From a virus, in IMG/VR virus record IMGVR_UViG_3300008952_002488, positions 1-64,000 of that record: a stretch of 64,000 bases of DNA. One strand, written 5' to 3'. The notes beneath the pieces were generated by a model. The model ran no database searches and was not told the DNA's origin. It saw only the letters and a list, made by a program, of their open reading frames with translations. Shown here one piece after another: positions 1 to 64,000 of the stretch (positions are counted from its first letter, which is position 1; each line of letters starts with the position of its first letter). The translations under genes were made by a program, and so were the position numbers.

Positions 1-8
1 TCGCAACT

Positions 9-329
9 GTGGTCTGTACGATTTTCATGGGTCTCCTTTTATATGTTGTAAATGAGAGCCGAATTGAGGAGCGACTCGAAACGGCTGCGAGCCACGCTCT
101 TTACAATTTGGAAAGCGTCATCAAACGGCAGAATATAGAGATACAGCAATTGAAGGCAGAAAATAAAAAGATATACAATCACATAAAATTCTGGGCTCCC
201 ATAGAACACAGGCTACCACCAGGCGTGATAGAAAAATGGGACATCAAAGGATATGGTGTTCCCAAATATGAACTCCACTCCCAGAATGTGTGTGAAGAGG
301 ATATGTTATGCTTACCTTTCTTGGAATAA
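9..329 (+). CDS. Membrane-anchored coiled-coil protein, probably 5'-truncated by the window
   Basis: The reading frame is open to the left window edge, so the GTG at 9 may not be the true start. The visible part begins inside a hydrophobic segment (about residues 2-14), followed by a charged helical stretch with heptad character (about 20-60) and a polar tail with two cysteines near the end. That suggests a single-pass membrane protein with an extended coiled coil. It overlaps the next gene by 22 bases, so the two are probably translationally coupled, and the partner is a membrane protease. I do not recognise the family; a spanin-like or protease-accessory role would be a guess. Confidence 0.6.
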   Translation: MVCTIFMGLLLYVVNESRIEERLETAASHALYNLESVIKRQNIEIQQLKAENKKIYNHIKFWAPIEHRLPPGVIEKWDIKGYGVPKYELHSQNVCEEDMLCLPFLE

Positions 330-1111
330 TCGTTTTAGTAATTTTTGTCCATGAACTTGGACACTATGTCGCTGCCCGTGCTGTTGGCGTCGCCGTTGAT
401 AGTTTTTCAATAGGCTTCGGCAAAGTCCTCCTCAAGAAGAAAATATGGGGAACTGAATGGCGACTTTCTTTATTACCGCTGGGCGGATATATCAAACCAC
501 GAGGCGAACAAGATTATCATAATGTTGAGAACGACCCCGAGTCCTTTTGGGCGGTGTCGGCATGGAAGCGAGCCTTTATAGCGGTGATGGGTCCGGTATT
601 TAATTTGTTGTTGCCGTGGCCATTATATTTTATGCTGCTTGTTGGGCAGCCATATCCTGATGTTTATATACCAGAAGGGGCGACTCCCCACCGCATAGGT
701 GTGATGGAAGCGGCTGGTTATTCACATCAGGTTTCCCTAAAAATGTATAAGAGTATATGGGAGGCAGTAACGGTGCCTCGACAAGAGCCTATGTCTGTCA
801 AAGAAATTGGTGGACCTGTTGCAGTTTACGAGTTCACAGAGCAAGCCAGAAAGCGGAGCGCAGAAACAGGAGACTGGGGATTTCTAATCGACTGGATAGC
901 CTTTTTCTCCATCAATCTCGGCGTCATTAATCTACTACCAATTCCAGTATTAGATGGTGGACATATCGGTATCTCTGTGGTGGAAGGTATAAGACGTAAA
1001 AAATTGGCAGTAAAGACACGAAACGTACTAAATATTATTGGTGCGGTTCTAGTGCTCGGAATTTTTGTTTTGGCAATAACTTCTGATGTGCTACGACTTA
1101 CTGGAATCTAG
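308..1111 (+). CDS. RseP-like site-2 (M50) intramembrane metalloprotease lacking PDZ domains
   Basis: This is a polytopic zinc protease of the RseP/S2P family, which cuts substrates within or next to the membrane. The zinc motif HELGH sits at residues 15-19 in the first membrane segment. The conserved GPxxN motif is at 95-99 and the third-ligand LDG motif at 215-217 (VLDGGH). The stretch around 164-220 follows the RseP core closely (GGP, then NLGxxNLLPIPVLDGGH). At 267 residues it is far shorter than the roughly 450-residue RseP. The two periplasmic PDZ domains that normally lie between GPxxN and the C-terminal core are replaced by about 45 residues. In bacteria the family releases sigma-E by cutting RseA and clears signal peptides; the phage role is unknown. 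Family assignment is firm. Confidence 0.9.
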   Translation: MLTFLGIIVLVIFVHELGHYVAARAVGVAVDSFSIGFGKVLLKKKIWGTEWRLSLLPLGGYIKPRGEQDYHNVENDPESFWAVSAWKRAFIAVMGPVFNLLLPWPLYFMLLVGQPYPDVYIPEGATPHRIGVMEAAGYSHQVSLKMYKSIWEAVTVPRQEPMSVKEIGGPVAVYEFTEQARKRSAETGDWGFLIDWIAFFSINLGVINLLPIPVLDGGHIGISVVEGIRRKKLAVKTRNVLNIIGAVLVLGIFVLAITSDVLRLTGI

Positions 1112-1114
1112 GAA

Positions 1115-1123
1115 CTATTTATA
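1115..1123 (+). promoter_or_regulatory. CTATTTATA candidate late-promoter element
   Basis: CTATTTATA preceded by AA, ending 21 bases before the ATG at 1145. It is one of nine similar elements placed upstream of head, tail and tag-protein units in this window. The role is inferred from recurrence. Confidence 0.45.
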
Positions 1124-1144
1124 ACAACCCTCGGGGGGAACAAA

Positions 1145-1249
1145 ATGAAACTCGTACTTCACAAGTTGGTTAATCTTTTTAATGATAAGCACTGTTGCTG
1201 TTGCTGCGGATGCTGCTCCTGCTCGGGGTGCAAAGGAGAATGCAAGTGA
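1145..1249 (+). CDS. Cysteine-rich 34-residue peptide
   Basis: A short ORF with a GGGGGG-containing Shine-Dalgarno region just upstream and a candidate late element 21 bases before the ATG. It encodes 34 residues: a 16-residue amphipathic, basic N-terminus followed by an 18-residue tail holding ten cysteines, including a run of five. Such density suggests metal binding (metallothionein-like) or a disulphide or acylated peptide. Its TGA (1247-1249) overlaps the GTG start of the next gene at 1246, so the pair is probably coupled. I know of no named family. Good translation signals and exact overlap favour a real gene; its size leaves doubt. Confidence 0.6.
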   Translation: MKLVLHKLVNLFNDKHCCCCCGCCSCSGCKGECK

Positions 1250-1710
1250 AAATTAAAGAATCTAAGCTAAGAGAAATTATAAAACAAACGATCTATACAG
1301 AGGTTGGTAGGCGGGCTATTAACGAAGGCCGCATTGATGAACTTTTTGGTTTATTTGGTGGCGGCAAGAAAGGGAAGAAGGGTAATGTTGTTACTTTAGA
1401 TAATCCCGATAAACACACCGGACAGCTTCAGAAAGCTTTTAATGAAATTGGTGGAGCAATGTCAGGCATGGGTGCAAAAGCTATTCCACAATTATTTTCA
1501 AATTTGGCAAAGGCTTTTGCTAAAGGTGGGACAGCCCCTCACGACGAAAACCTTCTTGCTAAAGCTATGATTGAATTTAAAGACCTGAAAGCAAAAGGTT
1601 CGATGCGTGGCTTTGATGGCGTTGAAGAGATGTTGCTTAGTCTAAAGAACAAGCAAATAGGTGACCAGTCCGTTGATAAATTTATGAATGCAATGCTGAA
1701 GCTAACCTAA
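1246..1710 (+). CDS. Tagged small protein, long-tag subfamily (candidate capsid-packaged protein)
   Basis: I choose the GTG at 1246 because AAGGAG ends 7 bases upstream; the ATG at 1240 is too close to that site. The N-terminus V-K-I-K-E-S-K-L-R-E-I-I-K is the shared basic amphipathic tag. It runs on to a site resembling a prohead-protease cut, A-I-N-E followed by GRIDELFG. The product is about 154 residues: after the tag comes a Gly/Lys linker (FGGGKKGKKG) and then a mostly helical domain. A paralogue at 8644 shares the extended leader almost residue for residue (IYAEVGRKVLAEGRVDEFLGGLFGGG) but diverges afterwards. By analogy with T4 internal proteins I infer packaging into the head; the mature function is unknown. 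Confidence 0.75.
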   Translation: MKIKESKLREIIKQTIYTEVGRRAINEGRIDELFGLFGGGKKGKKGNVVTLDNPDKHTGQLQKAFNEIGGAMSGMGAKAIPQLFSNLAKAFAKGGTAPHDENLLAKAMIEFKDLKAKGSMRGFDGVEEMLLSLKNKQIGDQSVDKFMNAMLKLT

Positions 1711-1722
1711 TTGGGATAAAAA

Positions 1723-2910
1723 ATGAATCTCAAAGATCACTTAATAGAACTTATTAACGAAGTCACTCAAGGTGAGATGGAGTTTGCTGAATTAGAAGCA
1801 GCCCGTCAAAACTACAAAGAAAATTTTAGAGACGACGAGGCACGCCACCAGTTTGGAATGATGGTAGAAAAACTCGTAGAACCTATTATGAGTGAGATGG
1901 GACTTTTTTTGGAGGCTGAAGCATTTTATAATCGTGGCGAGATTGTGTTTACCAACTATAAGAACATAGATGTAACGATTGACCCGCTTGGGATGATGGG
2001 AAGATATGATGTTCAGGTGACACCACTCGCTGGCTCGGAAGGCGAAATCAACCCAATGGAGATAAGCCTTGATAGCATGAAAGGCGTCGCCCAATTTATC
2101 AAAGATGAATACCGGGATCAACTATCCCGAGGCGGAACATATGAACAACCACCAAGAGGAATGGTCGGCGAACCAGAAGGACAAATGGAATTGCCCTTAC
2201 CCAGGGAGAGTAAAATGAGAATTACAAAATCACAACTACAACAAATTATTCGGGAAGAAACCAAAAACCTCAAAGAAGCCGCTTCTCGGGAACAGATTGA
2301 AAACTATCTCAGAGACATAGCCGACGGCATGGCTGCCGACGGGCTGAACCCCATGGCAATCAAAATGGGTCTCAACGATGAGTTCATGGATAACTTTGCC
2401 GGAATGGGCGTTCCCTATGGTGCGTTTGAGGAATTTATAGAAGAACTAGCAATGGACGCCGGAGGTGGCATTCGTGTGGAGAACAAAACGAAAATCACGA
2501 AGACTCAACTACAGCAAATCATCAAAGAAGAGATGGAAGCTGAACTTAGCGAAGATAAGTACGCCACCGAGGATGACCGCCCTCTGGGAACAGGTCGCTC
2601 TTTGATGAGTGCCGAAGACGCAAAAAAAGCATCCAGAATGGCTGACAGGTTATATAGCATTCTCGGACCAGACAGTAGCGTTGACTCAGCAGCCAGAATT
2701 TTGGTTCGGCGACTCTCTTACCTCCTGAAGAGGGGTATCGCTGGTGGGCGTCCCGAACCCGAAGGACTGGGAGGACCCTCTTCTGCGGCAGAAATGGAAG
2801 ATTACGAAAGCGATTATCGTGACCCGCCAAGCAAGCCACTCAAAACGGGCAAAGGTCGCCGAGGACCAAGCAAGGCTCAACTTGATATGATGAAGGACTA
2901 CGACATATGA
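1723..2910 (+). CDS. Three-module fusion of tagged proteins (candidate polyprotein)
   Basis: A 395-residue protein built from three units. Unit 1 (1-164) starts with M-N-L-K-D-H-L-I-E-L-I-N-E, a tag-like helix ending in I-N-E. Unit 2 begins at residue 165 (ATG at 2215) with the full tag MRITKSQLQQIIRE. Unit 3 begins near residue 255 with TKITKTQLQQIIKE, where the expected ATG reads ACG. The internal ATG at 2215 still has a GGGAGAG purine stretch about 4 bases upstream, so independent internal initiation is possible. Each unit carries its own I-x-E, so a gp21-type protease could cut the chain into separate proteins. It ends with ATGA overlapping the next tagged gene. The function of the mature domains is unknown. 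Confidence 0.8.
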   Translation: MNLKDHLIELINEVTQGEMEFAELEAARQNYKENFRDDEARHQFGMMVEKLVEPIMSEMGLFLEAEAFYNRGEIVFTNYKNIDVTIDPLGMMGRYDVQVTPLAGSEGEINPMEISLDSMKGVAQFIKDEYRDQLSRGGTYEQPPRGMVGEPEGQMELPLPRESKMRITKSQLQQIIREETKNLKEAASREQIENYLRDIADGMAADGLNPMAIKMGLNDEFMDNFAGMGVPYGAFEEFIEELAMDAGGGIRVENKTKITKTQLQQIIKEEMEAELSEDKYATEDDRPLGTGRSLMSAEDAKKASRMADRLYSILGPDSSVDSAARILVRRLSYLLKRGIAGGRPEPEGLGGPSSAAEMEDYESDYRDPPSKPLKTGKGRRGPSKAQLDMMKDYDI

Positions 2911-3236
2911 AAATCACAAAATCACAACTACGAAAGATTATCAAAGAGGAACTCAAAGAAGCCGGACTCCCACACAGTATGCGGTCAGGAAGATCTATGG
3001 GCGACTTAGACAGGGAAGCAAAAATGAGAGAAACAGATTTCCTCGCTAAGAAGTCAACAGAACTTGACCTCGCCAGAGACGCCGCCCGACCTGCTGACCC
3101 GATTGGACCAGATGATGCCTATGCAATTGCCGAGGTACTTACGGACTTGGGCTTTACTCTTACACGAGGCGGAATGAACAAGTTTGCTGATTTCCTTATT
3201 GACCTAGAAGCCTCCGAAGATTTACGGAGAACATAA
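2907..3236 (+). CDS. Tagged small protein (MKITKSQLRKIIKE leader)
   Basis: A 109-residue protein whose first 14 residues are the canonical tag, ending I-I-K-E at 11-14. The rest is charged and helical, with a small conserved-looking domain near the C-terminus (DDAYAIAEVLTDLGF onward). It overlaps the preceding gene by ATGA and the next by one base, so it sits inside a strictly coupled run of tagged genes. There are no cysteines, membrane segments or recognised catalytic motifs. I infer a capsid-targeted protein cut after Glu14; the domain function is unknown. Confidence 0.8.
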   Translation: MKITKSQLRKIIKEELKEAGLPHSMRSGRSMGDLDREAKMRETDFLAKKSTELDLARDAARPADPIGPDDAYAIAEVLTDLGFTLTRGGMNKFADFLIDLEASEDLRRT

Positions 3237-3499
3237 TGAAAATCACCAAGTCTCAACTACGAAAGATCATTAAAGAAGAACTCCAAGCGGAAGCAGCCGA
3301 AGACCCTCGTGCCCCATCGCCCAAGTCTTATGAATATCCCGATGCTGGCAGCAGCTTCCGAAGAGCGGTAATGAACATGGTCCTTCAAAATGTTGACCTA
3401 TCGGTGCCCCCCGGAAAAAGAGAACAACTCATCAACGACATTCAGTTGGCGTTTGATGCCGCCGGCATCGGCGGACCTATTAGCAGGATGGAACAATAA
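3236..3499 (+). CDS. Tagged small protein (MKITKSQLRKIIKE leader)
   Basis: An 87-residue protein with a tag identical to its upstream neighbour through residue 15 (MKITKSQLRKIIKEEL). Past the tag the sequence is unrelated: an acidic Pro-rich linker and a helical segment (SSFRRAVMNMVLQNVDL). The start overlaps the previous stop by one base, and GGAG lies about 10 bases upstream. Identity limited to the leader supports a portable targeting sequence rather than simple whole-gene duplication. Function unknown. Confidence 0.8.
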   Translation: MKITKSQLRKIIKEELQAEAAEDPRAPSPKSYEYPDAGSSFRRAVMNMVLQNVDLSVPPGKREQLINDIQLAFDAAGIGGPISRMEQ

Positions 3500-3789
3500 T
3501 GAAAATCACAAAGACCCAACTACGAAAGATTATCAAAGAAGCCATCGGCGAAGAGAACGCTTTGATGAAGACTATTAATCGCTGGTCCGAAGAAGGAAAA
3601 GATGTTCCTGTCGGAAAAACGGTAGGAAGAGCAGAGCGCAGCGACCAACTAGACGCAATTCTACAACACATGAGCACGGACCTCGGAAAAGCCATGGATG
3701 TTGTTTCTTACTTGGTAATGAACACTGACCAAGCCGTCCTTGATAAGTGGTTTGAAGGACGAGGCTTGCTCGGAGACCCAGGAGCATAA
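3499..3789 (+). CDS. Tagged small protein (MKITKTQLRKIIKE leader)
   Basis: A 96-residue protein with the tag at 1-14 ending I-I-K-E, followed by AIGEENAL and a helical domain (about 25-90) with a conserved-looking core (ILQHMSTDLGKAMDVVSYLV). It has a one-base overlap with the gene before and a one-base gap to the next start, so it belongs to the same polycistronic run. No enzyme motif is visible. It is interpreted as candidate head-packaged cargo. Confidence 0.8.
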   Translation: MKITKTQLRKIIKEAIGEENALMKTINRWSEEGKDVPVGKTVGRAERSDQLDAILQHMSTDLGKAMDVVSYLVMNTDQAVLDKWFEGRGLLGDPGA

Positions 3790-3790
3790 A

Positions 3791-4048
3791 ATGAAAATAA
3801 CAAAACAACAACTACAAAAAGTTATTAGAGAAGAAGTCACAAAGGCTCTGCGTGAAGACGCCAGCGACGACACCTTTGAAATGGTGGATGTAATCGTCCA
3901 GGCACTAGGACCACAACAAGCCCTTGAAGAACTAGTCCAAGCTATGGAACGCTCCAACGCCCAAGACCTTCTTGGTTATGTTATGCAAATGCACGACATG
4001 CGTATGCCGGGCGACGAAGTTGAAGACTACAAGCCCAGCGATTTTTAG
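3791..4048 (+). CDS. Tagged small protein (MKITKQQLQKVIRE leader)
   Basis: The start is set at the ATG at 3791, because the tag begins there and the previous gene ends at 3789. The 85-residue product has the tag at 1-14 ending V-I-R-E and a second possible cut site at A-L-R-E (19-22). An acidic helical domain follows, rich in Met and Gln, with no Cys. It is part of the coupled run of tagged genes. Function unknown. Confidence 0.78.
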   Translation: MKITKQQLQKVIREEVTKALREDASDDTFEMVDVIVQALGPQQALEELVQAMERSNAQDLLGYVMQMHDMRMPGDEVEDYKPSDF

Positions 4049-4057
4049 GCAAACAAA

Positions 4058-4267
4058 ATGAAAATCACAAAATCTTTACTTCAACAGATTATCAAAGAAG
4101 AACTCCTCAAAGAGCGAGTTTCTTCTGGGGTTGAAGAGATTGACGAGAAGATACAAGAAGTAGAGGATTTCATCAGAGAAAGAATAGATTCTCTAGACAT
4201 GATTGATTTTGCCGCACTACTTGGCGCTTTGAAGGTAAGAATAAAAAATAAGCTCGGACAAGAATAG
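4058..4267 (+). CDS. Tagged small protein (MKITKSLLQQIIKE leader), last of the run
   Basis: A 69-residue protein with the tag ending I-I-K-E at residue 14, followed by a single predicted long acidic helix (VEEIDEKIQEVEDFIRERID). It is the smallest member and closes the first run of tagged genes, 64 bases ahead of the recombination nuclease gene. With so little beyond the tag it may act as a structural filler or internal peptide once cleaved, but that is conjecture. Confidence 0.75.
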   Translation: MKITKSLLQQIIKEELLKERVSSGVEEIDEKIQEVEDFIRERIDSLDMIDFAALLGALKVRIKNKLGQE

Positions 4268-4294
4268 CCCAGCCTAAACACCCCAAACATCATC

Positions 4295-4303
4295 TGATAC
4301 AAT
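4295..4303 (+). promoter_or_regulatory. Possible extended -10 promoter for the Mre11-Rad50 gene
   Basis: TGATACAAT fits an extended -10 (TGn plus TACAAT) 28 bases before the ATG at 4332. I see no good -35, so this is a weak call. Confidence 0.35.
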
Positions 4304-4331
4304 AAGACACACTGACAGAAGGAGTGCGCCT

Positions 4332-7300
4332 ATGGTGCGGATAGCACATTTTGGGGATACCCATATCAAAAACCTGAAATATCATTATGAATATCGTAAG
4401 GCATTTGAGCATATCTACGAGACCCTGCGGAGGGAGAACGTAGATTACATTGTTCATTGTGGCGACTTGGCTCACACAAAAACACAACTCTCACCAGAGT
4501 ATTTTGAGCTAGCCACAGATTTCCTAAAGAACTTGGCTGACATCGCCGAGACCCATATCATCCTCGGCAATCACGACGGCAACCTACGGAACAGCAGCCG
4601 CCAAGATGCTATCACTCCAATTGTGGAAGCACTTAACCACCCAAGTCTAATTCTACACAAGTATTCCGGGGAAATGTTTCTGGAGGATAATCTCTCCTTA
4701 AATATAATGTCCATTTTTGACGAAACCAATTGGCTCGACCCCGCCGACCCAGACGCAATCAACATCGCTCTTTATCACGGAGCAATTAATAATAGCCAAA
4801 CAGACCTCGGCTGGGTGATGGACCACGGCGACCACGACATTTCGGTGTTTGACAAGTTTGACTATGCCATGTTGGGCGACATCCACAAGACCAATCAGGT
4901 TCTCAACGAGAGCGGGACTATCCGCTATTGTGGCTCTACTATCCAGCAAAATCACGGCGAGACAAACGACAAGGGCTTTTTGATTTGGGACATCAAAAGC
5001 AAAACCCACTATGATGTGAAGCATCACCTCGTCAAAAATGTCAAACCCTTTATGACGATTGAACTCACAGAGAAGGGCAACATCCCACGCAAGTTGGATA
5101 TCCCAGAAGGTGCCCGACTGCGTGTGGTGACGCACCACAAAGTCTCACTAGACAAAATCCGCCGTGTGATGGATATTGTCAAAACCCGTTTCAAGCCTGA
5201 GAGCCTCTCTTTTGTAAATAAAGCGGGACTAAAACGAGACAGCGTAAATGTTGACGACCTTGGCAATACGGAGAACCTACGAGACCCCGCAGTCCAAGAG
5301 CGATTAATTCGGGAATACCTAAAAGAATATGAACCCGATACCAAGACATTAGAAAAGGTTTTCCAACTAAATTCCAAGTACGACAGCTATGTCAACGGCG
5401 ATGAGGCTGGGCTACGAAATGTAGAGTGGTCGCTGAAAAAGATGGAGTGGGACAACCTATTCAATTACGGAGAAGGCAACACCGTCAATTTTGAGAAACT
5501 CAACGGCGTTGTCGGCATCTTCGGTAAAAACTATTCAGGCAAGAGTTCTGTTGTTGACAGTATGCTTTACACGGTGTATAATTCAATTAGCAAGAACAAC
5601 CGCAAGAACCTAAACATCATTAACCAGAATAAGCCCTCTGGCTGCGGACGAGTCGAGATTGATGTATCAGGCAAGACCTACATCATTGAGCGGAAGTCCG
5701 AGAAGTACACTCGCAAACTTCACGGAGAAGAAACCGAAGAAGCCAAGACCGATGTAGAGTTCACGGTGATTGACCCAGCCACCAACGAGGAAACTAGCCT
5801 CAACTCGCTGGATCGCAACGGCACAGACAAAGCAATTCGGCGAATCTTTGGAACAATTGACGACTTTTTGCTAACAAGTATGTCCAGCCAGATGGGTGCG
5901 ATGACCTTCATCAACGAGGGTTCAACCAAGCGCAAGGAAATCCTCGCCAAATTTTTAGACCTTGACCAGTTTGAGAAGAAGTTTAGGCGCTCTAAGGAGG
6001 ACAGCATAGAAACCCGAGCCCTGCTCAGAAAATTGGAAGATAATACTTTTGATGAAGATATTACGCAACTCCTCGGAGAACTGACCGATAATGAAAAAGC
6101 AAGGGAAAAGCAGGAAAGGAAATGCGAGAAACTAACCACCGAGTTAGAGACCATTTCCGAGCGAGTCAAAGAGATTGATGGACTTTTCGCATCTGCCCCT
6201 GTTGAACTTATCAACATCGGAAAAGAGACAGCAAGACTTGCGACAGCAGGACAAGAGCGGTCTGATTACAATCTCAAAATTGCCCAGACTAAAAACCAAA
6301 AGAAAGATGTTTTGGAACAAGCGAAAGTCCTCAAAGGACTGCTAGACAAAACAGATGTGTCAGCACTCAAAGAAAAGATTACAGAGTGCGAAGGCATCCA
6401 AAAAGAACTCACCAGCTTAGAAGCAGAGATAAATCTGCGGGAAACCCAAAAAGAAAACTACGAGAAGAAGGTTAGTATTCTCGGCGAAGTGCCCTGCGGA
6501 CCCGAGTTCTCCCATTGTAAATTTATCAAGGACGCCTATGAGTCCAAGTCTCTGCTGGGTGACTGCCGCAAAAGTCTGATGGCTCTCCGCCGCCGCCACA
6601 ACCAGTTGACAACCAAACTGGAAGGTATGGATGTAGAGACACTAGAATCAGAGCGGAACCTCTACAACGACAGGGACAAGGAATATGCTGACCTCTGCAC
6701 CGAGGCAACCAACCTTGACCTATCTTTGGCGCAGATAAAAAATAAACTCCACCTCCTCACCAACGAGATGGCAAGCATCAAAACAAAAATTGAGGTTTAT
6801 GAATTAAACAAGGAAGCAATTGAGAACCGAGAGGAACTCATCAAAGAGCAAGATGACCTCAAAGAAAAGTCCATCAAAATGGAAAGCGACATTGTTATCT
6901 GCGAAACCAAGGTGCTTGACCTTGTAAAACAGCACGGCGGCATTGAAACCCAGATTGAAAACATCAAAGACAAACAACAAGAACTGGAAGACCTGCGGAC
7001 TGACTACGCTGCCTACGATTTGTTCATGCGCTGCACTCATCCTAATGGCATCAGTTATGATGTGGTGAAGCGGATGCTACCTCTTATCAACGAGGAGATC
7101 AGCACGGTGCTTGCCAACGTCACCGACTTCGACATCTTTTTCGAGGCAGAAAAGAATAAATTAGACATCTTCATCAAACATCCAAAGTACGAAGCACGAC
7201 CTTTAGAGATGGCTTCTGGAGCAGAAAAAACGCTCGCAGCCATCGCCATCCGCATCGCCCTAACCAATGTGTCAACCCTACCAAAATCTGACATTATGAT

Positions 7301-7484
7301 TATGGATGAACCGGGCACAGCCTTGGACGCCGAAAACCTTGAAGGCTTTATGCGAGTGATGGAAATGATCAAGGGCTACTACAAAACTGTGCTTTTGATT
7401 ACTCACTTGGATAGTCTCAAAGATATTGCGGATATGACTATTGACATTGAACGTCAAGATGGGTATGCTTTCGTATCTCAATAA
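4332..7484 (+). CDS. Single-chain Mre11-Rad50 (SbcD-SbcC, gp47-gp46) fusion
   Basis: A 1050-residue fusion of the two subunits of the recombination nuclease. Residues 1 to about 260 are the Mre11/SbcD phosphoesterase: GDTH at 8-11, CGD at 43-45, GNHD at 79-82, then YHG and GDIHK. From about 370 the Rad50/SbcC ATPase begins, with Walker A FGKNYSGKSS near 400. A long coiled coil follows, with a CX6C zinc-hook-like apex near 720 (PCGPEFSHCKF). The ABC signature SGAEKT lies near 960 and Walker B IMIMDEPGTALD near 988. In T4, gp46/47 resects ends for recombination-dependent replication and host DNA breakdown. In T4 and bacteria these are separate genes, so a covalent 1:1 fusion is unusual. Confidence 0.93.
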   Translation: MVRIAHFGDTHIKNLKYHYEYRKAFEHIYETLRRENVDYIVHCGDLAHTKTQLSPEYFELATDFLKNLADIAETHIILGNHDGNLRNSSRQDAITPIVEALNHPSLILHKYSGEMFLEDNLSLNIMSIFDETNWLDPADPDAINIALYHGAINNSQTDLGWVMDHGDHDISVFDKFDYAMLGDIHKTNQVLNESGTIRYCGSTIQQNHGETNDKGFLIWDIKSKTHYDVKHHLVKNVKPFMTIELTEKGNIPRKLDIPEGARLRVVTHHKVSLDKIRRVMDIVKTRFKPESLSFVNKAGLKRDSVNVDDLGNTENLRDPAVQERLIREYLKEYEPDTKTLEKVFQLNSKYDSYVNGDEAGLRNVEWSLKKMEWDNLFNYGEGNTVNFEKLNGVVGIFGKNYSGKSSVVDSMLYTVYNSISKNNRKNLNIINQNKPSGCGRVEIDVSGKTYIIERKSEKYTRKLHGEETEEAKTDVEFTVIDPATNEETSLNSLDRNGTDKAIRRIFGTIDDFLLTSMSSQMGAMTFINEGSTKRKEILAKFLDLDQFEKKFRRSKEDSIETRALLRKLEDNTFDEDITQLLGELTDNEKAREKQERKCEKLTTELETISERVKEIDGLFASAPVELINIGKETARLATAGQERSDYNLKIAQTKNQKKDVLEQAKVLKGLLDKTDVSALKEKITECEGIQKELTSLEAEINLRETQKENYEKKVSILGEVPCGPEFSHCKFIKDAYESKSLLGDCRKSLMALRRRHNQLTTKLEGMDVETLESERNLYNDRDKEYADLCTEATNLDLSLAQIKNKLHLLTNEMASIKTKIEVYELNKEAIENREELIKEQDDLKEKSIKMESDIVICETKVLDLVKQHGGIETQIENIKDKQQELEDLRTDYAAYDLFMRCTHPNGISYDVVKRMLPLINEEISTVLANVTDFDIFFEAEKNKLDIFIKHPKYEARPLEMASGAEKTLAAIAIRIALTNVSTLPKSDIMIMDEPGTALDAENLEGFMRVMEMIKGYYKTVLLITHLDSLKDIADMTIDIERQDGYAFVSQ

Positions 7485-7689
7485 AATAAAATACCACTGG
7501 GAGTGTGGACGACATTCCAATATACCTCGGTGTTGTATCCTGTGGTTTATTGGTCCGTGGAGAATAGCATTGAGAGTTCCCAGACTTTGGGCTATGTTTT
7601 ATGAAAATGATTCACACTATATTCGGTGCCCCTTGTGCAGGGTTAGAAATCGCCGGAACAAAATAAAAGAGTGCGACTGTGAGATATGA
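7465..7689 (+). CDS. Small Trp/Cys-rich putative zinc protein
   Basis: A 74-residue ORF overlapping the end of the recombination nuclease by 20 bases and sharing an ATGA with the next gene. That dense packing is the main evidence that it is real. It is rich in Trp and Arg and has scattered cysteines, including CPLC near the C-terminus and a final CDC, suggesting a zinc-binding module. The start could also be the ATG at 7459; neither has a strong ribosome site. No family recognised. Confidence 0.5.
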   Translation: MLSYLNKIKYHWECGRHSNIPRCCILWFIGPWRIALRVPRLWAMFYENDSHYIRCPLCRVRNRRNKIKECDCEI

Positions 7690-7865
7690 GAGCAGGTGAT
7701 CTTGTTAGATTTAAATACTCGGGTGGAGATGCCGAGGGGTGGAAAGTTGGGCTACTCAAAGAATACCACACTTGGGAGAAAGTAGCAACCATTATTTATG
7801 AGGGAAAAGACATCCGAGTAATGGCGGGTCTTGTTCAAATACATAAAAGAGCAAAACGTCTATAG
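7686..7865 (+). CDS. Small SH3/KOW-like protein (MRAGDLVRF)
   Basis: A 59-residue ORF starting at the ATG that overlaps the previous TGA. It opens with M-R-A-G-D-L-V-R-F and continues with alternating beta-type segments (GWKVGLLKEY, VATIIY, IRVMAGLVQI). This matches the layout of the 'GDLV' array at 57121-60268, about 50 kb away, so the family is dispersed. These features suggest a small five-strand barrel. No specific function is known to me. Confidence 0.7.
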   Translation: MRAGDLVRFKYSGGDAEGWKVGLLKEYHTWEKVATIIYEGKDIRVMAGLVQIHKRAKRL

Positions 7866-7870
7866 AGAGA

Positions 7871-7879
7871 CTATTTATT
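7871..7879 (+). promoter_or_regulatory. CTATTTATT candidate late-promoter element
   Basis: GA-CTATTTATT, 27 bases before the ATG at 7907 and followed by an AGAGGAG ribosome site. Same element as at 1115, 8607 and 9433. Confidence 0.45.
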
Positions 7880-7906
7880 TTATATTATATCAGAGGAGCG
7901 GCTCAA

Positions 7907-8572
7907 ATGAAAAACATGAAGCTTATTATGGAGTCATGGAGAACCTATGTTACAGAACAAGGTATGCTCGACGACCCAGGTTTAGCACCTTCCGGTGGAA
8001 AAGTCACAGGAAATCCCCAAATAGACCAAAAAATGTTTGATTATTTTAAGGAGTTTTTGCCTGGTGGTTCTCGCCACGGAGAAGATCCTGAACTTTGCGA
8101 ACTGGATATTGAGGGCACGAAACTTATGTGTCAAGATAACAAGGGTCTTGCAAGAAGCGTAATGCCTCAACTTAAAACAGCAGACGATCAAGATTTGGCA
8201 GAAGCGTTTGCCGACTATCTTGAGAGCCAAGGACACTCAGTATCAGAGACAACAGAACTTGCTTCGAACCTGAAAGCCACACAAAACCAATTAAAAGGAG
8301 CAAAGGTCAACGGCATGAACTCAGCCCTTGTGTCCACCGATGGAAAACATGATAAAATTCGAGCCCCAATTATTGTTAGCAGTGATAACTATGTTCTCGA
8401 CGGACACCACCGTTGGGCGTCTCAGGTAGTTTACGACTTTATGAATGGCACGCCAGGCGTTGAAGTTGCCGTCAGAAAGGTAAGTCTTCCCATCGATGAA
8501 CTGCTGGAGCTATCTAAGTATGATGGAGAGTTTTGCCAGACTAATGGGTGTGTTCCCCCCCAAGGGAGATAA
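7907..8572 (+). CDS. ParB-like domain protein with a tag-like N-terminus
   Basis: A 221-residue protein. The C-terminal half contains VSSDNYVLDGHHRWAS (about residues 163-178), the DGHHR core typical of ParB/sulfiredoxin-fold domains, some of which are nucleases or CTP-binding switches. The N-terminus MKNMKLIMESWRTYVTEQ resembles the capsid-targeting leaders of phage internal proteins (compare T4 MKTYQEFIAEA), with L-I-M-E and Y-V-T-E as possible cut sites. Two cysteine pairs are present. A ribosome site lies 6-8 bases upstream and a candidate late element further up. I infer a DNA- or nucleotide-acting protein that may be packaged; the enzymatic activity is unproven. Confidence 0.75.
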   Translation: MKNMKLIMESWRTYVTEQGMLDDPGLAPSGGKVTGNPQIDQKMFDYFKEFLPGGSRHGEDPELCELDIEGTKLMCQDNKGLARSVMPQLKTADDQDLAEAFADYLESQGHSVSETTELASNLKATQNQLKGAKVNGMNSALVSTDGKHDKIRAPIIVSSDNYVLDGHHRWASQVVYDFMNGTPGVEVAVRKVSLPIDELLELSKYDGEFCQTNGCVPPQGR

Positions 8573-8606
8573 ATGTAACAAACGGGGGAGAAAGCAAGAA
8601 AGTAAA

Positions 8607-8615
8607 CTATTTATT
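8607..8615 (+). promoter_or_regulatory. CTATTTATT candidate late-promoter element
   Basis: AA-CTATTTATT ending 28 bases before the ATG at 8644. It is followed by a palindromic CTCCTAGGAG that includes the ribosome site, so initiation may be affected by local pairing. Confidence 0.45.
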
Positions 8616-8643
8616 ATTAGTTCTCCTAGGAGGGGCTCACAAA

Positions 8644-9096
8644 ATGAAAATTAAAAAGTCTAATTTAGAAAAACTAGTTCGAGAAGCCATTTACGCAGAG
8701 GTGGGTCGAAAGGTCCTCGCTGAAGGTCGTGTTGATGAATTTCTTGGCGGACTTTTCGGCGGCGGCGACATCGACCTTGGAGAAAAGAGTGCCGCAGCGC
8801 AGGAGCTAATGTATTACAAACCAGAAAGCGGCGGCGTTGGAAAAAAGATCCAAGATGCGATTGATGCGGGGTTGGATGATTACGTGACAATTCAACAAGT
8901 TTGGAACAAATTGGGCGAAGCCGTAGTCAATGGTCATTTTTTGGACGGCAAGGACCCAATGGTCAAAAAGATTAAGAAAAGCTGGGCTAATAAACAAGAG
9001 GAGCCCCGCCGATCCATGTATGAGATGATCTTCGAAAAAGGCTCGTCACTCGACGTACAGAAAGCCATTGAAGCGCAAATTGGAAGGGCAAAATAA
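8644..9096 (+). CDS. Tagged small protein, long-tag subfamily (paralogue of 1246)
   Basis: I place the start at the ATG at 8644, preceded by AGGAGGGG. The 150-residue product has the extended leader MKIKKSNLEKLVREAIYAEV continuing to V-L-A-E before GRVDEFLGGLFGGG. V-L-A-E is a good L-x-E prohead-protease site and lines up with A-I-N-E in the paralogue at 1246. After the glycine-rich junction the two proteins are unrelated, so the leader plus linker was shuffled as a unit. The mature domain is a basic helical protein of unknown function. It is followed by another tagged gene one base later. Confidence 0.78.
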   Translation: MKIKKSNLEKLVREAIYAEVGRKVLAEGRVDEFLGGLFGGGDIDLGEKSAAAQELMYYKPESGGVGKKIQDAIDAGLDDYVTIQQVWNKLGEAVVNGHFLDGKDPMVKKIKKSWANKQEEPRRSMYEMIFEKGSSLDVQKAIEAQIGRAK

Positions 9097-9097
9097 A

Positions 9098-9421
9098 ATG
9101 AAAATAACAAAAACATACCTGAGAAAAGTTATTAAAGAAGAACTAAGCAATCTTAAAGAAGCGGAAGACCCTAAAGAATTGGTGGGACTTATGGTGAGTA
9201 AGTTGGCCCCTCTAAAGGGAAAAATTGAAGCTGCCTCAAAAACAGTAGACCTCAAACTAGCCCTCGTAAAGGCTTTGTTATCTCACCCAGAAACATTTGC
9301 AATGGACGAAGGCGAACTAGACAAAGCATTTGCAATGCTCAAGAGATCTGTCCAAAAAGGACAAGAAACTGCCAAACAGCAAGCAAAAGCCCCCGCCCCC
9401 GCAACAGGCCGGCCTGAATAA
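9098..9421 (+). CDS. Tagged small protein (MKITKTYLRKVIKE leader)
   Basis: A 107-residue protein; the start at 9098 follows the previous stop by one base. The tag ends V-I-K-E at residue 14, with a second possible site N-L-K-E at 18-21. A helical domain follows, with a repetitive hydrophobic pattern, and the end is a Gln/Ala/Pro-rich tail (KAPAPATGRPE). It belongs to the second cluster of tagged genes (7907-9421). Function unknown. Confidence 0.78.
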   Translation: MKITKTYLRKVIKEELSNLKEAEDPKELVGLMVSKLAPLKGKIEAASKTVDLKLALVKALLSHPETFAMDEGELDKAFAMLKRSVQKGQETAKQQAKAPAPATGRPE

Positions 9422-9432
9422 TCATTAACTGA

Positions 9433-9441
9433 CTATTTATA
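9433..9441 (+). promoter_or_regulatory. CTATTTATA candidate late-promoter element
   Basis: GA-CTATTTATA ending 23 bases before the ATG at 9465, with GAGGAGGTG as the ribosome site. It probably heads the unit of small membrane proteins and the tubulin-like gene. Confidence 0.45.
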
Positions 9442-9464
9442 TCTACAGAGGAGGTGCTGTAGAT

Positions 9465-9647
9465 ATGCACGAAAAACTAGACAAATGGCTCGGTAAGTGG
9501 GCTTCACGAAAATTAATAGTATGGGGAACTTCCACCGCTTTCTTGGCGGCTGGTCATCTTACGAGCAGCGACTGGGTTGCTGTATCTCTCGCATACATTG
9601 GACTACAAGGAGCAGCCGACATTGCTGCTAAGTGGAAGCACGGCTGA
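9465..9647 (+). CDS. Small two-segment membrane protein, holin candidate
   Basis: A 60-residue protein with a charged N-terminal helix (MHEKLDKWLGKWASRK), a hydrophobic segment (LIVWGTSTAFLAAGHL), a short turn (TSSDW) and a second segment (VAVSLAYIGLQGAADIAA) ending in basic residues. Size and topology fit a small class II holin or a phage membrane protein. The next gene, which it overlaps by one base, has the topology of an inner-membrane spanin, supporting a lysis role. No lysis enzyme is recognisable in this window, so the call is tentative. Confidence 0.6.
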   Translation: MHEKLDKWLGKWASRKLIVWGTSTAFLAAGHLTSSDWVAVSLAYIGLQGAADIAAKWKHG

Positions 9648-9961
9648 TGAAATGGTTATGGTACAAACTGAAGTCAGGCTGGTGGAAGCTTGTACTGGGG
9701 ATCGTCGTCTTGGCGAGCCTGCTCATTTACTTTTATCGTCTGTTAAAACCCACAGACGACAAGATAGAGTATTTAGAAGCAATAAAAACAGAAGCAACAT
9801 TCGCCTTAAAGGAATCAGAGTTGCGTGGTAGACTGGAAAAAGATAAGATTGGAGCAGTCAAGAGCGTCTTTGAAAATCGTCTGCGGGACACCGAAAAAAT
9901 AGACGACAGAGAAGAGCGATTGAAGGCTTTGATCAGATTACATAAAGAACTAGATATCTAA
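9647..9961 (+). CDS. Single-pass membrane protein with coiled coil (i-spanin candidate)
   Basis: The start at 9647 is chosen because its ATG overlaps the previous TGA. The 104-residue product has a Trp-rich, basic N-terminus, one membrane segment (about 12-31, LVLGIVVLASLLIYFY) and a long charged helical tail with heptads. An N-in single pass with a periplasmic coiled coil is the layout of i-spanins such as lambda Rz. No lipoprotein o-spanin partner is embedded in it. It could also be an unrelated anchored coiled-coil protein. Confidence 0.6.
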   Translation: MKWLWYKLKSGWWKLVLGIVVLASLLIYFYRLLKPTDDKIEYLEAIKTEATFALKESELRGRLEKDKIGAVKSVFENRLRDTEKIDDREERLKALIRLHKELDI

Positions 9962-9973
9962 GGAGATAAAAAA

Positions 9974-11110
9974 ATGGTAGATATTCCTACACTTGACATC
10001 GAGGATTACGATCCCGACCTAAACGAAGAAGAGGAGGCTGTTGAGGACAAGGCCGGCGGCGCTCTTACTTATGCTATTGTAGGCGCTGGCCAAGGCGGCG
10101 GACGTATGGCTAAAGCGTTTTATGATATGGGTTATACCAAGACGGTTGCTGTAAATACAGCCCGTTCTGATTTAAATGGGCTTGATATACCTGACAATCA
10201 AAAATTCCTTGTTGACGAACACGGCGAGCAAGGTGCCGGCAAAGACCAAAAAAAGGCTCAAGCCGCAATCGAACGAAAGGAGCAAGAAGTATTCAATTTG
10301 TTCCGTGAAGTTTTCGGTAGCAACGTTGACCGTATCTTGATTTGCTTAGGTGTCTCCGGCGGCTCTGGCGGTGGAACAGTTAACACTCTTATTAAGGTTG
10401 CCAAGAAGTATTTCACTTATATTGGCGTAGAGGATGTTGATAAGCGTGTTGGTGTTGTGGCATCTCTGCCCACAGCAGGTGAGTCCGCATCCCCCACCGT
10501 TGCCAAGAATGCTCATGCTCGGATCACTGATCTTTGCGTGCAAGCAGAAAAAGGAAAGATTGCCCCTCTTATTATGGTGGATAACGAAAAGATTAAAAAG
10601 CTTTACCCCAAACTTACAGTGAAGAAGTTTTGGAAGACCATCAACAACACAGTTGCAGGTTTGTTCCATGTATTTAACGTCCTTGCCAATAAGGATTCAG
10701 AGTACACCACGTTTGATGCCACGGATTATGATAGCGTTATGCGCCAGTCTGGGTGTATGATTATGGGCGTGACAACTGTTAAAGATGTTGAGAATGAAAC
10801 CGCTGTCTCAACTGCGCTTAAAAAGAATCTTGAGAAAACACTTCTCGCCGAAGGTTTTGACCTGACTACGGCAACGGGCGCTGCTTGTATTGTGGTGGGT
10901 GGAGAAGTCATTTTTGAGGAGACTGCTGGACTGATGGACAACATTGAGTTCGGGTTTGACACTTTGGCTGCTCTAACAGGTGGAGCCATTATTCATCGTG
11001 GCATCTATGAAGATGATAAGCGTGATAAGCTGGTTGCCTATACTTTGGTTAGCGGTCTCCTGCGTCCTGCCAAACGTATCGAGGGGCTCAAAAAGTTCCT
11101 GAAGAAATAA
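9974..11110 (+). CDS. FtsZ/tubulin-like GTPase
   Basis: A 378-residue member of the tubulin/FtsZ superfamily. An acidic N-terminal extension (1-27) precedes the nucleotide-binding domain: GAGQGGGR at 37-44, the tubulin signature region GGSGGGT at 129-135, and VVASLPTAGE at 161-170. The segment around 245-258 (TTFDATDYDSVM, then GCMIMG) aligns with the FtsZ T7 loop and following helix. Hydrolysis requires that loop, so the protein could polymerise and turn over GTP. Phage tubulins such as PhuZ position DNA or the phage nucleus; this one is more FtsZ-like and sits directly upstream of the packaging genes. AAGGAG lies 9 bases before the ATG. A second divergent homologue is at 41174. Confidence 0.85.
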   Translation: MVDIPTLDIEDYDPDLNEEEEAVEDKAGGALTYAIVGAGQGGGRMAKAFYDMGYTKTVAVNTARSDLNGLDIPDNQKFLVDEHGEQGAGKDQKKAQAAIERKEQEVFNLFREVFGSNVDRILICLGVSGGSGGGTVNTLIKVAKKYFTYIGVEDVDKRVGVVASLPTAGESASPTVAKNAHARITDLCVQAEKGKIAPLIMVDNEKIKKLYPKLTVKKFWKTINNTVAGLFHVFNVLANKDSEYTTFDATDYDSVMRQSGCMIMGVTTVKDVENETAVSTALKKNLEKTLLAEGFDLTTATGAACIVVGGEVIFEETAGLMDNIEFGFDTLAALTGGAIIHRGIYEDDKRDKLVAYTLVSGLLRPAKRIEGLKKFLKK

Positions 11111-11111
11111 A

Positions 11112-11492
11112 ATGAAAAAAGTAGTTGCACTCATACTGCTCTTTTCGCTTAACGCCGCTGCGGCAGAGGTTACGAAGTTCGAGCCTCGCCCAGCGGCTGT
11201 TGAGCAAGAGGGCAACACCTATGTTGGAATTCTGTTGAGCGAAGAAGACTTTCGCAAAATACTGGAAAAGAAAATTGACACCAACGCCAAACTGGCAGAC
11301 TGCTCTGTGGATAAAAAGGTATGCACCCAAATGCAAGAGACGTACAAATTATCCATCACAAAACTAGAAGACCAACTCAAGAAAAACAACTCATGGTTTG
11401 ACAGAAATCGGGGAACCCTCGGTCTTCTCACGGGTTTGGTGATAGGAACTGGCGTTTCTATCGGCATTGTTCATGCTGTATATCAAAAGTGA
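11112..11492 (+). CDS. Exported protein with C-terminal membrane anchor
   Basis: A 126-residue protein with a clear Sec-type signal peptide (MKKVVALILLFSLNAAAA, cleavage likely near residue 18). A periplasmic charged helical region with two cysteines (about 61 and 68) follows. The C-terminal hydrophobic segment (LGLLTGLVIGTGVSIGIVHAV) would reinsert in the membrane. It begins one base after the tubulin-like gene and overlaps the next gene. The topology fits a lysis or envelope-interacting protein, but I do not recognise a family. Confidence 0.7.
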   Translation: MKKVVALILLFSLNAAAAEVTKFEPRPAAVEQEGNTYVGILLSEEDFRKILEKKIDTNAKLADCSVDKKVCTQMQETYKLSITKLEDQLKKNNSWFDRNRGTLGLLTGLVIGTGVSIGIVHAVYQK

Positions 11493-11968
11493 AGAACGTG
11501 GATTACGACTATATTGCAGCGGTCGAGAAAGCCGTCGCAGAAAAATACGGAAAAGAGACAGTACAAGACTTCAGGTCTCTGTGGCAGGTAGAAAAAGAAA
11601 AAGACTACCTCCAGCAGTTAAAAAAGAGAAGAGTTCGCAACAGAAACAAAAGAAACTTAAAACAAAATTTAGAGATCGGTGACATTGTTATCAGAAAAAG
11701 CCGGACCAATAAAGAAAAGTGCCGATCCTGCCCGGTATGCAAAACATATTCATTTTCAGCGGGTGACGACCTATATATGAATAGGTTTGACTGTTGTCAA
11801 CAATGTTATATTGAGTATGTGGAGTTTCGTGAAGAAAGGTGGGTTGTCGATGGCTGGAGACCTTCTCACGGAGAATACAAACCACCCAGACTCAGAAGTT
11901 TCATTCGGGCAGTTAAACAATACGTTGGTAAATTTTTAAGGAGAATAAAAAAATGGCTACCATTCTAG
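11489..11968 (+). CDS. Zinc-ribbon protein upstream of terminase
   Basis: The GTG at 11489 overlaps the TGA of the previous gene. The 159-residue basic protein has CxxCxxC (KCRSCPVC) near residue 73 and a second cluster (DCCQQC) about 35 residues later, a likely zinc ribbon. A Lys/Arg-rich stretch precedes it (KKRRVRNRNKRN) and the C-terminus is also strongly basic (RRIKKWLPF). Nucleic-acid binding is likely. Its position just upstream of the packaging genes suggests a role in packaging or assembly, but I know no specific function. Confidence 0.7.
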   Translation: MKNVDYDYIAAVEKAVAEKYGKETVQDFRSLWQVEKEKDYLQQLKKRRVRNRNKRNLKQNLEIGDIVIRKSRTNKEKCRSCPVCKTYSFSAGDDLYMNRFDCCQQCYIEYVEFREERWVVDGWRPSHGEYKPPRLRSFIRAVKQYVGKFLRRIKKWLPF

Positions 11969-12492
11969 ATGTAATTAAAGGGTTGAATCAGGCGGCAGCA
12001 AATGCTTACGACGGATACCAGATGGACGAAACAGTCGGTCTTCGGCGTGAAGAGGGTCATCCTATTGTTGACAGCAGGGTGATGGACGGTTTTTCTGTGA
12101 AGTTTGCCGCAGATAAATTAATCATCGGATACCAGAGTGAAGTGCTTATGAAAGAGGTTCACCCCCGAAATCAATTTGAAAACGAAATTGAGCGCCGCTT
12201 TAAGGATATTGTTAAATACCTCAAGAAAGAATACAAAAATATAACAAACTCCAGCGTTAATCTCACAGAGGTTGACGCTGCTGATATTTTGGTCCAAAGC
12301 ACTTCTAGGGTTAGAAATTGGGTGCAAGCAACCAAGCAATATAAGATTGGCGGCGCTGGGGAAACAGAATCTCTCAAGCAACCATCCAGCGACAAGATGG
12401 AAGACGGTATTAAAAAGTTCATGGAACTTTCGACCACCAAGCGCCCCAAGAATGATAAGGCTCCGAAGAACCCAGATACACCGAAGGCATAA
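11953..12492 (+). CDS. Conserved protein next to the large terminase (small-terminase position)
   Basis: A 179-residue protein that overlaps the gene before by 16 bases and ends at the start of the large terminase. It has a mixed alpha/beta N-terminal half (GFSVKFAADKLIIGYQSEV), a helical middle (FENEIERRFKDIVKYLKKEY) and a Lys/Pro-rich tail. In T4 the small terminase gp16 occupies this position and is of similar size, but I see no convincing gp16 coiled-coil core. The gp16 assignment is only positional. Confidence 0.55.
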   Translation: MATILDVIKGLNQAAANAYDGYQMDETVGLRREEGHPIVDSRVMDGFSVKFAADKLIIGYQSEVLMKEVHPRNQFENEIERRFKDIVKYLKKEYKNITNSSVNLTEVDAADILVQSTSRVRNWVQATKQYKIGGAGETESLKQPSSDKMEDGIKKFMELSTTKRPKNDKAPKNPDTPKA

Positions 12493-14073
12493 ATGAGCCT
12501 CAACAAAAAGGAAATGATGACAGAGATCGTGCGCTCCGGCAAGGATCCTGTCTATTTCTCTAATAAGTACGCAAAAATATCTCACCCGATGCATGGGCTT
12601 ATTCCCTTTGATATGTACAGGTTCCAAGAGGACGCCCTGAGAGATTTCAAGAAGCATCGGTTTAATATAATCCTAAAAGCAAGACAGTTGGGTATTTCTA
12701 CCACTGTTGCTGCTTATGTTTGTTGGCTTATGCTTTTCCACCGTGACAAAAATATATTGGTTGTTGCGACAAAATTAGGAACCGCAGCCAATTTGGTTAA
12801 AAAGGCAAAGGCGATATATAAAAATCTTCCTGCTTGGCTAAGAATTGCAACAATTGAAATTGATAATAGAAACTCTTTTGAGTTGTCTAATGGCTCTCAA
12901 GTAAAAGCCTCCTCTACCTCGGGCGATGCAGGTCGCTCGGAAGCTTTATCCCTTCTTGTCGTCGATGAGGCTGCGATTGTGGAAGGTCTTGATGAAATGT
13001 GGGCAGGGCTTTACCCCACTCTGTCAACGGGTGGGACCTGCATTGCTCTGAGTACGCCCTATGGCGTTGGCAACTGGTTTCACAAAAACTACATTGAGGC
13101 AGAAGAGGGTAAAAACGACTTTAATCCAATTAAGCTACCGTGGAACGTACATCCAGAACGAGACCAAACTTGGTTCGCTAAAGAAACCCGCAACATGTCG
13201 AAGAGAGAAATTGCCCAAGAGCTTGAGTGTAACTTTAACGCTTCAGGGGAGACAGTTGTTCATGGTGACGATCTGAGGAGAATATTAGACAGCGTATCTG
13301 AGCCAAAATATAAAACAGGGTTTGACAGAAATTATTGGATTTGGGAACCCCCAGAGCCAGGAAGAGAGTATCTGGCTATTGCCGATGTGGCTCGTGGCGA
13401 CGGGTCAGACTATAGCGTTTGTCAGGTTATTGATTTGCAGACGATGAACCAAGTTGCAGAATATCAAGGAAAAATAACTCCTGATATGTTTGCTCCTCTT
13501 TTGTCAAGTATGGCTACTGAATACAACGGTGCGTTATTGGTTATCGAAAACAACTCTTTGGGGATAGGCGTCCTCAGTCGCTTAGAAGAAATTGGTTATG
13601 AAAACCTTTATTACAGTATCCGATCAACGCACGAATATGTGGATCAAGCTACCGCTGAAGCAATTGGTGGTGTTGCGGGCTTTACCATGTCTATGAAGAC
13701 CCGCCCCTTGGTTATCTCTAAGTTTGAGGAATTCGTAAGAAACAAACTAATTACTATTAACTCAATGCGGTTAGCCAATGAGATAAAAACATTTATCTGG
13801 CACAATGGACGACCACAGGCAATGAGGGGTTATAATGATGATCTTGTTATAGCGACATGTATTGGGTGCTGGGTAAGAGATACGGCTTTAACAGTGAACA
13901 AAAGGGAAATAGAGTACAAAAAGGCAATGATCGGCGGAATATCAGTGAGCAGTAAGACTTTTAACACTAAAATAGAAGGAATGCAGGGGTATAAAAAACC
14001 TGTAAAATCAAAAAATACATTTCAAGGCAACGATGGCAAAAATTATGATTTGTCTTGGATAATTAAGGGATAA
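12493..14073 (+). CDS. Terminase large subunit (gp17-like)
   Basis: A 526-residue packaging motor and nuclease. The N-terminal ATPase has the variant Walker A ARQLGIST at 63-70 (compare SRQLGKTT in T4), Walker B LLVVDEAA near 154-161 and the coupling motif ALSTPYG. The C-terminal RNase H-like nuclease starts at ADVARGDGSDYS near residue 296, with a second acidic cluster at VIENNSLG. The motor docks on the portal encoded three bases downstream and cuts concatemers to fill the head. Length is close to T4 gp17 without its extended termini. Confident family call. Confidence 0.95.
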   Translation: MSLNKKEMMTEIVRSGKDPVYFSNKYAKISHPMHGLIPFDMYRFQEDALRDFKKHRFNIILKARQLGISTTVAAYVCWLMLFHRDKNILVVATKLGTAANLVKKAKAIYKNLPAWLRIATIEIDNRNSFELSNGSQVKASSTSGDAGRSEALSLLVVDEAAIVEGLDEMWAGLYPTLSTGGTCIALSTPYGVGNWFHKNYIEAEEGKNDFNPIKLPWNVHPERDQTWFAKETRNMSKREIAQELECNFNASGETVVHGDDLRRILDSVSEPKYKTGFDRNYWIWEPPEPGREYLAIADVARGDGSDYSVCQVIDLQTMNQVAEYQGKITPDMFAPLLSSMATEYNGALLVIENNSLGIGVLSRLEEIGYENLYYSIRSTHEYVDQATAEAIGGVAGFTMSMKTRPLVISKFEEFVRNKLITINSMRLANEIKTFIWHNGRPQAMRGYNDDLVIATCIGCWVRDTALTVNKREIEYKKAMIGGISVSSKTFNTKIEGMQGYKKPVKSKNTFQGNDGKNYDLSWIIKG

Positions 14074-14075
14074 AA

Positions 14076-15977
14076 ATGGCTGACCAAAGCAATCAACAAA
14101 ACGAAAACAACCCACGCAACCAAGAATCTTCTTTGTTTAAGAGGCTGACACGGCTGTTTAGTGGTCCCATCGTAAATTACAATCAACCGTCTGTAACTCG
14201 GACTACTGCTCGAACAGCAAAAAAATATACTTTTAAAACAAGTACGGGCAAAGAGTTCAAAAAGAAAGAATATTACAACCCCTTCTCCGGACTCCAAAGT
14301 AAAGTATTGTTGAATCGTGATAAACAGATGCGATACACTGATTTTGATCAGATGGAATATACTCCGGAAATCGCCTCAGCTATGGACGTATATGCTGATG
14401 AAATTACCACGTCTTCTGAGCTAACTAATTTGGTTCATATTGATTGCCATAACCGAGAAATAAAAGACATTGTTCATACCTTGTTATATACTGTTTTGAA
14501 TGTGGAGTCAAATCTTTTTGGCTGGGCACGAAGTATGTGCAAATATGGTGACTATTATCTCTATCTGGATATCGACGATGAACTCGGGGTTACCAACGTT
14601 GTTCCTCTTCCCGTTAGAGAAGTTGAGAGAATAGAGGGCAAAGATCCAACAAATCCAAACTATATTCAATATTACTGGTCTGGCGATTCGCAGCCTGGAG
14701 TTACTTTTGAAAATTGGCAATTAGCCCACTTCCGTGTTCTGGGAGACGACAAGTATGTTCCATATGGTACGTCTGTTCTTGAGTCTGCTCGTCGTATATG
14801 GAGACAACTAACTCTCCTAGAAGATGCCATGATGGCTTATCGTATTGTCCGCTCCCCTGAACGACGGGTATTTTACATTGACGTTGGGAATATCGCCGTA
14901 GAAGATGTGGAACAATATATCGAACAAGTAAAAACTCAGATGAAGCGCAACCAAGTGGTGGATGCAGACACTGGACGGGTAGACCTTCGTTACAATCCCA
15001 TGAGTATTGACGAAGATTATTATATTCCTGTCCGTGCGGGGCAATCGTCGAGAATAGAGACCCTAGCCGGCGGAGCATTCACAGGAGATATTGACGATGT
15101 TAACTATCTGAGGGACAAACTCTTTTCAGCACTGAAGATTCCGAAGGCTTATTTGGCGCAAGCGGATACAGTGGAGGACAAGACGACTCTAGCCCAAAAG
15201 GATATCCGCTTTGCTAGAACCATTCAAAGACTCCAAAGGGTTGTCCTTGCGGAGTTGGAGAAAATATGCATTATCCACTTATTCACCCTGGGGTATCGTG
15301 ATAATGATTTGACCAATTTTAGATTGAGCCTAAACAACCCGTCTAAGATTGCAGAACTACAAGAATTAGAGCACTTGAGAACCAAATTTGATATTGCGGG
15401 CACTGCTACGGAAGGTTACTTCTCTAGGCGCTGGGTCTATAAGAACATCTTTAAGCTTGACGATGATGAAATTGAGCGCATGATGTTCGAGCAATATACC
15501 GACTCCAAACATGCAGCAATGGTTGAGTCTGCTGGCGGCGCAGTTGGCGAGGCAGCAGGTGCAGCTATGACCGCTGGTCTCGGCGGAGGCGAAGAAGACC
15601 TAGGAGGCGAAGAAGACCTAGGAGGGGAAGACCTAGGAGGAGAGGACCTAGAAGGAGAAGGTGGCGATGAGGCCGGAGAAGAGGGACCACTCTTAGCAGA
15701 GCCAGGGCAAAGAGATGATTGGTATGTTCCAGTGGCTTCGGACCAGCGCCGCTCAGGAGCTAGAAAAAGAAGCTATCTGGCTAGTGCGGGAGAAAAGGCT
15801 GCCTATCCCGGTCGTGAGAGACTATTTAAGGGTGTAGCCGATGGTTTGGGTCCATTGTCTCGGGGCATAACTGGCGAATCGATGGAAAGAGAAGAGAATC
15901 TAATTACAGAAACTAATTTTGAGATTAAAAAACTAATATCAGATCTGGAAAAGAAATATGAAGGCGAAACACAATAA
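14076..15977 (+). CDS. Portal protein (gp20-like)
   Basis: A 633-residue homologue of T4 gp20, the dodecameric portal at the head vertex through which DNA is packaged and ejected. Recognisable conserved stretches are MEYTPEIASAMDVYADE, YRIVRSPERRVFYIDVGN and ALKIPKAYLAQ. It is about 100 residues longer than T4 gp20. The extra length is a C-terminal region rich in Asp, Glu and Gly repeats (from about residue 500) plus a basic patch. It follows terminase by two bases and overlaps the next gene by 20 bases. Confidence 0.92.
   Translation: MADQSNQQNENNPRNQESSLFKRLTRLFSGPIVNYNQPSVTRTTARTAKKYTFKTSTGKEFKKKEYYNPFSGLQSKVLLNRDKQMRYTDFDQMEYTPEIASAMDVYADEITTSSELTNLVHIDCHNREIKDIVHTLLYTVLNVESNLFGWARSMCKYGDYYLYLDIDDELGVTNVVPLPVREVERIEGKDPTNPNYIQYYWSGDSQPGVTFENWQLAHFRVLGDDKYVPYGTSVLESARRIWRQLTLLEDAMMAYRIVRSPERRVFYIDVGNIAVEDVEQYIEQVKTQMKRNQVVDADTGRVDLRYNPMSIDEDYYIPVRAGQSSRIETLAGGAFTGDIDDVNYLRDKLFSALKIPKAYLAQADTVEDKTTLAQKDIRFARTIQRLQRVVLAELEKICIIHLFTLGYRDNDLTNFRLSLNNPSKIAELQELEHLRTKFDIAGTATEGYFSRRWVYKNIFKLDDDEIERMMFEQYTDSKHAAMVESAGGAVGEAAGAAMTAGLGGGEEDLGGEEDLGGEDLGGEDLEGEGGDEAGEEGPLLAEPGQRDDWYVPVASDQRRSGARKRSYLASAGEKAAYPGRERLFKGVADGLGPLSRGITGESMEREENLITETNFEIKKLISDLEKKYEGETQ
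15586..15668 (+). repeat. Short tandem repeats coding an acidic Gly-Glu-Asp tail of the portal
   Basis: Imperfect copies of GGAGGCGAAGAAGACCTA, some shortened, encode (E)EDLGGE units. Slippage during replication would readily change the copy number. The product is a disordered, very acidic stretch of the portal. Confidence 0.8.
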
Positions 15978-16791
15978 AAAAAGAAACACAGCTTTTGTCT
16001 ACGAAGCTCTCATAAGGGAGATGTCAAAAGCGGTTTTAGTGGGAGATAGATCTCGCCAAAATAAAGTGCTAGAAATCTTAAAAAAGCATTTTAACGAAAC
16101 GAGCCTGCTAGGAAAAGAACTGAGTTGTTATAAAGCCTTGACAGAATCAAAAGATCTTGATAAGTACACTGCTGAAAAAATGGTATATCGTGCCCGGCGT
16201 GAATATGAAGACTTAGACAGCGTACAAATTTTTAAAGAACAGTCTCAAGTAATTAAAGCAATCAACAAAGAGGTTTCTTCTGAGGTATTTTCCAACTTTG
16301 TTCCGAACTATAGATCTTATGCAACGATAGCTCAAATATTTAACAACAAAACGCCTGTTAAGAAAAAAGTTATTTTAGAACAAGAAGTAATAAAAAACAT
16401 TACATCCAAAAAAGGAACCGAGGATCACACCCTAAAGCCCATTGATTCTCTGGTAGTGAAAACTTTCACCAAAAATTTCAATGATAAATATAAAGAACTT
16501 CTACCTGAGCAGAAAAAGCTTTTAGGAAAGTATATTTTCTCTTTTGGGCAGAACGAGGCAGACTTCAGGTTATTTATGGCTGAAGAATTGACCAGAATAA
16601 AAGAAGAGATACAGAATTCTCTAACTCTAGAAGAAGTTAGGTCTGATGACGAAATGGTGAAAAATACCAACCGAGTTCTTAAAGATATAGAACAATATAA
16701 TGTTTCTATGATTAGAGAAGCGGATATTAAAAAAGTCCTTAAACTACAAAAACTTGTAAGCGAGTATTCGTCCGATGCCCCTGAAGATTAA
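15958..16791 (+). CDS. Conserved structural-module protein, unknown function
   Basis: A 277-residue, mostly helical and basic protein encoded between portal and prohead protease, overlapping portal by 20 bases and the next gene by 17. It opens with MKAKHNKKRNTAFVYEALIR, then long charged helices; there is no membrane segment or Cys cluster. In T4 this interval holds the prohead core genes 67 and 68. The protein is larger than either and I cannot align it by eye, so a head-assembly role rests on position alone. Confidence 0.7.
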   Translation: MKAKHNKKRNTAFVYEALIREMSKAVLVGDRSRQNKVLEILKKHFNETSLLGKELSCYKALTESKDLDKYTAEKMVYRARREYEDLDSVQIFKEQSQVIKAINKEVSSEVFSNFVPNYRSYATIAQIFNNKTPVKKKVILEQEVIKNITSKKGTEDHTLKPIDSLVVKTFTKNFNDKYKELLPEQKKLLGKYIFSFGQNEADFRLFMAEELTRIKEEIQNSLTLEEVRSDDEMVKNTNRVLKDIEQYNVSMIREADIKKVLKLQKLVSEYSSDAPED

Positions 16792-17314
16792 ACTCGGACA
16801 AGCTGCCATACCACCCCAGGCAACAGTAGAGCTTCAGGTCAGTAAAACCATGGGGGGGAATTTATTGATTAGTGACCACGAAAAGATGGATATAATCATC
16901 GTCCCTGCTCAGAATAAAATATCGACCTTACCAAAACTTTATGCTGGCGATAATATTTATGAGTACCAAAGGGATTTAATTGATTCTTTATATCGTGGAG
17001 GGGTAATTGACCCAGAAGGTATCCAAGGGGGCGTAAGGTTTGGAGTTTTGGAGGCGTTTATGGCTGCGCCGGTTGATGATATCGATCCTGTCCAAGTCGC
17101 CCTTCTTGAAATTGAAAAATATATTAAGAAAACTATGGGCGAAGAAGTTAAAGCCCGAGAATACGATAAAAACATTGAGGACCGATTCACTGATCCTAAC
17201 GCAGAAGAAAGCACAGAATACGGTGAAATAAAACCAGAAGAAGAAGAGGCTTATCGCCAATCGCAAGTCCAAGATCCAGCCTACACCTTTGTGGGGCAAG
17301 GTTATCTTTACTAG
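16775..17314 (+). CDS. Conserved structural-module protein, unknown function
   Basis: A 179-residue protein with a beta-rich first half (LKIKLGQAAIPPQATVELQV) and an acidic, Glu-rich C-terminal third. It overlaps the preceding gene by 17 bases. It lies between portal and the protease, so it probably takes part in head assembly or neck function. I see no diagnostic motif. Confidence 0.65.
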   Translation: MPLKIKLGQAAIPPQATVELQVSKTMGGNLLISDHEKMDIIIVPAQNKISTLPKLYAGDNIYEYQRDLIDSLYRGGVIDPEGIQGGVRFGVLEAFMAAPVDDIDPVQVALLEIEKYIKKTMGEEVKAREYDKNIEDRFTDPNAEESTEYGEIKPEEEEAYRQSQVQDPAYTFVGQGYLY

Positions 17315-17322
17315 GAAAAGCA

Positions 17323-17664
17323 GTGCTGGTCTATTTTATACTTTGTACCTATGGTTTAACTCAAATTTTAGTTTTTTCAACTCTGTTTGACAAAATCCGC
17401 CCAAGTCATCATTTTTTTCATTGCCCCATGTGCGTCGGCTTCTGGTCAGGTGTATTTCTTCTGCTCCTAAACCCGTTTACAGAACTATTTACATTTGATG
17501 TTTCGTTGATAAATGCTTTTTTGCTAGGGTGCTTGTCTTCTGGAACATCGTATGCGTTATGTATGCTCATATCGGACGGAGGATTTCAACATGAATACCG
17601 AACTAAAGGGAATGTGGACGCAAAAGTGGAGACTAAGACCAGTCGCCAGGTGTTGCAGGGGTAG
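17323..17664 (+). CDS. Membrane protein with a CPMCVGFW motif (DUF1360-like)
   Basis: It starts at the GTG at 17323 with AGGA about 8 bases upstream. The 113-residue product has an N-terminal hydrophobic segment, then HCPMCVGFWSG (residues about 33-43) leading into a second segment and a third near 70-88. The CPMCxGFW signature is typical of the DUF1360 family of small membrane proteins of unknown function. The C-terminus is soluble and polar. Its place inside the head module is curious, since no head role is known for this family. Confidence 0.7.
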   Translation: MLVYFILCTYGLTQILVFSTLFDKIRPSHHFFHCPMCVGFWSGVFLLLLNPFTELFTFDVSLINAFLLGCLSSGTSYALCMLISDGGFQHEYRTKGNVDAKVETKTSRQVLQG

Positions 17665-17671
17665 TAGTATC

Positions 17672-17690
17672 GTGCGGGTAGCGCCCGCAC
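17672..17690 (+). promoter_or_regulatory. GC-rich hairpin before the prohead protease gene
   Basis: GTGCGGG (17672-17678) and CCCGCAC (17684-17690) form a perfect 7-base-pair stem with a 5-base loop. No U-run follows; the AAGGAG ribosome site comes directly after it. That points to an mRNA processing, stabilising or attenuating element rather than a terminator. Confidence 0.6.
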
Positions 17691-17705
17691 TCTAAGGAGA
17701 AAACA

Positions 17706-18299
17706 ATGACTAAGAAATATGTCTTACAAGAGTTTATGAATCTGGATTATAGCGATGAACTTCTTACGGAAGAAGAGCGTGAAGGCAACAAGAGTGGTAT
17801 CCACCTCGTTTTGGCAGGCAAAATTCAAGCCGCTGGTAAAAAGAACGGAAATGGACGTATTTACCCCCGACCCATTTTGGAACGGGAAATGAAAAACTAT
17901 GAAAAGCTTGTCAAAGAAGGTCGAGCCATCGGCGAACTCGACCACCCTGACAGTTCCGTAGTAGAATTAAAAAATGCTAGCCACCTTGTCACAGAAGTGT
18001 GGTGGAAGGGCGACGATGTGATGGGAAAAATGAAAATTCTTAACACGCCCGCCGGTAAAATAGCCAAAGATCTCGTAAAGGGCGGCGTCCAGCTTGGTAT
18101 TTCCAGTCGTGGACTGGGGTCTACCCGCCAAGAGGGCAGCACCACTATGGTTGAGGACGATTTTCAGCTTCTTTGCTTTGACTTGGTTTCGGAACCAAGC
18201 ACTAGCGGGGCTTATTTGGTTGCCGAAGGCAAAGTGAACACCCACCTCACCAAGGCAGACCGTATCAACCGTGCCCTGAACGACGTTTTAGGGGATTAA
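17706..18299 (+). CDS. Prohead core protease (gp21-like)
   Basis: A 197-residue serine protease of the T4 gp21 type. The catalytic His lies in GELDHP (His80) and the nucleophile is in QLGISSRGLGS (Ser133/134), with spacing close to T4 gp21. This enzyme is built into the prohead and matures it by cutting scaffold, major capsid and internal proteins after L/I-x-E. The major capsid precursor (L-L-K-E at 55-58) and the many tagged proteins in this window carry such sites. AAGGAG lies 6 bases before the ATG; a GC-rich hairpin precedes it. Confidence 0.9.
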   Translation: MTKKYVLQEFMNLDYSDELLTEEEREGNKSGIHLVLAGKIQAAGKKNGNGRIYPRPILEREMKNYEKLVKEGRAIGELDHPDSSVVELKNASHLVTEVWWKGDDVMGKMKILNTPAGKIAKDLVKGGVQLGISSRGLGSTRQEGSTTMVEDDFQLLCFDLVSEPSTSGAYLVAEGKVNTHLTKADRINRALNDVLGD

Positions 18300-18301
18300 T
18301 A

Positions 18302-19423
18302 ATGTCAGCCGGTTTTGGTGCCAGTGGTAGTGGCGGGCAAGGATTTGCCATTAAACTTGAGGCTGACGGTGATACAAAGCTAGGAAATAGCGATGGTGAC
18401 TTGCATCAAGTTACGGGCACCCTCCACTTAAACGACAATGTATTTTTCTTGGCGAACGGAAGGCTCGGCATCGGCACTGACTCCCCCGACTATACTTTGG
18501 ATGTAGCTGGAAATATAGGGGTTGACGAAAGGATTTACCACAACGGAGATGCCGACACCTACATGATATTCACTGATAACAGGGTTCAATTTGAAGTAGG
18601 CAATCTCAAGATGCTTGGGATGCATAAGAAAGCGTCGGCCCCTCATCAAGTAACTGTCAATAGTAATAACAACAACGTTGACTTTGTTGTTAACAGCAAC
18701 AATAGTAGTACATCTCCAATACTGAGGGCTGACGCATCTACCGCCAGAGTGGGAATCGGAACATCTTCCCCAGACGGACTCCTGCATCTCGACAACGGAA
18801 CTTCCAACACAGAGTTGATTATTGAAAAAGATGCTGGAACATCTGGGAGTATTGTGTTTCATAATGCGGGCACCCGAGAAGCAGAAATAGCTTATTCTAC
18901 TGGCGAGGAAATTGAGGTACGCCATCATGTTGCGGATAAAGACATTACACTTAATGTTGTTTCCGGAAGTTCAGGTATGACGCTAGCCACAGCAGATGCG
19001 AGCACTAACGCATTTGTGGTAAATGGACAATTTGCACGAGGCACAGCAACAGCCAACCTTGGGTCAGGGACAACCTCTACGCTTGAGCCATTTGATGCCG
19101 AGGCTGGGGTCATTCTTTTAACGGTGTCCAGTGTCACGGTAAATCCAGCCGTAGGAGGGCATGTTTGTACCATCGCCGACGGCAAGGTCGCAGGACAGAT
19201 ATTAACAGTTGTTTTGGTCACAACTGCTCTTGATGGGTCTGGGGGAGAGACTGATATGGGAGTAATTATCTTTCAGCCCGCCAACCAGTTAAACTCATCG
19301 GAAACATCCACAGTCATGGGTGCGGCCCTCGGAGGGGAACCGCTGGGGGCTTCTTTTCAGTATATTTGGACAGGCAGCGCCTGGTGCCGTCTATCCACCA
19401 ACCGAGCCGGCGGGAACGTATAA
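18302..19423 (+). CDS. Fibre- or decoration-like repeat protein in the head module
   Basis: A 373-residue, Gly/Ser/Thr/Asn-rich, beta-strand protein. It contains two copies of a phage-fibre motif, GRLGIGTDSPDYTLDVAG (about 51-68) and VGIGTSSPDGLLHLDNG (about 150-166), as found in tail-fibre shafts. A more globular C-terminal part ends FQYIWTGSAWCRL. It lies two bases after the prohead protease and ahead of scaffold and capsid genes, not with tail genes. A head fibre or capsid decoration is therefore likely, though a displaced tail fibre is possible. Confidence 0.65.
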   Translation: MSAGFGASGSGGQGFAIKLEADGDTKLGNSDGDLHQVTGTLHLNDNVFFLANGRLGIGTDSPDYTLDVAGNIGVDERIYHNGDADTYMIFTDNRVQFEVGNLKMLGMHKKASAPHQVTVNSNNNNVDFVVNSNNSSTSPILRADASTARVGIGTSSPDGLLHLDNGTSNTELIIEKDAGTSGSIVFHNAGTREAEIAYSTGEEIEVRHHVADKDITLNVVSGSSGMTLATADASTNAFVVNGQFARGTATANLGSGTTSTLEPFDAEAGVILLTVSSVTVNPAVGGHVCTIADGKVAGQILTVVLVTTALDGSGGETDMGVIIFQPANQLNSSETSTVMGAALGGEPLGASFQYIWTGSAWCRLSTNRAGGNV

Positions 19424-19474
19424 CACGGGAGTGTACTATATACTAAGTGCGTGGAAAACGCAAGAAAGAAATCT

Positions 19475-19861
19475 ATGAAAAAATCGGAACTTAAAAATAT
19501 TATTAAAGAATGCGTCAAAGAAGTGATCTTTGAGGAAGGCGTCCTCTCGGGCATCATCTCGGAAGTAGCCCAGGGATTACAGGGTGCATCCTTGGTCCAA
19601 GAATCCACACCACCGCCCAAGCCACAACGGCAAAATGTGTCGGAAGCCAAAAAGCAAGTTTTGTCAGCCATTGGGAACAATGGATATGACCATGTAAAAC
19701 AGAAGTTTTCTAACCCTGAGCTTTTTGAAGGAACGACCCCGATACCTGGCGATAGCAAGGGTCCTTTAGCGGGAGTTGCCGGAGGTGACCCTGGAGTAGA
19801 TATTAGTAACCTGCCTGGAATGGGCAAATGGGGAGCAGTTGCTTCCGGAATAAGAAAGTGA
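19475..19861 (+). CDS. Tagged prohead-core candidate (MKKSELKNIIKE leader)
   Basis: I prefer the ATG at 19475 over the upstream GTG at 19451 because the tag begins there. The 128-residue product starts with a shortened tag, I-I-K-E at 9-12, followed by C-V-K-E. A low-complexity Pro/Gln middle and a C-terminal conserved-looking stretch follow (LPGMGKWGAVASGIRK). It is the only tagged gene within the head operon, between protease and scaffold, where T4 carries small prohead-core proteins gp67/gp68. I infer a core or internal protein processed by the protease. Confidence 0.7.
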   Translation: MKKSELKNIIKECVKEVIFEEGVLSGIISEVAQGLQGASLVQESTPPPKPQRQNVSEAKKQVLSAIGNNGYDHVKQKFSNPELFEGTTPIPGDSKGPLAGVAGGDPGVDISNLPGMGKWGAVASGIRK

Positions 19862-19866
19862 AAGAA

Positions 19867-20172
19867 ATGAAAAGAAACAAATCATTCAAACGTAGTAGAA
19901 AACCACGCATTAGAGGCTGTATTGTAGTTGAGGCTGATGAGTGCCGAGGTGACGCAGAAAAGATGGTGAGGAAATTTATAAAGAAGGTAAAGAGAGATGG
20001 AATTATTGATGAGTTCAAAGACAGAACATATTATAAGAAGCCTTCTGTGCTTAAAGGAATCAGAAAAGCCACCAGACAAAGATTGATTGATAAGGTAAAT
20101 AAGAAAAGACTAGAACTATTTACTCCGACTAATAAAAAAAGGTCGAACCCTAAAAGTGGGAGAAGAAAATAA
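19867..20172 (+). CDS. Ribosomal protein bS21-like protein
   Basis: A 101-residue, very basic protein. From about residue 18 it follows the bS21 pattern: a V-V-E start, a helix with RKFIKKVKRDGIIDEF, then RTYYKKPSVLKG, and a basic C-terminal helix. Bacterial bS21 (about 70 residues) sits near the anti-Shine-Dalgarno end of 16S rRNA and aids initiation. This copy has an extra basic N-terminus (MKRNKSFKRSRKPR) and a basic tail. Marine phages are known to encode bS21 homologues. Here it lies between head genes, sharing one base with the next gene. Retargeting host ribosomes is an inference. Confidence 0.75.
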   Translation: MKRNKSFKRSRKPRIRGCIVVEADECRGDAEKMVRKFIKKVKRDGIIDEFKDRTYYKKPSVLKGIRKATRQRLIDKVNKKRLELFTPTNKKRSNPKSGRRK

Positions 20173-20606
20173 TGGGAAGAAACTATTCATATGGCACTCC
20201 GGGTGTTTTAAATGTGGGTTCATATCAGGTGGCGGGACTACCCTACCTTTCTGGGTCAGAGGCGCTAGCGGCAAGTAACGAAGATAGACACACTTTTGAC
20301 CCTCTTGCTAAGTCCGTTACAGTTGTTAATCATGGAGCGCACGCACTGAGAGTTCACTTTGTGCCAACTGGTGCAATGAACACTCCTGCAACAACTCATC
20401 ACTATATAACCGTATCAGGTGCAGCAGGGTTAGCCGCAGGTCATGCCTCCTCTGGAAGCAACTCAATTGTCCTAAATGGCAGAATGAAAGATTTATATAT
20501 TTCACAACCAGGCGGCGGGACAACTCAATACGACATTTATGCTGAGTTGACAAATATTTCATCGGGTGAAATGACAACCGTTACTGGCTCAGGAATATCT
20601 GATTAA
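20172..20606 (+). CDS. Probable capsid decoration protein
   Basis: A 144-residue, beta-rich protein with few charged residues (VNVGSYQVAGLPYLSGSEAL-type opening, then repeated strands with Gly/Ser/Thr). There is no signal peptide or membrane segment. It is encoded between bS21-like and scaffold genes. Composition and location suggest an outer capsid decoration or cement protein. I cannot name a specific family. Confidence 0.6.
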   Translation: MGRNYSYGTPGVLNVGSYQVAGLPYLSGSEALAASNEDRHTFDPLAKSVTVVNHGAHALRVHFVPTGAMNTPATTHHYITVSGAAGLAAGHASSGSNSIVLNGRMKDLYISQPGGGTTQYDIYAELTNISSGEMTTVTGSGISD

Positions 20607-20647
20607 CTTTACTTGAGAAACACTTGGTCGATTGAACACACAAATAA

Positions 20648-20656
20648 CTATATATT
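20648..20656 (+). promoter_or_regulatory. CTATATATT, degenerate late-type element before scaffold/capsid genes
   Basis: AA-CTATATATT ends 34 bases upstream of the scaffold ATG. It differs from the consensus CTATTTATT by one base. The placement before the most highly expressed head genes is consistent with a late promoter. Confidence 0.35.
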
Positions 20657-20690
20657 TTGATGTATTTTCATTTTTAAAGGGGGAACTTTA

Positions 20691-21695
20691 ATGTCAAATA
20701 TGCTGGATCAGGCAATCGTTGACGCCCAAGCACTTCGAGAAGCAGCTATCAAGAGTGCTGAAAAAGCGGTGGTTGAAAAATATGCCCCCGAAGTAAAACA
20801 AGCGATTCAGCAGCTTTTGGAACAGGATCCAGGCGAAGAGGAAATGGGTCTAGACCCCCTGGCAGGAGAAGAGGAAGAGGAAAGTCCGATCATGGCTGAC
20901 GTCCCTATGTCCCACGACCCTGACCAAGCAGAAGAAGAAATAGTCGTTGTGGATCTTGATCAGATTATTGCTGCTGCCGAAGACGACGCTGACGCAGGCG
21001 AAGAAGAATTTGAGCTTGGGCGGGATGATCTAGCTGCCGAGGTGGGTATTGACTTAGAAGAGCCCATCGCCGCAGCAAATAGAGATGATGAAATCGAAAT
21101 CAACGAAAATGAGTTGATGGATATGTTTAAAGAAATGCTTGTTGTTGACGTAGACGAGCAAGATATAAAAGTTGCCGAAGAGGCTGTTGAGGCTGAAAAG
21201 GAAGAAGAGGCTGAAGAAGAAGTTTTTGTAGCATCTGTCGCCGATGACGGAATGGATAAAAAAGACATAGAAGATGCAAGCAGAGAAACAGCCCGCCTTC
21301 AGATGAAGAATGAGCAACTGACGAAACAAAACAAAGAATTAAAGAGCCTTATCATTAAGGTTAAAGATAGATTAGAAGAAGTTAACCTATCAAATGCTAG
21401 GTTACTATATGCGAATCGTGTTCTACAAGACACCTCCTTGAATGAGCAGCAAAAAACTAAAATTGCTGAGTTGGTCGGTGGCGCACGGTCGGTGGAAGAA
21501 GCGAAGATGGTCTTTGAGACCCTTCAAAAGACAATGGCGGGTAATTCTGGAAAGAAATCCACACAATCGTTGTCTGAAGCAGTATCAAGAAGATCTTCAG
21601 TTATTCTTAGTGGACGCCGCACGGAAGAAAACACCGACGGTAATCCGGTAGTAAATCGCTGGGCTACGCTCGCAGGTATAAACAATAAAAAATAA
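20691..21695 (+). CDS. Prohead scaffold (gp22-like)
   Basis: A 334-residue, extremely acidic protein (long Asp/Glu stretches from about 45 to 190). A central coiled coil (ETARLQMKNEQLTKQNKELK) leads to a helical C-terminus (RLLYANRVLQDTSLNEQQK) typical of T4-type scaffolds. The ribosome site is strong (GGGGGAAC region) and the major capsid gene follows within 18 bases. The scaffold fills the prohead and is degraded by the gp21-like protease before DNA entry. Function follows from position, composition and the conserved C-terminal region. Confidence 0.85.
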   Translation: MSNMLDQAIVDAQALREAAIKSAEKAVVEKYAPEVKQAIQQLLEQDPGEEEMGLDPLAGEEEEESPIMADVPMSHDPDQAEEEIVVVDLDQIIAAAEDDADAGEEEFELGRDDLAAEVGIDLEEPIAAANRDDEIEINENELMDMFKEMLVVDVDEQDIKVAEEAVEAEKEEEAEEEVFVASVADDGMDKKDIEDASRETARLQMKNEQLTKQNKELKSLIIKVKDRLEEVNLSNARLLYANRVLQDTSLNEQQKTKIAELVGGARSVEEAKMVFETLQKTMAGNSGKKSTQSLSEAVSRRSSVILSGRRTEENTDGNPVVNRWATLAGINNKK

Positions 21696-21712
21696 AAGGA
21701 GATTTTTTTATT

Positions 21713-23488
21713 ATGTCTATGATTGACACACTAACAGAAGGCATCAGACAACGCTCTCTTGCCAATGAAGGTGAAGCTCTACTCTCCAAGTGGGAGAAGA
21801 CTGGTCTTCTTGAGGGACTTAGTGACCACAGCCGTGGTTACATGGCTCGCCTCTTGGAAAACCAGGCTGCTCAATTGCTCAAGGAGCAAACCACGATGCA
21901 AGCAGGAGATGTTGAAGGCTTTGCCTCAGTTGCTTTCCCAATCGTTCGCCGTGTTTTCGGTGGATTGTTGGCTCAGGACCTTGTTTCGGTCCAACCCATG
22001 AGTCTACCCAGTGGACTCATTTTCTTTATGGACTTCGTGTACAGTCCCGATAGCGCCACAGGCGACGCTGACCAAAGTGGTAGTGTCCACCGCCTCGGTG
22101 CTACTGGCGACGAATCCATTTACGGTCAAGGACGAGTCGGTCGTCAGATCATGAGCGGTGCCAATTTGGCTGACGCTGCTGGTCAGAAGAGCTTCTACGA
22201 CCTTGGTAACGGATTTTCGAGCCCCACAGGTTCGATCACGGGTATTACCATCATTGCTTCGGGTACGTTCGGTGCGAACGAATCTTCGGCTGATGTTAAG
22301 ACCCTTCGTCGTGACCCAGATCTGATCTCGGGTACTTCGACGTTCGTTATTGGTGAGTTCGACATTGCTAACAGCGATGGTGTGAACACTGACAACCTTG
22401 CTGCTCTCGTGGTTTCGGGTACCAATGGTGCTGGTAACCTTGGTGTCAAGGCTGTTGCAGATACTAACGGTGGCGGATACCACGCCCGCCGCTTGACCCA
22501 ATTCTCGGGAACAAGAACCGACAGAATTCTTGTTGTGGGCGTTAGCCGCAACGCTTCGCTTTCATCGGTTCAGCTTTCTGAGTCCATGGGTGGATTTACT
22601 GCTGGCGGTGCCTCCGTCGGTGGTATTGTGTACTTCCCGAAGACTGACGAATTTGTCGCCGCAGGCGATCCTTTCGGCGCTCTTGCAGGTAGTAACAGCA
22701 ACCAAAGCTGGGGACTTGAAGCTAATCAGCAGATCCCAGAGATCGACATCAAGGTGGACAGCACCGCTGTCACAGCGGTCACCAAGAAGCTCAAGGCTAA
22801 ATGGAGCCCCGAGCTTGCTCAGGACTTGAACGCTTATCACAACCTCGACGCTGAAGTTGAGTTGACAAGCATTCTTTCCGAGCAGATCGCTCTTGAAATC
22901 GATCAAGAGATCCTTTCGGATCTGGTCGCTGGTGCATCCGCTGACACGCTTTACTGGAGCCGTCGCCCTGGTAAGTTCCTTAGCCGCAATGACGGTAGCG
23001 ACCTTACCAACAGCTTGGCTCCGACCTTCACAGGTACGGTGAGCGAGTGGTACGAGACTCTTCTTGAGACCATTAATGATCTCAGTGCTCGTATGCACCG
23101 CAAGACGCTTCGTGGCGGCGCAAACTTCTTGGTTTGCTCTCCTGAAGTGGCTTCCCTCCTTGAGTTCACCAGTGGATTCAAGGCGAGCGTCAAGGCTGAC
23201 GAAGACAAGGGCTCTTGGGGCGCTGTCAACGTTGGTAGCTTGAGTCGCAAGATGGATATCTATGTTGATCCTTACTTCATCCGGAACGTGGTTCTGGTCG
23301 GACGTAAGGGAAGTAGCTTCCTTGAAAGCGGCTATGTGTACGCTCCGTATGTTCCGCTGCAAGTCACGCCGACCATTTTTGGTACAGAAGATTTCGTGCC
23401 CCGCAAGGGTGTCATGACTCGCTATGCCAAGAAGATGGTGCGTCCTGATATGTACGGGCTTGTTGTTGTCTATGATCTTAACGGTTAA
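21713..23488 (+). CDS. Major capsid protein precursor (gp23-like)
   Basis: A 591-residue homologue of T4 gp23. The N-terminal propeptide contains LLENQAAQLLKEQ (47-59); cleavage after L-L-K-E (Glu58) fits the prohead protease rule and the position of the T4 site. Conserved HK97-fold stretches include the core around KLKAKWSPELAQDLNAYHNL and EQIALEIDQEILSDL, and the C-terminal YVYAPYVPLQ and GVMTRYAKK. It is about 70 residues longer than gp23. The extra part appears to be a Gly/Ser/Thr-rich insertion between about 150 and 300. Codon choice is strongly biased (many GGT, GCT, CTT), as expected for very high expression. A rho-independent terminator follows. Confidence 0.95.
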   Translation: MSMIDTLTEGIRQRSLANEGEALLSKWEKTGLLEGLSDHSRGYMARLLENQAAQLLKEQTTMQAGDVEGFASVAFPIVRRVFGGLLAQDLVSVQPMSLPSGLIFFMDFVYSPDSATGDADQSGSVHRLGATGDESIYGQGRVGRQIMSGANLADAAGQKSFYDLGNGFSSPTGSITGITIIASGTFGANESSADVKTLRRDPDLISGTSTFVIGEFDIANSDGVNTDNLAALVVSGTNGAGNLGVKAVADTNGGGYHARRLTQFSGTRTDRILVVGVSRNASLSSVQLSESMGGFTAGGASVGGIVYFPKTDEFVAAGDPFGALAGSNSNQSWGLEANQQIPEIDIKVDSTAVTAVTKKLKAKWSPELAQDLNAYHNLDAEVELTSILSEQIALEIDQEILSDLVAGASADTLYWSRRPGKFLSRNDGSDLTNSLAPTFTGTVSEWYETLLETINDLSARMHRKTLRGGANFLVCSPEVASLLEFTSGFKASVKADEDKGSWGAVNVGSLSRKMDIYVDPYFIRNVVLVGRKGSSFLESGYVYAPYVPLQVTPTIFGTEDFVPRKGVMTRYAKKMVRPDMYGLVVVYDLNG

Positions 23489-23523
23489 TGTAAATTAACT
23501 AAAGACTGAATAACAGCGCAGTT

Positions 23524-23556
23524 AACCTCGTCCTTGTGGCGGGGTTTTCTGTTTTT
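23524..23556 (+). terminator. Rho-independent terminator after the major capsid gene
   Basis: AACCTCG (23524-23530) pairs with CGGGGTT (23540-23546) with one G-U pair across a 9-base loop. It is followed by TTCTGTTTTT. It lies 36 bases after the capsid stop codon. Confidence 0.8.
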
Positions 23557-23580
23557 ATATGCTAACTACATTGGACAAAA

Positions 23581-23589
23581 CTATTTATT
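23581..23589 (+). promoter_or_regulatory. CTATTTATT candidate late-promoter element
   Basis: AA-CTATTTATT lies between the capsid terminator and the first neck gene, 39 bases before the ATG at 23629. A promoter is expected here, because transcription must restart after the terminator. Confidence 0.55.
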
Positions 23590-23628
23590 AAGACCAAGTG
23601 TCTTCATTTAAATTAAGAGGATTTTTTA

Positions 23629-24873
23629 ATGCCCGTTAATTTGTCGCCTAAGAGCCAAACGAGTGCCCTAATATTGACTTCGACAGGGAGTGCTACGCAG
23701 GTCGCAAGTGCTTTAGCTTACGGTATTTATAGTGGCAGCGCACACTTTGTTAGTGGTGCTGTAGATCAAGTTGCATATGTTTATAATAAACTAGGCGGTA
23801 ACATCCTTGACTTAGAAATTACAACAGACAATGTTTACAACGCTTACGAAGAAGCCTGCCTAGAATATTCGTATCTTATAAACACACATCAGGCAAAAAA
23901 TGTATTATCAGACTTGATGGGTAACACCACAGGAACTTTCGACCAAGATGGTGAATTCACAGGGTCGTTTAGTACAAACGCCAACCTAAAATTCCCCAGG
24001 TTCCAGTTGGGGTATGCTACTCACATTGGCAGAGGGGCAAGTCTGCACGCAGGCGTGGGAGCAAGTCAAGCATTGTATTCAGCTTCCTTTTCTGCCTCAA
24101 GAGATGTTCAGGATTATGATTTGCAGGCTATTATTTATAGCGCATCTCTCACCTCAAGTCAACCCTTTTATAACAAAGTTGGTTCTGGGTCAGTAACGAT
24201 TCACGAAGTTTATTATAAAACCCCGAGGGCAGCCTGGAGGTTTTTTGGTGGAACATCTGTTGGTACTGTCGGAAACCTGTCAACATATGGAATGTATGCT
24301 GATGATGCAAACTTCCAAGTTGTCCCAGCATGGCAAAATGTTCTTCAAGCATATGCATATGAACAAGATATGAAAGTGAGAGCCTCTCATTATTCATTTG
24401 AGATTAACAATAATAGGCTTAGGATATTCCCAACGCCTGACGGCTTAAATCCGAGCAGTTTTTGGGTTAAGTTTAGGGTTGCCGAGGACGCTTATGAAGA
24501 AGAGGCTGACAGGACTTATGGTGCCGATGGTGTGAATAATATGAACGCCTTGCCGTTTCCGAATATTCCTTATGAAAATATTAATAGCATTGGGAAACAG
24601 TGGATTAGAAGGTTTGCACTATCCCTATGTAAAGAAACTTTAGGACAAGTAAGGTCAAAACTTGCATCAATCCCCATACCGGGCAATGACATAACCTTGA
24701 ACGGAGCAGCCCTTATTTCGGAGGCAAAAGAAGAACAAAACGCATTGCGTGATGAGCTTAAAACTGTATTAGATGAATTGGTGTATGGTAAGTTAGCCGA
24801 GGGAGATGCGGCAATGCAAGATAGTATTAACAATGTATTTAAGAATATTCCTCACGGCATTTATGTGGGCTAG
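23629..24873 (+). CDS. Neck/head-completion protein (gp13-like)
   Basis: A 414-residue protein that begins the neck and tail unit. Recognisable parts are NVYNAYEEACLEYSYLINTHQ (about 67-87), a region describing the disc around VRASHYSFEINNNRLRIFP, and a helical C-terminus QWIRRFALSLCKETLGQVR. In T4, gp13 and gp14 form the head-completion neck to which the tail docks. The order here (this gene, gp14-like, gp15-like, sheath, tube) agrees with that. Longer than T4 gp13 (309). Confidence 0.65.
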   Translation: MPVNLSPKSQTSALILTSTGSATQVASALAYGIYSGSAHFVSGAVDQVAYVYNKLGGNILDLEITTDNVYNAYEEACLEYSYLINTHQAKNVLSDLMGNTTGTFDQDGEFTGSFSTNANLKFPRFQLGYATHIGRGASLHAGVGASQALYSASFSASRDVQDYDLQAIIYSASLTSSQPFYNKVGSGSVTIHEVYYKTPRAAWRFFGGTSVGTVGNLSTYGMYADDANFQVVPAWQNVLQAYAYEQDMKVRASHYSFEINNNRLRIFPTPDGLNPSSFWVKFRVAEDAYEEEADRTYGADGVNNMNALPFPNIPYENINSIGKQWIRRFALSLCKETLGQVRSKLASIPIPGNDITLNGAALISEAKEEQNALRDELKTVLDELVYGKLAEGDAAMQDSINNVFKNIPHGIYVG

Positions 24874-24877
24874 TTAG

Positions 24878-25390
24878 ATGTCTGATCGATCAAACAGGTG
24901 GACACAGCCAAGCACCCCACCACCGCCGCTTTTTGTTGGGCAGGCGGAAAGAAACTTTGTCAAACAAATCAGTGATGAGGTCATTGAAAAGATTGTTGGA
25001 CAACAGGTTTTGTACTATCCAATTGATATGGAAAGAACAAACTACCACCCCCTTTATGGAGAGGCAATTAATAAAACTTTCTTGCCCCCGGTTAGGGTAT
25101 ATGCATTGGTAGAGTATGTGGGCTCAGAAAGAGTCCAGCAAAAGTTTGGGTTCGACAATTTGTATAATATAAATGTTCACATGCACAAGCGCCGATTAGC
25201 AGAAGATCAAGATTTGTTTGTGCGCCTTGGGGATTTTATGCAGTACGATGAGATGTATTTTGAAATTGTTGACGTATTTGAGCCTCGTTATATATTTGGT
25301 CAAGATAGTGCGTTTACTTCCACAGAGACTTCTGTTGAGGTAACTGCGGTTGGAAAGCAAGCAAGAAGGGGACTGTTTAATGCCAGTTAG
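24878..25390 (+). CDS. Neck protein (gp14-like)
   Basis: A 170-residue protein that I align by eye with T4 gp14: YYPIDM near 47, a central VYALVEYVGSERVQQKFGFDN, DLFVRLGDFMQYDEMYFEIVDVFEP and then FGQDSAF. It lacks the C-terminal extension of T4 gp14 (256). It works with the gp13-like protein to close the filled head and accept the tail. It overlaps the tail terminator gene by 11 bases. Confidence 0.75.
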   Translation: MSDRSNRWTQPSTPPPPLFVGQAERNFVKQISDEVIEKIVGQQVLYYPIDMERTNYHPLYGEAINKTFLPPVRVYALVEYVGSERVQQKFGFDNLYNINVHMHKRRLAEDQDLFVRLGDFMQYDEMYFEIVDVFEPRYIFGQDSAFTSTETSVEVTAVGKQARRGLFNAS

Positions 25391-26279
25391 AACTCAGCCA
25401 CAGCAGGCGCAACTGTCTGCTTCGTACACCATAAAGTCTTCTACGATTGAGACAATTGATTATGCTTTGTATAATTTCATAAATGATGAATTGAATATTT
25501 ACGTCACAAGCAATAAAGGTTTCGAGAAGGTTCCGATTATATTTTCTATCCCCGAAAGAGCCCATCAAGTGAAAAACCTTAGAACAACAAACGACCAAGA
25601 ATTGCGACCAAACGGCAGAACATTAAACTACCCTATAATTTCAATTGCAAAGACCTCTGTGATGCAAAACCCAGCAAACAAGGCAAAATACGGAGTTCAT
25701 ATACCCCCTTATTTTGATTATTATAAGCGCAAAGCATCGATCCCGATTGCCAGACGCATAAAGCAGGATAAAACTGCAAATTTTGCTAATGCGAATGCTA
25801 TCAGGAAGTCAGACGGAGGCATGAATGCAAACAGGCAGACTTTTCCTGGGGAAAATAAGAACATTGTTTACGAAACACTGATGATCCCGATGCCGACTTT
25901 CATAGAATGCACCTACACTGTGAGTGTTATAACAGAATACCAGCAACAGATGAATGAAGTGCTTTCCACTTTTCATACTTTGACTGGGGATCCATCTGTT
26001 TTTAAAATAAGCCACGAAAGAAATTCTTACGAAGCGTTTGTGGACCCCACCTACAATATAGATTTTAAGCCGGACGGAATTGACGTCAATGAAAGGACTT
26101 TTACCGCAGGAATTACGATTAAGGTATTGGGATACCTCATTGGTGCCCAAGACAACCAAGATACGCCTGTTATTGTCAAGCGTCAAAGTGCTGCAAAGAT
26201 AAGGTTTTCGAGAGAAAGAACAATGCTCGGCGAGGAGCCAGACTTCCACGCCGACAGAAAAGATAAATTCAGGTCATAA
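25380..26279 (+). CDS. Tail terminator/sheath stabiliser (gp15-like)
   Basis: The start is set at the ATG at 25380, inside the end of the neck gene. The 299-residue product contains VPIIFSIPERAHQVK (about 49-63) and the conserved YETLMIPMPTFIECTYTVSVI stretch. T4 gp15 has matching elements in the same order, and it caps tube and sheath and joins tail to neck. The location between neck and sheath genes fits. Confidence 0.8.
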   Translation: MPVRTQPQQAQLSASYTIKSSTIETIDYALYNFINDELNIYVTSNKGFEKVPIIFSIPERAHQVKNLRTTNDQELRPNGRTLNYPIISIAKTSVMQNPANKAKYGVHIPPYFDYYKRKASIPIARRIKQDKTANFANANAIRKSDGGMNANRQTFPGENKNIVYETLMIPMPTFIECTYTVSVITEYQQQMNEVLSTFHTLTGDPSVFKISHERNSYEAFVDPTYNIDFKPDGIDVNERTFTAGITIKVLGYLIGAQDNQDTPVIVKRQSAAKIRFSRERTMLGEEPDFHADRKDKFRS

Positions 26280-26307
26280 ACTCAAAGGAGTTTGGCAGAT
26301 TATCTTA

Positions 26308-26316
26308 CTATTTATT
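26308..26316 (+). promoter_or_regulatory. CTATTTATT candidate late-promoter element
   Basis: TA-CTATTTATT in the 100-base gap before the sheath gene, 63 bases upstream of its ATG. It has the longest leader of the set. Confidence 0.45.
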
Positions 26317-26379
26317 ATTAGCAATCGCTCACGCACATTGCTTTAACCACGAGTTAATAACGAGGAGAACAAAGTTAAA

Positions 26380-29300
26380 ATGGCGGATAATCCCACAAGT
26401 AAGTTTAAGTTTATTTCCCCAGGCGTCTTTGTTGACGAAATAGACAATAGCCAACTTCCTGCCGAGCCAGGACAAGTTGGACCAATGGTTATAGGTAGAG
26501 CACGGAAGGGACCTGCAATGCAGCCCGTGACAGTTAGTTCCTTTTCTGAGTTCATTGACACTTTTGGCGAGCCTATTCCTGGCAACGACGGTGAAGATGT
26601 TTGGCGCTACGGCAATACACTTGGACCAACCTATGCCGCCTATGCCGCTCAGGCTTGGCTAAAGAGCGCAACGTCTTTGACCTATATGCGTACTGTCGGT
26701 GTGCAAGATCCTGACGCATCTTCCGCCGGCTATGCTGGATGGAAAGCAGGAACAATTAGCAGCACTCCTTCTGCCGGTGGTGCATGGGGACTTTTCCTCT
26801 GGCCCTCGGGAACCCTTCACACGGGTGCAGGGCAAGGTGCCGCCGTAACTGGTGCGTTGGCTGCAACGTTCTACTGCGAAGCAGGGCGAGTTCTTCTTTC
26901 GGGAACAAGAGCCGATGCTCAACTTACCGCATCTGCTTGCGAATTGTATAAGACAAACACCGATGGTGATGTTGATCTTATGATTTCGAAAGACGGAACA
27001 TTTGCAAACCTCCAAAAAGTAACAATTAGCTTGAACCCAGCTAAGAACAACTTCGTTAGAAACGTTCTCAACACCAACCCGACCCTTACGAACGAAAATA
27101 TCACACGTCGAAGCACAGCTTCTTCAAGTCAAGGTGGTAGATTCTGGCTTGGTGAAACCTATGAAAGAAGTTTGGTAGCAAAAAGCGCAACTTCCATCGG
27201 AGAGATGGTTGGCTCTGGCTCGTCGGGTGAAAATGTCACAACGACAACCGCTTGGGCTGCGATTTTGCCGCTCAGAAACCAAGAGACCATTACAGAAGTA
27301 GGAAATGACTTCCAGTTTGAGGCTCAGAAATCAACAACAGGTTGGTACTTCTGCCAAGATACGAATCAGGGAATCGCCTCAGCATCTTACGACGCCACCT
27401 TACAACAAAAGTTGTTTAGGTTTGAGGCTTTGACTCCTGGCGACTGGGCACAGAGAGAAATAAAGATTTCAATTCAAGATATAAAGGCACCGCAAGGTAA
27501 CTTTGAAAAGTATGGAACCTTTAGTGTTATTGTTCGCAAGTTGTCCGATAACGATAACCGCCAGGTCGTTTTGGAAAGATACGACCAACTCAATCTTAAT
27601 CCCGCTTCTCCAAACTATATCGCCGCACAGATTGGTGATAGGTTTAAAGAATATGATTCGACAGAGAAGCGTAATAGAGAGTACGGACAATACGCCAACC
27701 GCTCGAAATACATTCGTGTCGTCATGGACGACGATGTTGAGGCCGGCGTTACAGATCCGCAGCTTCTGCCCTTCGGTGTTTTGGGTCCCTTGACCTACCG
27801 CTCCGTTTCGATCTTGAGTGCATCAAGCGGTCTTGTTAGCGTCTCAGGTACAGGTAACGGTGTTATTGGTACCGCCGCCCTCAGTGCCTCTCGTGGCGCA
27901 GTAGCCAGCCTGATCGATGGCGGTGACACAGACCGTTTCGGAGTCCAGGGGGGCTACCAGAAAGAATCCGGTGCCGATAGCGCAACTGCTGGACCCGGAC
28001 TTCTTGCCGGTCTCGGCGGACAGGGCGGATTAACCGCTTCGGTCGTATTCCCCACTGTCCCTCTTCGTAAGAAAGACGACTGGGGATCTCCCAAGAACCT
28101 CAAGAAGACTTACTGGGGTGCTTGGACCGGGCGAACCAACTCGGACACTCAGTTTAATGATCAGCTTCATGACTGCTTGAGACCCCGCCTGAAAGGACTT
28201 CAGTCTTCTCCGGCCGGAACGTCTCATGATCTCAAGGATAGTCCAACTCAAAGCAGGGCATCGCAAGATCCGCTTGTGATTGCATGGCACTTTACTATTG
28301 ACGATATTTCTGGCTCGGTAGCAGAAGGATATCAGTTTGTTTCGGGATCACGCCAAGCTGCACCAGGCTCTTCCAACGGGCAGAGTGTTTCGGCGGCAAG
28401 CTCTTCTTTTTCGGGCGCTTTGGACGCAGGTTTGGATAGGTTCACTACACTGCTTCATGGCGGCTTTGAAGGGTTTGACGTCACAGAAAAAGACCCCTTC
28501 CGTCAGAGTAACTTCAGTACGGCAACAAACGAAAAGACCTCTTATCCGTTGCACACGCTCAAGAGAGCGATCAACATTGTTTCCGATTCGGAAGACTCTC
28601 AGTACAACCTTATCACGCTGCCAGGGATTGTGCAAACAAATGTGACTGACCATCTTTTGGATGTTGCTGAAGAGCGTGGTGATGCACTTGCCATCATAGA
28701 TATTGATAAGATTTATGACGCAGAAACAGAAAACACCAAGAGCGTCTCTGGTAGAAACGCTTACACGATTAAGCAAGCAACTGACGCTCTAAGTGATAGA
28801 GAGATCAACAACAGCTACGGTGCAACGTATGCTCCGTGGGTACTGGTGAGGGATACGGTCAACAATAGAAGAATCTGGATGCCGCCTTCGGTTGCAGCCC
28901 TTGGGGTTCTTGCTAATACTGATAAAACTTCTTACCCCTGGTTTGCTCCAGCAGGATTCACTCGTGGTGGATTGAGCGAGGGTGCCGCCGGCTTGCCGAT
29001 CTTGGATGTGTCCAAGAAGCTGACGCAAGACGACAGAGACAGGTTGTATGAAAACAATATTAACCCAATTGCCAAGTTCCCTGCTGAAGGTATTGTAGTC
29101 TTCGGACAAAAAACACTACAGCAGACCCGCTCGGCACTTGATAGGATTAATGTTCGTCGCTTGATGATCTTCCTCAAGCGTGAAATATCGTTTATCGCCT
29201 CTAGGCTCTTGTTCGATGTTAATGCTCAGGTGACTTGGGATAGGTTCACGTCTCAGGCAAACGTGGTCCTCAACAATGTGAAGTCTGGATTTGGTATTGA

Positions 29301-29457
29301 TGAGTTTAGGCTTGTTTTGGATGAAACCACTACAACTCCCGATCTTATCGATCAGAACATAATCTATGCGAAGCTTCTTGTGAAGCCAACTCGCTCGGTG
29401 GAGTTCTTTGCAATCGACTTCGTGGTCACAAGAAGCGGAGCAAGTTTCGAAGACTAA
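26380..29457 (+). CDS. Contractile tail sheath protein (gp18-like)
   Basis: A 1025-residue sheath protein, much longer than T4 gp18 (659). The N-terminus FISPGVFVDEIDNSQLP and MVIGRARKGP, and the C-terminal domain (from about 880: APAGFTRGGL, RLYENNINPIAKFP, VEFFAIDFVV), are the conserved gp18 polymerising arms and core. The middle (about 120-650) is a large Gly/Ser/Thr-rich expansion, likely extra surface domains. Contraction drives the tube through the host envelope. It has a strong ribosome site (ACGAGGAG) and its own leader. Confidence 0.93.
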   Translation: MADNPTSKFKFISPGVFVDEIDNSQLPAEPGQVGPMVIGRARKGPAMQPVTVSSFSEFIDTFGEPIPGNDGEDVWRYGNTLGPTYAAYAAQAWLKSATSLTYMRTVGVQDPDASSAGYAGWKAGTISSTPSAGGAWGLFLWPSGTLHTGAGQGAAVTGALAATFYCEAGRVLLSGTRADAQLTASACELYKTNTDGDVDLMISKDGTFANLQKVTISLNPAKNNFVRNVLNTNPTLTNENITRRSTASSSQGGRFWLGETYERSLVAKSATSIGEMVGSGSSGENVTTTTAWAAILPLRNQETITEVGNDFQFEAQKSTTGWYFCQDTNQGIASASYDATLQQKLFRFEALTPGDWAQREIKISIQDIKAPQGNFEKYGTFSVIVRKLSDNDNRQVVLERYDQLNLNPASPNYIAAQIGDRFKEYDSTEKRNREYGQYANRSKYIRVVMDDDVEAGVTDPQLLPFGVLGPLTYRSVSILSASSGLVSVSGTGNGVIGTAALSASRGAVASLIDGGDTDRFGVQGGYQKESGADSATAGPGLLAGLGGQGGLTASVVFPTVPLRKKDDWGSPKNLKKTYWGAWTGRTNSDTQFNDQLHDCLRPRLKGLQSSPAGTSHDLKDSPTQSRASQDPLVIAWHFTIDDISGSVAEGYQFVSGSRQAAPGSSNGQSVSAASSSFSGALDAGLDRFTTLLHGGFEGFDVTEKDPFRQSNFSTATNEKTSYPLHTLKRAINIVSDSEDSQYNLITLPGIVQTNVTDHLLDVAEERGDALAIIDIDKIYDAETENTKSVSGRNAYTIKQATDALSDREINNSYGATYAPWVLVRDTVNNRRIWMPPSVAALGVLANTDKTSYPWFAPAGFTRGGLSEGAAGLPILDVSKKLTQDDRDRLYENNINPIAKFPAEGIVVFGQKTLQQTRSALDRINVRRLMIFLKREISFIASRLLFDVNAQVTWDRFTSQANVVLNNVKSGFGIDEFRLVLDETTTTPDLIDQNIIYAKLLVKPTRSVEFFAIDFVVTRSGASFED

Positions 29458-29473
29458 AAAAGTTATGTTCAGA

Positions 29474-29482
29474 CTATTTAAA
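29474..29482 (+). promoter_or_regulatory. CTATTTAAA, degenerate late-type element before the tail tube
   Basis: GA-CTATTTAAA ends 18 bases before the ATG at 29501; CTTAGGAG follows as ribosome site. It allows separate high expression of the tube protein. Confidence 0.4.
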
Positions 29483-29500
29483 CTTAGGAGATAAATTAGA

Positions 29501-30097
29501 ATGTCAGAATTATTTTGGGATAGCGCAAATGTAGACCCTAAAAGACGATTTCGCTATGAACTGGTTGTCGGCGTTGACAGGGCAGGTGGACCCAAGGGGA
29601 TAAAATCTTATTACATTAAGACTGCTAATATGCCCAAGGCTAATGTTAGCACAATAGAGCACAGTTATCTGGATTATAATTTGAAGTTTCCTGGGCGTGT
29701 TACTTGGGACCCGATTAGTGTAACTTTGGTTGCTCCTGCTAGTGGTGATGACGACCCTACTGATATTCTGATGCAGATGCTGAAGGAAGCGGGGTACATT
29801 GAATTAAATGAGAACAATTCTACCGGACCTCGCAGAAGGCAAAGATCTATGAGCAAAGCCTCTTTTGCAAAATTCTTTGGAGCCGGTCCTAAAATACGCC
29901 TCCTTGACCACATGGGAAATTCAATAGAAGAGTGGACCCTTCACAACGCTTTTGTGACCTCGGCCGACTTTGGTGGTTCTTTGGATTACACATCTGACGA
30001 AATGTTGGAACTCACCATTGAGCTTACTTTTGACTTCGCCACGCTTGCAAATATAGCCTCTCCCGCCGGACAGGCTTTGGGTGCCTTAACATCCTAA
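29501..30097 (+). CDS. Tail tube protein (gp19-like)
   Basis: A 198-residue tube protomer. Opening RFRYELVVGVDRAGG, then YYIKTANMPKANVSTIEHSYLDY, and the C-terminal MLELTIELTFDFATL match the gp19 beta-barrel pattern. Slightly longer than T4 gp19 (163) because of a basic Gly/Arg/Ser insert near 105-120. Hexameric rings stack into the conduit inside the sheath. It lies 43 bases after the sheath gene, as in T4. Confidence 0.85.
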   Translation: MSELFWDSANVDPKRRFRYELVVGVDRAGGPKGIKSYYIKTANMPKANVSTIEHSYLDYNLKFPGRVTWDPISVTLVAPASGDDDPTDILMQMLKEAGYIELNENNSTGPRRRQRSMSKASFAKFFGAGPKIRLLDHMGNSIEEWTLHNAFVTSADFGGSLDYTSDEMLELTIELTFDFATLANIASPAGQALGALTS

Positions 30098-30114
30098 AAC
30101 AATCGCAAAAAGTG

Positions 30115-30123
30115 TGATATAGT
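30115..30123 (+). promoter_or_regulatory. Possible extended -10 element before the tape-measure chaperone
   Basis: TGATATAGT 30 bases before the ATG at 30154. It fits TGn plus TATAGT, but no -35 is evident. Confidence 0.3.
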
Positions 30124-30153
30124 TTTATATCGTTCTAAAGAAAGGTTTTTACA

Positions 30154-31026
30154 ATGAGCAGAAATGAAGGACGCTTCCAGGCAGCCGAGGGTACCCCAAC
30201 TCCAGAAGACGAGGGGACTTCGGCTGTTCCTGTATCTGAAGCGGTAACTAATACGCCATTTAGTTGGACAGTACCGACCGAGTTTGTTGAGCTTCCAAGT
30301 CAAGGTAGGTTCTATCCTCCCGGTCATCCCCTGCAAGGGCAAGAAACAATTGAAGTTAAATATATGACAGCCAAAGAAGAGGATATTCTTACTGACCGCT
30401 CTCTGTTGAAGAAAGGTGTGGCGATAGATAGGGCTCTCCAGAATTTGATTGTCAATAGTCGTGTAAAAGTCAACGATCTTTTGATGGGTGACAAGAATGC
30501 TCTTCTTGTTGCTGCAAGGGTCACCGGATATGGAGCAGAGTACGTTACAAACGTGACCTGTCCGAGTTGTCAGAATGTTGACGAGCATGAATTTGACTTA
30601 CAGGATTTGAGAACCGTAGACACTGAAGCAGCCATGGCTGAACATGATGTTCACTTAACAGAGCGTAACACGTTTGTGCTGACACTTCCCGTCTCTAAAG
30701 CGCAGATTGAATGTAGGATGCTTACAGGTGAAGACGAGGCGGCTATTACGAAAATTGCAACCAGAAACTCCAAGGCAAGCAAAGGTTCTGGCTTGTTGAC
30801 AACACAACTTGCAAAAACAATTGTTGCGATCAACGGCAACCCTAGTCCTACCCAAATTGGAGTACTGGCAACTACGATGCCAGCCAAAGATTCAAGATAT
30901 ATAAGAAAGGTTCTTGCCGAGGTGGTGCCTAATATTGACATGAGTCAGGAGTTTAATTGCACCAACTGTGATTATTCAGCGGACATGGAGGTTCCGCTTA
31001 CTGCTGACTTTTTTTGGCCTAAGTGA
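30154..31026 (+). CDS. Tape-measure chaperone, upstream frame (gp26-like), with zinc ribbon
   Basis: A 290-residue protein with FVELPSQGRFYPPGHPL (about 44-60) and VKYMTAKEEDILTDRSLL, the hallmark of T4-like gp26 proteins. A zinc ribbon follows (CPSC near 132 and CTNC near 270, forming the two halves). T4 gp26 and gp51 are assigned to baseplate hub assembly, and in other phages the paired genes at this position make tape-measure chaperones by frameshifting. This gene ends at TGA 31024-31026 just after seven consecutive T. The downstream frame continues without a usable start, so a longer fusion product is likely. Confidence 0.82.
   Translation: MSRNEGRFQAAEGTPTPEDEGTSAVPVSEAVTNTPFSWTVPTEFVELPSQGRFYPPGHPLQGQETIEVKYMTAKEEDILTDRSLLKKGVAIDRALQNLIVNSRVKVNDLLMGDKNALLVAARVTGYGAEYVTNVTCPSCQNVDEHEFDLQDLRTVDTEAAMAEHDVHLTERNTFVLTLPVSKAQIECRMLTGEDEAAITKIATRNSKASKGSGLLTTQLAKTIVAINGNPSPTQIGVLATTMPAKDSRYIRKVLAEVVPNIDMSQEFNCTNCDYSADMEVPLTADFFWPK
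31009..31015 (+). promoter_or_regulatory. Candidate programmed frameshift site (seven T)
   Basis: TTT TTT TGG in the zero frame, six codons before the stop. A net +1 (or -2) shift here reads GAC TTT TTT GGC CTA AGT and enters the open frame ending at 31216. There is no in-frame ATG downstream, and the only GTG (30968) lacks a well-placed ribosome site. Confidence 0.6.
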
Positions 31027-31216
31027 AGAATATAAACTTAGTATCTACGAAGAATTCTTTAATCTAAAATATTACGGCGGCTGGAGTTTTTTCGAGGCGT
31101 ATAATCTCCCTGTAACCATTAGGAAGTGGTTCTTGAGGAGACTCATTAAGCAAAAAGAGGGCGAACAAAAAGCTCAAGAAGATGCTATGAGAAAAGCAAA
31201 GCGTGGAAAACGCTAA
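31009..31216 (+). CDS. Tape-measure chaperone, frameshifted extension (gp51-like)
   Basis: About 67 codons open in the frame +1 to the gp26-like gene, overlapping its end. The sequence LSEEYKLSIYEEFFNLKYYG, then GGWSFFEAYNLPVTIRKWFL and a basic Gln/Lys-rich helix, looks like the second chaperone domain that lies before tape-measure genes. Translation would give a fusion of about 350 residues alongside the 290-residue form, in a ratio set by shift efficiency. If no frameshift occurs, the fragment would need an unusual start. The tape measure gene follows after one small ORF. Confidence 0.65.
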
Positions 31217-31230
31217 ATACACTCAAAATG

Positions 31231-31273
31231 TCAACAACTAACTACTTATTAAGCAACCATGTATCGTTGTTGA
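31231..31273 (+). promoter_or_regulatory. Late-type element CTACTTATT inside an 8-base inverted repeat
   Basis: TCAACAAC (31231-31238) and GTTGTTGA (31266-31273) are perfect inverted copies. CTACTTATT (31242-31250), a one-base variant of the candidate late element, lies between them, 32 bases before the ATG at 31283. Confidence 0.35.
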
Positions 31274-31282
31274 GGATTTGAT

Positions 31283-31621
31283 ATGCTTACTGAGGACCAA
31301 CTAGAAGAGATGGTATTTGATCTGGGTGTTGCTCGCAAGGGGCAACTGAATGAAAACATCCTCCATGTTTTTGCAGCATGGATTGAGTACCTGTTGGCTA
31401 AAATGTACAAAGGACGCCGCATTCCCGTTAAGGTTAGGGGGAATCGAATAGAGGTTCAGCGGTTTACGGATGCTCTCGTGAACGAGAAAAGGTATATGGA
31501 CTATATTAAGAAATATGGGCTCGACGATCCAATGACATACAAGCAAAAAACAAAACTCAATATTGCAATTAGAAGATTTGAGAAAGAAGCGAAGATTAAT
31601 TGGCCCATTAAGAACCCATAA
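31283..31621 (+). CDS. Small conserved protein before the tape measure
   Basis: A 112-residue, basic alpha-helical protein (LNENILHVFAAWIEYLLAKM, then a strand IPVKVRGNRIEVQRF). It lies between the chaperone frameshift region and the tape-measure gene, so it probably takes part in tail initiation or tape-measure handling. No known motif. Confidence 0.65.
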   Translation: MLTEDQLEEMVFDLGVARKGQLNENILHVFAAWIEYLLAKMYKGRRIPVKVRGNRIEVQRFTDALVNEKRYMDYIKKYGLDDPMTYKQKTKLNIAIRRFEKEAKINWPIKNP

Positions 31622-31631
31622 GGTGAAATGA

Positions 31632-34600
31632 ATGGCTGATCCGAACTCAAAGAAATTCATAATCATTCCAGAGGGAACCACTCTCTTTCCAGAAACAGGA
31701 AAGAAGCGGGTTCGTGTATTTGAGGATAAAAAATTATCAGACGAAGAACTCCGCCTCGAAGCGCAGGTGAAAATTCAGAAAGAAGCCGCCAGAGAAGCGG
31801 AGCGTCAGAAAAAGAGCATTGAGGCTATTGCGGAGGCAACTGGACAAGAGGTAGAGGCTTTAAATGCCCTGGTTGGTAAAATAGAAGAAGCCAATGTACT
31901 TCGGGAAAAACAGAATAAACTTATAGCACTTGGCAAAGACCTCACCGCCGAAGACGCTGAGAAGTTAAAGAATTTAACTGAGAAAACTAAAGAATTTGAG
32001 GAGCAACTCAAGAAGGCTAACAACGCCCTTGATGAAAACGCTCGTAAGCAAGAAAAAGTCAAAGCCGCAAGCGAGGGGACGACGCTCATCATCCAAGGCA
32101 TGTCTAGTGCTTTAGCTGCTGCCAACATGAGTGCTGCTGACTTTAGCGGTGGCATCGGCAGCATGACCTCCAAGATTGCCGAGATGGGTAAGAAGTTTAA
32201 TGAGTCCAGCATAGCTATCCAGAAAAATACTGGTCTAGGAGAGCAAGCAAAAGAGCAGATGAAAGAACAAGTCGCCGCCGGTCGTGATTTGGGCATCACC
32301 AACGAGATGATGGGCAGCACCATGGTTGGTCTAAACACTCAGATGAGCAACTTTCATCGCCTGACAAAAGAGCAACAGGATGCCACCATTGGACTAACCA
32401 ATACGATGAGCCAGCTTGGTGTTGACGCTGCCACTACAGGGCGTAACATGGACATCCTTCAACAAGGCATGGGTTTAAGCCGAGACGAAGCGCAAGCCGC
32501 CGTTGAAGATTTTGCACAACTTGCAGAAGGGATGGGATTGCCAACAGCAACCTTAATGGAAGGCTTCAAGGAGCTAGGCCCCGAGTTGTCAAGGTTCGGA
32601 AAAGATGGCAAAAAAGAATTTGAGAAATTAGCAAAACAATCCAGGGCTCTTGGTATCTCCACTAAGGCTGCTTTTGACATTGGAGAAGCTTTTGACACGT
32701 TCGAGGGTGCGGCAGACATGGCTGGAAAGCTTAATGCTCAGTTGGGACTCCAGATCAATTCTGTTGAGATGTTAAAGGGCACGCACAGCGAGCGAATCCA
32801 ATTGCTCCAACAGGAATTCCGTAGCAGCGGTACGAGTTTTGACAAGATGCATCGCCGCCAACAACAGGCTGTTGCTGAGATGATGGGTGTTGACGTAGAT
32901 GTGGCTAGAAAGATGTTCGGTGATCCGGCAGCCTATAAGCAATATCAAAAAGACCAAGAAGAGGCGAAAGCTCGTGCCGAAAGATTAACAACCATAAACG
33001 AAAAGTTAGCCTCAGTGGCAGATCGCCTATTAAATGCCTTCGGTCCTCTTGGCGAAATCTTGATGGGCTTTGTTTTGATCTTGTCCAACCCCATTATTGC
33101 TACTGCCATAATAACATTCACGACCTTGGCTGGAGTTTGGAAAACACTAAAGTTTGCAATGATCGCCGCCGCCGCTGCTAAAAACTTGTGGATAGTAGCA
33201 ACGACCAGTGGTAATATCATCACCGCCATGGCCACTAAATTGAGAATACTATACACCGACGCATTAATAAAAGAAACTGTTGCTGAAGAGATGTCAGAGA
33301 CACAAAAGAAGAAGGGCATTGTCACCGATAACGTTGCAAGAAAAGGTATCTTTGCTTCGACTGCGGCGACCTTGAAGAATACTGGCGCTAAGATTGCGAA
33401 CACTGTGAAAGGAATCATACCTGGCACAATCGCTTTAGGCAAAAACACTGCTGCCAGGGTAGTCAACGCCACAAAAGGAATTGTGGTTGGCACCGGAGCG
33501 TTGGTCGCAAACTCAGCAGCATGGCTTTTTAATAAAGCTCAGGTTGTTGCCGGCACTGCTGCTGAATGGACAGCACTTATAGCCAAAAAGGCATTGGCAG
33601 CAGCTACTTGGTTTTTGACTGGAGCCTTCTGGGGTCAGTCTACTTCGCAAGGTGCCGTCGCAACAACATCACTACCTGCCGCTACTGGAACAGGTATGAT
33701 GGGCATTGCCTCCGCCGCCGCAGTAGTACCTGTTGGGGCGCTTGCTATAGCACTTGGGCTATTGGCTATTGGACTTGGTTTGGTGGTAGTCGGCATAGGG
33801 ATAATCGTAATTGGGTTTGCCATGTTGGTCCAAGCAGCGGTTGACTTTGCGGTAGCGATGGACCCAGAAAAGCTTTTCTTGATGACGGCGGGATTAGTCA
33901 TGATGGCAACAGCCCTGTCACTTATGGCGATAGGTTTTGCAGCCGTGATGGTGACCGCCGCCCCCGCAGCCGTTTCTCTCGGAGCGTTTGCCTTCGCCGC
34001 ATTCCTTGCTGCCGGAACGCTCGCCGGACTTGGGGCGTCTATGATGCTGGCTGGATTAGGCACACAGATGGCGGCAAAAGGCTTCGTCTTGATGAAGGTG
34101 GGACTAGAGGCTATAGACAGGACATTAATACAGGGAATTGCGGAAGATATTGGGCTAATGGCGAAGAATTCTATCATGGCTGCAATGGCTTTCCCGCTCA
34201 TGACAGTTGGGCTTATGGCTCTAGGCGGAGTTGCCGTCTTGGCAACCCTTCCGATAAAGGCTCTTGGGATGGCTTTGATGTTAGTCGGCATAGCAATCTT
34301 GATGGCTACGGCTGGACTATCAAATCTCGTACAGAGTTTTGCTGATCTTGGCGATGCCCAAGAAGGCTTGGAGGCAATGTCCAAGGTTATTGAGGTTAGT
34401 ACGAAGATGGACTCTGGCGCTCTGAAAAACCTAGATGCGGTTTCGAAAAAAATAATAGAGGTTTCTACACAGATATCGGCAGGCAGTTCGGAAAACCTAG
34501 ATTCTATGGCCAAGATACTTAGTGGACAGGCAGGCGGCGACGGTGCAGCCGCAAGTCCGCAAAAAATAATATTAGAAATAGACAAAGAGAAGATCGCAGA

Positions 34601-34664
34601 AATCCTTACTGGTGATATATCAAAGTTACAGAATGAAAGAAATCCTGTGGTAGGATATAGATAA
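31632..34664 (+). CDS. Tail tape measure protein
   Basis: A 1010-residue protein. The N-terminal 150 residues are charged coiled coil, followed by helical segments (MSSALAAANMSAADFSGGIG onward) with phage tape-measure character. From about residue 470 to 900 come several long hydrophobic and Ala/Gly/Ile/Val-rich stretches, including LLAIGLGLVVVGIGIIVIGF. Such segments are thought to insert into the host membrane during injection. Its length sets tail length: at roughly 0.15 nm per residue, about 150 nm. It is the longest gene between tube and baseplate genes, as expected. Confidence 0.88.
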   Translation: MADPNSKKFIIIPEGTTLFPETGKKRVRVFEDKKLSDEELRLEAQVKIQKEAAREAERQKKSIEAIAEATGQEVEALNALVGKIEEANVLREKQNKLIALGKDLTAEDAEKLKNLTEKTKEFEEQLKKANNALDENARKQEKVKAASEGTTLIIQGMSSALAAANMSAADFSGGIGSMTSKIAEMGKKFNESSIAIQKNTGLGEQAKEQMKEQVAAGRDLGITNEMMGSTMVGLNTQMSNFHRLTKEQQDATIGLTNTMSQLGVDAATTGRNMDILQQGMGLSRDEAQAAVEDFAQLAEGMGLPTATLMEGFKELGPELSRFGKDGKKEFEKLAKQSRALGISTKAAFDIGEAFDTFEGAADMAGKLNAQLGLQINSVEMLKGTHSERIQLLQQEFRSSGTSFDKMHRRQQQAVAEMMGVDVDVARKMFGDPAAYKQYQKDQEEAKARAERLTTINEKLASVADRLLNAFGPLGEILMGFVLILSNPIIATAIITFTTLAGVWKTLKFAMIAAAAAKNLWIVATTSGNIITAMATKLRILYTDALIKETVAEEMSETQKKKGIVTDNVARKGIFASTAATLKNTGAKIANTVKGIIPGTIALGKNTAARVVNATKGIVVGTGALVANSAAWLFNKAQVVAGTAAEWTALIAKKALAAATWFLTGAFWGQSTSQGAVATTSLPAATGTGMMGIASAAAVVPVGALAIALGLLAIGLGLVVVGIGIIVIGFAMLVQAAVDFAVAMDPEKLFLMTAGLVMMATALSLMAIGFAAVMVTAAPAAVSLGAFAFAAFLAAGTLAGLGASMMLAGLGTQMAAKGFVLMKVGLEAIDRTLIQGIAEDIGLMAKNSIMAAMAFPLMTVGLMALGGVAVLATLPIKALGMALMLVGIAILMATAGLSNLVQSFADLGDAQEGLEAMSKVIEVSTKMDSGALKNLDAVSKKIIEVSTQISAGSSENLDSMAKILSGQAGGDGAAASPQKIILEIDKEKIAEILTGDISKLQNERNPVVGYR

Positions 34665-34679
34665 TCTAGGAGATAGAAA

Positions 34680-35552
34680 ATGGCTGGACCGTTTAATAAA
34701 GACAGGTTAAAAAAAGGAAGAACAAAATCAACTTCCGCAACTGAAATAGAAGCGCATCTTTGGAGCGAGGGGCATATTCTGGAAATCGAGCATGTACCGA
34801 CAACGTACAAAGTAAAGTTTCCAGCCTACCTACAAAACTTTAGCGATGCTTATACCCAATCTTGGAATGCTGAAGATGCTTACGGACGCATGGACCCAAT
34901 CGCCGTGTTTCAAAATACTCGCAGGGCGATAGCTATGTCTTGGCATGTGCCAGCGTCTGACTTCGACCAGGCAAAGGAAAACCTAGATGTGATCAATCTC
35001 TTGATGAGCTTTATGTACCCTGTTTATAGCGCAGGAAAGCAAGGAGGAGACAAACCTGAAAATTGTATTAACCAGGGCGCTGTCCTTAATATGGGTCCGC
35101 TAGTGAGGGTCAAGTTTGGAAACCTAATATCAAACGCACAAGACCCAACCAAGGGATTGATGGGGTACGTTAACGGTTTCACAGTGGATATCAATACTGA
35201 TGAGGGAATTTTTCACGACTATCCCGATAATCACTTTAAAGATGAAAAGACGGGAGCGCAGTTAGAGAGGGGTGGTGGCGGAGATAGCAGGTCGTATTAT
35301 CCAAAGTCTATCACTCTTAATTTTGAATTGAATGTTTTGCACGAACATCCCATGGGGTGGGTAAAGAAAGACAATGATTATGTCTGGAGAGGGGGCATCA
35401 AAGGCTTCCCCTACAGAACAGATAATCCAGTTCCATCCTTTAGTAATCCAAGCGCCTTGGCAGCGGAGAATCCTGCGCCGAGAACAGAGACAAACCAAAA
35501 GAAAAAACCACAAGAGCGAGCAAAAAGTAAACGAGCTTTATCTAAGTCGTAA
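34680..35552 (+). CDS. Baseplate protein, possibly tail-tube initiator (gp48/gp54 position)
   Basis: A 290-residue protein with YKVKFPAYLQNFSDAYTQSWN (about 41-61), RMDPIAVFQNTRRAIAMSW and LGYVNGFTVDI-type strands. The pattern suggests a tube-like beta sandwich. It follows the tape measure and precedes the gp53-like gene. In T4, gp48 and gp54 form the tube-initiation complex on the baseplate and are folded like tube proteins, which would suit this context. A basic, disordered tail (KKKPQERAKSKR) ends the protein. The specific homology is uncertain. Confidence 0.6.
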   Translation: MAGPFNKDRLKKGRTKSTSATEIEAHLWSEGHILEIEHVPTTYKVKFPAYLQNFSDAYTQSWNAEDAYGRMDPIAVFQNTRRAIAMSWHVPASDFDQAKENLDVINLLMSFMYPVYSAGKQGGDKPENCINQGAVLNMGPLVRVKFGNLISNAQDPTKGLMGYVNGFTVDINTDEGIFHDYPDNHFKDEKTGAQLERGGGGDSRSYYPKSITLNFELNVLHEHPMGWVKKDNDYVWRGGIKGFPYRTDNPVPSFSNPSALAAENPAPRTETNQKKKPQERAKSKRALSKS

Positions 35553-35572
35553 AGCACGGAGAATAGACAACG

Positions 35573-35932
35573 ATGGCAATATCTAGATATGATGGAAGAG
35601 GGTTGATGACCAATGATGACCTTGGGTATCGAAAGGTATTTTTTGACGACAGGGATATTCAACAGATAATACAATACAAAACAGCTAGATTTTATTTTCC
35701 CACAGACGAGGAAATGTCCGGAATATCTTTCTATACAACAACTTGGGGTGTCACAGACAAACTTTACAATATAGCCGCCAACGTTTACGGCGCACCAGAA
35801 TTATGGTGGCTTATAGCGTGGTTCAATCAGAAACCAACAGAGGCGCACTTTAGGACAGGAGATGTTGTTTATATCCCCCAGGACGCCGTACAAATTTTAA
35901 TGTTTTTTAGACGAGCTTCCGGATTGGATTAG
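35573..35932 (+). CDS. Baseplate wedge protein (gp53-like, LysM-type)
   Basis: A 119-residue protein with YFPTDEEMSGISFYTTTWGV (about 41-60), KLYNIAANVYGAPELWWLIAWFN (about 62-84) and FRTGDVVYIP. The W-W-x-I-A-x-F-N pattern with a following Pro-rich strand is the LysM-like fold seen in T4 gp53, which joins wedges around the hub. It starts 20 bases after the previous gene and is followed by a large baseplate gene after 4 bases. Confidence 0.8.
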   Translation: MAISRYDGRGLMTNDDLGYRKVFFDDRDIQQIIQYKTARFYFPTDEEMSGISFYTTTWGVTDKLYNIAANVYGAPELWWLIAWFNQKPTEAHFRTGDVVYIPQDAVQILMFFRRASGLD

Positions 35933-35936
35933 CCCA

Positions 35937-38453
35937 ATGTCAGAAAAGAAAGAGGCTACACCAGAAGAGAAGGTTGCGCTAAGGCAGGCAAACGTCCAAA
36001 CTATTCTGCTTAAAGAGATACTCAAGGTCCACGAAAAATATAAAGATAAATCATATCAAGAAATTATATCGTACAAAGATGCGCCCAGTGCGCTCGTGTC
36101 GAGCATTAGTAACCCTGAAGATGCCAGTTGTTTTTTGGCAGGAACCAGCGCACAACTCAGTGTTTTGACTCCAACAATAAGTTTTTGGTGGGTAAAGGGA
36201 ACGGAAAAACACGAGTTCATGTTCAGCGACCATGTATCGGGCAAGAAGATGCTCGACCTGGCCAAGTCCCGTGTTGCCGGGGAATCCATTACTATAAAAG
36301 GTAGAGACACTATCGGCACGGATGTTGGCATACAGGAGTTTACTTGGATGTTTGACAACAAACACAGCGGCGACAAGACGCTGAAAGCGAGTGTCTCCAT
36401 ATACTTTGGATCCGTCAGGGAGTTGTTGAATGAAAAATTCTTACGTTTTATTTTTACGCAAAACACTATCGAAGAAAATTTAAAACAGATAAGGGATAAA
36501 GATAAGGACGAGCCGGCAGGAGCCAAAGTGAAAGCCCATAAAGAGTTGGATCTTCGCATAAGAAAAATGAAGGGTATGAGAGCCCCTGGAGATGCGTTGC
36601 ACGGAACAACCCAAGATGAACAAGCAAACTATACCCAGATAAAAGCTGTAGTTGGGTGGTCCATTCCCGATACTATGGTAGATAATTCTCTTATATCTGA
36701 AGAATTTAAGAAATCCATTGCATCAACACAGAAAACTATCATGCTTAATTTTACGAAGTACAATTTGACTTTTGGAGAACAGGGGCAGGTTAATTTAAAG
36801 ATAGAATACGTTGGCTCCCTTGATGCGGTTATGGTTGACGATGAAAAATCAGATATTTTTGCAGGAATTTTAAAAGGGGGTGCCAAAACCTCTAAAAATG
36901 GCATGACAGCAATACCCCTCGCAATTAGCTACAAATCAGACTGGTTCTTCGGTTCCCAACCAGAAAACAAGCTTATTGACGACGCCCATCCAGAGGGATT
37001 GCTGGCTAAACTCATCAAAAGAGGCGGAGCGACAGATGAGTATACGGGCGCTGATGGCTTTAGGTATTGTATACCGATGGCAAGATATGAAAGAGAAACT
37101 TGGAGGATGGCAAAAGAATATATCCGAACATATGAGGATCCGAAATCACCCGATAACAAGAAAAAAATAGAAGAGTATGATACCGGCATCAAAGCAGTTG
37201 ACATTGCTGAGTCAATGGTTATGGCAAGGGTAGCAAGGCAAAAACACGAGGCATTTTTAAATGCCATTTACGACTCTGGCGAGTTGAAGGTTGCCCAGGT
37301 GTCAAACAACGTCTTCGACAAAGAAGAAAAAAAAGGTGGGAAAAAGAGCGCATTTAAGTTCAAAATTCTCGGAAAGGATAAGGGGGCATCCAAAGGCGTG
37401 AGAGGAATTTGGAAAGATAGCGCCAGACAAAATGCTATACACGCAGCCAAGGAGAAAAGCGGGCATAACAAAGCAACGGGAACGCTCGGCATGGGCAGTG
37501 ACGCCACCGACCCAGCAGCCATAGATCCCGAGTCCACCGGCACCGAGGACAGCGACTCAGGAAAGATTAATATTTATTACTTTTCGGTGGGGGACCTTAT
37601 AGACATCGCATTAAAGACTAATACATTTATAAAGAGTCCAACACTGGACGCAAGAATTATGTTAGGTAGCTTTAATGCAGGGGAGGCTGGCATTGTGGGG
37701 GGTGAAAACATAGATATCCCGATAGCCCAGGTTCCTTTAAATGTGGAATGGTTCTCTCAATGGTTTACAGATAATTTTATAAATGCCGATCCTCCCAGAT
37801 TCCAAATGAGCCTAAGAGAATTTATAAACAAAGTTTTAGAACAACTTGTAGCTCCCGTGATGAACGACGCTTATAGTACTCCACAAACTACAGCCAGAAT
37901 AAACTTCTCGATGACTACAGCGTCTTTCCCCAAAGCCGGCGGCACGATTGCTCGGGGTTCGACTATCGGCGAAAGTAAAATAAAACAGGTGGCAAAGTCA
38001 ACAAAGACGTCACTGGTAGATGCATTGCTGCCCGAAGTACATTATTTTATCGCTTTCGCAACAATAAGAGACAGAAAGACCTTGAGGGGAGACTACAAGG
38101 TTGATGTAAAAAAGGGGATCTATCATTTGTTCCTTGGTGTCGAAAGGGGTCTTGTAAAGAAATTTAGCTTTACAGAAAAAAAGATGCCCCATATCCGGGC
38201 AATGCACATTGAAAACAACTCTCCCGGTTCAGCACTCATACTTCCGCAAGATGTTGAGTTGACCATGGTGGGAAATACTTTTTTCAGGAACGGTAATTTA
38301 GTGTACATTGATGCTGATTTTGCACTGGGACAAAGTGTCGCCAGCAAGCTTGGCATAGGTGGTTATTATTTGGTAGTTAAATCGGAGAATGTAATAAACC
38401 CGTCAAAGTTTGAAACAAAATTAACTTGCATGTTCCAACAAGGTCCGTCGTAA
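35937..38453 (+). CDS. Large baseplate/hub-associated structural protein
   Basis: An 838-residue protein with no membrane segment. N-terminal strands (about 65-100, AQLSVLTPTISFWWVKG, then EFMFSDHV) and the C-terminal stretch from about 740 (FSFTEKKMPHIRAMHIENN, GNLVYIDADFALGQ, GIGGYYLVVKSENVINP) look like a hub-type beta domain near the central spike. Placement between gp53-like and the next structural gene supports a hub or wedge role. A Lys-rich disordered region lies near 450-490. I do not recognise lysozyme or spike repeats. Function beyond baseplate is inference. Confidence 0.6.
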   Translation: MSEKKEATPEEKVALRQANVQTILLKEILKVHEKYKDKSYQEIISYKDAPSALVSSISNPEDASCFLAGTSAQLSVLTPTISFWWVKGTEKHEFMFSDHVSGKKMLDLAKSRVAGESITIKGRDTIGTDVGIQEFTWMFDNKHSGDKTLKASVSIYFGSVRELLNEKFLRFIFTQNTIEENLKQIRDKDKDEPAGAKVKAHKELDLRIRKMKGMRAPGDALHGTTQDEQANYTQIKAVVGWSIPDTMVDNSLISEEFKKSIASTQKTIMLNFTKYNLTFGEQGQVNLKIEYVGSLDAVMVDDEKSDIFAGILKGGAKTSKNGMTAIPLAISYKSDWFFGSQPENKLIDDAHPEGLLAKLIKRGGATDEYTGADGFRYCIPMARYERETWRMAKEYIRTYEDPKSPDNKKKIEEYDTGIKAVDIAESMVMARVARQKHEAFLNAIYDSGELKVAQVSNNVFDKEEKKGGKKSAFKFKILGKDKGASKGVRGIWKDSARQNAIHAAKEKSGHNKATGTLGMGSDATDPAAIDPESTGTEDSDSGKINIYYFSVGDLIDIALKTNTFIKSPTLDARIMLGSFNAGEAGIVGGENIDIPIAQVPLNVEWFSQWFTDNFINADPPRFQMSLREFINKVLEQLVAPVMNDAYSTPQTTARINFSMTTASFPKAGGTIARGSTIGESKIKQVAKSTKTSLVDALLPEVHYFIAFATIRDRKTLRGDYKVDVKKGIYHLFLGVERGLVKKFSFTEKKMPHIRAMHIENNSPGSALILPQDVELTMVGNTFFRNGNLVYIDADFALGQSVASKLGIGGYYLVVKSENVINPSKFETKLTCMFQQGPS

Positions 38454-38484
38454 GCCTAGATAATTATTATAGGAGTCTTTACTT

Positions 38485-39927
38485 ATGTCACAATCAAGAA
38501 GGCCAGATCCTGACTTTTTTCCTGAGCTTTACAGTTATGCCGATAACGGTACTCCAAGTGCGTGGACCCACACAGAAAGAAAAACATACAGAGACTCAAT
38601 AGTACCAACTATTGGACCAAAGCTGCGATACAATTTTTGGGGTGAAGACAGGTACCTCGGAAGAGTAAACAACAAAGGATATGCAATCAGGGTAAACGAA
38701 CAATCTCTTAAACCTCTCAGATATACAGCGGAGGGAAAAACTTTGTTCGCTTTAAATTTTGTGGCTGATGCATGGCGAGATTTTATGGACAGGGTTACTG
38801 ATCTTGCAGACAGAGGGATTTTAAATCCGTCTGGTCCATATATGGCACCCAAAGCAACTAAGGCATTTACAAGTATTACTTCTGAATATCACAATTACAT
38901 GGTGGACATGGTTTATCAATTTTTTGCGACAGAATATTTAAGTATATTTCCGTCGGAGGAAAGAGAAATTGTAGATTTGGACTCCTTCTTGGCTGTGTTT
39001 ACTGCTTATGCTGAAATGATAACTACAAAGACAGGCCCGATGAGTGTTGCTGGGTTTGTGGAGAGTAATCTTTGCTCACCTCTCAATAGCGGACTTGTTA
39101 TCGAAATAGCAGATGAGCGTCACGATGAGGATTTCACCAAATCGGCTCGTTATTTTATGGATGATAATTTTTCTGTGATAACAGCAATAGCTTCACAGTA
39201 CGGATTTGCAATTGATCAAAATGCTCCATGGAGATTTGTAGCGGACGTGCGGTCACCAGCCATGAGAGAATATATGTCAGGAGTCGAGCTTACCGTTTTC
39301 CCAGGTGACCCCAGAAACACAGAGGATGACTGTGGCAATCCAATAATCAGAACGGACTTTGCCTTTGACGATCCATATGGCTACTCACAGATACCAGGCT
39401 ATGCAAACCTTATCAGACATGCTCCAGGGTATTCAGAATTTTCTGGTGCTTTTGAGGCTAGGTCGATAGAAGACGTACACGATATCCTTTATAGTGGTGG
39501 CTTTATCGAATGTTGGCGAACAGACATGGACATTTTAAAAATATATTTGCTTGATTTTTACAACGCCATCGTTGTCAAGCACCCTTCGGTGGCGGTCCTC
39601 GCTGACAACGGCGAGTTGTGCCCTGTCTCCAAGATAGAGGTGATAAAAAGACTTCCCGCAAAAAATGAGGATTTTACAGATGACGGAAAATATGGTAATA
39701 GGTGGAATCTGAAATCTTATTATTTGCTCAGAAGGCTAGAGAGAAGACAAAAAGAAGAGACAAGAACAATCAGAGAAAATCTCAGAGAAGTCATGAATGT
39801 CTACAACTTTACCACCGGAGACTCCGATCTTAAATACATCTTTGCCATGGGACACCTCCAGGCTCAAATGATAGCACCCGTAATCAGAGGGAATTTTAAG
39901 ATGGGCGTTTTAGGTGATATAATATAA
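38485..39927 (+). CDS. Virion structural protein, unknown role
   Basis: A 480-residue acidic, helical protein with LRYTAEGKTLFALNFVADAWRDF (about 76-98) and a C-terminal region of charged helices (RRLERRQKEETRTIRENLRE). It closes the tail cluster, 32 bases after the large baseplate gene and preceded by AGGAG. It could be a wedge or terminal baseplate component. No diagnostic motif recognised. Confidence 0.6.
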   Translation: MSQSRRPDPDFFPELYSYADNGTPSAWTHTERKTYRDSIVPTIGPKLRYNFWGEDRYLGRVNNKGYAIRVNEQSLKPLRYTAEGKTLFALNFVADAWRDFMDRVTDLADRGILNPSGPYMAPKATKAFTSITSEYHNYMVDMVYQFFATEYLSIFPSEEREIVDLDSFLAVFTAYAEMITTKTGPMSVAGFVESNLCSPLNSGLVIEIADERHDEDFTKSARYFMDDNFSVITAIASQYGFAIDQNAPWRFVADVRSPAMREYMSGVELTVFPGDPRNTEDDCGNPIIRTDFAFDDPYGYSQIPGYANLIRHAPGYSEFSGAFEARSIEDVHDILYSGGFIECWRTDMDILKIYLLDFYNAIVVKHPSVAVLADNGELCPVSKIEVIKRLPAKNEDFTDDGKYGNRWNLKSYYLLRRLERRQKEETRTIRENLREVMNVYNFTTGDSDLKYIFAMGHLQAQMIAPVIRGNFKMGVLGDII

Positions 39928-39951
39928 TAACCCTACCAGAAAGAGAAAGCT

Positions 39952-41172
39952 TTGCTATTTCAGACTCTAGACGATAAAGCCGAGTGTGTCGGAATTTATT
40001 GCGATGGCAACCTTATTTTCGAAAGAGAAGAATTCCCAGACAACATTTCCCAAACATGGAGGTATTCGTCGTACCTTCGTGGTATTGATAATATAGAATA
40101 TGCAAATCTGTATACACAAGGAAAAAAGATACACGAGGTAATACCAGAATATTTAAGAGAAGACTGGGAGGATGTTGCAGGTCGGCTCTTGTCTTTCGAG
40201 AGATCTCTAAGGATAGCCAAAGTTGATCGATCCGATAATTGTATCTACGACCTTACTCCGAGTCGATTTTTGATTGAGTTTTGCGAAGTTAAAAATGAGA
40301 TCACAAAGTACGTTCTAAAGAATCATAAACGCCCGAAAAGGTATGATTACCTACTGAGGGTGTGTCAGATGTTAGAAGATATATCTAACCGCCGATTAAA
40401 TATCAATAGAAAGCATTTACAGGCACACTTACGCTCCAAAAAAACTAAATCCATTGTTAAGCGACTGTTGGATACTGCCCCCTATATAAAATACAATCAA
40501 TTTGGCACGAAAACGGGCAGGCTAACAACAAGGACAGACTCTTTCCCGATTCTTACCCTGAAGAAAAGTTTGAGGACAGCCATCGAGCCCACAAATGATT
40601 ATTTTGTGGAGCTAGATTTTAATGGCGCAGAGGTTCGTGTACTCATGGGCATCTTGGGCATGGAGCAGCCCCCAGAAGATGTACACCAATTTCATAAAGA
40701 TGCTGTTTTTAAGGGATCGACAACCCGTGAGGCAGTTAAGACCGCTTTCTTCGCTTGGCTGTATGGATCTAAGTCTGCTGCGTCTAGCTCTGAAGGGGAA
40801 GCTCTTAGAAAGTTCTATGATAAAGAAAAGATATTAAGACAGTGCTGGGATGGAAAGAACGTCCGCACCCCCTTTGGAAAAGAGATTGGTGATGTAGATG
40901 AACATCATGCCCTGAATTATATCGTACAATCAGCAGCGGCTGACCTAACTCTTCTACAAGCTATGAAGATAGACTACCTTCTTCGAACCCAGGCAAGTAA
41001 GTCAACGTTGTCTTGCATTATTCATGATGCTATAGTTTTAGATTTTGCTAAAGAAGACGAACATTTGTTGCCAAAGATAAAAAGTCTAATGAGTTCTACC
41101 AAATTTGGCGAGTTCGGGATAAATATAAGTAGTGGAAATAATTTAGGAAATCTTAGGGAGTTTTCGGTTTAA
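39952..41172 (+). CDS. Minimal family A DNA polymerase, variant motif C
   Basis: Starts at the TTG at 39952, as no ATG is near. About 406 residues: only the polymerase part, lacking 3'-5' and 5'-3' exonuclease domains. Motif A is ELDFNGAEVR (Asp222 equals E. coli Asp705). Motif B, R-E-A-V-K-T-A-F-F-A-W-L-Y-G, has Arg259, Lys263, Phe267 and Tyr271 aligned with Arg754, Lys758, Phe762 and Tyr766. Motif C is HDA (358-360) rather than HDE, so the catalytic Asp remains but the Glu is lost. It probably performs short gap-filling, since a DnaE-type replicase is encoded at 52051. It is followed one base later by a tubulin-like gene. Confidence 0.85.
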   Translation: MLFQTLDDKAECVGIYCDGNLIFEREEFPDNISQTWRYSSYLRGIDNIEYANLYTQGKKIHEVIPEYLREDWEDVAGRLLSFERSLRIAKVDRSDNCIYDLTPSRFLIEFCEVKNEITKYVLKNHKRPKRYDYLLRVCQMLEDISNRRLNINRKHLQAHLRSKKTKSIVKRLLDTAPYIKYNQFGTKTGRLTTRTDSFPILTLKKSLRTAIEPTNDYFVELDFNGAEVRVLMGILGMEQPPEDVHQFHKDAVFKGSTTREAVKTAFFAWLYGSKSAASSSEGEALRKFYDKEKILRQCWDGKNVRTPFGKEIGDVDEHHALNYIVQSAAADLTLLQAMKIDYLLRTQASKSTLSCIIHDAIVLDFAKEDEHLLPKIKSLMSSTKFGEFGINISSGNNLGNLREFSV

Positions 41173-41173
41173 G

Positions 41174-42028
41174 ATGGAAAAGGTAATAGGGCTTGGAAGA
41201 GTCGGGTGCGGTATCGCAGAGGAATTCACACAGTATCCGGAATACAAAATCTATAAGATAGGTGCAAACTTAGACCGACGGGGCAATCTTGTCCTTGACG
41301 AACAGCCCGACATCCAGGCTTATGAGAATAATTTTGACCTACTTGATGCTGAGGCATACCTAACGAATATTAAACCAGATGATGAGGTTCTTTTTGTTGT
41401 CGGCGGAGGCGAGCCCGTTTCTGGTATCAGTTTATCTCTTTTGGAAATAATAAAAGACGCAAAGATAACAATTTTGTACGTTTGTCCTGATCGGTCAGTT
41501 AGCTCGTTGATACAGAAAAGAGATGATAAGATTGTTTTTAACATCTTGCAAGAGTACAGCCGGAGCGGACTCTTTGAGAAGATGCTTCTTATAGACAGGT
41601 CTAGAGTTGAGGAGCTAGTTGGCGATGTGGCTGTTAGTGAGTATGAAAAAAGCGTATATCATTTCATAGCTTATCTGGTGGCAATGACAAATTACTTTGA
41701 TCACATCGACGCTGTTTTAACGAATAGGTTAGAGCCAAACAAGATCTCAAGAATTGGGACTTTTGGAGTCGCTTCGCTAGACAAGGAGGAAATCAAATAT
41801 ATATTTCCAGTCGAAGAAGAAGAGTATGCTCATTATTATTACGGCATACCGGAAAAAGATCTACAACAAGATAGCGAACTCATGCGGAAAATAAAAAGAC
41901 AAAACAAAGCGTTTACAAAAGAAAATGTCGATGGATATTTTTCAGTTTTCCCGACAACCTTAGATGCCGCCATAGTCCTCTGCATTTTCTATTCAAAAAG
42001 AATACAGTCGTTACCTCTGGAAGGGTGA
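41174..42028 (+). CDS. Second, divergent FtsZ/tubulin-like protein
   Basis: A 284-residue protein with GLGRVGCG at 6-13 and VVGGGEPVSGISLSLLEI at about 75-92, a degenerate form of the tubulin/FtsZ phosphate-binding loops. The expected GGGTG(S/T)G is replaced by GGGEPVSG. The rest has alternating strands and helices like the N-terminal domain, with a shortened C-terminal domain. It differs greatly from the canonical homologue at 9974. It may be a regulator or a non-hydrolysing partner; GTP binding itself is uncertain. It is coupled to the polymerase gene. Confidence 0.65.
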   Translation: MEKVIGLGRVGCGIAEEFTQYPEYKIYKIGANLDRRGNLVLDEQPDIQAYENNFDLLDAEAYLTNIKPDDEVLFVVGGGEPVSGISLSLLEIIKDAKITILYVCPDRSVSSLIQKRDDKIVFNILQEYSRSGLFEKMLLIDRSRVEELVGDVAVSEYEKSVYHFIAYLVAMTNYFDHIDAVLTNRLEPNKISRIGTFGVASLDKEEIKYIFPVEEEEYAHYYYGIPEKDLQQDSELMRKIKRQNKAFTKENVDGYFSVFPTTLDAAIVLCIFYSKRIQSLPLEG

Positions 42029-42082
42029 TATTTATATTAAGCTCCGTGTGTTTAACAACCGTGGGCTGCGGAGACCAAATAT

Positions 42083-42520
42083 ATGACTAAGGCCCAACCT
42101 AGGGGCATCTTGTTAGCTTCTTTTTTAACAACTGACTCCGAGGAACAAATACTAGAAGAAGTTCAGTACATTGCTGATAATTTTCAGCTTACCAACAAGT
42201 ATATATTCCTGCTTAGAAACACGGAAGATCCTAATAAAAAGGTGTTGACATATAACGCTGTTATGCAGAAGGGTAAATTTTTAAACCAGCGTTTGTTTAC
42301 TATGAGGATTCACAGAAAGAAGTCCACGAACACGCTTTACACAATAAATGCTTTAAACCTAGCAGTTGCCAAGGATCACGACGGACAGACGGGTAAGCAT
42401 CTAAAGCTTGATTGGGAAAAATATTCCAACAGCATTCTTTTGGTGGTAGCAAAGGAACTGAATGTGCATCCGGTCGAAGTGTTGAAAATATTTAAAATAG
42501 AAGAACCCCCCCAAGAATAA
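42083..42520 (+). CDS. Small conserved protein of unknown function
   Basis: A 145-residue alpha/beta protein: strand GILLASFLT, helix EEQILEEVQYIADNFQL, and a strand pair (KYIFLLRN, KVLTYNAVM), then ILLVVAKELNVHPVEVLKIF near the end. It lies in its own small unit, preceded by GATATTTATATTAAG, which resembles the late element. No cysteines or membrane segments. I do not recognise the family. Confidence 0.65.
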   Translation: MTKAQPRGILLASFLTTDSEEQILEEVQYIADNFQLTNKYIFLLRNTEDPNKKVLTYNAVMQKGKFLNQRLFTMRIHRKKSTNTLYTINALNLAVAKDHDGQTGKHLKLDWEKYSNSILLVVAKELNVHPVEVLKIFKIEEPPQE

Positions 42521-42525
42521 AAAAC

Positions 42526-42553
42526 TTTACACAATCTAGAAGTGTGGTATATT
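42526..42553 (+). promoter_or_regulatory. Sigma70-type promoter for hsp20 (extended -10)
   Basis: TTTACA (42526-42531), 16-base spacer ending TGG, TATATT (42548-42553). Transcription would begin near 42560, giving a structured leader of about 80 bases. Confidence 0.65.
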
Positions 42554-42564
42554 TATTTTAGAAA

Positions 42565-42636
42565 GCAAGTGGCTGTGCGGTGCTTGCGATCTTGACTGCC
42601 TTCGGGAGTCACAAACAACCTTGCTTATAAAGGAGG
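42565..42636 (+). promoter_or_regulatory. Structured hsp20 leader, candidate RNA thermometer
   Basis: Three possible hairpins precede the ATG at 42644. First, GCAAG (42565-42569) with CTTGC (42583-42587). Second, a TTCG-capped stem, TGACTgCC with GGAGTCA (42593-42611). Third, CCTT (42619-42622) with AAGG (42630-42633), which covers half of the AAGGAGG ribosome site. Masked ribosome sites with serial hairpins and a UUGCU motif occur in ROSE-type thermometers of rhizobial hsp20 genes. The match is suggestive only. Confidence 0.45.
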
Positions 42637-42643
42637 AAACAAC

Positions 42644-43060
42644 ATGAGCAATTTAGTACGATACAACACACCTAGTCTTCTTGGACGCAGCATCTTTGAT
42701 GAACTGTTCGGAGACTTCCAATCACTAGCGAGAAAATCAACCTCGGGTTATCCCGTAGCTGACATCTTCTCCAACGAAGACGGGAGCACAACTCTTGAGT
42801 TCGCTCTCGCAGGTTTCAGCAGAGAGGATCTTAGCATTGAGATCCAACCAGAAAAGAGCAGTCTCACTGTGCGTGCGGAAGCCAACACGGAAGGCGACAG
42901 CAATCGACGCATCGCCCGCCGAAGTTTTCAGAAGACCTTTGTGAACTATGACAGCAACCTTGACCTGACGGCAAGCACTGCTGACTTTCACAACGGACTT
43001 CTGTCAGTTACTATCCCACGGAAAGCGGAGACGCAACCCGTGATTATTGATATCAACTAA
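42644..43060 (+). CDS. hsp20: Small heat-shock protein Hsp20
   Basis: A 138-residue alpha-crystallin-type holdase. The alpha-crystallin domain runs from about residue 35 to 125: VADIFSNEDGSTTLEFALAG, then LSIEIQPEKSSLTVRAEA, and the signature ADFHNGLLSVTIPRK (about 110-124). A C-terminal P-V-I-I-D-I-N stands in for the usual I-x-I anchor. Many cyanophages and marine T4-like phages carry hsp20, thought to protect phage or host proteins during infection. It has its own promoter, a structured leader, AAGGAGG and a terminator, so it is expressed as a monocistronic unit. Confidence 0.92.
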   Translation: MSNLVRYNTPSLLGRSIFDELFGDFQSLARKSTSGYPVADIFSNEDGSTTLEFALAGFSREDLSIEIQPEKSSLTVRAEANTEGDSNRRIARRSFQKTFVNYDSNLDLTASTADFHNGLLSVTIPRKAETQPVIIDIN

Positions 43061-43083
43061 GGTATCAAAATACGCACAGCCAG

Positions 43084-43110
43084 AAGGAGGGGTCTAAGCC
43101 CCTCCTTTTT
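43084..43110 (+). terminator. Strong rho-independent terminator after hsp20
   Basis: AAGGAGGGG (43084-43092), loop TCTAAG, CCCCTCCTT (43099-43107), a perfect 9-base-pair stem leading into a T-run. It ends 50 bases after the hsp20 stop. Confidence 0.92.
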
Positions 43111-43159
43111 CTTAGGAAACAAAAAAAGATTTAGAATTACTATAAACCCTGTGAGGGTG

Positions 43160-43168
43160 TGTTATAGT
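43160..43168 (+). promoter_or_regulatory. Extended -10 promoter for the replication unit
   Basis: TGTTATAGT, with TG at 43160-43161 and TATAGT 43163-43168. No good -35 is present (TATAAA 16 bases upstream). It lies just after the hsp20 terminator and 36 bases before the SSB gene. Confidence 0.5.
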
Positions 43169-43204
43169 AGATGCACGGTCAACTAACCAGTAAAGGAGAA
43201 AATC

Positions 43205-43993
43205 ATGGGTATTGATCTTGATAAAATGCGGCAAAAGCACGCCGCTCTAACGAAGTCTGGCGACGGTCAGGGTGACATGTTCTGGAAGCCAGAAGACGGC
43301 TCGCAGGTTATCCGCCTTGTTTGTCCAACAGACGGCGATCCCTTCAGGGAGTTTTACTTCCATTACGGATTGGGTGCTGAGGGTAAAGCCAGCGTTCTTA
43401 GTCCTCGCACATTTGGCGAGACCGACCCAATCTCGGAGTTTGGTACGAGGCTCTGGAAGAATGGCACGGACGAAGACAAGCAAGCAGCCAAACGCTTTTG
43501 GCCCAAGATGCGAGTCTTTGCTCCCGTCGTCGTTCGTGGGGAAGAGGATAAGGGCGTTCGCTGGTGGGGCTTTTCTAAGACCACTTATGAGAACTTGTTG
43601 AATGTCGTTCTTGATCCTGAGTACGGTGATATCACCGACACCGAAAAGGGAACGGACCTGCGTATTGACTACGGCAAGAAGTCTGGTCAAGCCTTCCCGA
43701 CGACGGACGTGCGCCCAATGCGTAAGAGTTCGCCTCTTGCCAAGACGGATGAGGAGATTGAAAAACTCCTTGGCTCAGTGCCTGATACCACTACTGCCTT
43801 TGAGCGTGTGTCTTATGATGAGTGTGAGCGGATTCTGCACGAAACCCTAGGGGCAGATGCAGCCTCAACTACCGCTGATTCGGAGACAACTCGTTATTCC
43901 GAAAAGACTACTGCCAAGGCTACCACCAAGACGGATAGTAACCTTGAGGGTGTCAGCGATATTGAGTCAGCGTTCGACGATCTATTGGCGTAG
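43205..43993 (+). CDS. Single-stranded DNA-binding protein (gp32-like)
   Basis: A 262-residue protein with a basic N-terminus (DKMRQKHAAL). The N-terminal and middle regions resemble T4-like gp32: WKPEDGSQVIRLVCPTDGDPF, then FYFHYGLG. The acidic C-terminus (SDIESAFDDLLA) is the protein-interaction tail typical of SSBs. It lacks the obvious zinc ligands of T4 gp32. It would coat single-stranded DNA at the fork and promote UvsX loading; uvsX is the next gene. The ribosome site AAGGAG is well spaced. Confidence 0.78.
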   Translation: MGIDLDKMRQKHAALTKSGDGQGDMFWKPEDGSQVIRLVCPTDGDPFREFYFHYGLGAEGKASVLSPRTFGETDPISEFGTRLWKNGTDEDKQAAKRFWPKMRVFAPVVVRGEEDKGVRWWGFSKTTYENLLNVVLDPEYGDITDTEKGTDLRIDYGKKSGQAFPTTDVRPMRKSSPLAKTDEEIEKLLGSVPDTTTAFERVSYDECERILHETLGADAASTTADSETTRYSEKTTAKATTKTDSNLEGVSDIESAFDDLLA

Positions 43994-44033
43994 TTGGCCG
44001 CCAACCCGCAGGGAGGCACGGGGTACAGGTGTC

Positions 44034-44049
44034 TCTCCATTTATGGAGA
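44034..44049 (+). promoter_or_regulatory. Hairpin masking the UvsX ribosome site
   Basis: TCTCCA (44034-44039) and TGGAGA (44044-44049) form a perfect stem with loop TTTA that contains GGAG, 5 bases before the ATG at 44054. It may make translation depend on upstream ribosomes. Confidence 0.5.
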
Positions 44050-44053
44050 TAAA

Positions 44054-45124
44054 ATGGCAAACAAAGCTGGAAACAGCCTTGTAAATGATTTGCGAAGCGA
44101 ATTAAACAAGGCTGCCAAAGAGAATATTGCATACGATTTGCACGGGGACAACCCGACAGACGTGAAGACTTGGATCCCAACGGGTTCGACTCTTCTTGAT
44201 TATATTATTTCTAACCGCCGAGATGGCGGCATTCCTGTCGGCAAACTCACCACGATTGCCGGCGAGTCTGCCAGCGGTAAGAGCCTTGTTGTCACGCAGA
44301 TTTTGGCGAACACACAAAAGATGGGAGGGCTCGCTGTTTACATCGACACAGAGAACGCAGCCTCCCCGGACTTCATGGAACAGTTGGGGCTTGACACCAA
44401 GAACAATTTCTTGTATGTGCAGCCCGGCACGGTCGAGGAAGTGTTTGAGAACATTGAGCGATTGATTGGGCGCATCCGTGAGAAAGCCCCAGACAAACTT
44501 GTTTGTATTGTTTGGGACAGCGTTGCGGGAACACCAGTCAAGGCAGAGGTTGAGGGTGACTATGATCCCAACAGTCGCATTGGTCTGACAGCCAAAGCAC
44601 TAGCCAAGGGTATGCGGAAAGTAACCGAAACGCTCGGCAAGGAGCAGATTGCTCTGGTTTTTACCAACCAGTTAAAGACCAACATCGGCGTGATGTTCGG
44701 AGACAACCGAGTGGAGCCCGGCGGAAAGGCTCTGCCCTATCACGCTTCTGCTCGCATCTGGTTGACCCAACACAAAGGCAAAGCCAATGGACAGATACTA
44801 AACGACAAGAAACAGGTCATCGGCTTCCATACGAGTGCCAAGACCATGAAGTCTCGCTTCGGTCCATCACCAAGGAGTTGTGAGTTTGATGTATTGTTTG
44901 ACCTTGCTAATGACCGAGTTGGAGTTAATGATGAGGGCTCCTGGCTTTCTGCCATCGCTGGTACGCCTGGTTGTGTTCGCAGCGGTGCTTGGTATACAAT
45001 CAACGTTGACGGGGAAGATAAAAAGTTCCAAAGTAAGGACTTTCTAAAACTTCTGGAAGACAAGAAATTCAAAGAAAGAGTTCTTGACATTTTAGAAGAC
45101 GAATGTAGAATAGGTAAGAAGTAA
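44054..45124 (+). CDS. uvsX: RecA/UvsX recombinase
   Basis: The start is set at the ATG at 44054. A 356-residue RecA-fold recombinase: Walker A GESASGKS at about 70-77, VYIDTENAASPDF (Glu of the catalytic core), Walker B LVCIVWDSVAGTP, and the L2-type region ALVFTNQLKTNIGVMFGDN then PGGKALPYHAS. It pairs homologous strands in recombination-dependent replication, with SSB (upstream) and the Mre11-Rad50 fusion supplying substrates. The C-terminal domain is phage-type rather than bacterial RecA. Confidence 0.95.
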   Translation: MANKAGNSLVNDLRSELNKAAKENIAYDLHGDNPTDVKTWIPTGSTLLDYIISNRRDGGIPVGKLTTIAGESASGKSLVVTQILANTQKMGGLAVYIDTENAASPDFMEQLGLDTKNNFLYVQPGTVEEVFENIERLIGRIREKAPDKLVCIVWDSVAGTPVKAEVEGDYDPNSRIGLTAKALAKGMRKVTETLGKEQIALVFTNQLKTNIGVMFGDNRVEPGGKALPYHASARIWLTQHKGKANGQILNDKKQVIGFHTSAKTMKSRFGPSPRSCEFDVLFDLANDRVGVNDEGSWLSAIAGTPGCVRSGAWYTINVDGEDKKFQSKDFLKLLEDKKFKERVLDILEDECRIGKK

Positions 45125-45142
45125 ACTCTTACCGGAGACCCC

Positions 45143-46099
45143 ATGAAAAGATTGCTTATTATCGATGGACAAAACATGTTCATCCGTAACTATGTTATGT
45201 CTCCCCAACTGGATATCAACGGACATCCTATTGGGGGACTGACTGGTTTTATGCGCTCCCTTCAGAAAGAAGTGCGACGTGCCAAACCCGACCGAGTTGT
45301 AGTTTGTTGGGAAGGCCCAGGCGGCTCACAGAAACGCCGGGAGAAAAACAAGAACTATAAACTTGGACGGAAAGCTCCCAGGCTCAATCGTGAGTACGAG
45401 TTCGCTACACCCGAAGAGGAGCGAGAGAACAAGTACGAGCAACTTCTGCGCCTGACAGAGTACCTAGAGAACCTGCCAATCCTCCAGATGTCCCTTGAGA
45501 ATGTAGAGGCTGACGACATCATCGCCTGGCTGTGTCACTGTAATGAGTATGCCGAGTGGCAGAAGGTTATTGTATCCAACGATCAAGATTTTCTACAGTT
45601 ATGTGATGACAAGACCATTCTGCTACGCCCAGGCAAAAACGAACAAGTTCTCAATAAGAACAAAGTCTTAGAAGAATATGGCATCCATCCTCGCAACTTT
45701 GCGTGGGCTCGTGCCATCGTCGGTGATAAGTCTGACAACCTTGACGGCGTGAAGGGTCTCGGACTGAAGACAGTTTCTAAAAGATTTCCCTTCCTTTCGG
45801 AAAATAAAGACTATGGTCTCGATGACATTATGTCGCACGCAAAAAATAATAAAAATAAAGTAAAGGCATATCAAAATGTTGCCGAAAATGAAGAAATTAT
45901 TGCCTTAAATTATGAAATCATGCAGCTATATACAAGCACCATATCACCACAAGGAGTCAACAAGCTCAAGTATGCGATTCAGAATGACGGGGTTAATCTT
46001 AATCGCTCAGAAATTAGGAAAATGCTCCTCAAGGATGGTATCGGTACTCTTAATATTGACGAATTGATGCTGATGCTTCGCTCTCATAAAAAAGTTTGA
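45143..46099 (+). CDS. FEN-type 5'-3' exonuclease / RNase H
   Basis: A 318-residue structure-specific nuclease like T4 Rnh. LLIIDGQNMFIRNY supplies the first metal ligand, VEADDIIAWL and VSNDQDFLQL the acidic cluster, and IVGDKSDNLDGVKGLGLKT the helix-hairpin-helix/H3TH segment. It removes RNA primers and flaps during lagging-strand synthesis. The neighbours are recombinase and helicase. All the expected acidic residues are visible. Confidence 0.92.
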   Translation: MKRLLIIDGQNMFIRNYVMSPQLDINGHPIGGLTGFMRSLQKEVRRAKPDRVVVCWEGPGGSQKRREKNKNYKLGRKAPRLNREYEFATPEEERENKYEQLLRLTEYLENLPILQMSLENVEADDIIAWLCHCNEYAEWQKVIVSNDQDFLQLCDDKTILLRPGKNEQVLNKNKVLEEYGIHPRNFAWARAIVGDKSDNLDGVKGLGLKTVSKRFPFLSENKDYGLDDIMSHAKNNKNKVKAYQNVAENEEIIALNYEIMQLYTSTISPQGVNKLKYAIQNDGVNLNRSEIRKMLLKDGIGTLNIDELMLMLRSHKKV

Positions 46100-46107
46100 G
46101 AGTGCCC

Positions 46108-46135
46108 TTTATATTTTCGTCACATGAGTTATAGT
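46108..46135 (+). promoter_or_regulatory. Possible promoter before the helicase gene
   Basis: TTTATA (46108-46113), 16 bases, TATAGT (46130-46135), 17 bases before the helicase ATG. The -35 is weak but the spacing matches the set. Confidence 0.4.
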
Positions 46136-46152
46136 GGGGATAAGGAAATCTA

Positions 46153-47649
46153 ATGACCGAACAACAGCACGACACATTTAGTAAGTTCGGAAAGTCCTTC
46201 CAAGAAAAACTAGTAAAGACCATCCTGTTTGACCGCAACTTTGCGAACCAAATGGAAGAGGTCCTTGATACAAACTATCTGGAACTAAAGTACCTACAGG
46301 TTTTTGTAGACCTTTTGATTCAGCATAAACAATCCTACCCGCACCCAACCTACGAAGCAATGGTCTCAGTGGTGCGGACACAGACAGAGGACTACTCTGG
46401 CAGCATTATCAAGCAAGTCATCGAGTTTATGGCTCGCATCAAAAGCAATGCCATCGGGGACGATGATGAAGAATATGTCAAGGAGAAGTCGCTAGACTTC
46501 TGCAAGAAGCAGAAATTAAAAGAAGCCATCCTCAAGTCCGTGGATCTTCTTCAGTCCCAGAGTTTTGACCAGATTCAAAAGGTCATCAACGAGGCGATGA
46601 ACCTGGGTGCCGACAACGACCATGGGCACGACTGGCACCAAGATGTTCTTGACCGTTTTGAGATGAAGATGCGTAACCCCATCTCTACACACTGGGATGA
46701 GATTGATGATATTACCAAGGGCGGCTTAGGCAAGCGAGAGTTGGGCGTCGTCGTTGCCCCGACTGGTGCGGGCAAGAGTATGGCGCTTGCTCATCTTGGT
46801 GCGATGGCTGTGGTCAAAGGCAAGACCGTAGTTCACTACACATTAGAACTTGCGGACACCGTAGTTGGTCAACGCTACCACTCCTGCATCACGGGCATCG
46901 ACATAAAGAATCTAATGTCGATGAAGGATGCCATTGTGATGGCAGTTGAGCACATCCCAGGCAAACTGATCATCAAAGAGTATCCAACCAAGTCAGCCTC
47001 CACCCGCACTATTATCGGGCATCTCGAAAAACTAAAGCAAAAGGGCATCACTCCCGATATGATTATCGTGGACTATGCCGACCTTTTGAAACCAACAGCA
47101 TCTGGGTTCAAGACTCAGGAACTACGCCACAGTCTCGGCAACATCTATGAAGAACTGCGAGCCATCGGGCAAGTTTGGGACATTCCAGTATGGACAGCAT
47201 CCCAAACAAACCGCAGCGGATTGAACGCCGAGGTCATTACGATGGAAGCCATCAGCGAAGCATTTAGCAAGTGCTTTGTGGCTGACTTTATCTGTTCTAT
47301 CTCCCGCACGATTGAGGACAAGACCGAGAACAAAGGTCGTATGTTTGTTGCCAAAAACCGCAACGGCATTGACGGCATTGTCTACCCCATGGAGATTGAC
47401 ACAGCCAAGGTCCATATGAAAGTCTTGCCACCTGACGAGCACTCAACGATTGATGCCGTTGTGATGAAGACTAAACAAGAGCAAGACGAACACCTACGCA
47501 AGAAGTACCAGAAGTTTAAACAAGAACGCCGCAAGACACAACAAGCGGAAGATAATAAAAAAAAAGAAGTGAATGAAAAGAAAAGTCTTAAAGATGAGTT
47601 ACGAGATTTAGCACAAAAACTTAAAGCCGAGGAGCAACAAACAGCATGA
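46153..47649 (+). CDS. Replicative DNA helicase (DnaB/gp41-like)
   Basis: A 498-residue hexameric helicase. The RecA-like core has Walker A APTGAGKS at about 202-209, TVVHYTLELADTVVGQRYHS, Walker B DMIIVDYADLL (about 298-308) and the sensor region VWTASQTNRSGLNAE. The N-terminal 180 residues are helical as in DnaB/gp41. A Lys/Glu-rich C-terminal tail (about 440-498) is unusual and may bind a primase or another replication protein; no primase is recognised in the window. It overlaps the RNR gene by ATGA. Confidence 0.93.
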   Translation: MTEQQHDTFSKFGKSFQEKLVKTILFDRNFANQMEEVLDTNYLELKYLQVFVDLLIQHKQSYPHPTYEAMVSVVRTQTEDYSGSIIKQVIEFMARIKSNAIGDDDEEYVKEKSLDFCKKQKLKEAILKSVDLLQSQSFDQIQKVINEAMNLGADNDHGHDWHQDVLDRFEMKMRNPISTHWDEIDDITKGGLGKRELGVVVAPTGAGKSMALAHLGAMAVVKGKTVVHYTLELADTVVGQRYHSCITGIDIKNLMSMKDAIVMAVEHIPGKLIIKEYPTKSASTRTIIGHLEKLKQKGITPDMIIVDYADLLKPTASGFKTQELRHSLGNIYEELRAIGQVWDIPVWTASQTNRSGLNAEVITMEAISEAFSKCFVADFICSISRTIEDKTENKGRMFVAKNRNGIDGIVYPMEIDTAKVHMKVLPPDEHSTIDAVVMKTKQEQDEHLRKKYQKFKQERRKTQQAEDNKKKEVNEKKSLKDELRDLAQKLKAEEQQTA

Positions 47650-49517
47650 ACGAGCAAGACATCTCAACCCAAATCCTCTCGGATATTACAGTGTACATGA
47701 AGTACGCCCGTTATTTACCTAAACAAAAACGCCGTGAAACCTGGGATGAGTTAGTTACTCGGAACATGAAGATGCACCTCAAAAAATACCCGGAACTCAA
47801 AAAAGAAATCAAAGAGAATTATAAATTTGTATTTGACAAAAAGGTTTTGCCTTCCATGCGCTCCATGCAGTTTGCAGGCAAGCCCATTGAAATCTCTCCT
47901 AACCGCATCTTCAACTGCGCTTATGCCCCAGTAGATGACTGGCGTGTATTCGGCGAAATTATGTTTTTGTTGCTCGGTGGAACTGGTGTTGGATACTCGG
48001 TCCAGAAACACCATGTGGATGAACTGCCGGAAATTAGAAAACCAAATGCTAATCGCACTCGGAGGTATTTAATAAATGATAGTATTGAAGGATGGGCTGA
48101 TGCCGTCAAATATCTTATTCGCAGTTACTTCTTCGGTGGCTCACGGCTACGATTTGATTATAGCGATATTCGCCCTAAAGGCGCTCGCCTTGTAACCTCT
48201 GGCGGCAAAGCCCCAGGACCACAACCTCTCAAGGAATGCCTGGTTAAGGTCGAGGGTGTGCTCTCTGAAAAGGAAGATGGCAGCCGTCTGTCTGCTATTG
48301 AGGTCCACGACATCGTTTGCCATATTGCCGACGCTGTGTTGGCGGGTGGCATCCGTCGTGCTGCTCTCATTTCTTTGTTCTCCGCAGATGACAAGGAGAT
48401 GATTGCCTGTAAGGCTGGCAACTGGTGGGAACAAAACCCCCAGCGAGGACGAGCCAACAACTCCGCTGTACTTTTGCGGCACAGAATCACAAAAGAATTC
48501 TTCCTAGACTTGTGGAAGCGAGTGGAAGCATCCAACGCTGGCGAGCCTGGCATCTACCTGTCCAACGACAAGGACTGGGGAACCAACCCGTGCTGTGAGA
48601 TTGGACTACGACCCTTCCAGTTCTGTAACCTGACCGAAGTAAATGTCAGCAACATCACAGGACAGAACGACTTGGAAGAGCGGGTGAGGGCTGCCACCTT
48701 CATCGGCACACTCCAAGCAGGTTATACAGATTTTCATTATCTTCGCCCAGTCTGGCAGCGAACCACAGAGAAGGATGCCCTGATAGGGGTGTCTATGACT
48801 GGCATCGCTTCTGGTCGTGTGCTCCAAGATGACATTAGTTTGACGAACGCTGCCAACGTTGTGAAAGAAGAAAATGCCCGTGTTGCCCATGCGATTGGCA
48901 TCAACCCGGCAGCCCGCACAACCTGCGTTAAGCCTGCGGGAACCACGAGTTTGACTCTCGGAACATCCAGCGGCATCCACGCCTGGCACAACGACTATTA
49001 CGTCCGCCGAATCAGAGTTGGCAAAAATGAGCCAATTTATTGGCACCTTTCAATTCACCACCCTGAACTGGTGGAGGATGAGTACTTCCGCCCACACGAT
49101 ACAGCAGTCATCTCGGTGCCCCAACGAGCACCAGAAGGCTCTATCCTCCGTGACGAAAGTGCCTTCCAGCTTTTGCGGCGGGTAAAGAAAATTACAAGAG
49201 AATGGGTCAACCCTGGTAAACGCTCCGGACAGAACGGACACAACGTTTCAGCCACTATCTCCCTCCACGAAAACGAATGGACGGATGCTGGCGAGTGGAT
49301 GTGGAACAATCGCCACCACTACAACGGACTGTCAGTCTTGCCCCACAACGGCGGCACCTACCAGCAAGCACCCTTTGAGGACTGCTCTAAGGAGAAGTTT
49401 GAAGCGATGCTGGCTACGCTAGAAAACGTTGACCTCACCAAGATTGTTGAAGAGGATGACAACACCGACCTCAAAGGTGAGGCAGCCTGTGCTGGCGGTG
49501 CGTGCGAAATCACTTAA
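47646..49517 (+). CDS. nrdJ: Class II (B12-dependent) ribonucleotide reductase
   Basis: A 623-residue monomeric-type NrdJ. Diagnostic stretches are MRSMQFAGKPIEISPNRIFN (about 75-93), LLGGTGVGYSVQ, NPCCEIGLRPFQFCNLTEV with the N-x-C-x-E radical-site residues, and VKPAGTTSLTLGTSSGIH. The C-terminal CAGGAC pair would re-reduce the active site. It makes deoxynucleotides from host ribonucleotides using adenosylcobalamin, without oxygen. Marine phages often carry it, and it implies B12 is available in the host. It overlaps the helicase gene. Confidence 0.95.
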   Translation: MNEQDISTQILSDITVYMKYARYLPKQKRRETWDELVTRNMKMHLKKYPELKKEIKENYKFVFDKKVLPSMRSMQFAGKPIEISPNRIFNCAYAPVDDWRVFGEIMFLLLGGTGVGYSVQKHHVDELPEIRKPNANRTRRYLINDSIEGWADAVKYLIRSYFFGGSRLRFDYSDIRPKGARLVTSGGKAPGPQPLKECLVKVEGVLSEKEDGSRLSAIEVHDIVCHIADAVLAGGIRRAALISLFSADDKEMIACKAGNWWEQNPQRGRANNSAVLLRHRITKEFFLDLWKRVEASNAGEPGIYLSNDKDWGTNPCCEIGLRPFQFCNLTEVNVSNITGQNDLEERVRAATFIGTLQAGYTDFHYLRPVWQRTTEKDALIGVSMTGIASGRVLQDDISLTNAANVVKEENARVAHAIGINPAARTTCVKPAGTTSLTLGTSSGIHAWHNDYYVRRIRVGKNEPIYWHLSIHHPELVEDEYFRPHDTAVISVPQRAPEGSILRDESAFQLLRRVKKITREWVNPGKRSGQNGHNVSATISLHENEWTDAGEWMWNNRHHYNGLSVLPHNGGTYQQAPFEDCSKEKFEAMLATLENVDLTKIVEEDDNTDLKGEAACAGGACEIT

Positions 49518-49531
49518 AGGGAAGCAAAAAA

Positions 49532-49542
49532 TATAATATAAT
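49532..49542 (+). promoter_or_regulatory. Overlapping TATAAT boxes after nrdJ
   Basis: Two TATAAT hexamers overlap at 49532-49542, with no clear -35. They could start transcription of the small-gene unit at 49566. Confidence 0.3.
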
Positions 49543-49565
49543 GTAAGGGCAGAAAGGAGCCCATC

Positions 49566-49799
49566 ATGGCTACGCTAAACTTTATCATGCCCCGTGATTT
49601 GAAAGACGGCTTTTGTGAGCGAGAAGAAAAACAACACAAGGTCAAACATTCTTGGTTGCCATCTGGCCAAACCCGTGCTATCTTTGGAGACGAGATAGCG
49701 ATTGAGTGCTATTGTAAGCACTGCAACTTGCGAGAGTGGACCCAAACTTCTCGCTTGGAATTTGAAATGTTACAAGATATATGGAAGGAATTACAATGA
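49566..49799 (+). CDS. Small protein with CxCxxC metal-binding cluster
   Basis: A 77-residue protein with Cys at about 17 and the cluster ECYCKHC near 48-54, flanked by a His-containing helix. This is suggestive of a zinc or metal site, but not a standard zinc ribbon. AAAGGAG precedes the ATG and ATGA couples it to the GroES-like gene. No function known. Confidence 0.65.
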   Translation: MATLNFIMPRDLKDGFCEREEKQHKVKHSWLPSGQTRAIFGDEIAIECYCKHCNLREWTQTSRLEFEMLQDIWKELQ

Positions 49800-50047
49800 A
49801 ACCATTGAATCGCAGACTACTTATTGAAGTCGTCGAGGAGGAGCCACAGCAGGGAACTTTCTTTGTTCCAGTAGAGGAAAAGATTGAAGAGTTTTTGACG
49901 GCTAAGGTTATTTCGTGTGCTGAAGATTGTACCAATGACCTGACTGGAAAGACTGTTGTCGTTCACTCTTATGGTACAGAAGAGGTTACAGTCAAGGGAA
50001 AGAAATATACTTTTATTGGAGAGAACAACCTGATTTGTGTAGAATGA
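49796..50047 (+). CDS. GroES-like co-chaperonin (gp31/CocO type)
   Basis: The ATG at 49796 overlaps the previous TGA. 83 residues: opening MKPLNRRLLIEVVEEE, a short glycine-containing mobile-loop region (QQGTFFVPVEEKIEEF), and the barrel strands LTAKVISCAED, TGKTVVVHSYGTEEV and YTFIGENNLICVE. The pattern matches GroES, which caps GroEL. T4 gp31 replaces GroES so that GroEL can fold the capsid protein gp23; the gp23-like protein here probably needs the same. It is followed by a tagged gene one base later. Confidence 0.82.
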   Translation: MKPLNRRLLIEVVEEEPQQGTFFVPVEEKIEEFLTAKVISCAEDCTNDLTGKTVVVHSYGTEEVTVKGKKYTFIGENNLICVE

Positions 50048-50048
50048 T

Positions 50049-50747
50049 ATGAAAAAGATTTTGAGCGAATGGAAAAAGTTTTTAAATGAATCCGGGTTTA
50101 ACCGAATCAAGAATATCCTTCAGGGCAACGTAGCCTCTGTGGGTACAGTTGGTTTTATGACAGGTGAAAACCCTATGGCGCAAAAGATGTCATCCAAAGA
50201 AAACCGGATGCTCAACAAAGAGTTGATGGCTTGGATGCGTGAGCGTGGCTACGGACCCATTCGCATTAGAGGTCGCTTTGGAAACATGGAGAGATCTATG
50301 ATGATTCCCAACATCACCCGAGAAGATATGGTGGAGGCTGGCAAATACTTCAACCAAGAATCGGTTATTTGGGGAGAGAAGACCGACGAGAATGCATTTT
50401 TATTTGAGTACATCGAAGGCGATGTCACCGTCCAGCGCCGTGATGTTGTCTTGTTTGATGATGAAGTCCAGGCCCGTGAGGATTTTTATTCCCAAGAAAG
50501 ACAGTCAGCCGGACGCAAATTTTATATCCCCTTCTTTGACGATCAGTATGAGATGGAAGAAGGACATGAATATGATTACGACTTGCCAAGTCTAAGCGAA
50601 ACCCAACGAGAACAGAACAAAGAACTTATTAAAGAAATCAACGATAGGATTAGTTACACTTTGGACGCTAGTCGAGCCCCTAAATCTCGCTGGCATCATC
50701 GCCAAGTCCTTCGGCTTAAACTTCAGGAACTAAAAAATAAGTTATGA
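50049..50747 (+). CDS. Tag-bearing protein with a DUF3293-like domain
   Basis: A 232-residue protein. The leader MKKILSEWKKFLNES ends F-L-N-E at residue 14, closely resembling the T4 internal-protein leader MKTYQEFIAEA. The core WMRERGYGPIRIRGRFGN, then MMIPNITREDMVEAG and YFNQESVIWG, resembles the DUF3293 pattern found in phage and bacterial proteins of unknown function. The C-terminus is a charged helix. It overlaps the next tagged gene by ATGA. I infer a capsid-packaged protein; the domain is of unknown activity. Confidence 0.72.
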   Translation: MKKILSEWKKFLNESGFNRIKNILQGNVASVGTVGFMTGENPMAQKMSSKENRMLNKELMAWMRERGYGPIRIRGRFGNMERSMMIPNITREDMVEAGKYFNQESVIWGEKTDENAFLFEYIEGDVTVQRRDVVLFDDEVQAREDFYSQERQSAGRKFYIPFFDDQYEMEEGHEYDYDLPSLSETQREQNKELIKEINDRISYTLDASRAPKSRWHHRQVLRLKLQELKNKL

Positions 50748-51256
50748 AAAAGATAATGGAAAACTTTAAAAAGTTTCTCGCCGAAGCGCAAAAGGGTGAC
50801 TATGAGGTTGGTGGCGAGTTGGTGCTATTCCACTACGCCCCAGTAGATGCGGAAGCAATTCTTGTAGACCCTAAGTACTTTGCGGACAGAGCCAAGAGAA
50901 GTTCCTTCACTAGAAATGAGTACGAAACAAGCACGGTCCCCAGAACTTTTTGGTATGTGGACCCGCAACAAAGAGAAAGACAAGTGGCTTCAGGACGCCA
51001 CTTGTATCAAGCCACAATCCCAGCGGGAGAAATCTATGACTTCAGAAACGACCCCGAAGGATACAAGAAAAAACATAGTCATCCAATTTATAAATTAAGA
51101 AAAGGCGAAGAGTGGAATACGATGCTAGAGGATATACGAGACAGCTATGCTGGTGTATACTATTCCCTGAGAGCTTTTGATGTAGTGTCGCTATTCGTAC
51201 CCTACGAGGCGACCCGAGTCCCACCCGAAGAACAAGCCCGATTAGAGGGCGAATAA
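50744..51256 (+). CDS. Tag-bearing protein, possibly ADP-ribosyltransferase-like
   Basis: A 170-residue protein with the leader MKKIMENFKKFLAEAQ; F-L-A-E with Glu at 14 is almost the T4 leader sequence. The domain has LVLFHYAPVDAEAILVDPKYF, TVPRTFWYVDPQQRERQV and LYQATIPAGEIYDFRNDP, faintly like small ADP-ribosyltransferase folds in phages (an HY motif near the start, later aromatic strands). If true it would parallel T4 Alt, a packaged ADP-ribosyltransferase. The sequence evidence for that activity is weak. Confidence 0.65.
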   Translation: MKKIMENFKKFLAEAQKGDYEVGGELVLFHYAPVDAEAILVDPKYFADRAKRSSFTRNEYETSTVPRTFWYVDPQQRERQVASGRHLYQATIPAGEIYDFRNDPEGYKKKHSHPIYKLRKGEEWNTMLEDIRDSYAGVYYSLRAFDVVSLFVPYEATRVPPEEQARLEGE

Positions 51257-51269
51257 GAAAGGCAACAAT

Positions 51270-51581
51270 ATGAGACTTAAAGGAGAATCCTACGGCATCC
51301 ATGTGGGAACATTTGTAATGAACTTCCATCATAAACTCTTACGGCTCGGCGTCGTGCGAGAGAAGCGGATCGGCGATCACGGCTGGGCCTATTGTAAGAT
51401 TGATTGGCTGGAGGATGATATTCATATCGCAAAAGTTGCATGGGACAAAAAAATGAGATCTTCCTATCGGGATCCTGAAGAAATCCGAGTAGACTGGCTC
51501 ACGCCAGTAAGCCCAAAGTGGTTGCAAAATGTTATGACTGCTTACGGAGAATATCAAAATGAGCGAAGAACAGAAATCTGA
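51270..51581 (+). CDS. Small protein, possibly SH3-like
   Basis: A 103-residue protein with beta-type segments (LLRLGVVREKRIGDHGWAYC) and DDIHIAKVAWDKK, resembling the small barrel proteins farther right, but without the GDLV start. It overlaps the next gene by 23 bases. No function known. Confidence 0.6.
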   Translation: MRLKGESYGIHVGTFVMNFHHKLLRLGVVREKRIGDHGWAYCKIDWLEDDIHIAKVAWDKKMRSSYRDPEEIRVDWLTPVSPKWLQNVMTAYGEYQNERRTEI

Positions 51582-51915
51582 AGAGGTTGCTGATGATCTA
51601 ATCCCGAAGCCACCACCTAAGTTGGCTCCGAGAGGGATTACCAGTTTCACAGTTTACCGCCAGCATGATGAGACAGGTGTCTCTGGTGATGGTGTTGTTA
51701 TTGAGGGCGTCGTTATGGCGACAGGTCAATGCGTTGTTCACTGGCTCTACCCACCGCCTCGTGGAGGTATTGCCATCTTTGATAGTATGAGTGATTTTGT
51801 GAAGGTTCACATCGAACCACACCCAGGTAACCAAACTATCATCACATATCAGGACGGACACAAAGATGTGTACGGACACAAAACCGAGGAAGATAAAGCG
51901 GATGAAAAGAAATAA
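51559..51915 (+). CDS. Conserved small beta-rich phage protein
   Basis: A 118-residue protein with an acidic, Pro-rich N-terminus and a beta core: SFTVYRQHDETGVSGDGVVI, GVVMATGQCVVHWL, then VKVHIEPHPGN. The pattern of short strands with 'DETGVSGxGVV' occurs in several phage hypothetical proteins I recall, function unknown. It is the last gene before a strong terminator. Confidence 0.65.
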   Translation: MSEEQKSEEVADDLIPKPPPKLAPRGITSFTVYRQHDETGVSGDGVVIEGVVMATGQCVVHWLYPPPRGGIAIFDSMSDFVKVHIEPHPGNQTIITYQDGHKDVYGHKTEEDKADEKK

Positions 51916-51959
51916 TAATCCTACTTAAAACAATCGGAGTTCCCCATACGATGGGTGGA

Positions 51960-51991
51960 GAGCAGGGTTCGGGCTACCCTGCTCATTTTTT
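51960..51991 (+). terminator. Strong rho-independent terminator
   Basis: GAGCAGGGT (51960-51968), loop TCGGGCT, ACCCTGCTC (51976-51984), followed by ATTTTTTC. A perfect 9-base-pair stem closing the preceding unit. Confidence 0.93.
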
Positions 51992-51992
51992 C

Positions 51993-52020
51993 TTGAACTA
52001 TTCTAAAAGTAAGCTATACT
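51993..52020 (+). promoter_or_regulatory. Sigma70-type promoter for the DnaE gene
   Basis: TTGAAC (51993-51998), 16-base spacer, TATACT (52015-52020), immediately after the terminator. It gives a leader of about 25 bases before the ATG at 52051. Confidence 0.8.
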
Positions 52021-52050
52021 ATTATCACACCAAAATTAGAAAGGTAGTCA

Positions 52051-55000
52051 ATGACTAACCGAATTGAAAGTAAGATCCCCTTTGTGGGGTTACATGCTCA
52101 CTCAGGCTTATCTCCTTTCGATGGGCTAGGTATGCCCGGCGAGCACATGGACTTCGCCTACGAGAACGGGATGAACGCTCATGCTCTAACAGACCATGGG
52201 CACATGAATGGCTTGTCGTTTCAGGTAGAGCATCTCAAAAAGATGCGAGCCGACGGCAAAGATTTTAAAGCTTTGTACGGGTGTGAGTCTTATTTTATTA
52301 AGTCACACAAGAAGTGGCGTAAAATGTATGAGGAGCACCGCTCCAAAGTTAAGCGCCAAAAGAAGGAAGAGTACGGGCTTGTTATCGAAGATGAGGACCG
52401 GCAAAAGAAATTCAACCCTTTGAATATTCGCCGCCATCTCGTAATGATTGCCCAGAACCAGACAGGGCTAAACAACTTATTCAAGCTAGTGTCGGATAGT
52501 TATCAGCCTGAAAACTTCTATCGGTATCCCCGTATGGACTTTGAGATGCTGGACAAATACAATGAGGGTCTGATTATCAGCAGCGCCTGCATGTCGGGTC
52601 CTCTGTTTGGAGACTTCTGGAAGCATCGAGACCCTGACACGGGGGCCTACGACGCCGATGTAGTCTTGGCATCAATGAGAGACACTATTGCCCGCTTTAA
52701 GGAGATCTTCGGGGATAGATTTTACGGAGAAGTCCAGTGGAATGATATCATTGAGCAACATCAAGGTAACGCCCTCATTATTCAAGCCTGCGTGGAAATG
52801 GGCGTAGAGGTTATCAGCACAGCCGACAGCCACTACCCCCGACCAGAACTTTGGAAAGACCGAGAGATGTACCGCCGCATCGGCGGACAGTGGTGGGGTG
52901 ATGATGATGGGCTTCCCGAATCAGTAGAGGAAGTTGGCTACGAACTCTACCCAAAGAACGGTGACCAGATGATGGAAGCCTATAAAAAATATTCAGCTAA
53001 ATATAATATTGAATACGATGATGCCTTCATCCGTGATACAATTGAGCGGACACACCACATCGCCTTTGGCCGATGTGAGGACTTTGTTCCCAACAGCGAG
53101 GTTCGCCTCCCAGAGTTTGTTGTACCCGAAGGCAAGACAGCCATTCAGGCTCTGACCTCCGACGCTCTTGCGGGAATGAAGAAAAAGAATATCACAGACC
53201 CCGAGTATGTGGACCGTCTGAAGTACGAACTAAACATCATCAAGGAGCGAGGCTTCGCCCAATACTTCCTGACGATGAAAGCCATCTCGGATAAAGCCCA
53301 GGAGGAAATGCTGGTCGGACTCGGACGAGGTTCAGCCGCTGGCTCACTCCTGTCTTATGTCCTAGACATTACCCAGGTGGACCCAATCAAATATCAATTA
53401 CAGTTTGAGAGGTTCCTGACCAAGGGCGGCACGGGCTACCCCGACATTGACTTTGATGTTGAGGAGCCAATGGTTCTCAAGGAACAACTAGCAGAGGAGT
53501 GGGGCAAGACAACAGTGGTTCCCATCAGCAACTTCAACACGCTCCAACTCCGCTCACTCATCAAAGACATCGGCAAGTTTTATAATATCCCGTTCACCGA
53601 AGTGAACAAGGTGACTGGCGTAATGATGAGCGAAGCCACACCCCTAGCCAAGAAAGCGCACGGCCAAATCGCTGGCGTCTACACACCAACATTTGACGAG
53701 GTAAAAGAATACAGTGAAACCTTACAAGAGTTTTTTAGAAAGTACCCGGAGGTGGCTACTCATGTCGATAACCTCTTTGGCAATATGCGGAGTATTTCTC
53801 GGCACGCTGGTGGGGTGGTTGTTGCTGAAGACCTAGATAAACACATGCCGCTCATCAACTCCGGCGGTGTCATCCAAACACCGTGGAGCGAAGGTCAGAA
53901 CGTTAGACACCTTGAGCCCCTCGGCTTTATTAAGTTTGACCTGCTCGGCTTGTCAACTCTCCGTATGATTTCGGGAGCAATCCGCCACATCCTCAAACGC
54001 CATCAAGGTATCGAGGAGCCAACCTTCGAGCAGGTGAGAGATTATTATAATACTAATCTCCACCCAGACACGATTGACTTTGATAATCAGGAAGTCTGGC
54101 GTGAGGTATTCCACAAAGGCAAGTGGGCTGGCATCTTCCAGATGACTAACGGTGGAGCACAGCGGTTCTGCCAAGAAGCACAACCAGAATCCCTTTTGGA
54201 TTTTGCTGCGGTCACGGCTATTTTCCGCCCCGGTCCACTTAGCGCCAAGGCTCACAGCCTGTATGTTGCGAACAAGTCTAACCCTAGCCAAGTACACTAC
54301 GAGCACCCAATCATCAAAGAAGTTCTCGGAGATACATACGGGCTTCTGGTCTTCCAAGAGCAGTTGGCTATGCTCGCTCACAAGTTGGGTGATGACCTAT
54401 CGCTGGACGAGGGCAACCTGCTCCGCAAAGTCCTGACGAAAAAGGGAACAGGAAAAGATAATATCAAGACCAAACTTTATAATAAGTTTGTGAAGGGCTG
54501 CGGCAAACACGGACTCACCGAAGATGTAGCCAAGAACTTGTGGTCTAAGATGGAATACTTTTCAGGCTACGGCTTCAACTTATCACACGCTGTATCCTAC
54601 GGAGCCGTATCCTTTCAGTGTGCTTGGCTCAGTTATTATTATCCGGTTGAGTGGATGGCTGCGTTCCTAGACAAGGAACCAGAAGACAAGAAGGCAGGAG
54701 CAATCAACACAGCCAAGTCCTTTGGGTTTGAGATTGTCCCGCCAAGCGTCAACAAGTCAGGGCGAGTCTGGGAGATTGCCGAGGACGGCAAGACTTTGAT
54801 TCAGCCGCTCGCAGGCATCAAGGGTCTGGGCGACGCAGCGATTGACCAGATTGTAGCCAACCGACCCTTCAATAGTATTGAGGAGTTTATCTTCAACGAG
54901 AACATCACATACTCCAAACTCAACAAGAAGGCTTTGGATGTGCTGGTCAGGAGCAAAGCCCTTGACGAGTTGATGGACGACAGGTTTACAGGTCTTCGCC

Positions 55001-55461
55001 ACTTCTGGTCTGCCGTCGCTGTGGACAGGCCACGCAAGGAAAAGAACCTGCTGGAAAATATTGATGTCTACGCACCCGAGGGAGACTTCTCCGAAGAAGA
55101 GAAGTTGGAGCACTTCGCATCGCTCACAGGCATCTTCCCTATCCACGAGATCATGCCACAGGAAATCCAAGACAACCTGATGACCCGTGGCTGTCCGCCC
55201 ATCAGCGAGTACGACCCCGACCTCCAACTGGTCTGGTTCATTCCGAGGGAAGTGAAAATAAAGAAGACAAAGAACGGTAAGGAATACTGGGTCATCCACA
55301 CCACCGACAGCAACGCCTTTGATGCTCGCATCCGCTGCTGGGGGGTGAGAGATGACGACAAGATTTCCCTTAACAAAGTATACGTTGCTAACTTAGAATA
55401 TAACGAGAAGTGGGGTTTCAGCACCCGCTCGCTTAGAAGGACATTTAGGAGGCTCACTTGA
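52051..55461 (+). CDS. DNA polymerase III alpha subunit (DnaE-type, family C)
   Basis: A 1136-residue family C replicase. The N-terminal PHP domain has LHAHSGLSPFDGL at 14-26 and ALTDHGHMNG at 45-54. The palm has GLGRGSAAGSLLSYVLDIT and YPDIDFDVEEP with acidic residues 465, 467 and 469. The fingers region contains GYGFNLSHAVSYG, and the C-terminal part has a helix-hairpin-helix (IKGLGDAAIDQIV, then NRPFNSIEEF). T4-like phages normally use the family B polymerase gp43; none is seen here. This is probably the main replicase, with helicase, SSB and FEN nuclease nearby. No clamp is recognised in the window. Confidence 0.95.
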   Translation: MTNRIESKIPFVGLHAHSGLSPFDGLGMPGEHMDFAYENGMNAHALTDHGHMNGLSFQVEHLKKMRADGKDFKALYGCESYFIKSHKKWRKMYEEHRSKVKRQKKEEYGLVIEDEDRQKKFNPLNIRRHLVMIAQNQTGLNNLFKLVSDSYQPENFYRYPRMDFEMLDKYNEGLIISSACMSGPLFGDFWKHRDPDTGAYDADVVLASMRDTIARFKEIFGDRFYGEVQWNDIIEQHQGNALIIQACVEMGVEVISTADSHYPRPELWKDREMYRRIGGQWWGDDDGLPESVEEVGYELYPKNGDQMMEAYKKYSAKYNIEYDDAFIRDTIERTHHIAFGRCEDFVPNSEVRLPEFVVPEGKTAIQALTSDALAGMKKKNITDPEYVDRLKYELNIIKERGFAQYFLTMKAISDKAQEEMLVGLGRGSAAGSLLSYVLDITQVDPIKYQLQFERFLTKGGTGYPDIDFDVEEPMVLKEQLAEEWGKTTVVPISNFNTLQLRSLIKDIGKFYNIPFTEVNKVTGVMMSEATPLAKKAHGQIAGVYTPTFDEVKEYSETLQEFFRKYPEVATHVDNLFGNMRSISRHAGGVVVAEDLDKHMPLINSGGVIQTPWSEGQNVRHLEPLGFIKFDLLGLSTLRMISGAIRHILKRHQGIEEPTFEQVRDYYNTNLHPDTIDFDNQEVWREVFHKGKWAGIFQMTNGGAQRFCQEAQPESLLDFAAVTAIFRPGPLSAKAHSLYVANKSNPSQVHYEHPIIKEVLGDTYGLLVFQEQLAMLAHKLGDDLSLDEGNLLRKVLTKKGTGKDNIKTKLYNKFVKGCGKHGLTEDVAKNLWSKMEYFSGYGFNLSHAVSYGAVSFQCAWLSYYYPVEWMAAFLDKEPEDKKAGAINTAKSFGFEIVPPSVNKSGRVWEIAEDGKTLIQPLAGIKGLGDAAIDQIVANRPFNSIEEFIFNENITYSKLNKKALDVLVRSKALDELMDDRFTGLRHFWSAVAVDRPRKEKNLLENIDVYAPEGDFSEEEKLEHFASLTGIFPIHEIMPQEIQDNLMTRGCPPISEYDPDLQLVWFIPREVKIKKTKNGKEYWVIHTTDSNAFDARIRCWGVRDDDKISLNKVYVANLEYNEKWGFSTRSLRRTFRRLT

Positions 55462-56009
55462 AGAAGTATCAAATCATTTATGCTGACCCACCCTGGGATT
55501 ACAAAGGACAACTTCAGCACACCGGCAAAGGTGGTCCTGATAGTGGAGGAGCAACCCGCCACTACGGCTGTATGAAGTTGCCTGAACTCAAGAAGCTTGA
55601 TGTTCCAAGTTTGTGCGACGATGACTGTTTGCTTTTCCTGTGGGCAACAAGCCCACACCTTGATCAAGCTATCGAACTTATGAAGGCGTGGGGATTCTCC
55701 TGGGCAACCGTAGGGTTTGTGTGGGACAAACAAAAAGTAAACCCCGGCTTCTATACGATGAGTCAAGTAGAACTATGCTTGATTGGCAAGCGTGGAAAGA
55801 TCCCCAAGCCAAGAGGAGCCCGCAACATCCGCCAACTGGTTTCAGAGATGCGAGGGAAGCACAGCGCCAAACCGGCGGAAGTAAGAAAAAGAATTGAGGA
55901 AATGTTCCCAGAGCAGAGCAAGATTGAATTGTTTGCTCGCCACGAAGTTGATGGCTGGGACTGTCACGGCGATGAAGTCGAAGCAGATATTATCTTGGCG
56001 GCGAGCTAA
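55458..56009 (+). CDS. MT-A70-type adenine-N6 methyltransferase
   Basis: Starts at the TTG at 55458, overlapping the DnaE stop, with AGGAGG 5 bases upstream. A 183-residue protein with DPPW at 10-13 (YADPPWDYKG) and the conserved ATRHYGCM, LFLWATSPHLD, GFSWATVGFVWDK and LFARHEVDGWDCHGDE stretches. This family methylates adenine in DNA or RNA using S-adenosylmethionine. In phages it often guards the genome against host restriction. It shares one base with the next gene. Confidence 0.92.
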   Translation: MKKYQIIYADPPWDYKGQLQHTGKGGPDSGGATRHYGCMKLPELKKLDVPSLCDDDCLLFLWATSPHLDQAIELMKAWGFSWATVGFVWDKQKVNPGFYTMSQVELCLIGKRGKIPKPRGARNIRQLVSEMRGKHSAKPAEVRKRIEEMFPEQSKIELFARHEVDGWDCHGDEVEADIILAAS

Positions 56010-56566
56010 TGAAAGACCAAACAAATTTATTTAATGTTGCTGATGAATGTTATGACTGCGGGTGTGATCTGAAACCAGCCTGCGCTGACCGAGAAGGAAA
56101 CAAAATGAAAGTAAGAGTCCAACGACTTCACAAGAACGCCAAGCTCCCTGTACGAGCACACCCAGCAGATGCCGGCATGGATTTGTTTTTTTGCCCAGCG
56201 CCACGGGACGACATCCCAAAGCAGATTGAGAGCGTCTTGCCTCATGGATCATCGCTCTTCCCGACTGGACTAAAGATTGAGGTACCAGAGGGATACATGC
56301 TGGAAATCAAGAACAAGTCTGGCATCGCTTCCAAGCGTGGTTTGGTCGTTGGAGCCTGTGTCGTGGACCGAGGATACACAGGAGAGATCTTCGTGAACCT
56401 TCACAACCCGAGTGACCGAACACAGACCCTCCACGCTGGTGACAAGATTGCCCAAGCCGTCTTCGTAAAGATTACCACGGATGTTCAGTTGGTGGAGTCT
56501 GACAGCATCTACGACGACGAAACCAGCAGGGGCGAAGGAGCCCTCGGTTCCACGGGAGACAGATAA
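56009..56566 (+). CDS. dut: dUTPase with N-terminal cysteine-rich extension
   Basis: A 185-residue protein. From residue 33 (second ATG at 56105) it is a trimeric dUTPase: HPADAGMDLFF (motif I), IKNKSGIASKRGL (motif III region with the S-G), VDRGYTGEIFV, then RGEGALGSTG (motif V). It hydrolyses dUTP to dUMP, keeping uracil out of DNA and feeding dTMP synthesis. The first 32 residues hold CYDCGCDLKPAC, a possible metal-binding extension not usual in the family. The start at 56009 is adjacent to the previous stop, so the extension may be translated; otherwise the ATG at 56105 is the start. Confidence 0.9.
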   Translation: MKDQTNLFNVADECYDCGCDLKPACADREGNKMKVRVQRLHKNAKLPVRAHPADAGMDLFFCPAPRDDIPKQIESVLPHGSSLFPTGLKIEVPEGYMLEIKNKSGIASKRGLVVGACVVDRGYTGEIFVNLHNPSDRTQTLHAGDKIAQAVFVKITTDVQLVESDSIYDDETSRGEGALGSTGDR

Positions 56567-56630
56567 AATACGTCACATGACCGATGCTCTATCATAGTTA
56601 CTATAGAAAGGAGCAGTGCCGATTATTTAA

Positions 56631-56658
56631 TTGACCTCTGCCCAGGGAATGGTATACT
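56631..56658 (+). promoter_or_regulatory. Sigma70-type promoter with extended -10
   Basis: TTGACC (56631-56636), 16-base spacer ending TGG, TATACT (56653-56658). Transcription would start near 56665, downstream of the ATG at 56659, which rules that ATG out and favours the GTG at 56677. Confidence 0.82.
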
Positions 56659-56676
56659 ATGGGTGAGGAGAGGTCT

Positions 56677-56913
56677 GTGGCTACTGCATTATATCGTCTG
56701 GCGATTTTAGAATCTCAACCGATTCGAAACCCGAATGAACTACTAGAGTGGGACCGCCTACGCAAGTGGGTTCTAAGCGATGACCGACTGCTCCAGCAGT
56801 ACCGAGAGCAACGCTACTTTACCTGTGCGGATGAAATTACTAAAAACGAGATGGCTCCGAAAAATAATCGCTCCATAATTTCCAGATTTTTGAACTTTAT
56901 TTTCCGACGATAA
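56677..56913 (+). CDS. Small hypothetical protein
   Basis: I set the start at the GTG at 56677, because the -10 box at 56653-56658 puts the transcript start after the ATG at 56659, and GAGGAG lies 6 bases upstream of this GTG. The 78-residue product is helical (ALYRLAILESQPI, LLEWDRLRKWVLSDDRLLQQ) with a basic, hydrophobic end (SRFLNFIFRR). First gene of the right-hand small-gene region. Function unknown. Confidence 0.6.
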   Translation: MATALYRLAILESQPIRNPNELLEWDRLRKWVLSDDRLLQQYREQRYFTCADEITKNEMAPKNNRSIISRFLNFIFRR

Positions 56914-56916
56914 AAC

Positions 56917-56944
56917 TTGACAGACTGTCTTTCCATGATAATAT
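56917..56944 (+). promoter_or_regulatory. Sigma70-type promoter (TTGACA)
   Basis: TTGACA (56917-56922), 16-base spacer ending TGA, TAATAT (56939-56944). TATAAT also occurs at 56942-56947 with a 19-base spacer. It drives the SH3-like array. Confidence 0.82.
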
Positions 56945-56962
56945 AATCATGAGGAGAGAGCC

Positions 56963-57124
56963 ATGAAACCGAAGTTCAAGGAACTCATTAAAATTATCGT
57001 TGAGAACACTGACCCGTCTATGTCTCGCATGGAGGCATGGGAAGCGGTTGCTGTTGTCGTCCCAGAACTGACTTGGGAAAGTTTCAAACGCATTCAGCCC
57101 TTGGCGGAACGGAAGCGCAAGTGA
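56963..57124 (+). CDS. Small helical protein heading the SH3-like array
   Basis: A 53-residue protein with GAGGAGAGAG as ribosome site 5 bases upstream. It is helical and amphipathic (KFKELIKIIVENTDPSMSRM, then WEAVAVVVPELTWESFKRI) with a basic end. It is not of the GDLV type. Its TGA overlaps the GTG of the next gene. Function unknown. Confidence 0.7.
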   Translation: MKPKFKELIKIIVENTDPSMSRMEAWEAVAVVVPELTWESFKRIQPLAERKRK

Positions 57125-57321
57125 GCAACGAGTGGCGTAAAAACCTGAAGGTCGGCGACCTCGTTATGATGAGGTCAGACCATATGGCTATTCTTACAGA
57201 TGTCAACTGGCGCTCGGAAGATTCAGAGTATCCCCATGTTAAGTTGCGGTACACTGATGACGACAGCAACGGTAGCTGTAGTGCTTGGCGAGTCAAGGAG
57301 GTGTTGAGTGAGAGTCGGTGA
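57121..57321 (+). CDS. SH3/KOW-like small protein (LKVGDLVMMRSD)
   Basis: GTG start at 57121 overlapping the previous TGA. 66 residues; the VGDLV motif at about 11-15 opens a predicted small barrel (MAILTDVNW, HVKLRYTD). It ends WRVKEVLSESR. The DNA coding KEVLSE (AAGGAGGTG) is at the same time the ribosome site for the next gene, whose GTG lies within this gene. Confidence 0.72.
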   Translation: MSNEWRKNLKVGDLVMMRSDHMAILTDVNWRSEDSEYPHVKLRYTDDDSNGSCSAWRVKEVLSESR

Positions 57322-57502
57322 TTTGGTAACGTTCCAGCACGAAATGGACAACTCAGTTTCTGGTGTTATTGTAAAAGTTTATGCCCCACCCAAAAGCCCA
57401 GCGGGCTATATGTGGTGCGACGTTCTCTGGAGCTTTATGCCCGGCAACTCCCCGTGTAAGCAACGCTGGTGTGAATTGGAGATTTTAAATGAAGCCGGGT
57501 GA
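57308..57502 (+). CDS. SH3/KOW-like small protein (MRVGDLVTF)
   Basis: GTG start inside the preceding gene, 5 bases after AAGGAGGTG. 64 residues with the VGDLV opening, then SGVIVKVYAP and MWCDVLWSF strands, and CKQRWCELEIL at the end. The end overlaps the next ATG. No catalytic residues visible. Confidence 0.72.
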   Translation: MRVGDLVTFQHEMDNSVSGVIVKVYAPPKSPAGYMWCDVLWSFMPGNSPCKQRWCELEILNEAG

Positions 57503-57659
57503 TTTAGTAAAAGTAACATGGCGTTTTGACACCCCCCGGCTGGGGCTCGTTCTAACAGATCCCGCTGCTGACTTCCCTCAAGTATTGGTTCGGTTGGGAT
57601 GTGGTCGTCGGGTATCTTTTGATTGCGATAGTGTGGAGGTGGTCCGTGAAGCCCGGTGA
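57489..57659 (+). CDS. SH3/KOW-like small protein (MKPGDLVKV)
   Basis: 56 residues, starting inside the previous gene. MKPGDLVKVTW, RLGLVLTD, FPQVLVRL and RRVSFD are the probable strands. The C-terminus SVEVVREAR carries the GGAGGTGG ribosome site for its neighbour. The opening bases ATGAAGCCGGGTGATTTAGT recur almost exactly at 57646 and 58939, so the array grew by duplication. Confidence 0.75.
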   Translation: MKPGDLVKVTWRFDTPRLGLVLTDPAADFPQVLVRLGCGRRVSFDCDSVEVVREAR

Positions 57660-57849
57660 TTTGGTAGACGTTTCCCACCGCCGCCGTGAGCGGCACGGGT
57701 ATGGTATTATTACCGAGGTGAGGTCTCGCCATCCCTATGATGACCGCAGCGAGGAACTTCTTGTTACGGTACATCACCCCAAGACAGGGAAGACAACAAA
57801 GTGGAGTTCGCATTGGGTGGAGGTGCTTAGTGAATCTAAAGCCAGGTGA
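57646..57849 (+). CDS. SH3/KOW-like small protein (MKPGDLVDV)
   Basis: GTG start. 67 residues: KPGDLVDVSHRRRERHGYGI, IITEVRSRH, ELLVTVHHP, then WSSHWVEVLSESKAR. It is rich in His and Arg in the first loop. GTGGAGGTGC near the end serves as ribosome site for the following gene, which starts 20 bases before this one stops. Confidence 0.75.
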   Translation: MKPGDLVDVSHRRRERHGYGIITEVRSRHPYDDRSEELLVTVHHPKTGKTTKWSSHWVEVLSESKAR

Positions 57850-58042
57850 CTTAGTAGAGCCCAACTGGAGTGCTAGCGAAGTCCCCCACATCAAAGAGAG
57901 GCACGGTCGGCAACTGGGTCTTGTTCTTTCATATCCCGAAGTCAAAAACCACGGCACAACCTGTGTAAAAGTTAATTGGCTTGGCTACGAACTGGAAGAA
58001 TATTATTCTGTCCATCATTTGAGGTTGGTAGAAAATGAATAG
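57830..58042 (+). CDS. SH3/KOW-like small protein (LKPGDLVEP)
   Basis: GTG start at 57830 (V-N-L-K-P-G-D-L-V-E-P), with GGAGG 7 bases upstream. 70 residues with QLGLVLSYPEVKN, TCVKVNWLG and YSVHHLRLVENE. Same layout as neighbours with different loops. It overlaps the next gene by 8 bases. Confidence 0.72.
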   Translation: MNLKPGDLVEPNWSASEVPHIKERHGRQLGLVLSYPEVKNHGTTCVKVNWLGYELEEYYSVHHLRLVENE

Positions 58043-58268
58043 ATATAACGGGGCAGAGTTCACATATAATATTGGCGACCTCGTGTCCTTTATGCAGCGT
58101 CGTGTGACCGAGGATTATGTTGATGACTTTTTGCTGACTGGCATTATAATCAGGGAGCGTTTTGTTTTTACTGCCGACAATAAGTTCTTGGTCAAGACTC
58201 CAGAAAAAGATTATTGGGTTTCAAGACCAGCCCTAACTTTACTTTCAAAGGCAGAAAATAAAACTTGA
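58035..58268 (+). CDS. SH3/KOW-like small protein (NIGDLVSF)
   Basis: 77 residues. A short N-terminal extension precedes IGDLVSFMQRR; then LLTGIIIRERF, KFLVKTPEKDYWVS and a short helix. The stop lies inside the next promoter's TTGACA, so this is the end of the first half of the array. Confidence 0.72.
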   Translation: MNRYNGAEFTYNIGDLVSFMQRRVTEDYVDDFLLTGIIIRERFVFTADNKFLVKTPEKDYWVSRPALTLLSKAENKT

Positions 58269-58292
58269 CAAGAGCCATAGTCATGTTAAGAT
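58265..58292 (+). promoter_or_regulatory. Sigma70-type promoter inside the SH3-like array
   Basis: TTGACA (58265-58270), 16-base spacer ending TGT, TAAGAT (58287-58292). It excludes a start before about 58299 and selects the ATG at 58310. Confidence 0.8.
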
Positions 58293-58309
58293 ACTATTGG
58301 AGAGAGCCT

Positions 58310-58543
58310 ATGAGCCTGGTAAAAGAAATCCAGAAACGCTGCCACATCCAGCCTGGTATGTTGGTCAGGAGCAGCGGAGGCAGCGAAATCAATAAACTTG
58401 CTTTGGTTGTCGGACTATCTCCCTCGTGTAAGTTTGACCGAGACTACGAAGGAGCAGAGGACCACATCTTCTACAAGTGCGAGCCTTTTGACGGCACGCC
58501 AGCCTTTGTAGACTACGCTTGTAACATGGAGCAGGTATCATGA
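58310..58543 (+). CDS. SH3/KOW-like small protein (QPGMLVRS)
   Basis: Start at the ATG at 58310, after GGAGAG. 77 residues: a short helical lead (SLVKEIQKRCH), then IQPGMLVRSSGG, KLALVVGLSP, IFYKCEPF. It carries four cysteines, unusual for the array. Overlaps the next gene by ATGA. Confidence 0.7.
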   Translation: MSLVKEIQKRCHIQPGMLVRSSGGSEINKLALVVGLSPSCKFDRDYEGAEDHIFYKCEPFDGTPAFVDYACNMEQVS

Positions 58544-58782
58544 AAGTCGGACAGATTATTAAAGTAAATAAGTCTGGTCTGGCTCATTTTGCTCCCGGCA
58601 TCCGCCGCAGGCTTGAAGGAGAGATTGGACTAGTTGTCCAGCAAAAGTACGAACTGGCTCACAAGCTCTTGAAGAATACCAAGGTCTATCCATCCATTGT
58701 CCGTTTTGAGGCTCTCAAAGGACTTGACATGTACGCAGACGGCGTTATGATATTTGATGACCAAGCGGAGATTTTATCATGA
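58540..58782 (+). CDS. SH3/KOW-like small protein (MKVGQIIKV)
   Basis: 80 residues: MKVGQIIKVNKSGLAHF, EGEIGLVVQQKYELA, PSIVRFEALKG, VMIFDDQAEIL. The GDLV position reads GQII. ATGA overlaps on both sides. Confidence 0.7.
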   Translation: MKVGQIIKVNKSGLAHFAPGIRRRLEGEIGLVVQQKYELAHKLLKNTKVYPSIVRFEALKGLDMYADGVMIFDDQAEILS

Positions 58783-58952
58783 AACTTGGAACACTAGTCC
58801 AGTTCGCAGCCTACGGGGCGGTCATGGATACTGGCTATGTTTCAAAGTATGATGAGGACCCAGGGTTCATGTGGGTAGAGTGCGTGAAGATGGGACCTCA
58901 GCGAGTCAGTAAAGACAGTACGATGTTGGAGGTGGTAAGTGAAGCCGGGTGA
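58779..58952 (+). CDS. SH3-like small protein (MKLGTLVQF)
   Basis: 57 residues: MKLGTLVQFAAYG, DTGYVSKYDED, MWVECVKMG, ending MLEVVSEAG. GGAGGTGG near the end is the ribosome site for the next GTG start, which lies inside this gene. Confidence 0.72.
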   Translation: MKLGTLVQFAAYGAVMDTGYVSKYDEDPGFMWVECVKMGPQRVSKDSTMLEVVSEAG

Positions 58953-59136
58953 TTTGGTTCGCATTCGCAAAACCTCTATTGACCATCTGTCTGCCAACTG
59001 GTTTATCTGGCACGCAGAGCACAAGACCCCGCTGGTTTTGATTGAAGAGCTAAACAAAAGTTATTGGAATGTGCTGAAGCCTGATGGCAGTACGGTACAC
59101 ATCCACAAAACCCACCTGACGAAGAGGATGTATTGA
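58939..59136 (+). CDS. SH3/KOW-like small protein (MKPGDLVRI)
   Basis: GTG start; 65 residues: KPGDLVRIRKTS, TPLVLIEELNKSYWNVL and TVHIHKTHL. The opening 20 bases match the gene at 57489 nearly exactly. Overlaps the next ATG by one base. Confidence 0.75.
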   Translation: MKPGDLVRIRKTSIDHLSANWFIWHAEHKTPLVLIEELNKSYWNVLKPDGSTVHIHKTHLTKRMY

Positions 59137-59333
59137 TGAATCCCGAATGGAAAAGATATAAAGTCGGAGACTTGGTAGCGGTTGCTGCTAATCAAGTGCT
59201 GGGTCTTATCACTCGCTCCAACTACTGGGCTCTTGATGAATATCTCGGCGGTGAGATTGAGTGCGTTGATGTGATGTTCGGAGCACACGAATCCAAGCAA
59301 TACCCAGTTCAATATTTGGTGGACTTGAAGTAA
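59136..59333 (+). CDS. SH3/KOW-like small protein (YKVGDLVAV)
   Basis: Start at the ATG at 59136 overlapping TGA. 65 residues: a short lead MNPEWKRYKVGDLVAVAANQ, VLGLITRSNY, ECVDVMFGAHES, YPVQYLVDL. The stop overlaps the next ATG. Confidence 0.73.
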   Translation: MNPEWKRYKVGDLVAVAANQVLGLITRSNYWALDEYLGGEIECVDVMFGAHESKQYPVQYLVDLK

Positions 59334-59413
59334 TGAGCGAGCTAATCGGCGGCATCTTTTACGGCACTATCATCGGAGGCTACATCCTCTGGTTTTGGGG
59401 GCGCATCCGATGA
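59333..59413 (+). CDS. 26-residue single-pass membrane peptide
   Basis: A minimal ORF, ATG at 59333 overlapping TAA and TGA overlapping the next ATG. The 26 residues are almost all hydrophobic (IGGIFYGTIIGGYILWFWG) with a basic end (RIR). A single membrane helix with two GG/GxxxG motifs suggests a self-associating membrane peptide. Precise coupling on both sides supports translation. Confidence 0.6.
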   Translation: MSELIGGIFYGTIIGGYILWFWGRIR

Positions 59414-59652
59414 AGACCTCCCCCCGCCAAGTTGAGTACCTACCTGACCACCACTTCAAGGTCGGCGATATCGTAAGGCGATTTGTAATCGGCGGTAAAG
59501 ACAGGCTCGGCGTTGTGCTGGGAACAGGAAAAAAGACGATGAACTACACGACATTACAAATGAATGAAGACGCCTGCCTAATATCTTTTGATAATGAAGA
59601 GCCAGTGTGGGAAGCGGCATATTTTCTGGAAAAAGTTGATGCCAAGTACTGA
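59410..59652 (+). CDS. SH3/KOW-like small protein (FKVGDIVRR)
   Basis: Start at the ATG at 59410. 80 residues with a 17-residue N-terminal extension before KVGDIVRRFV, then RLGVVLGTGKK, ACLISFDNEEPVW and YFLEKVD. Overlaps the next gene by 14 bases. Confidence 0.7.
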   Translation: MKTSPRQVEYLPDHHFKVGDIVRRFVIGGKDRLGVVLGTGKKTMNYTTLQMNEDACLISFDNEEPVWEAAYFLEKVDAKY

Positions 59653-59845
59653 TTTAAAGATTGGCACCCTGCTCCGAGTGAAGGAGCACTGCCGAAATAA
59701 TATAACCGTCAGGCATAATGGCGAGTATGGTATTCTGGCACGAAACGATAAGGGAAACTATATTACACACGATGTTATATTCCCCACTGGCGAGCGAGTT
59801 ATTTTTATGCCTATCAATTGGGAGGTAGTCAGCCATGCTGGATAG
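59639..59845 (+). CDS. SH3/KOW-like small protein (LKIGTLLRV)
   Basis: Start at the ATG at 59639. 68 residues: DLKIGTLLRVKEHC, EYGILARNDKG, THDVIFPTGERVIFMP, ending WEVVSHAG, where GGAGGTAG provides the ribosome site for the next gene. Confidence 0.7.
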   Translation: MPSTDLKIGTLLRVKEHCRNNITVRHNGEYGILARNDKGNYITHDVIFPTGERVIFMPINWEVVSHAG

Positions 59846-60104
59846 CAGCGATAAGATGTGGGCGGTTCAACAGCCTGGAACTATTTTACGAGCCCGTCAT
59901 AGTGCTAAGTACGGACAACTGGCTCTGGTTCTTGCCCGAGCCTATGATGGCCCGAAGCCAAGCAACGGCTATCCCCCCCGCCAGTATGTGAAGATGCAGT
60001 GGCTCTCAACTGGCGAGCGGTTTGAAGAAATGTTAGTAAATGCTCATAATTGTTTTGACATTGTGAGTTCCTGTGATACACTATCCAACAAGGAGGAAGT
60101 ATGA
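59835..60104 (+). CDS. SH3/KOW-like small protein (QQPGTILRA)
   Basis: 89 residues: a short lead, then VQQPGTILRARHSAKYGQLA, LALVLARAYDG, YVKMQWLSTGERFE. A promoter lies within its last 50 bases. The end overlaps the next ATG. Confidence 0.7.
   Translation: MLDSSDKMWAVQQPGTILRARHSAKYGQLALVLARAYDGPKPSNGYPPRQYVKMQWLSTGERFEEMLVNAHNCFDIVSSCDTLSNKEEV
60055..60082 (+). promoter_or_regulatory. Sigma70-type promoter for the nuclease/methylase unit
   Basis: TTGACA (60055-60060), 16-base spacer ending TGA, TACACT (60077-60082), about 19 bases before the ATG at 60101. An AGGAGGAAG ribosome site follows. Confidence 0.82.
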
Positions 60105-60268
60105 AACTATCGCTTAACACTAAAGTCGTAGATGACAAAACTGGGCTGGAGGGTCGGACTATTGGGCCTTTCACTCGCAAGGGAGAGCAGTGGTGGACTG
60201 TCTATTGGCGAAACGGTCAGACAACCTCCCAACGAGAAGAGGATCTCAACCAGTGTCAAACAATTTAA
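60101..60268 (+). CDS. Small beta-rich protein
   Basis: 55 residues: MKLSLNTKVVDDKTGLEGRT, WWTVYWRNGQT and a charged end. It resembles the barrel proteins loosely (LNTKVVD for GDLV). It overlaps the candidate nuclease gene by 16 bases, so it may be a co-expressed accessory or antidote, but no evidence shows that. Confidence 0.65.
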   Translation: MKLSLNTKVVDDKTGLEGRTIGPFTRKGEQWWTVYWRNGQTTSQREEDLNQCQTI

Positions 60269-61446
60269 CGAAAAAAGCTGAACTCGTTGCCGAAATGGAA
60301 GCAGGAATTAAGGTAGCTGAGGAGTTTGAGAAGGCTGGTGCGTTTTACGGAGACTCCAAAGACCTGCGGCAAGAAAAGGACCGAGAAGTCGCAGAGTTCT
60401 CTCAGACGCTAAACGATGGGCAAAGAATCAAGTTCCAGAAGGAACTGGACAGACTAGAGCTTCTATCCCGTTCGAGCGGGGCGAGCATCGCCACGTCTAT
60501 ACTTTCGTTGGACGCCTATATCAAAGGGAAGAGTAAAGTAAAAGTGGAGTTCTGGGGTCGGGAGGGGCTCAAAGAAGGGGTTGGACAAAAGACCGACCTA
60601 AAGACAACTCTCATCAACCCCAATCTCGACGAGATGGTTTATAGCTTTTCCCTGAAACAGTACCGTAGGTCCGGACGCATTCAGGTTGGATCGGGCACCT
60701 ATTTGTCCACCTTTCTGGGGCTAGCGTATGACGTTGCTGGGCGAGGACGTTACCAGTCCCATGATAAAGAGCGGACTTTTGGCTCGAAAGGGAAATGCGA
60801 AGATGCCCGAGCCGAGATCCTCAAAGATTACGGCGTGGAATCTGCCAAGCTTTTGGATGAACTGGTGATTTTAACCGCTGGCGTAGCGGCCCTTCGTGGC
60901 AATAAAGTGTATCCGGGTGATGACTGGTGGAAAAAGAAATGTAAGGGTTTTACAGAATCGGCTGTTCCCATTTTTGAAAAATGGTTTAATTTCTTGCTTG
61001 AGCACGACCAAGATAAATTTATAGAACGTATTTTTCACCGAGCCGGTCTCGGGTGCGAGCATGAAACGGTGGTGACTTTCTGCCAAAACGGCGAGCCCCG
61101 GACCCTGAACACCTTGAGTGATCCGACGTTTGCGAAGACTATGAAAATTGGAAAAATTCCGATCAACCAACTCGAAGTGGAGACTAAGAGGTCCGGACAG
61201 GGTGAGGACGGGTGCAGCATTGATGTGAGGTTGCATCATACAACCTCCGGAAAGAGTTCGCCTTTAATGGAGTTGCAAATTCCCTTCACCCTCAATCGTA
61301 ATGGGGCATGGCAGTTGTGCAATGAAGCAGGGCGTTGGTGTAAAAAGGACAAGCAATTTGTTGAGTTTGGACACTTGCGCCCGGAAAAGTCTAAAGAATT
61401 GGCCACATCCACAAATATGTGGCTGAAAGTGCCTTTGGGCAAATAG
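60253..61446 (+). CDS. Candidate PD-(D/E)xK-type nuclease paired with a methyltransferase
   Basis: I use the GTG at 60253, preceded by AAGAGGA. A 397-residue soluble protein. The segment VGQKTDLKTTL (Asp115) and the strand YSFSLKQY (Ser-Leu-Lys at 133-135), followed by QVGSGTYLSTFL, look like a D...(S/E)xK nuclease core, where Ser-Leu replaces the usual E/D-x. The C-terminal part has VRLHHTTSGKSSPLMELQIPF. It is followed after 21 bases by an adenine methyltransferase, the normal arrangement of a type II restriction-modification pair. The assignment rests on a loose motif and on context. Confidence 0.5.
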   Translation: MSNNLTKKAELVAEMEAGIKVAEEFEKAGAFYGDSKDLRQEKDREVAEFSQTLNDGQRIKFQKELDRLELLSRSSGASIATSILSLDAYIKGKSKVKVEFWGREGLKEGVGQKTDLKTTLINPNLDEMVYSFSLKQYRRSGRIQVGSGTYLSTFLGLAYDVAGRGRYQSHDKERTFGSKGKCEDARAEILKDYGVESAKLLDELVILTAGVAALRGNKVYPGDDWWKKKCKGFTESAVPIFEKWFNFLLEHDQDKFIERIFHRAGLGCEHETVVTFCQNGEPRTLNTLSDPTFAKTMKIGKIPINQLEVETKRSGQGEDGCSIDVRLHHTTSGKSSPLMELQIPFTLNRNGAWQLCNEAGRWCKKDKQFVEFGHLRPEKSKELATSTNMWLKVPLGK

Positions 61447-61467
61447 CGACGTGGAGGGGACAGTAAA

Positions 61468-62904
61468 GTGAGACGTGTAGTTGTGGGTAACCCCCCTTTT
61501 CAAAACCGGGAAAAGCAAGGGAAAACCCAACATAAAGTGTGGATCAAAATGACTCAGACTATCTTTGACCAAATGGACGAAGGAGACATTTTGCTGTGGA
61601 TAAGCCCTCAGAGTTGGTCATCGCCTAGCAATAAAATATTAAAGCTGATGAGGGAAAATCAGGTTAACTATGTGTCTCTCAATACCGACGAATACTTTGA
61701 GGGAATTGGTTCCTCGTTTAGTGACTACTCTATCACAAAAACTTCCGCACCCTCTGCGAACCCTACGCTAGTGTCGGATCGCAACCACACCCCGTGTCAT
61801 ATTGCTTTTAAAGATCTTTTTTATCTTCCTAACGATGTGTGTGCGCTGTCATTATCTATTCACAATAAGGTTATGTTTGGGGGCTGTGATTGTTTGGATG
61901 TTCGGCATGATTATGTAACCAATCATAATATTTTGTTACGGACAGGAACAACGCTTTCCAAGACTCCTACCTCACAACACATTTATCCAGTATTTCACAC
62001 TAATCGTCAAACATGGTATTCATCTCTCGAACAAAAGTGCATGACCGAGAAGAAGGTAGTGTGGACCCGGAGCGGATATCTTAAACCATTTTATGATGAC
62101 GGGACGATTGGAATAACGGACATGGCTTATTATATTCCCGTTAAATCTCGCACCAAGGGGGACCGGCTCGTAGAGAACCTGTCTTCTCCGCTGATGAAAT
62201 ATATCTTCACAACCGCTAAGTGGTCTGGTTTTGGAAACGAGCGAGTGTTTGAGCGGTTGCCTGCGGCGCTAGCCTCTCTCCGGAAAGAGGATTTGGCGGA
62301 TCACTTTAATCTGACATCCGACGAAGTGGCTTACATAGAAGAAGAGAGTTGGCGCAAGAAGCCCACGAAGGAGCTTCTTCTTGGTGGAGATTATACGGTC
62401 AAAACCCAAGGCAGGTCGGATATTTACGGAGAAGTGTTTACTCCGCCGGAGTTAGTAAATAAGATGCTTGATAAACTCCCACCGGAGGTCTGGGATCATT
62501 ATGATGAGCCTTGGACTTTTCTTGATCCGGCATGTGGTAATGGTAATTTTTTAGTAGAAGTTCTTCGGCGTCAGCTTGACGCAGGTGTTTTGCCTGCCAC
62601 CGCCCTTGGTTCTGTTTATGGTATTGATATAATGCCGGACAATGTGCTGGAGTGCAGGCAACGCCTTCTTTCCGTGGCTCTCCAGGCGCACATGGAGAGA
62701 GAAGAGGAGGCGAAGAGAGCGAACCCTGATGCTGTTTCTTGCCCATCTGCCGTGACCAAATTATACCTAATAGTGACTGAGCGCATTGCGGTGGCTAATA
62801 GTTTAGAAGATTCTTTGGAGGATGTCTTCCCCTACAGTCCGGACCCAGGGTTCGACTTCTGCGCCAACCGCCACCGCACCCAAAACGAAGGACCCTCAGA
62901 ATGA
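61468..62904 (+). CDS. Adenine-N6 DNA methyltransferase with permuted motif order
   Basis: Starts at the GTG at 61468. A 478-residue protein with catalytic motif IV NPPF at residues 8-11, then the variable region. The motif X-like GEVFTPPELV (about 321-330) comes next, followed by the AdoMet-binding motif I FLDPACGNGNFL (about 351-362), and YGIDIMPDNVL. The order IV-TRD-X-I is permuted relative to the usual X-I-IV order of NPPF/Y enzymes of the type I or IIG kind. It probably protects phage DNA from the nuclease encoded upstream, or from host restriction. It overlaps the next gene by 4 bases. Confidence 0.87.
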   Translation: MRRVVVGNPPFQNREKQGKTQHKVWIKMTQTIFDQMDEGDILLWISPQSWSSPSNKILKLMRENQVNYVSLNTDEYFEGIGSSFSDYSITKTSAPSANPTLVSDRNHTPCHIAFKDLFYLPNDVCALSLSIHNKVMFGGCDCLDVRHDYVTNHNILLRTGTTLSKTPTSQHIYPVFHTNRQTWYSSLEQKCMTEKKVVWTRSGYLKPFYDDGTIGITDMAYYIPVKSRTKGDRLVENLSSPLMKYIFTTAKWSGFGNERVFERLPAALASLRKEDLADHFNLTSDEVAYIEEESWRKKPTKELLLGGDYTVKTQGRSDIYGEVFTPPELVNKMLDKLPPEVWDHYDEPWTFLDPACGNGNFLVEVLRRQLDAGVLPATALGSVYGIDIMPDNVLECRQRLLSVALQAHMEREEEAKRANPDAVSCPSAVTKLYLIVTERIAVANSLEDSLEDVFPYSPDPGFDFCANRHRTQNEGPSE

Positions 62905-63188
62905 ACAAAAAACACAAAAAGAAATTAAAGCGAGCAGCAAAGAGAAAAAAGGAAAAAGCTTTTGCACAAGAGACCGAACGGGTGCAAAACAAAATGAAGA
63001 AACAGATGGGGGTGTTTGACAGGCTCCCTGAAGATTGTTCTACTTGTGAAAAGGATTTCCCTAAAACTCGTGAGGCACATATGACCTGGCGAGTGGTGGT
63101 GAAAACAGAGAAAGAAAAGGTCTGGCTATTCTGTCCGGACTGCCAAGAGAAAGCCAAGGAATTGGTGGAGAAACAAAATGAAGTTTAA
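62901..63188 (+). CDS. Basic protein with zinc ribbon
   Basis: A 95-residue protein: a Lys/Arg-rich N-terminus (about 1-35), then LPEDCSTCEKDFP (Cys pair near 46-49) and WLFCPDCQEKA (Cys pair near 78-81), a four-cysteine zinc ribbon. A nucleic-acid-binding role is likely. It overlaps the methyltransferase by ATGA and the next gene by 11 bases. Confidence 0.72.
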   Translation: MNKKHKKKLKRAAKRKKEKAFAQETERVQNKMKKQMGVFDRLPEDCSTCEKDFPKTREAHMTWRVVVKTEKEKVWLFCPDCQEKAKELVEKQNEV

Positions 63189-64000
63189 AGAAGCAGTCAC
63201 CTACGACGACATGCTCATCGTGCCGCAGTACAGCGACATCACGAGCAGGAGCGAGGTAGACATTAGCAGCAATCTTGGTCACAGGGAGTTCCACCTTCCT
63301 GTGATTGCCTCTCCGATGGACACCGTATCCGAGGTCCAGATGGCTCTGGCTATGAATGAGGCAGGAGGTCTTGCTGTTCTCCATCGGTATAATACAATTA
63401 CCGAACAGCAAAAGATGGCGCACAAAGTTGTTCATCACACAGATTGGTCTGGTCAGGTGGCTGCTGCCATCGGCGTGACCGACGACTACTTAGAGCGAGC
63501 AGAAGCTCTTATCGCCACGGGTGTTGATATCCTTTGTGTAGATGTGGCACATGGCCATCACTCTTTAATGAAAAAAGCCCTCACGACCTTGCGGGAAGAG
63601 TATGGAAATCATATCTATATTATGGCAGGAAATGTCTGCACCCTGGAGGGCATCAATGATCTTGCAGATTGGGGCGCTAATGCTGTACGTTGTAATATTG
63701 GTGGTGGCTCCATTTGCAGCACTCGTCTGGTTACGGGACACGGTTTACCGGGACTACAAACAATCCTTGACTGCGCCAGAACAGACCGAGATGTCGCCAT
63801 CATCGCCGACGGAGGAATTAAGTGCTCGGGAGACATTGTTAAGGCGTTGGCAGCGGGGGCAGACTTTGTAATGTGTGGTTCGCTACTGGCAGGAACAGCC
63901 GAAAGCCCCGGTAAAGTAATTAGTTTACCTAGTAACGTCCGAGTAAAAGAATATCGAGGCATGGCTTCCAAAGATGCTCAACTTGATTGGCGCAACAAGT
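63178..64000 (+). CDS. IMP dehydrogenase/GMP reductase, 3'-truncated by the window
   Basis: The frame stays open to the window end; about 274 residues visible. The TIM-barrel pattern is clear: TYDDMLIVPQYSDI, LPVIASPMDTV, DVAHGHH, the catalytic loop GGGSICSTR (Cys nucleophile), ADGGIKCSGDIVKAL, GADFVMCGSLLAG and YRGMASKDA. The CBS pair that normally interrupts IMP dehydrogenase after the first quarter is absent: HRYNTITEQQKM runs straight into AAAIGVTDDYL. That arrangement is shared with GMP reductase, so the reaction (IMP to XMP, or GMP to IMP) is undecided. It acts in purine nucleotide supply during phage replication. Confidence 0.88.
   Translation, partial: MKFKEAVTYDDMLIVPQYSDITSRSEVDISSNLGHREFHLPVIASPMDTVSEVQMALAMNEAGGLAVLHRYNTITEQQKMAHKVVHHTDWSGQVAAAIGVTDDYLERAEALIATGVDILCVDVAHGHHSLMKKALTTLREEYGNHIYIMAGNVCTLEGINDLADWGANAVRCNIGGGSICSTRLVTGHGLPGLQTILDCARTDRDVAIIADGGIKCSGDIVKALAAGADFVMCGSLLAGTAESPGKVISLPSNVRVKEYRGMASKDAQLDWRNK

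Follow-up and report, generated by a model that had tools for sequence, protein, structure and literature searches.

Candidate capsid-targeting leaders on many otherwise unrelated small proteins of viruses related to T4

Introduction

In T4, a capsid-targeting sequence (CTS) of 10-19 residues is sufficient for the packaging of a protein and is removed by gp21 (PMC9026906; PMC3012670). It is generally known that gp21 cuts after [LI]-x-E. As it occurs on IPI, IPII, IPIII and Alt, the CTS is a short N-terminal leader on unrelated bodies that ends in [LI]-x-E, in a genome that encodes a gp21-type protease, and in these respects it is like the leaders described here. For instance, IPII and IPIII have exactly MKTYQEFIAEA in common and then diverge. 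In SPN3US and phiKZ there are many internal head proteins, and some carry propeptides that are cut by the prohead protease (PMC5694885); these propeptides are mostly longer than 100 residues and end in an A/S-x-E type of motif, whereas the present system has short leaders and many small proteins. In P1, an N-terminal signal directs DarB, as well as a reporter, into the head (PMC9024508), but that signal has been described for DarB, with no set of many bodies under one leader.

Here we describe two leaders, called tag 1 and tag 2, of a virus known from a 171,926-bp record, whose bases 1-64000 are referred to as the window. In contrast to T4, the leader sequences are different, two leader classes occur together and tag 1 has two candidate sites. 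The class of mechanism is known from T4; as far as we have searched, the scale, the sequences, the two-leader arrangement and the likeness to a core protein are new, and no description of either leader was found in the literature searched.

The head module and the tag-1 genes of this genome

The window contains a T4-type head module with terminase, portal, gp21-type protease and capsid protein. The genes that matter here are the following (a slash directly after E marks a candidate cut).

17706..18299, + strand: gp21-type prohead protease, the presumed processing enzyme (phrog_207, E 1e-51)
19475..19861, + strand: conserved head-cluster protein, N-terminus resembling tag 1, presumed prohead core protein
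20691..21695, + strand: acidic ORF just upstream of the capsid gene, candidate gp22-type scaffold by position only
21713..23488, + strand: gp23-type major capsid protein (phrog_138, E 1e-71), inferred maturation site L-L-K-E58/Q

An earlier note, made from the sequence alone, had claimed a gp21-type protease at 17706 and a gp23-like capsid protein with L-L-K-E in the expected place, and both claims held: the motif ends at residue 58, and the T4 gp23 cut is at Glu65. At the position of that cut, as aligned by eye, the capsid proteins of tag-1 phages carry [VL]-L-[RK]-E, and the next residue is mostly Ala. A family search with ORF 20691..21695 gave no match. The nearest kin of the capsid protein are found in the uncultured phage LR756508, Microcystis phage Mel-JY01, Flavobacterium phage immuto and Rhodothermus RM378, a neighbourhood known as Far-T4; as expected of that group, the gp23 of the window phage falls with the RM378 type and not with T4 or cyanophage gp23.

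The consensus of tag 1 is MKITKxQL(K/R)xIIKEEL, and its profile finds ten clear copies in the whole record, which also has divergent ones. Those of the window are listed below.

1246..1710, + strand: divergent tag-1 protein, MKIKESKLREIIKQTIY...AINE/G, paralogue of 8644; GTG start, AAGGAG upstream
1723..2910, + strand: one open frame with three bodies; tags at 1723 (decayed), 2215 and 2488
2907..3236, + strand: tag-1 protein, MKITKSQLRKIIKE14, candidate site L-K-E18/A
3236..3499, + strand: tag-1 protein, sole site I-K-E14
3499..3789, + strand: tag-1 protein, I-K-E14/A
3791..4048, + strand: tag-1 protein, I-R-E14 and L-R-E22
4058..4267, + strand: tag-1 protein, I-K-E14 and L-K-E19
8644..9096, + strand: divergent tag-1 protein, MKIKKSNLEKLVRE/A...VLAE/G, paralogue of 1246
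9098..9421, + strand: tag-1 protein, L-K-E21/A

All the tagged ORFs listed by the earlier note are present, and Glu14 occurs in five, as it had stated (2907, 3236, 3499, 3791 and 4058, which are separate ORFs). Copies beyond its list lie at 8644 (divergent), 9098, 67972 and 95250, to which the N-terminus of ORF 19475 may be added. ORF 1246 has Gln at residue 14; the distance to AAGGAG favours its GTG start over the ATG at 1240. The claim that one tagged ORF is a fusion also held, in refined form: 1723-2910 comprises two further tags, with ATG at 2215 and ACG in place of ATG at 2488, and a decayed start of its own. The start is considered a decayed tag because the homologue in a relative, L009, has the recognisable tag MKLTASDLRQIIQEVTQGEMEF there. 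In L009, the first body likewise runs on into the next tag without leaving the frame, and the homologue of the 2488 part is a separate gene that starts with ATG and is preceded by a stop. It is possible, and no more than that, that ORF 1723-2910 encodes a cleavable polyprotein.

Portability and conservation of tag 1

Searching IMG/VR with a DNA pattern for the leader returned at least 119 stretches and, from these, at least 354 tagged ORFs (in tblastn, the bare leader was too short a query to score). The 310 tagged proteins whose bodies were clustered, from residue 25 onward, fell into 244 body families, 211 of them singletons, that have only the first ~22 residues in common. Consequently, the claim that tagged ORFs have little else in common held, and far more widely than proposed. 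When each family is represented by one protein, the information content is high over residues 1-16, falls at 17-22 while staying above background, and reaches background from residue 23. In an unbiased profile search of all frames, position 1 of the model fell at a start codon in 370 of 376 matches, and an RBS-like sequence was present at 318 of these 370. Portability and N-terminal position are thus shown, and a short N-terminal segment common to otherwise unrelated proteins, as in a T4-type CTS, is a property of both leaders.

The leader group is large, its members being mostly marine viruses related to T4, and the observation is much larger than the window. Between 3 and 40 copies of tag 1 are present in each of 21 of the larger records; the handful of cargoes in T4 compares with up to 40 candidate tag-1 cargoes per genome here, in keeping with the claim of a far larger set. 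The earlier note had proposed a profile search of the whole genome and of related phages: against the ten copies found here, the profile had no match in six phages (T4, RM378, XacN1, S-SKS1, P-SSM7 and LR756511, two cyanophages among them) and none in 149 Pseudomonadota genomes. According to these searches of other genomes, the recurrence of tag 1 in this genome is not due to chance.

In a capsid-protein tree, one supported branch holds 20 sequences, all from tagged phages, and its sister branch is mixed, with tagged (immuto, LR756508, L173) and untagged (Mel-JY01, RM378) members. Flavobacterium phage immuto, the only cultured carrier found, has one tagged protein, immuto26A_191, whose N-terminus is MKKSQLRQIIKEALDAS... 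A cellular origin of the tag was rejected, as the pattern occurs in only 4 of 84,980 bacterial and archaeal genomes; these four matches include tag-dense contigs of 305 and 101 kb, and gp21 is present in two of the four assemblies.

It could be argued that the 5′ coding DNA is a recombination cassette, a hot spot for gene swapping whose peptide has no function. Some junctions do have common upstream DNA, such as ATGAATGGATTAGCAAC ahead of unrelated bodies, and the tagged genes form operon-like arrays on one strand, in which the ribosome-binding sites are good. The upstream strings TKYEWISN, considered as part of the tag, were rejected for this reason, being common junction DNA. However, the third codon positions of tag 1 vary near the limit set by the residues; as these positions vary freely, selection acts on the peptide and not on the DNA. 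Conserved residues with varying synonymous sites are precisely what would refute the cassette. Moreover, the tag has been retained across a deep capsid-protein clade, and the peptide recurs in the head-cluster protein (see below). This explanation is consequently very unlikely.

A cleavage-like end of tag 1

Nearly all tag-1 proteins have I-x-E at residue 14. As Glu14 belonged to the tag-1 filter, it was left out as evidence, and the analysis relies on [LI]xE ending at residues 18-25, where no filter was applied. Such a motif is present in 135 of 244 families, compared with 57.3 (sd 6.1) when residues 16-26 were permuted within each protein (z 12.7). Control motifs reached z of at most 5.3, except for the related [VM]xE (6.7); [LI]xxE and [LI]xK were also mildly enriched. 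The residue after [LI]xE is Ala, Gly or Ser in 52 of 141 cases, as opposed to 43 of 245 further down (P 4e-5). The same small residues follow Glu14 in 22 of 109 families without a second site and in only 5 of 135 with one (P 5e-5). These P values are optimistic, because the tags are related to one another.

The enrichment and the end of conservation at the site are shown, and a leader ending in [LI]-x-E, as in a T4-type CTS, is found at 18-25 in about half of the tag-1 families; the other ~45% have only Glu14. This end is like the site inferred in the capsid protein of these phages. Such a pattern would be expected if one protease had two alternative sites, which we consider likely, although it is inferred from sequence alone. 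The main cut would probably follow Glu21/22, and Glu14 would be an additional or alternative site. The proposal of a cut at the I-x-E of Glu14 has therefore held only in part, the favoured cut being probably near residue 22.

Links to gp21 and to a head-cluster protein

The gp21 gene (phrog_207) is present in 27 of 41 large tag-1-bearing records: 10/10 of those of at least 150 kb, 7/9 of 100-150 kb and 10/22 of the smaller ones. The other 14 records have no gp21: in 12 of them the T4-type portal is missing as well, and in the remaining two it lies at the contig end, as would be expected of fragments. For scale, a gp23-like gene is found in 2446 of 50,697 phage records. The co-occurrence is shown, and with it a third property of the T4-type CTS, a gp21-type protease in the same virus; the case that would have refuted the earlier note, a tag widespread in phages without such a protease, is not borne out by the records of at least 150 kb.

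Of 20 head modules examined, 19 encode a head-cluster protein of ~140 residues, which is ORF 19475 in the window. Where gene order was examined, its gene follows gp21 either immediately or with one gene in between, and its N-termini are of the type MAKITKRMLKGIVKECLVEILSEG or MKKSELKKVIKPLVKECIHEVLIEEG. Its N-terminal profile is co-linear with tag 1 (hhalign 25.4; the highest score of 300 column shuffles was 17.7), and its two subfamilies are the top two tag matches among 15 head-module families. This likeness, which is shown, has a parallel in T4, where the core protein gp22 starts with MLKEQLIAEA and IPIII with MKTYQEFIAEA. AlphaFold models were poor, save for the N-terminal helix of the head-cluster protein, and in the only related protein that was modelled the leader forms an amphipathic helix rich in Lys and Glu. 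We presume the head-cluster protein to be a prohead core protein and the source or model of a docking helix that the cargo would imitate, but this is suggested by gene position only, without binding data.

A second leader

A recurrent start in ORF 7907 prompted the description of tag 2, with the consensus MKLIMEN-W-x-x-[FY]-L-x-E. At least three genes of this genome clearly carry tag 2 (7916, 50744 and 94117), two of them in the window.

7916..8572, + strand: tag-2 protein, MKLIMESWRTYVTE/Q
50744..51256, + strand: tag-2 protein, MKKIMENFKKFLAE/A

A pattern scan found tag 2 in 99 stretches, with 74 candidates that have an RBS and fall into 60 body families. Although Glu14 was not demanded in scan or filter, 88% have the terminal Glu, and two residues further on conservation falls off; tag 2 thus ends at [LIV]-x-E. 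Of the 15 largest carriers, 12 have gp21. In 41 cases a tag-1 gene has a tag-2 gene within 2 kb, versus 30 at random, always on the same strand. By eye only, tag 2 resembles the MKTYQEFIAEA of T4. Profiles of tag 1 or tag 2 had no match in T4, and homology to that leader is not supported.

The two leaders have in common only the MK start, a helical pattern and the terminal [LIV]-x-E. Two unrelated leaders of one design are, we believe, better explained by a protease-processed targeting leader than by a general docking helix. The latter remains the first rival: an assembly or localisation helix that docks away from the prohead (on a replication compartment, a host protein or a membrane), [LI]xE being merely the end of the helix. 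In its favour are the K/E-rich amphipathic helix of the modelled relative, the mild enrichment of [LI]xxE and [LI]xK, and the acidic bodies described below. By contrast, the enrichment of [LI]xE is far above that of any control, with small P1′ residues and a compensating E14/A; conservation stops at the site in two unrelated leaders; and there is the tie to gp21 and the head-cluster gene. We consider this rival unlikely.

The cargo bodies

The tagged bodies mostly match nothing, with the following exceptions. A FliG C-terminal domain was found in one tag-1 body (L016:117-491; E 1.8e-8, above the Pfam cut-off, with weak support from PDB sequences) and a GNAT acetyltransferase in another (L105:76-627). 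Tag-2 bodies include GNAT, M23 peptidase, GDSL hydrolase, zeta-toxin-like kinase and RNA-ligase phosphodiesterase-like domains. FliG_C as a general cargo was rejected, with none in 45 records searched, and a defence-gene library had no match among 100 tagged proteins. By analogy, the recognised domains might belong to early-acting injected proteins, with a role like that of T4 IPI* and Alt.

The bodies have a median pI of 5.0, with 21% above 8, whereas T4 IPII and IPIII are basic (~9.6); the small basic bodies of T4 internal proteins are therefore not a property of this set. As the bodies are mostly acidic, DNA binding like that of the basic T4 proteins is unlikely for most of them.

A conserved leader on variable bodies is also what would be seen in secreted or modified small peptides of a bacteriocin or RiPP-like kind. 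However, the bodies mostly have 50-350 residues, some with enzyme domains; the leader ends in [LI]xE and not in a double-glycine motif; and the carriers are tailed-phage records. This third rival is all but excluded.

Proposed mechanism and significance

Tag 1 is, in our opinion, likely to be a capsid-targeting leader analogous to the T4 CTS and cut by gp21, although packaging, cleavage and injection are inferred. In this model, the amphipathic helix of the leader would dock on the prohead core, as the N-terminus of the protease-adjacent core protein would, and many different proteins would thus be enclosed in the prohead. The gp21-type protease would then cut after [LI]-x-E, mainly at residue 21/22 and/or at Glu14, and the freed bodies would remain inside the head and be injected together with the DNA. 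The MKLIMENWxxFLxE leader may serve another set of proteins likewise. Converging lines therefore support the earlier note's proposal of capsid-packaged proteins delivered with the DNA, without virion proteomics and with packaging and cleavage as inferences. Late expression via a T4-type promoter was rejected, as no such promoter (TATAAATA/CTAAATA) was found upstream of the tagged genes.

A bolder reading, which we regard as about as probable as its opposite, is that a deep clade of widespread viruses has a modular injection system with two leader classes, one of them modelled on a head-core protein, and dozens of fast-changing effectors per virion, including FliG-like, acetyltransferase, kinase, peptidase and RNA-end-processing domains. 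If so, many unexplained small genes would be effectors injected in the first minute.

From the first 14-22 residues alone, hundreds of hypothetical proteins of widespread uncultured viruses can be assigned a function open to testing, namely that they are carried in the head and injected. If the model is true, the idea of T4 internal proteins would be widened from a handful to as many as 40 per genome, a simple search would be available for injected anti-defence and host-takeover proteins, and new capsid-loading tags would be suggested. Each virus would then inject, along with its DNA, a large and changeable kit of proteins.

Genes near the tag array and in the head modules

The tag array, in which adjacent ORFs share the N-terminal leader, is immediately preceded by a Site-2 protease (Peptidase_M50, E 3e-57; window 308-1111). 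A single 1050-residue protein (window 4332-7484) is a fusion of an SbcD-type nuclease and an SbcC-type ATPase (gp47/gp46). This T4-type phage also carries a TubZ/FtsZ-like tubulin gene (window 9974-11110; PF00091, E 1.8e-9), the product of which has a TubZ-like C-terminal domain.

Within the head cluster, the gene of a tail-fibre-like protein (window 18302-19423) is located between those of the gp21-type prohead protease and the tag-like head-cluster protein, and a family starting similarly is observed in related head modules. In two other virus records, roughly 240 kb and 290 kb long, the major capsid protein is encoded by two tandem genes that closely resemble each other (L157 8111-11966 and L164 8270-12151, respectively).

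Tagged genes in other contigs

In four contigs (L049, L054, L085 and L124), the junction upstream of the tag is conserved: the preceding gene ends ...LIAILSMNGLAT, and its stop codon overlaps the ATG of the tag. The final bases of this junction are also found before unrelated tagged genes in other contigs. It is possible that the junction is a gene-swapping point.

Two tagged proteins (L059 4907-5434 and L091 1671-2090) present a tag-like helix (IKxIIREVL) at their C-terminus, which recalls T4 Alt, a protein processed at its C-terminus as well as its N-terminus. In another (L016 117-491), the body following the leader is a FliG C-terminal domain, and this product might be a flagellar-motor protein that is injected.

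Follow-up and report, generated by a model that had tools for sequence, protein, structure and literature searches.

A predicted TubZ-like GTPase and a putative pseudo-tubulin beside DNA polymerase in one T4-like phage genome

Phage tubulins are found in few lineages, mostly jumbo phages, where they form GTP-driven positioning filaments. The locus described here raises the question of whether one phage can encode two different tubulin/FtsZ-like proteins and, if so, whether the second one serves the first. The window, i.e., the whole stretch of DNA analyzed, comprises positions 1 to 64,000 (64,000 nucleotides) of the IMG/VR record IMGVR_UViG_3300008952_002488. A sequence-only reading had pointed to two such products, here called protein A (9974-11110) and protein B (41174-42028), and had suggested a filament with a modulator acting near the packaging genes, taking jumbo phages as the known setting. 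Open reading frames are present at both places, and both products belong with the tubulin/FtsZ-like proteins, A by Pfam and PDB matches and B by its AF2-predicted fold.

The record is 171,926 bases long, and on present evidence this uncultured phage is not a jumbo phage, so that part of the earlier setting does not apply. The virion genes include a T4-like portal, major capsid, and terminase, and the replication set includes a family-A polymerase, a gp32-like single-stranded DNA-binding protein (SSB), a RecA-like recombinase, an exonuclease, DnaB, a class II ribonucleotide reductase, and Pol III alpha. The closest terminase relatives in annotated phages are those of Microcystis phage Mel-JY01 (45%) and Flavobacterium phage immuto (44%). 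Conservation is strongly mosaic between the window and the related record G005 (L168-L170), with the replication genes from RecA onward and the 4332 protein being 85-95% identical, the virion genes mostly 45-77%, and B and the polymerase about 54%. Two further genes in the window are worth recording. A DUF3293 protein (50049-50747) has a sub-threshold match to S-adenosylmethionine lyase (E 2.8e-4) and is a candidate counter-defence gene, and a phage DNA polymerase III alpha with PHP, NTPase, and finger domains (52051-55461) is encoded beside the family-A polymerase in a T4-like virion background.

Protein A matches the Pfam domains Tubulin (PF00091, E 1.8e-9, 38.6 bits, curated cut-off 33) and TubZ-like_C (PF22453, E 1.6e-7, 31.9 bits, cut-off 26), and solved FtsZ, CetZ, and TubZ chains in the PDB also match it by sequence. 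The T-loop names (T1-T7) and the roles of these loops follow FtsZ and tubulin. The gene and its motifs are:

9974..11110, + strand: protein A, a predicted TubZ-like tubulin/FtsZ GTPase of 378 aa with a conserved acidic N-terminal extension and a basic C-terminal tail (PF00091, PF22453, PDB TubZ/CetZ/FtsZ by sequence, tail charges)
10082..10105, + strand: T1 phosphate-loop motif GAGQGGGR (invariant in 19/19 rows)
10232..10246, + strand: T3 loop GAGKD (invariant in 19/19 rows)
10349..10378, + strand: T4 tubulin signature GVSGGSGGGT (nine positions invariant, the last T or S, 19 rows)
10706..10732, + strand: T7 loop TTFDATDYD with three invariant Asp, aligning with TYDPSDL of TubZ-Bt

The claim that the 9974 product keeps its GTP-binding motifs and a T7-like loop is therefore well founded. 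Across the 19 aligned relatives, T1 GAGQGGGR and T3 QGAGKDQ are invariant, as are Asn204 (T6), Asn224/225 (H7), and Asp248/251/253 of T7, while T4 reads GVSGGSGGG(T/S). The C-terminal tail carries a net charge of +3 to +7 in the same 19 rows. At the other end, the acidic N-terminal extension (9974-10063; MVDIPTLDIEDYDPDLNEE) is nearly invariant, has a net charge of -10 to -13 over 30 residues (19 rows), and resembles a short linear binding peptide, perhaps comparable to the C-terminal peptide of FtsZ. The AF2 model of A is poor (pLDDT 47) because the relatives of A are 87-95% identical, yet in VIA the N-terminal part of A still aligns with CetZ and TubZ (Z 16.1, 15.3, 15.2, and 14.4). The fold assignment thus draws on sequence together with partial structural matches, and, judged by its sequence, A is a canonical TubZ-like tubulin/FtsZ GTPase. 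By homology, A would polymerize with GTP and hydrolyze it via the T7 Asp residues, and, following the precedents of PhuZ and TubZ, its filament may move or position phage DNA or capsids. No relative of A was found in the annotated phage collection at E 0.01, and phage G alone appeared at E 0.1. A search of bacterial genomes gave 231 matches to the A pattern and 0 relatives by tblastn, a weak search since its two peptide patterns are narrow.

The genes around A are likewise constant:

9632..9961, + strand: membrane coiled-coil-like protein upstream of A with an N-terminal TM-like segment (in 71/71 A loci reaching that far; hydropathy)
11112..11492, + strand: protein downstream of A with a signal-peptide-like segment and a C-terminal TM-like segment (in 80/80 A loci, which were collected by exact 8-residue patterns, a scan that misses more divergent A proteins; hydropathy)
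12493..14073, + strand: terminase large subunit (gp17-like), downstream of A (PF03237 1.2e-8, phrog_2 5.5e-52; in 78/78 A loci reaching it)

Through the products of the two genes that always flank it, A could be tethered to a membrane. No TubR-like Pfam match was found among the tested genes adjoining A. A divergent canonical tubulin in G051 (L276 3714-4850, motif GGGGGTGSS) is 28% identical to A (E 4e-17); its gene is upstream of that for a related terminase by ~4 kb and outside the pair of membrane-protein genes, in which the hydropathy cut-off calls no TM segments. Several small proteins encoded upstream of the terminase (8548-9421, L276 2607-3701, and L276 5172-5708) have similar N-termini resembling MKITKxxLxxxIKEE, which may be a common signal for targeting or for the prohead core.

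Protein A is under extreme purifying selection and protein B is diverging fast. With fourfold sites restricted to codons whose first two bases are identical, A has an amino-acid identity of 0.91 at a fourfold-site identity of 0.38, compared with 0.78 at 0.34 for the terminase and 0.50 at 0.29 for B. The possibility that A is conserved merely because it belongs to a recently exchanged block was rejected, as both neighbors diverge and the fourfold sites of A are near saturation.

Protein B has no superfamily match by sequence in Pfam, PHROGs, the PDB (single sequence and profile), or the annotated phage collection, and the Pfam Tubulin domain matches neither B nor six of its relatives. In IMG/VR, a single-sequence query retrieved 7 B loci and an alignment query 37. 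The features of B are:

41174..42028, + strand: protein B, a putative 284-aa pseudo-tubulin with a predicted complete tubulin/FtsZ fold and a degenerate GTPase site (AF2, Foldseek, VIA)
41405..41425, + strand: degenerate T4 loop GGEPVSG (consensus GG(D/E)P(I/V)SG, 29 rows)
41702..41752, + strand: T7/H8 region, lacking a conserved acidic residue and, in the model, helix H8 (alignment and AF2 model)
41234..41260, + strand: conserved YPEYKIYKI, H1-S2 turn and S2 (low entropy)
41549..41569, + strand: conserved QEYSRSG, end of H5 (low entropy)

The AF2 model of B, built from a 29-row alignment, has a pLDDT of 93.8 and a pTM of 0.92. Foldseek against the PDB has FtsZ as its top match (E 1e-12, with a TM of 0.68 over the query) and also lists TubZ. 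VIA-align of residues 1-284 returns CetZ, TubZ, and FtsZ (top Z 25.2, 24.6, and 23.8), with CetZ at Z 25.2 (3.2 A, 262 residues), TubZ at Z 23.8 (280 residues), and Aquifex FtsZ at Z 23.5; a fold absent from the Foldseek or VIA lists is not thereby excluded. Among viral structure models, B comes closest to a 452-aa phage 'FtsZ' (E 9.7e-12). Moreover, the A and B alignments match each other in hhalign at E 3.7e-5, with T1, T4, and H6-H7 lined up. Of the A-bearing records searched, 20/20 are recognized by the first B profile through the H6-H7 part of A (E per record 2e-5 to 4e-4), and an A query weakly recovers B in three B-only records (E 2e-5 to 1e-3). These matches give independent sequence support for the homology of A and B. 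The model shows B as a complete two-domain tubulin/FtsZ fold with an H7 core helix, and a fold outside the superfamily, which would have undone the sequence-only reading, was looked for and not found. Structure prediction, proposed for both proteins, hence succeeded for B and gave a poor model for A.

The degenerate loop GGGEPVSG noted in the 41174 product is real and follows the consensus of its relatives, in which GG(D/E)P(I/V)SG replaces GGGTGxG and the T4 Thr position is Pro in about 90% of the 29 rows. The same 29 rows have no conserved Gly in T3, no Asn in T6, mostly Ser, His, or Tyr in H7 at the position of the Asn pair of A, and no conserved acidic column between 177 and 193, so that the T7 acids are gone. 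In the model, helix H8 is missing after T7, and H9 is apparently missing too. We read B as a pseudo-GTPase that probably does not bind GTP; since T1 GxGxxG and the GG of T4 are retained, GTP binding is still possible on sequence. T2, T3, T6, and T7 are variable, and YPEYKIYKI and QEYSRSG are among the most conserved surface segments. The predicted secondary structure would place these two segments at strand ends opposite the nucleotide loops.

The gene for B belongs to a different module from that of A:

39952..41172, + strand: family-A DNA polymerase gene directly upstream of B (PF00476 1.7e-15; in 37/37 B loci)
42083..42520, + strand: small protein downstream of B, whose immuto homologue directly follows the polymerase gene (blastp 32%, 1e-16)
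43205..43993, + strand: gp32-like ssDNA-binding protein (PF08804 2.8e-8)

The suggestion that the pair lies near the packaging genes fails for B, which directly follows the family-A polymerase gene in all 37 IMG/VR loci (window record not counted). The aligned end of the polymerase is -14 to +1 nt from the start of B in 36 of these loci and -65 in L089. Distant B genes in G047, G052, G053, and G054 (E 1e-90 to 4e-57) also come just after a polymerase gene, directly in G047 and with one intervening ORF in G054. The order family-A polymerase, B, SSB, RecA places B in the replication module, where it may serve the replication complex in a structural or docking role that does not depend on nucleotide. 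An optional gene for HSP20 (42644-43060) is found between B and SSB in 9/37 B loci; it is 88-100% identical where present, with neighbors mostly at 50-70%, and looks recently exchanged.

This arrangement bears on whether B could be purely a polymerase accessory, e.g., a factor for processivity or assembly, of tubulin descent but unconnected with filaments. The constant adjacency fits such a role, as does the similar divergence of the polymerase and B (identity 0.54 and 0.50). However, the tubulin shape is kept to Z 25, which suggests that a tubulin-like interface still matters, and a related polymerase module works without B. In Flavobacterium phage immuto, the polymerase gene is followed in turn by that for a 151-aa protein, a further ORF, and the genes for SSB, recombinase (RecA), exonuclease, and helicase. 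The 151-aa protein is homologous to the window 42083 product (32%, 1e-16), and B is therefore missing exactly from its slot in immuto. A search of 33 records for the polymerase gave 8 matches. All 5 strong ones (E below 1e-70) come with B, whereas the 3 weak ones, in immuto, G057, and (at a contig end) G055, lack it, so B is not required by the polymerase in every phage. A purely accessory role is thus doubtful. We prefer, tentatively and with a little less than even confidence, to regard A and B as two independently kept tubulin-superfamily proteins in different gene modules, with B serving the replication module as a structural or docking protein that works without GTP.

The distribution of the two genes was surveyed across related phages, as had been proposed. 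Among 20 records selected by A, B is carried by all 10 that have at least 33 kb downstream, 31.0-33.7 kb from A, and by 0/10 of those with less than 29 kb downstream. Three records chosen by B (G027, G030, and G031) also have A, which is partial in G027. On the other hand, a canonical tubulin (PF00091) was not found in the B-bearing records G026 (114.8 kb), G047 (190 kb), G053 (85 kb), and G054 (157 kb), which may be fragments; the search matched its positive controls G000, G005, and G016, plus 13/14 control genomes. The B-bearing G052 is cut too near the terminase for A to be scored, and a tubulin match in LR756508 was discarded as weak (E 0.04, internal stop). The survey therefore shows a pair kept together in one clade and B present by itself elsewhere.

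In G026, which is collinear with the window (terminase 55%), two membrane-type ORFs with a 4-base overlap separate the 4332-like gene from the 11489-like one, and no tubulin lies between the two ORFs. By position and topology, these ORFs are judged to be the counterparts of 9632 and 11112; profiles of both membrane proteins that flank A gave no match in G026 or G051.

These data allow the proposed filament with a modulator to be weighed, in which B, as a non-hydrolyzing partner dedicated to A, co-assembles into A filaments or caps them, like one tubulin chain for the other. The clade that keeps both genes 31-34 kb apart is consistent with it, B lacks the acidic T7 residues by which hydrolysis would be triggered in a neighboring subunit, and at H6-H7 the profile of B shows a weak but specific resemblance to A. 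However, B occurs without A in G026, where the A slot is empty, and in G047, G053, and G054, so the pairing is not obligate. Moreover, A is 88-95% conserved, whereas B falls to about 50% in the same clade, and the two genes lie in different modules. In a 16-row tree, A groups with plasmid TubZ, phage G gp138, and the G051 tubulin, while B forms a single clade (99/99) with long branches next to PhuZ, a placement that is unreliable. The slow divergence of A, the fast divergence of B, and the lack of an A-B grouping count against an obligate filament and modulator, and we regard this explanation as unlikely. Since B occurs without a canonical tubulin in related phages, modulation of A is possible within the clade that has both proteins and cannot be the general role of B. 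A recent duplication of A as the origin of B was also considered and is unsupported, as B is a separate long-branched clade.

The B-only phages could instead point to the host. ARC3 contains a degenerate FtsZ-like domain. This protein is a chloroplast negative regulator of FtsZ assembly and also works in E. coli (PMC5471200). By analogy, B might be a host-takeover mimic of FtsZ that poisons or captures the host division ring, as ARC3 does by inhibiting assembly. The nearest solved folds of B are FtsZ, CetZ, and TubZ, no phage tubulin would be needed, and the fast divergence of B fits a host-facing protein. We nevertheless consider such a mimic improbable, as B is strictly linked to the polymerase gene and not to early host-takeover genes.

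The preferred reading, with B as a docking factor of the replication module, would accommodate parts of these alternatives. B may bind a tubulin-type filament at its exposed end without triggering hydrolysis, the partner being A in this clade and host FtsZ or another filament elsewhere, and may thereby anchor replication or cap the filament. In this scheme B would contact the polymerase, A, or FtsZ, although gene adjacency does not equal physical interaction. A bolder form, to which we assign a low probability, would make the nucleotide-independent B a standing component of the replication module (polymerase-B-SSB) across a broad uncultured group of T4-like phages, docking the replication complex to a tubulin-family filament that was originally host FtsZ, with A added later in one clade.

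Several points extend beyond this genome. A canonical tubulin is predicted here in T4-like phages of ordinary size, whereas earlier ones came mostly from jumbo phages. B would represent a separate family, invisible by sequence, with a full tubulin fold, no GTPase site, and a genetic tie to DNA polymerase. A replication role for B would mean that the tubulin fold has been put to use beyond filament motors; as an FtsZ decoy or a filament cap, B could be a compact natural inhibitor. In the open-licence PMC literature, neither two tubulin-superfamily proteins in one phage nor a pseudo-tubulin linked to a polymerase was found described, and novelty is not fully secured. Two distinct FtsZ/tubulin representatives are described among jumbo phages, not two in one phage, in PMC7824862, and the words tubulin and FtsZ are absent from passages of the Far-T4 paper (PMC4360716). 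A described relative of B was likewise not found in this literature, including passages of PMC7824862, PMC13282480, PMC4360716, PMC5322520, and PMC5471200.

Among known systems, the plasmid partition GTPase TubZ (type III, Bacillus plasmids) is close to A in having the PF22453 C-domain and a basic C-tail, the T7 YDPSD of TubZ-Bt resembles the FDxTD motif of A, and TubZ plasmid homologues match A by tblastn (E 4e-8). However, TubZ and A are only 24-29% identical, A is flanked by membrane-protein genes with no TubR-like gene recognized adjacent, and its gene sits in a T4-like virion module. The putative FtsZ-like gp138 of Bacillus phage G is the only annotated phage protein found to resemble A (E 0.1 in the whole collection, 3e-12 in a small comparison), although the identity is about 21% and the genome context is unrelated. 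PhuZ of the phiKZ-like jumbo phages is a phage-encoded tubulin that positions DNA and capsids, but blastp at E 1 links it to neither A nor B, and the present phage, at 172 kb, is T4-like. The phiKZ nuclear-shell protein (chimallin) gp54 gave no match in G000, G005, G016, or G047 in a weak, single-protein search with the phiKZ self-match as control. CetZ and FtsZ are the best structural neighbors of B (Z 25.2 for CetZ and 23.5 for Aquifex FtsZ), at about 12-16% identity, whereas B is without the GTPase motifs, H8, and apparently H9. Finally, ARC3 may be a functional analogue of B as an inhibitor of FtsZ assembly, although ARC3 is a multi-domain eukaryotic protein.
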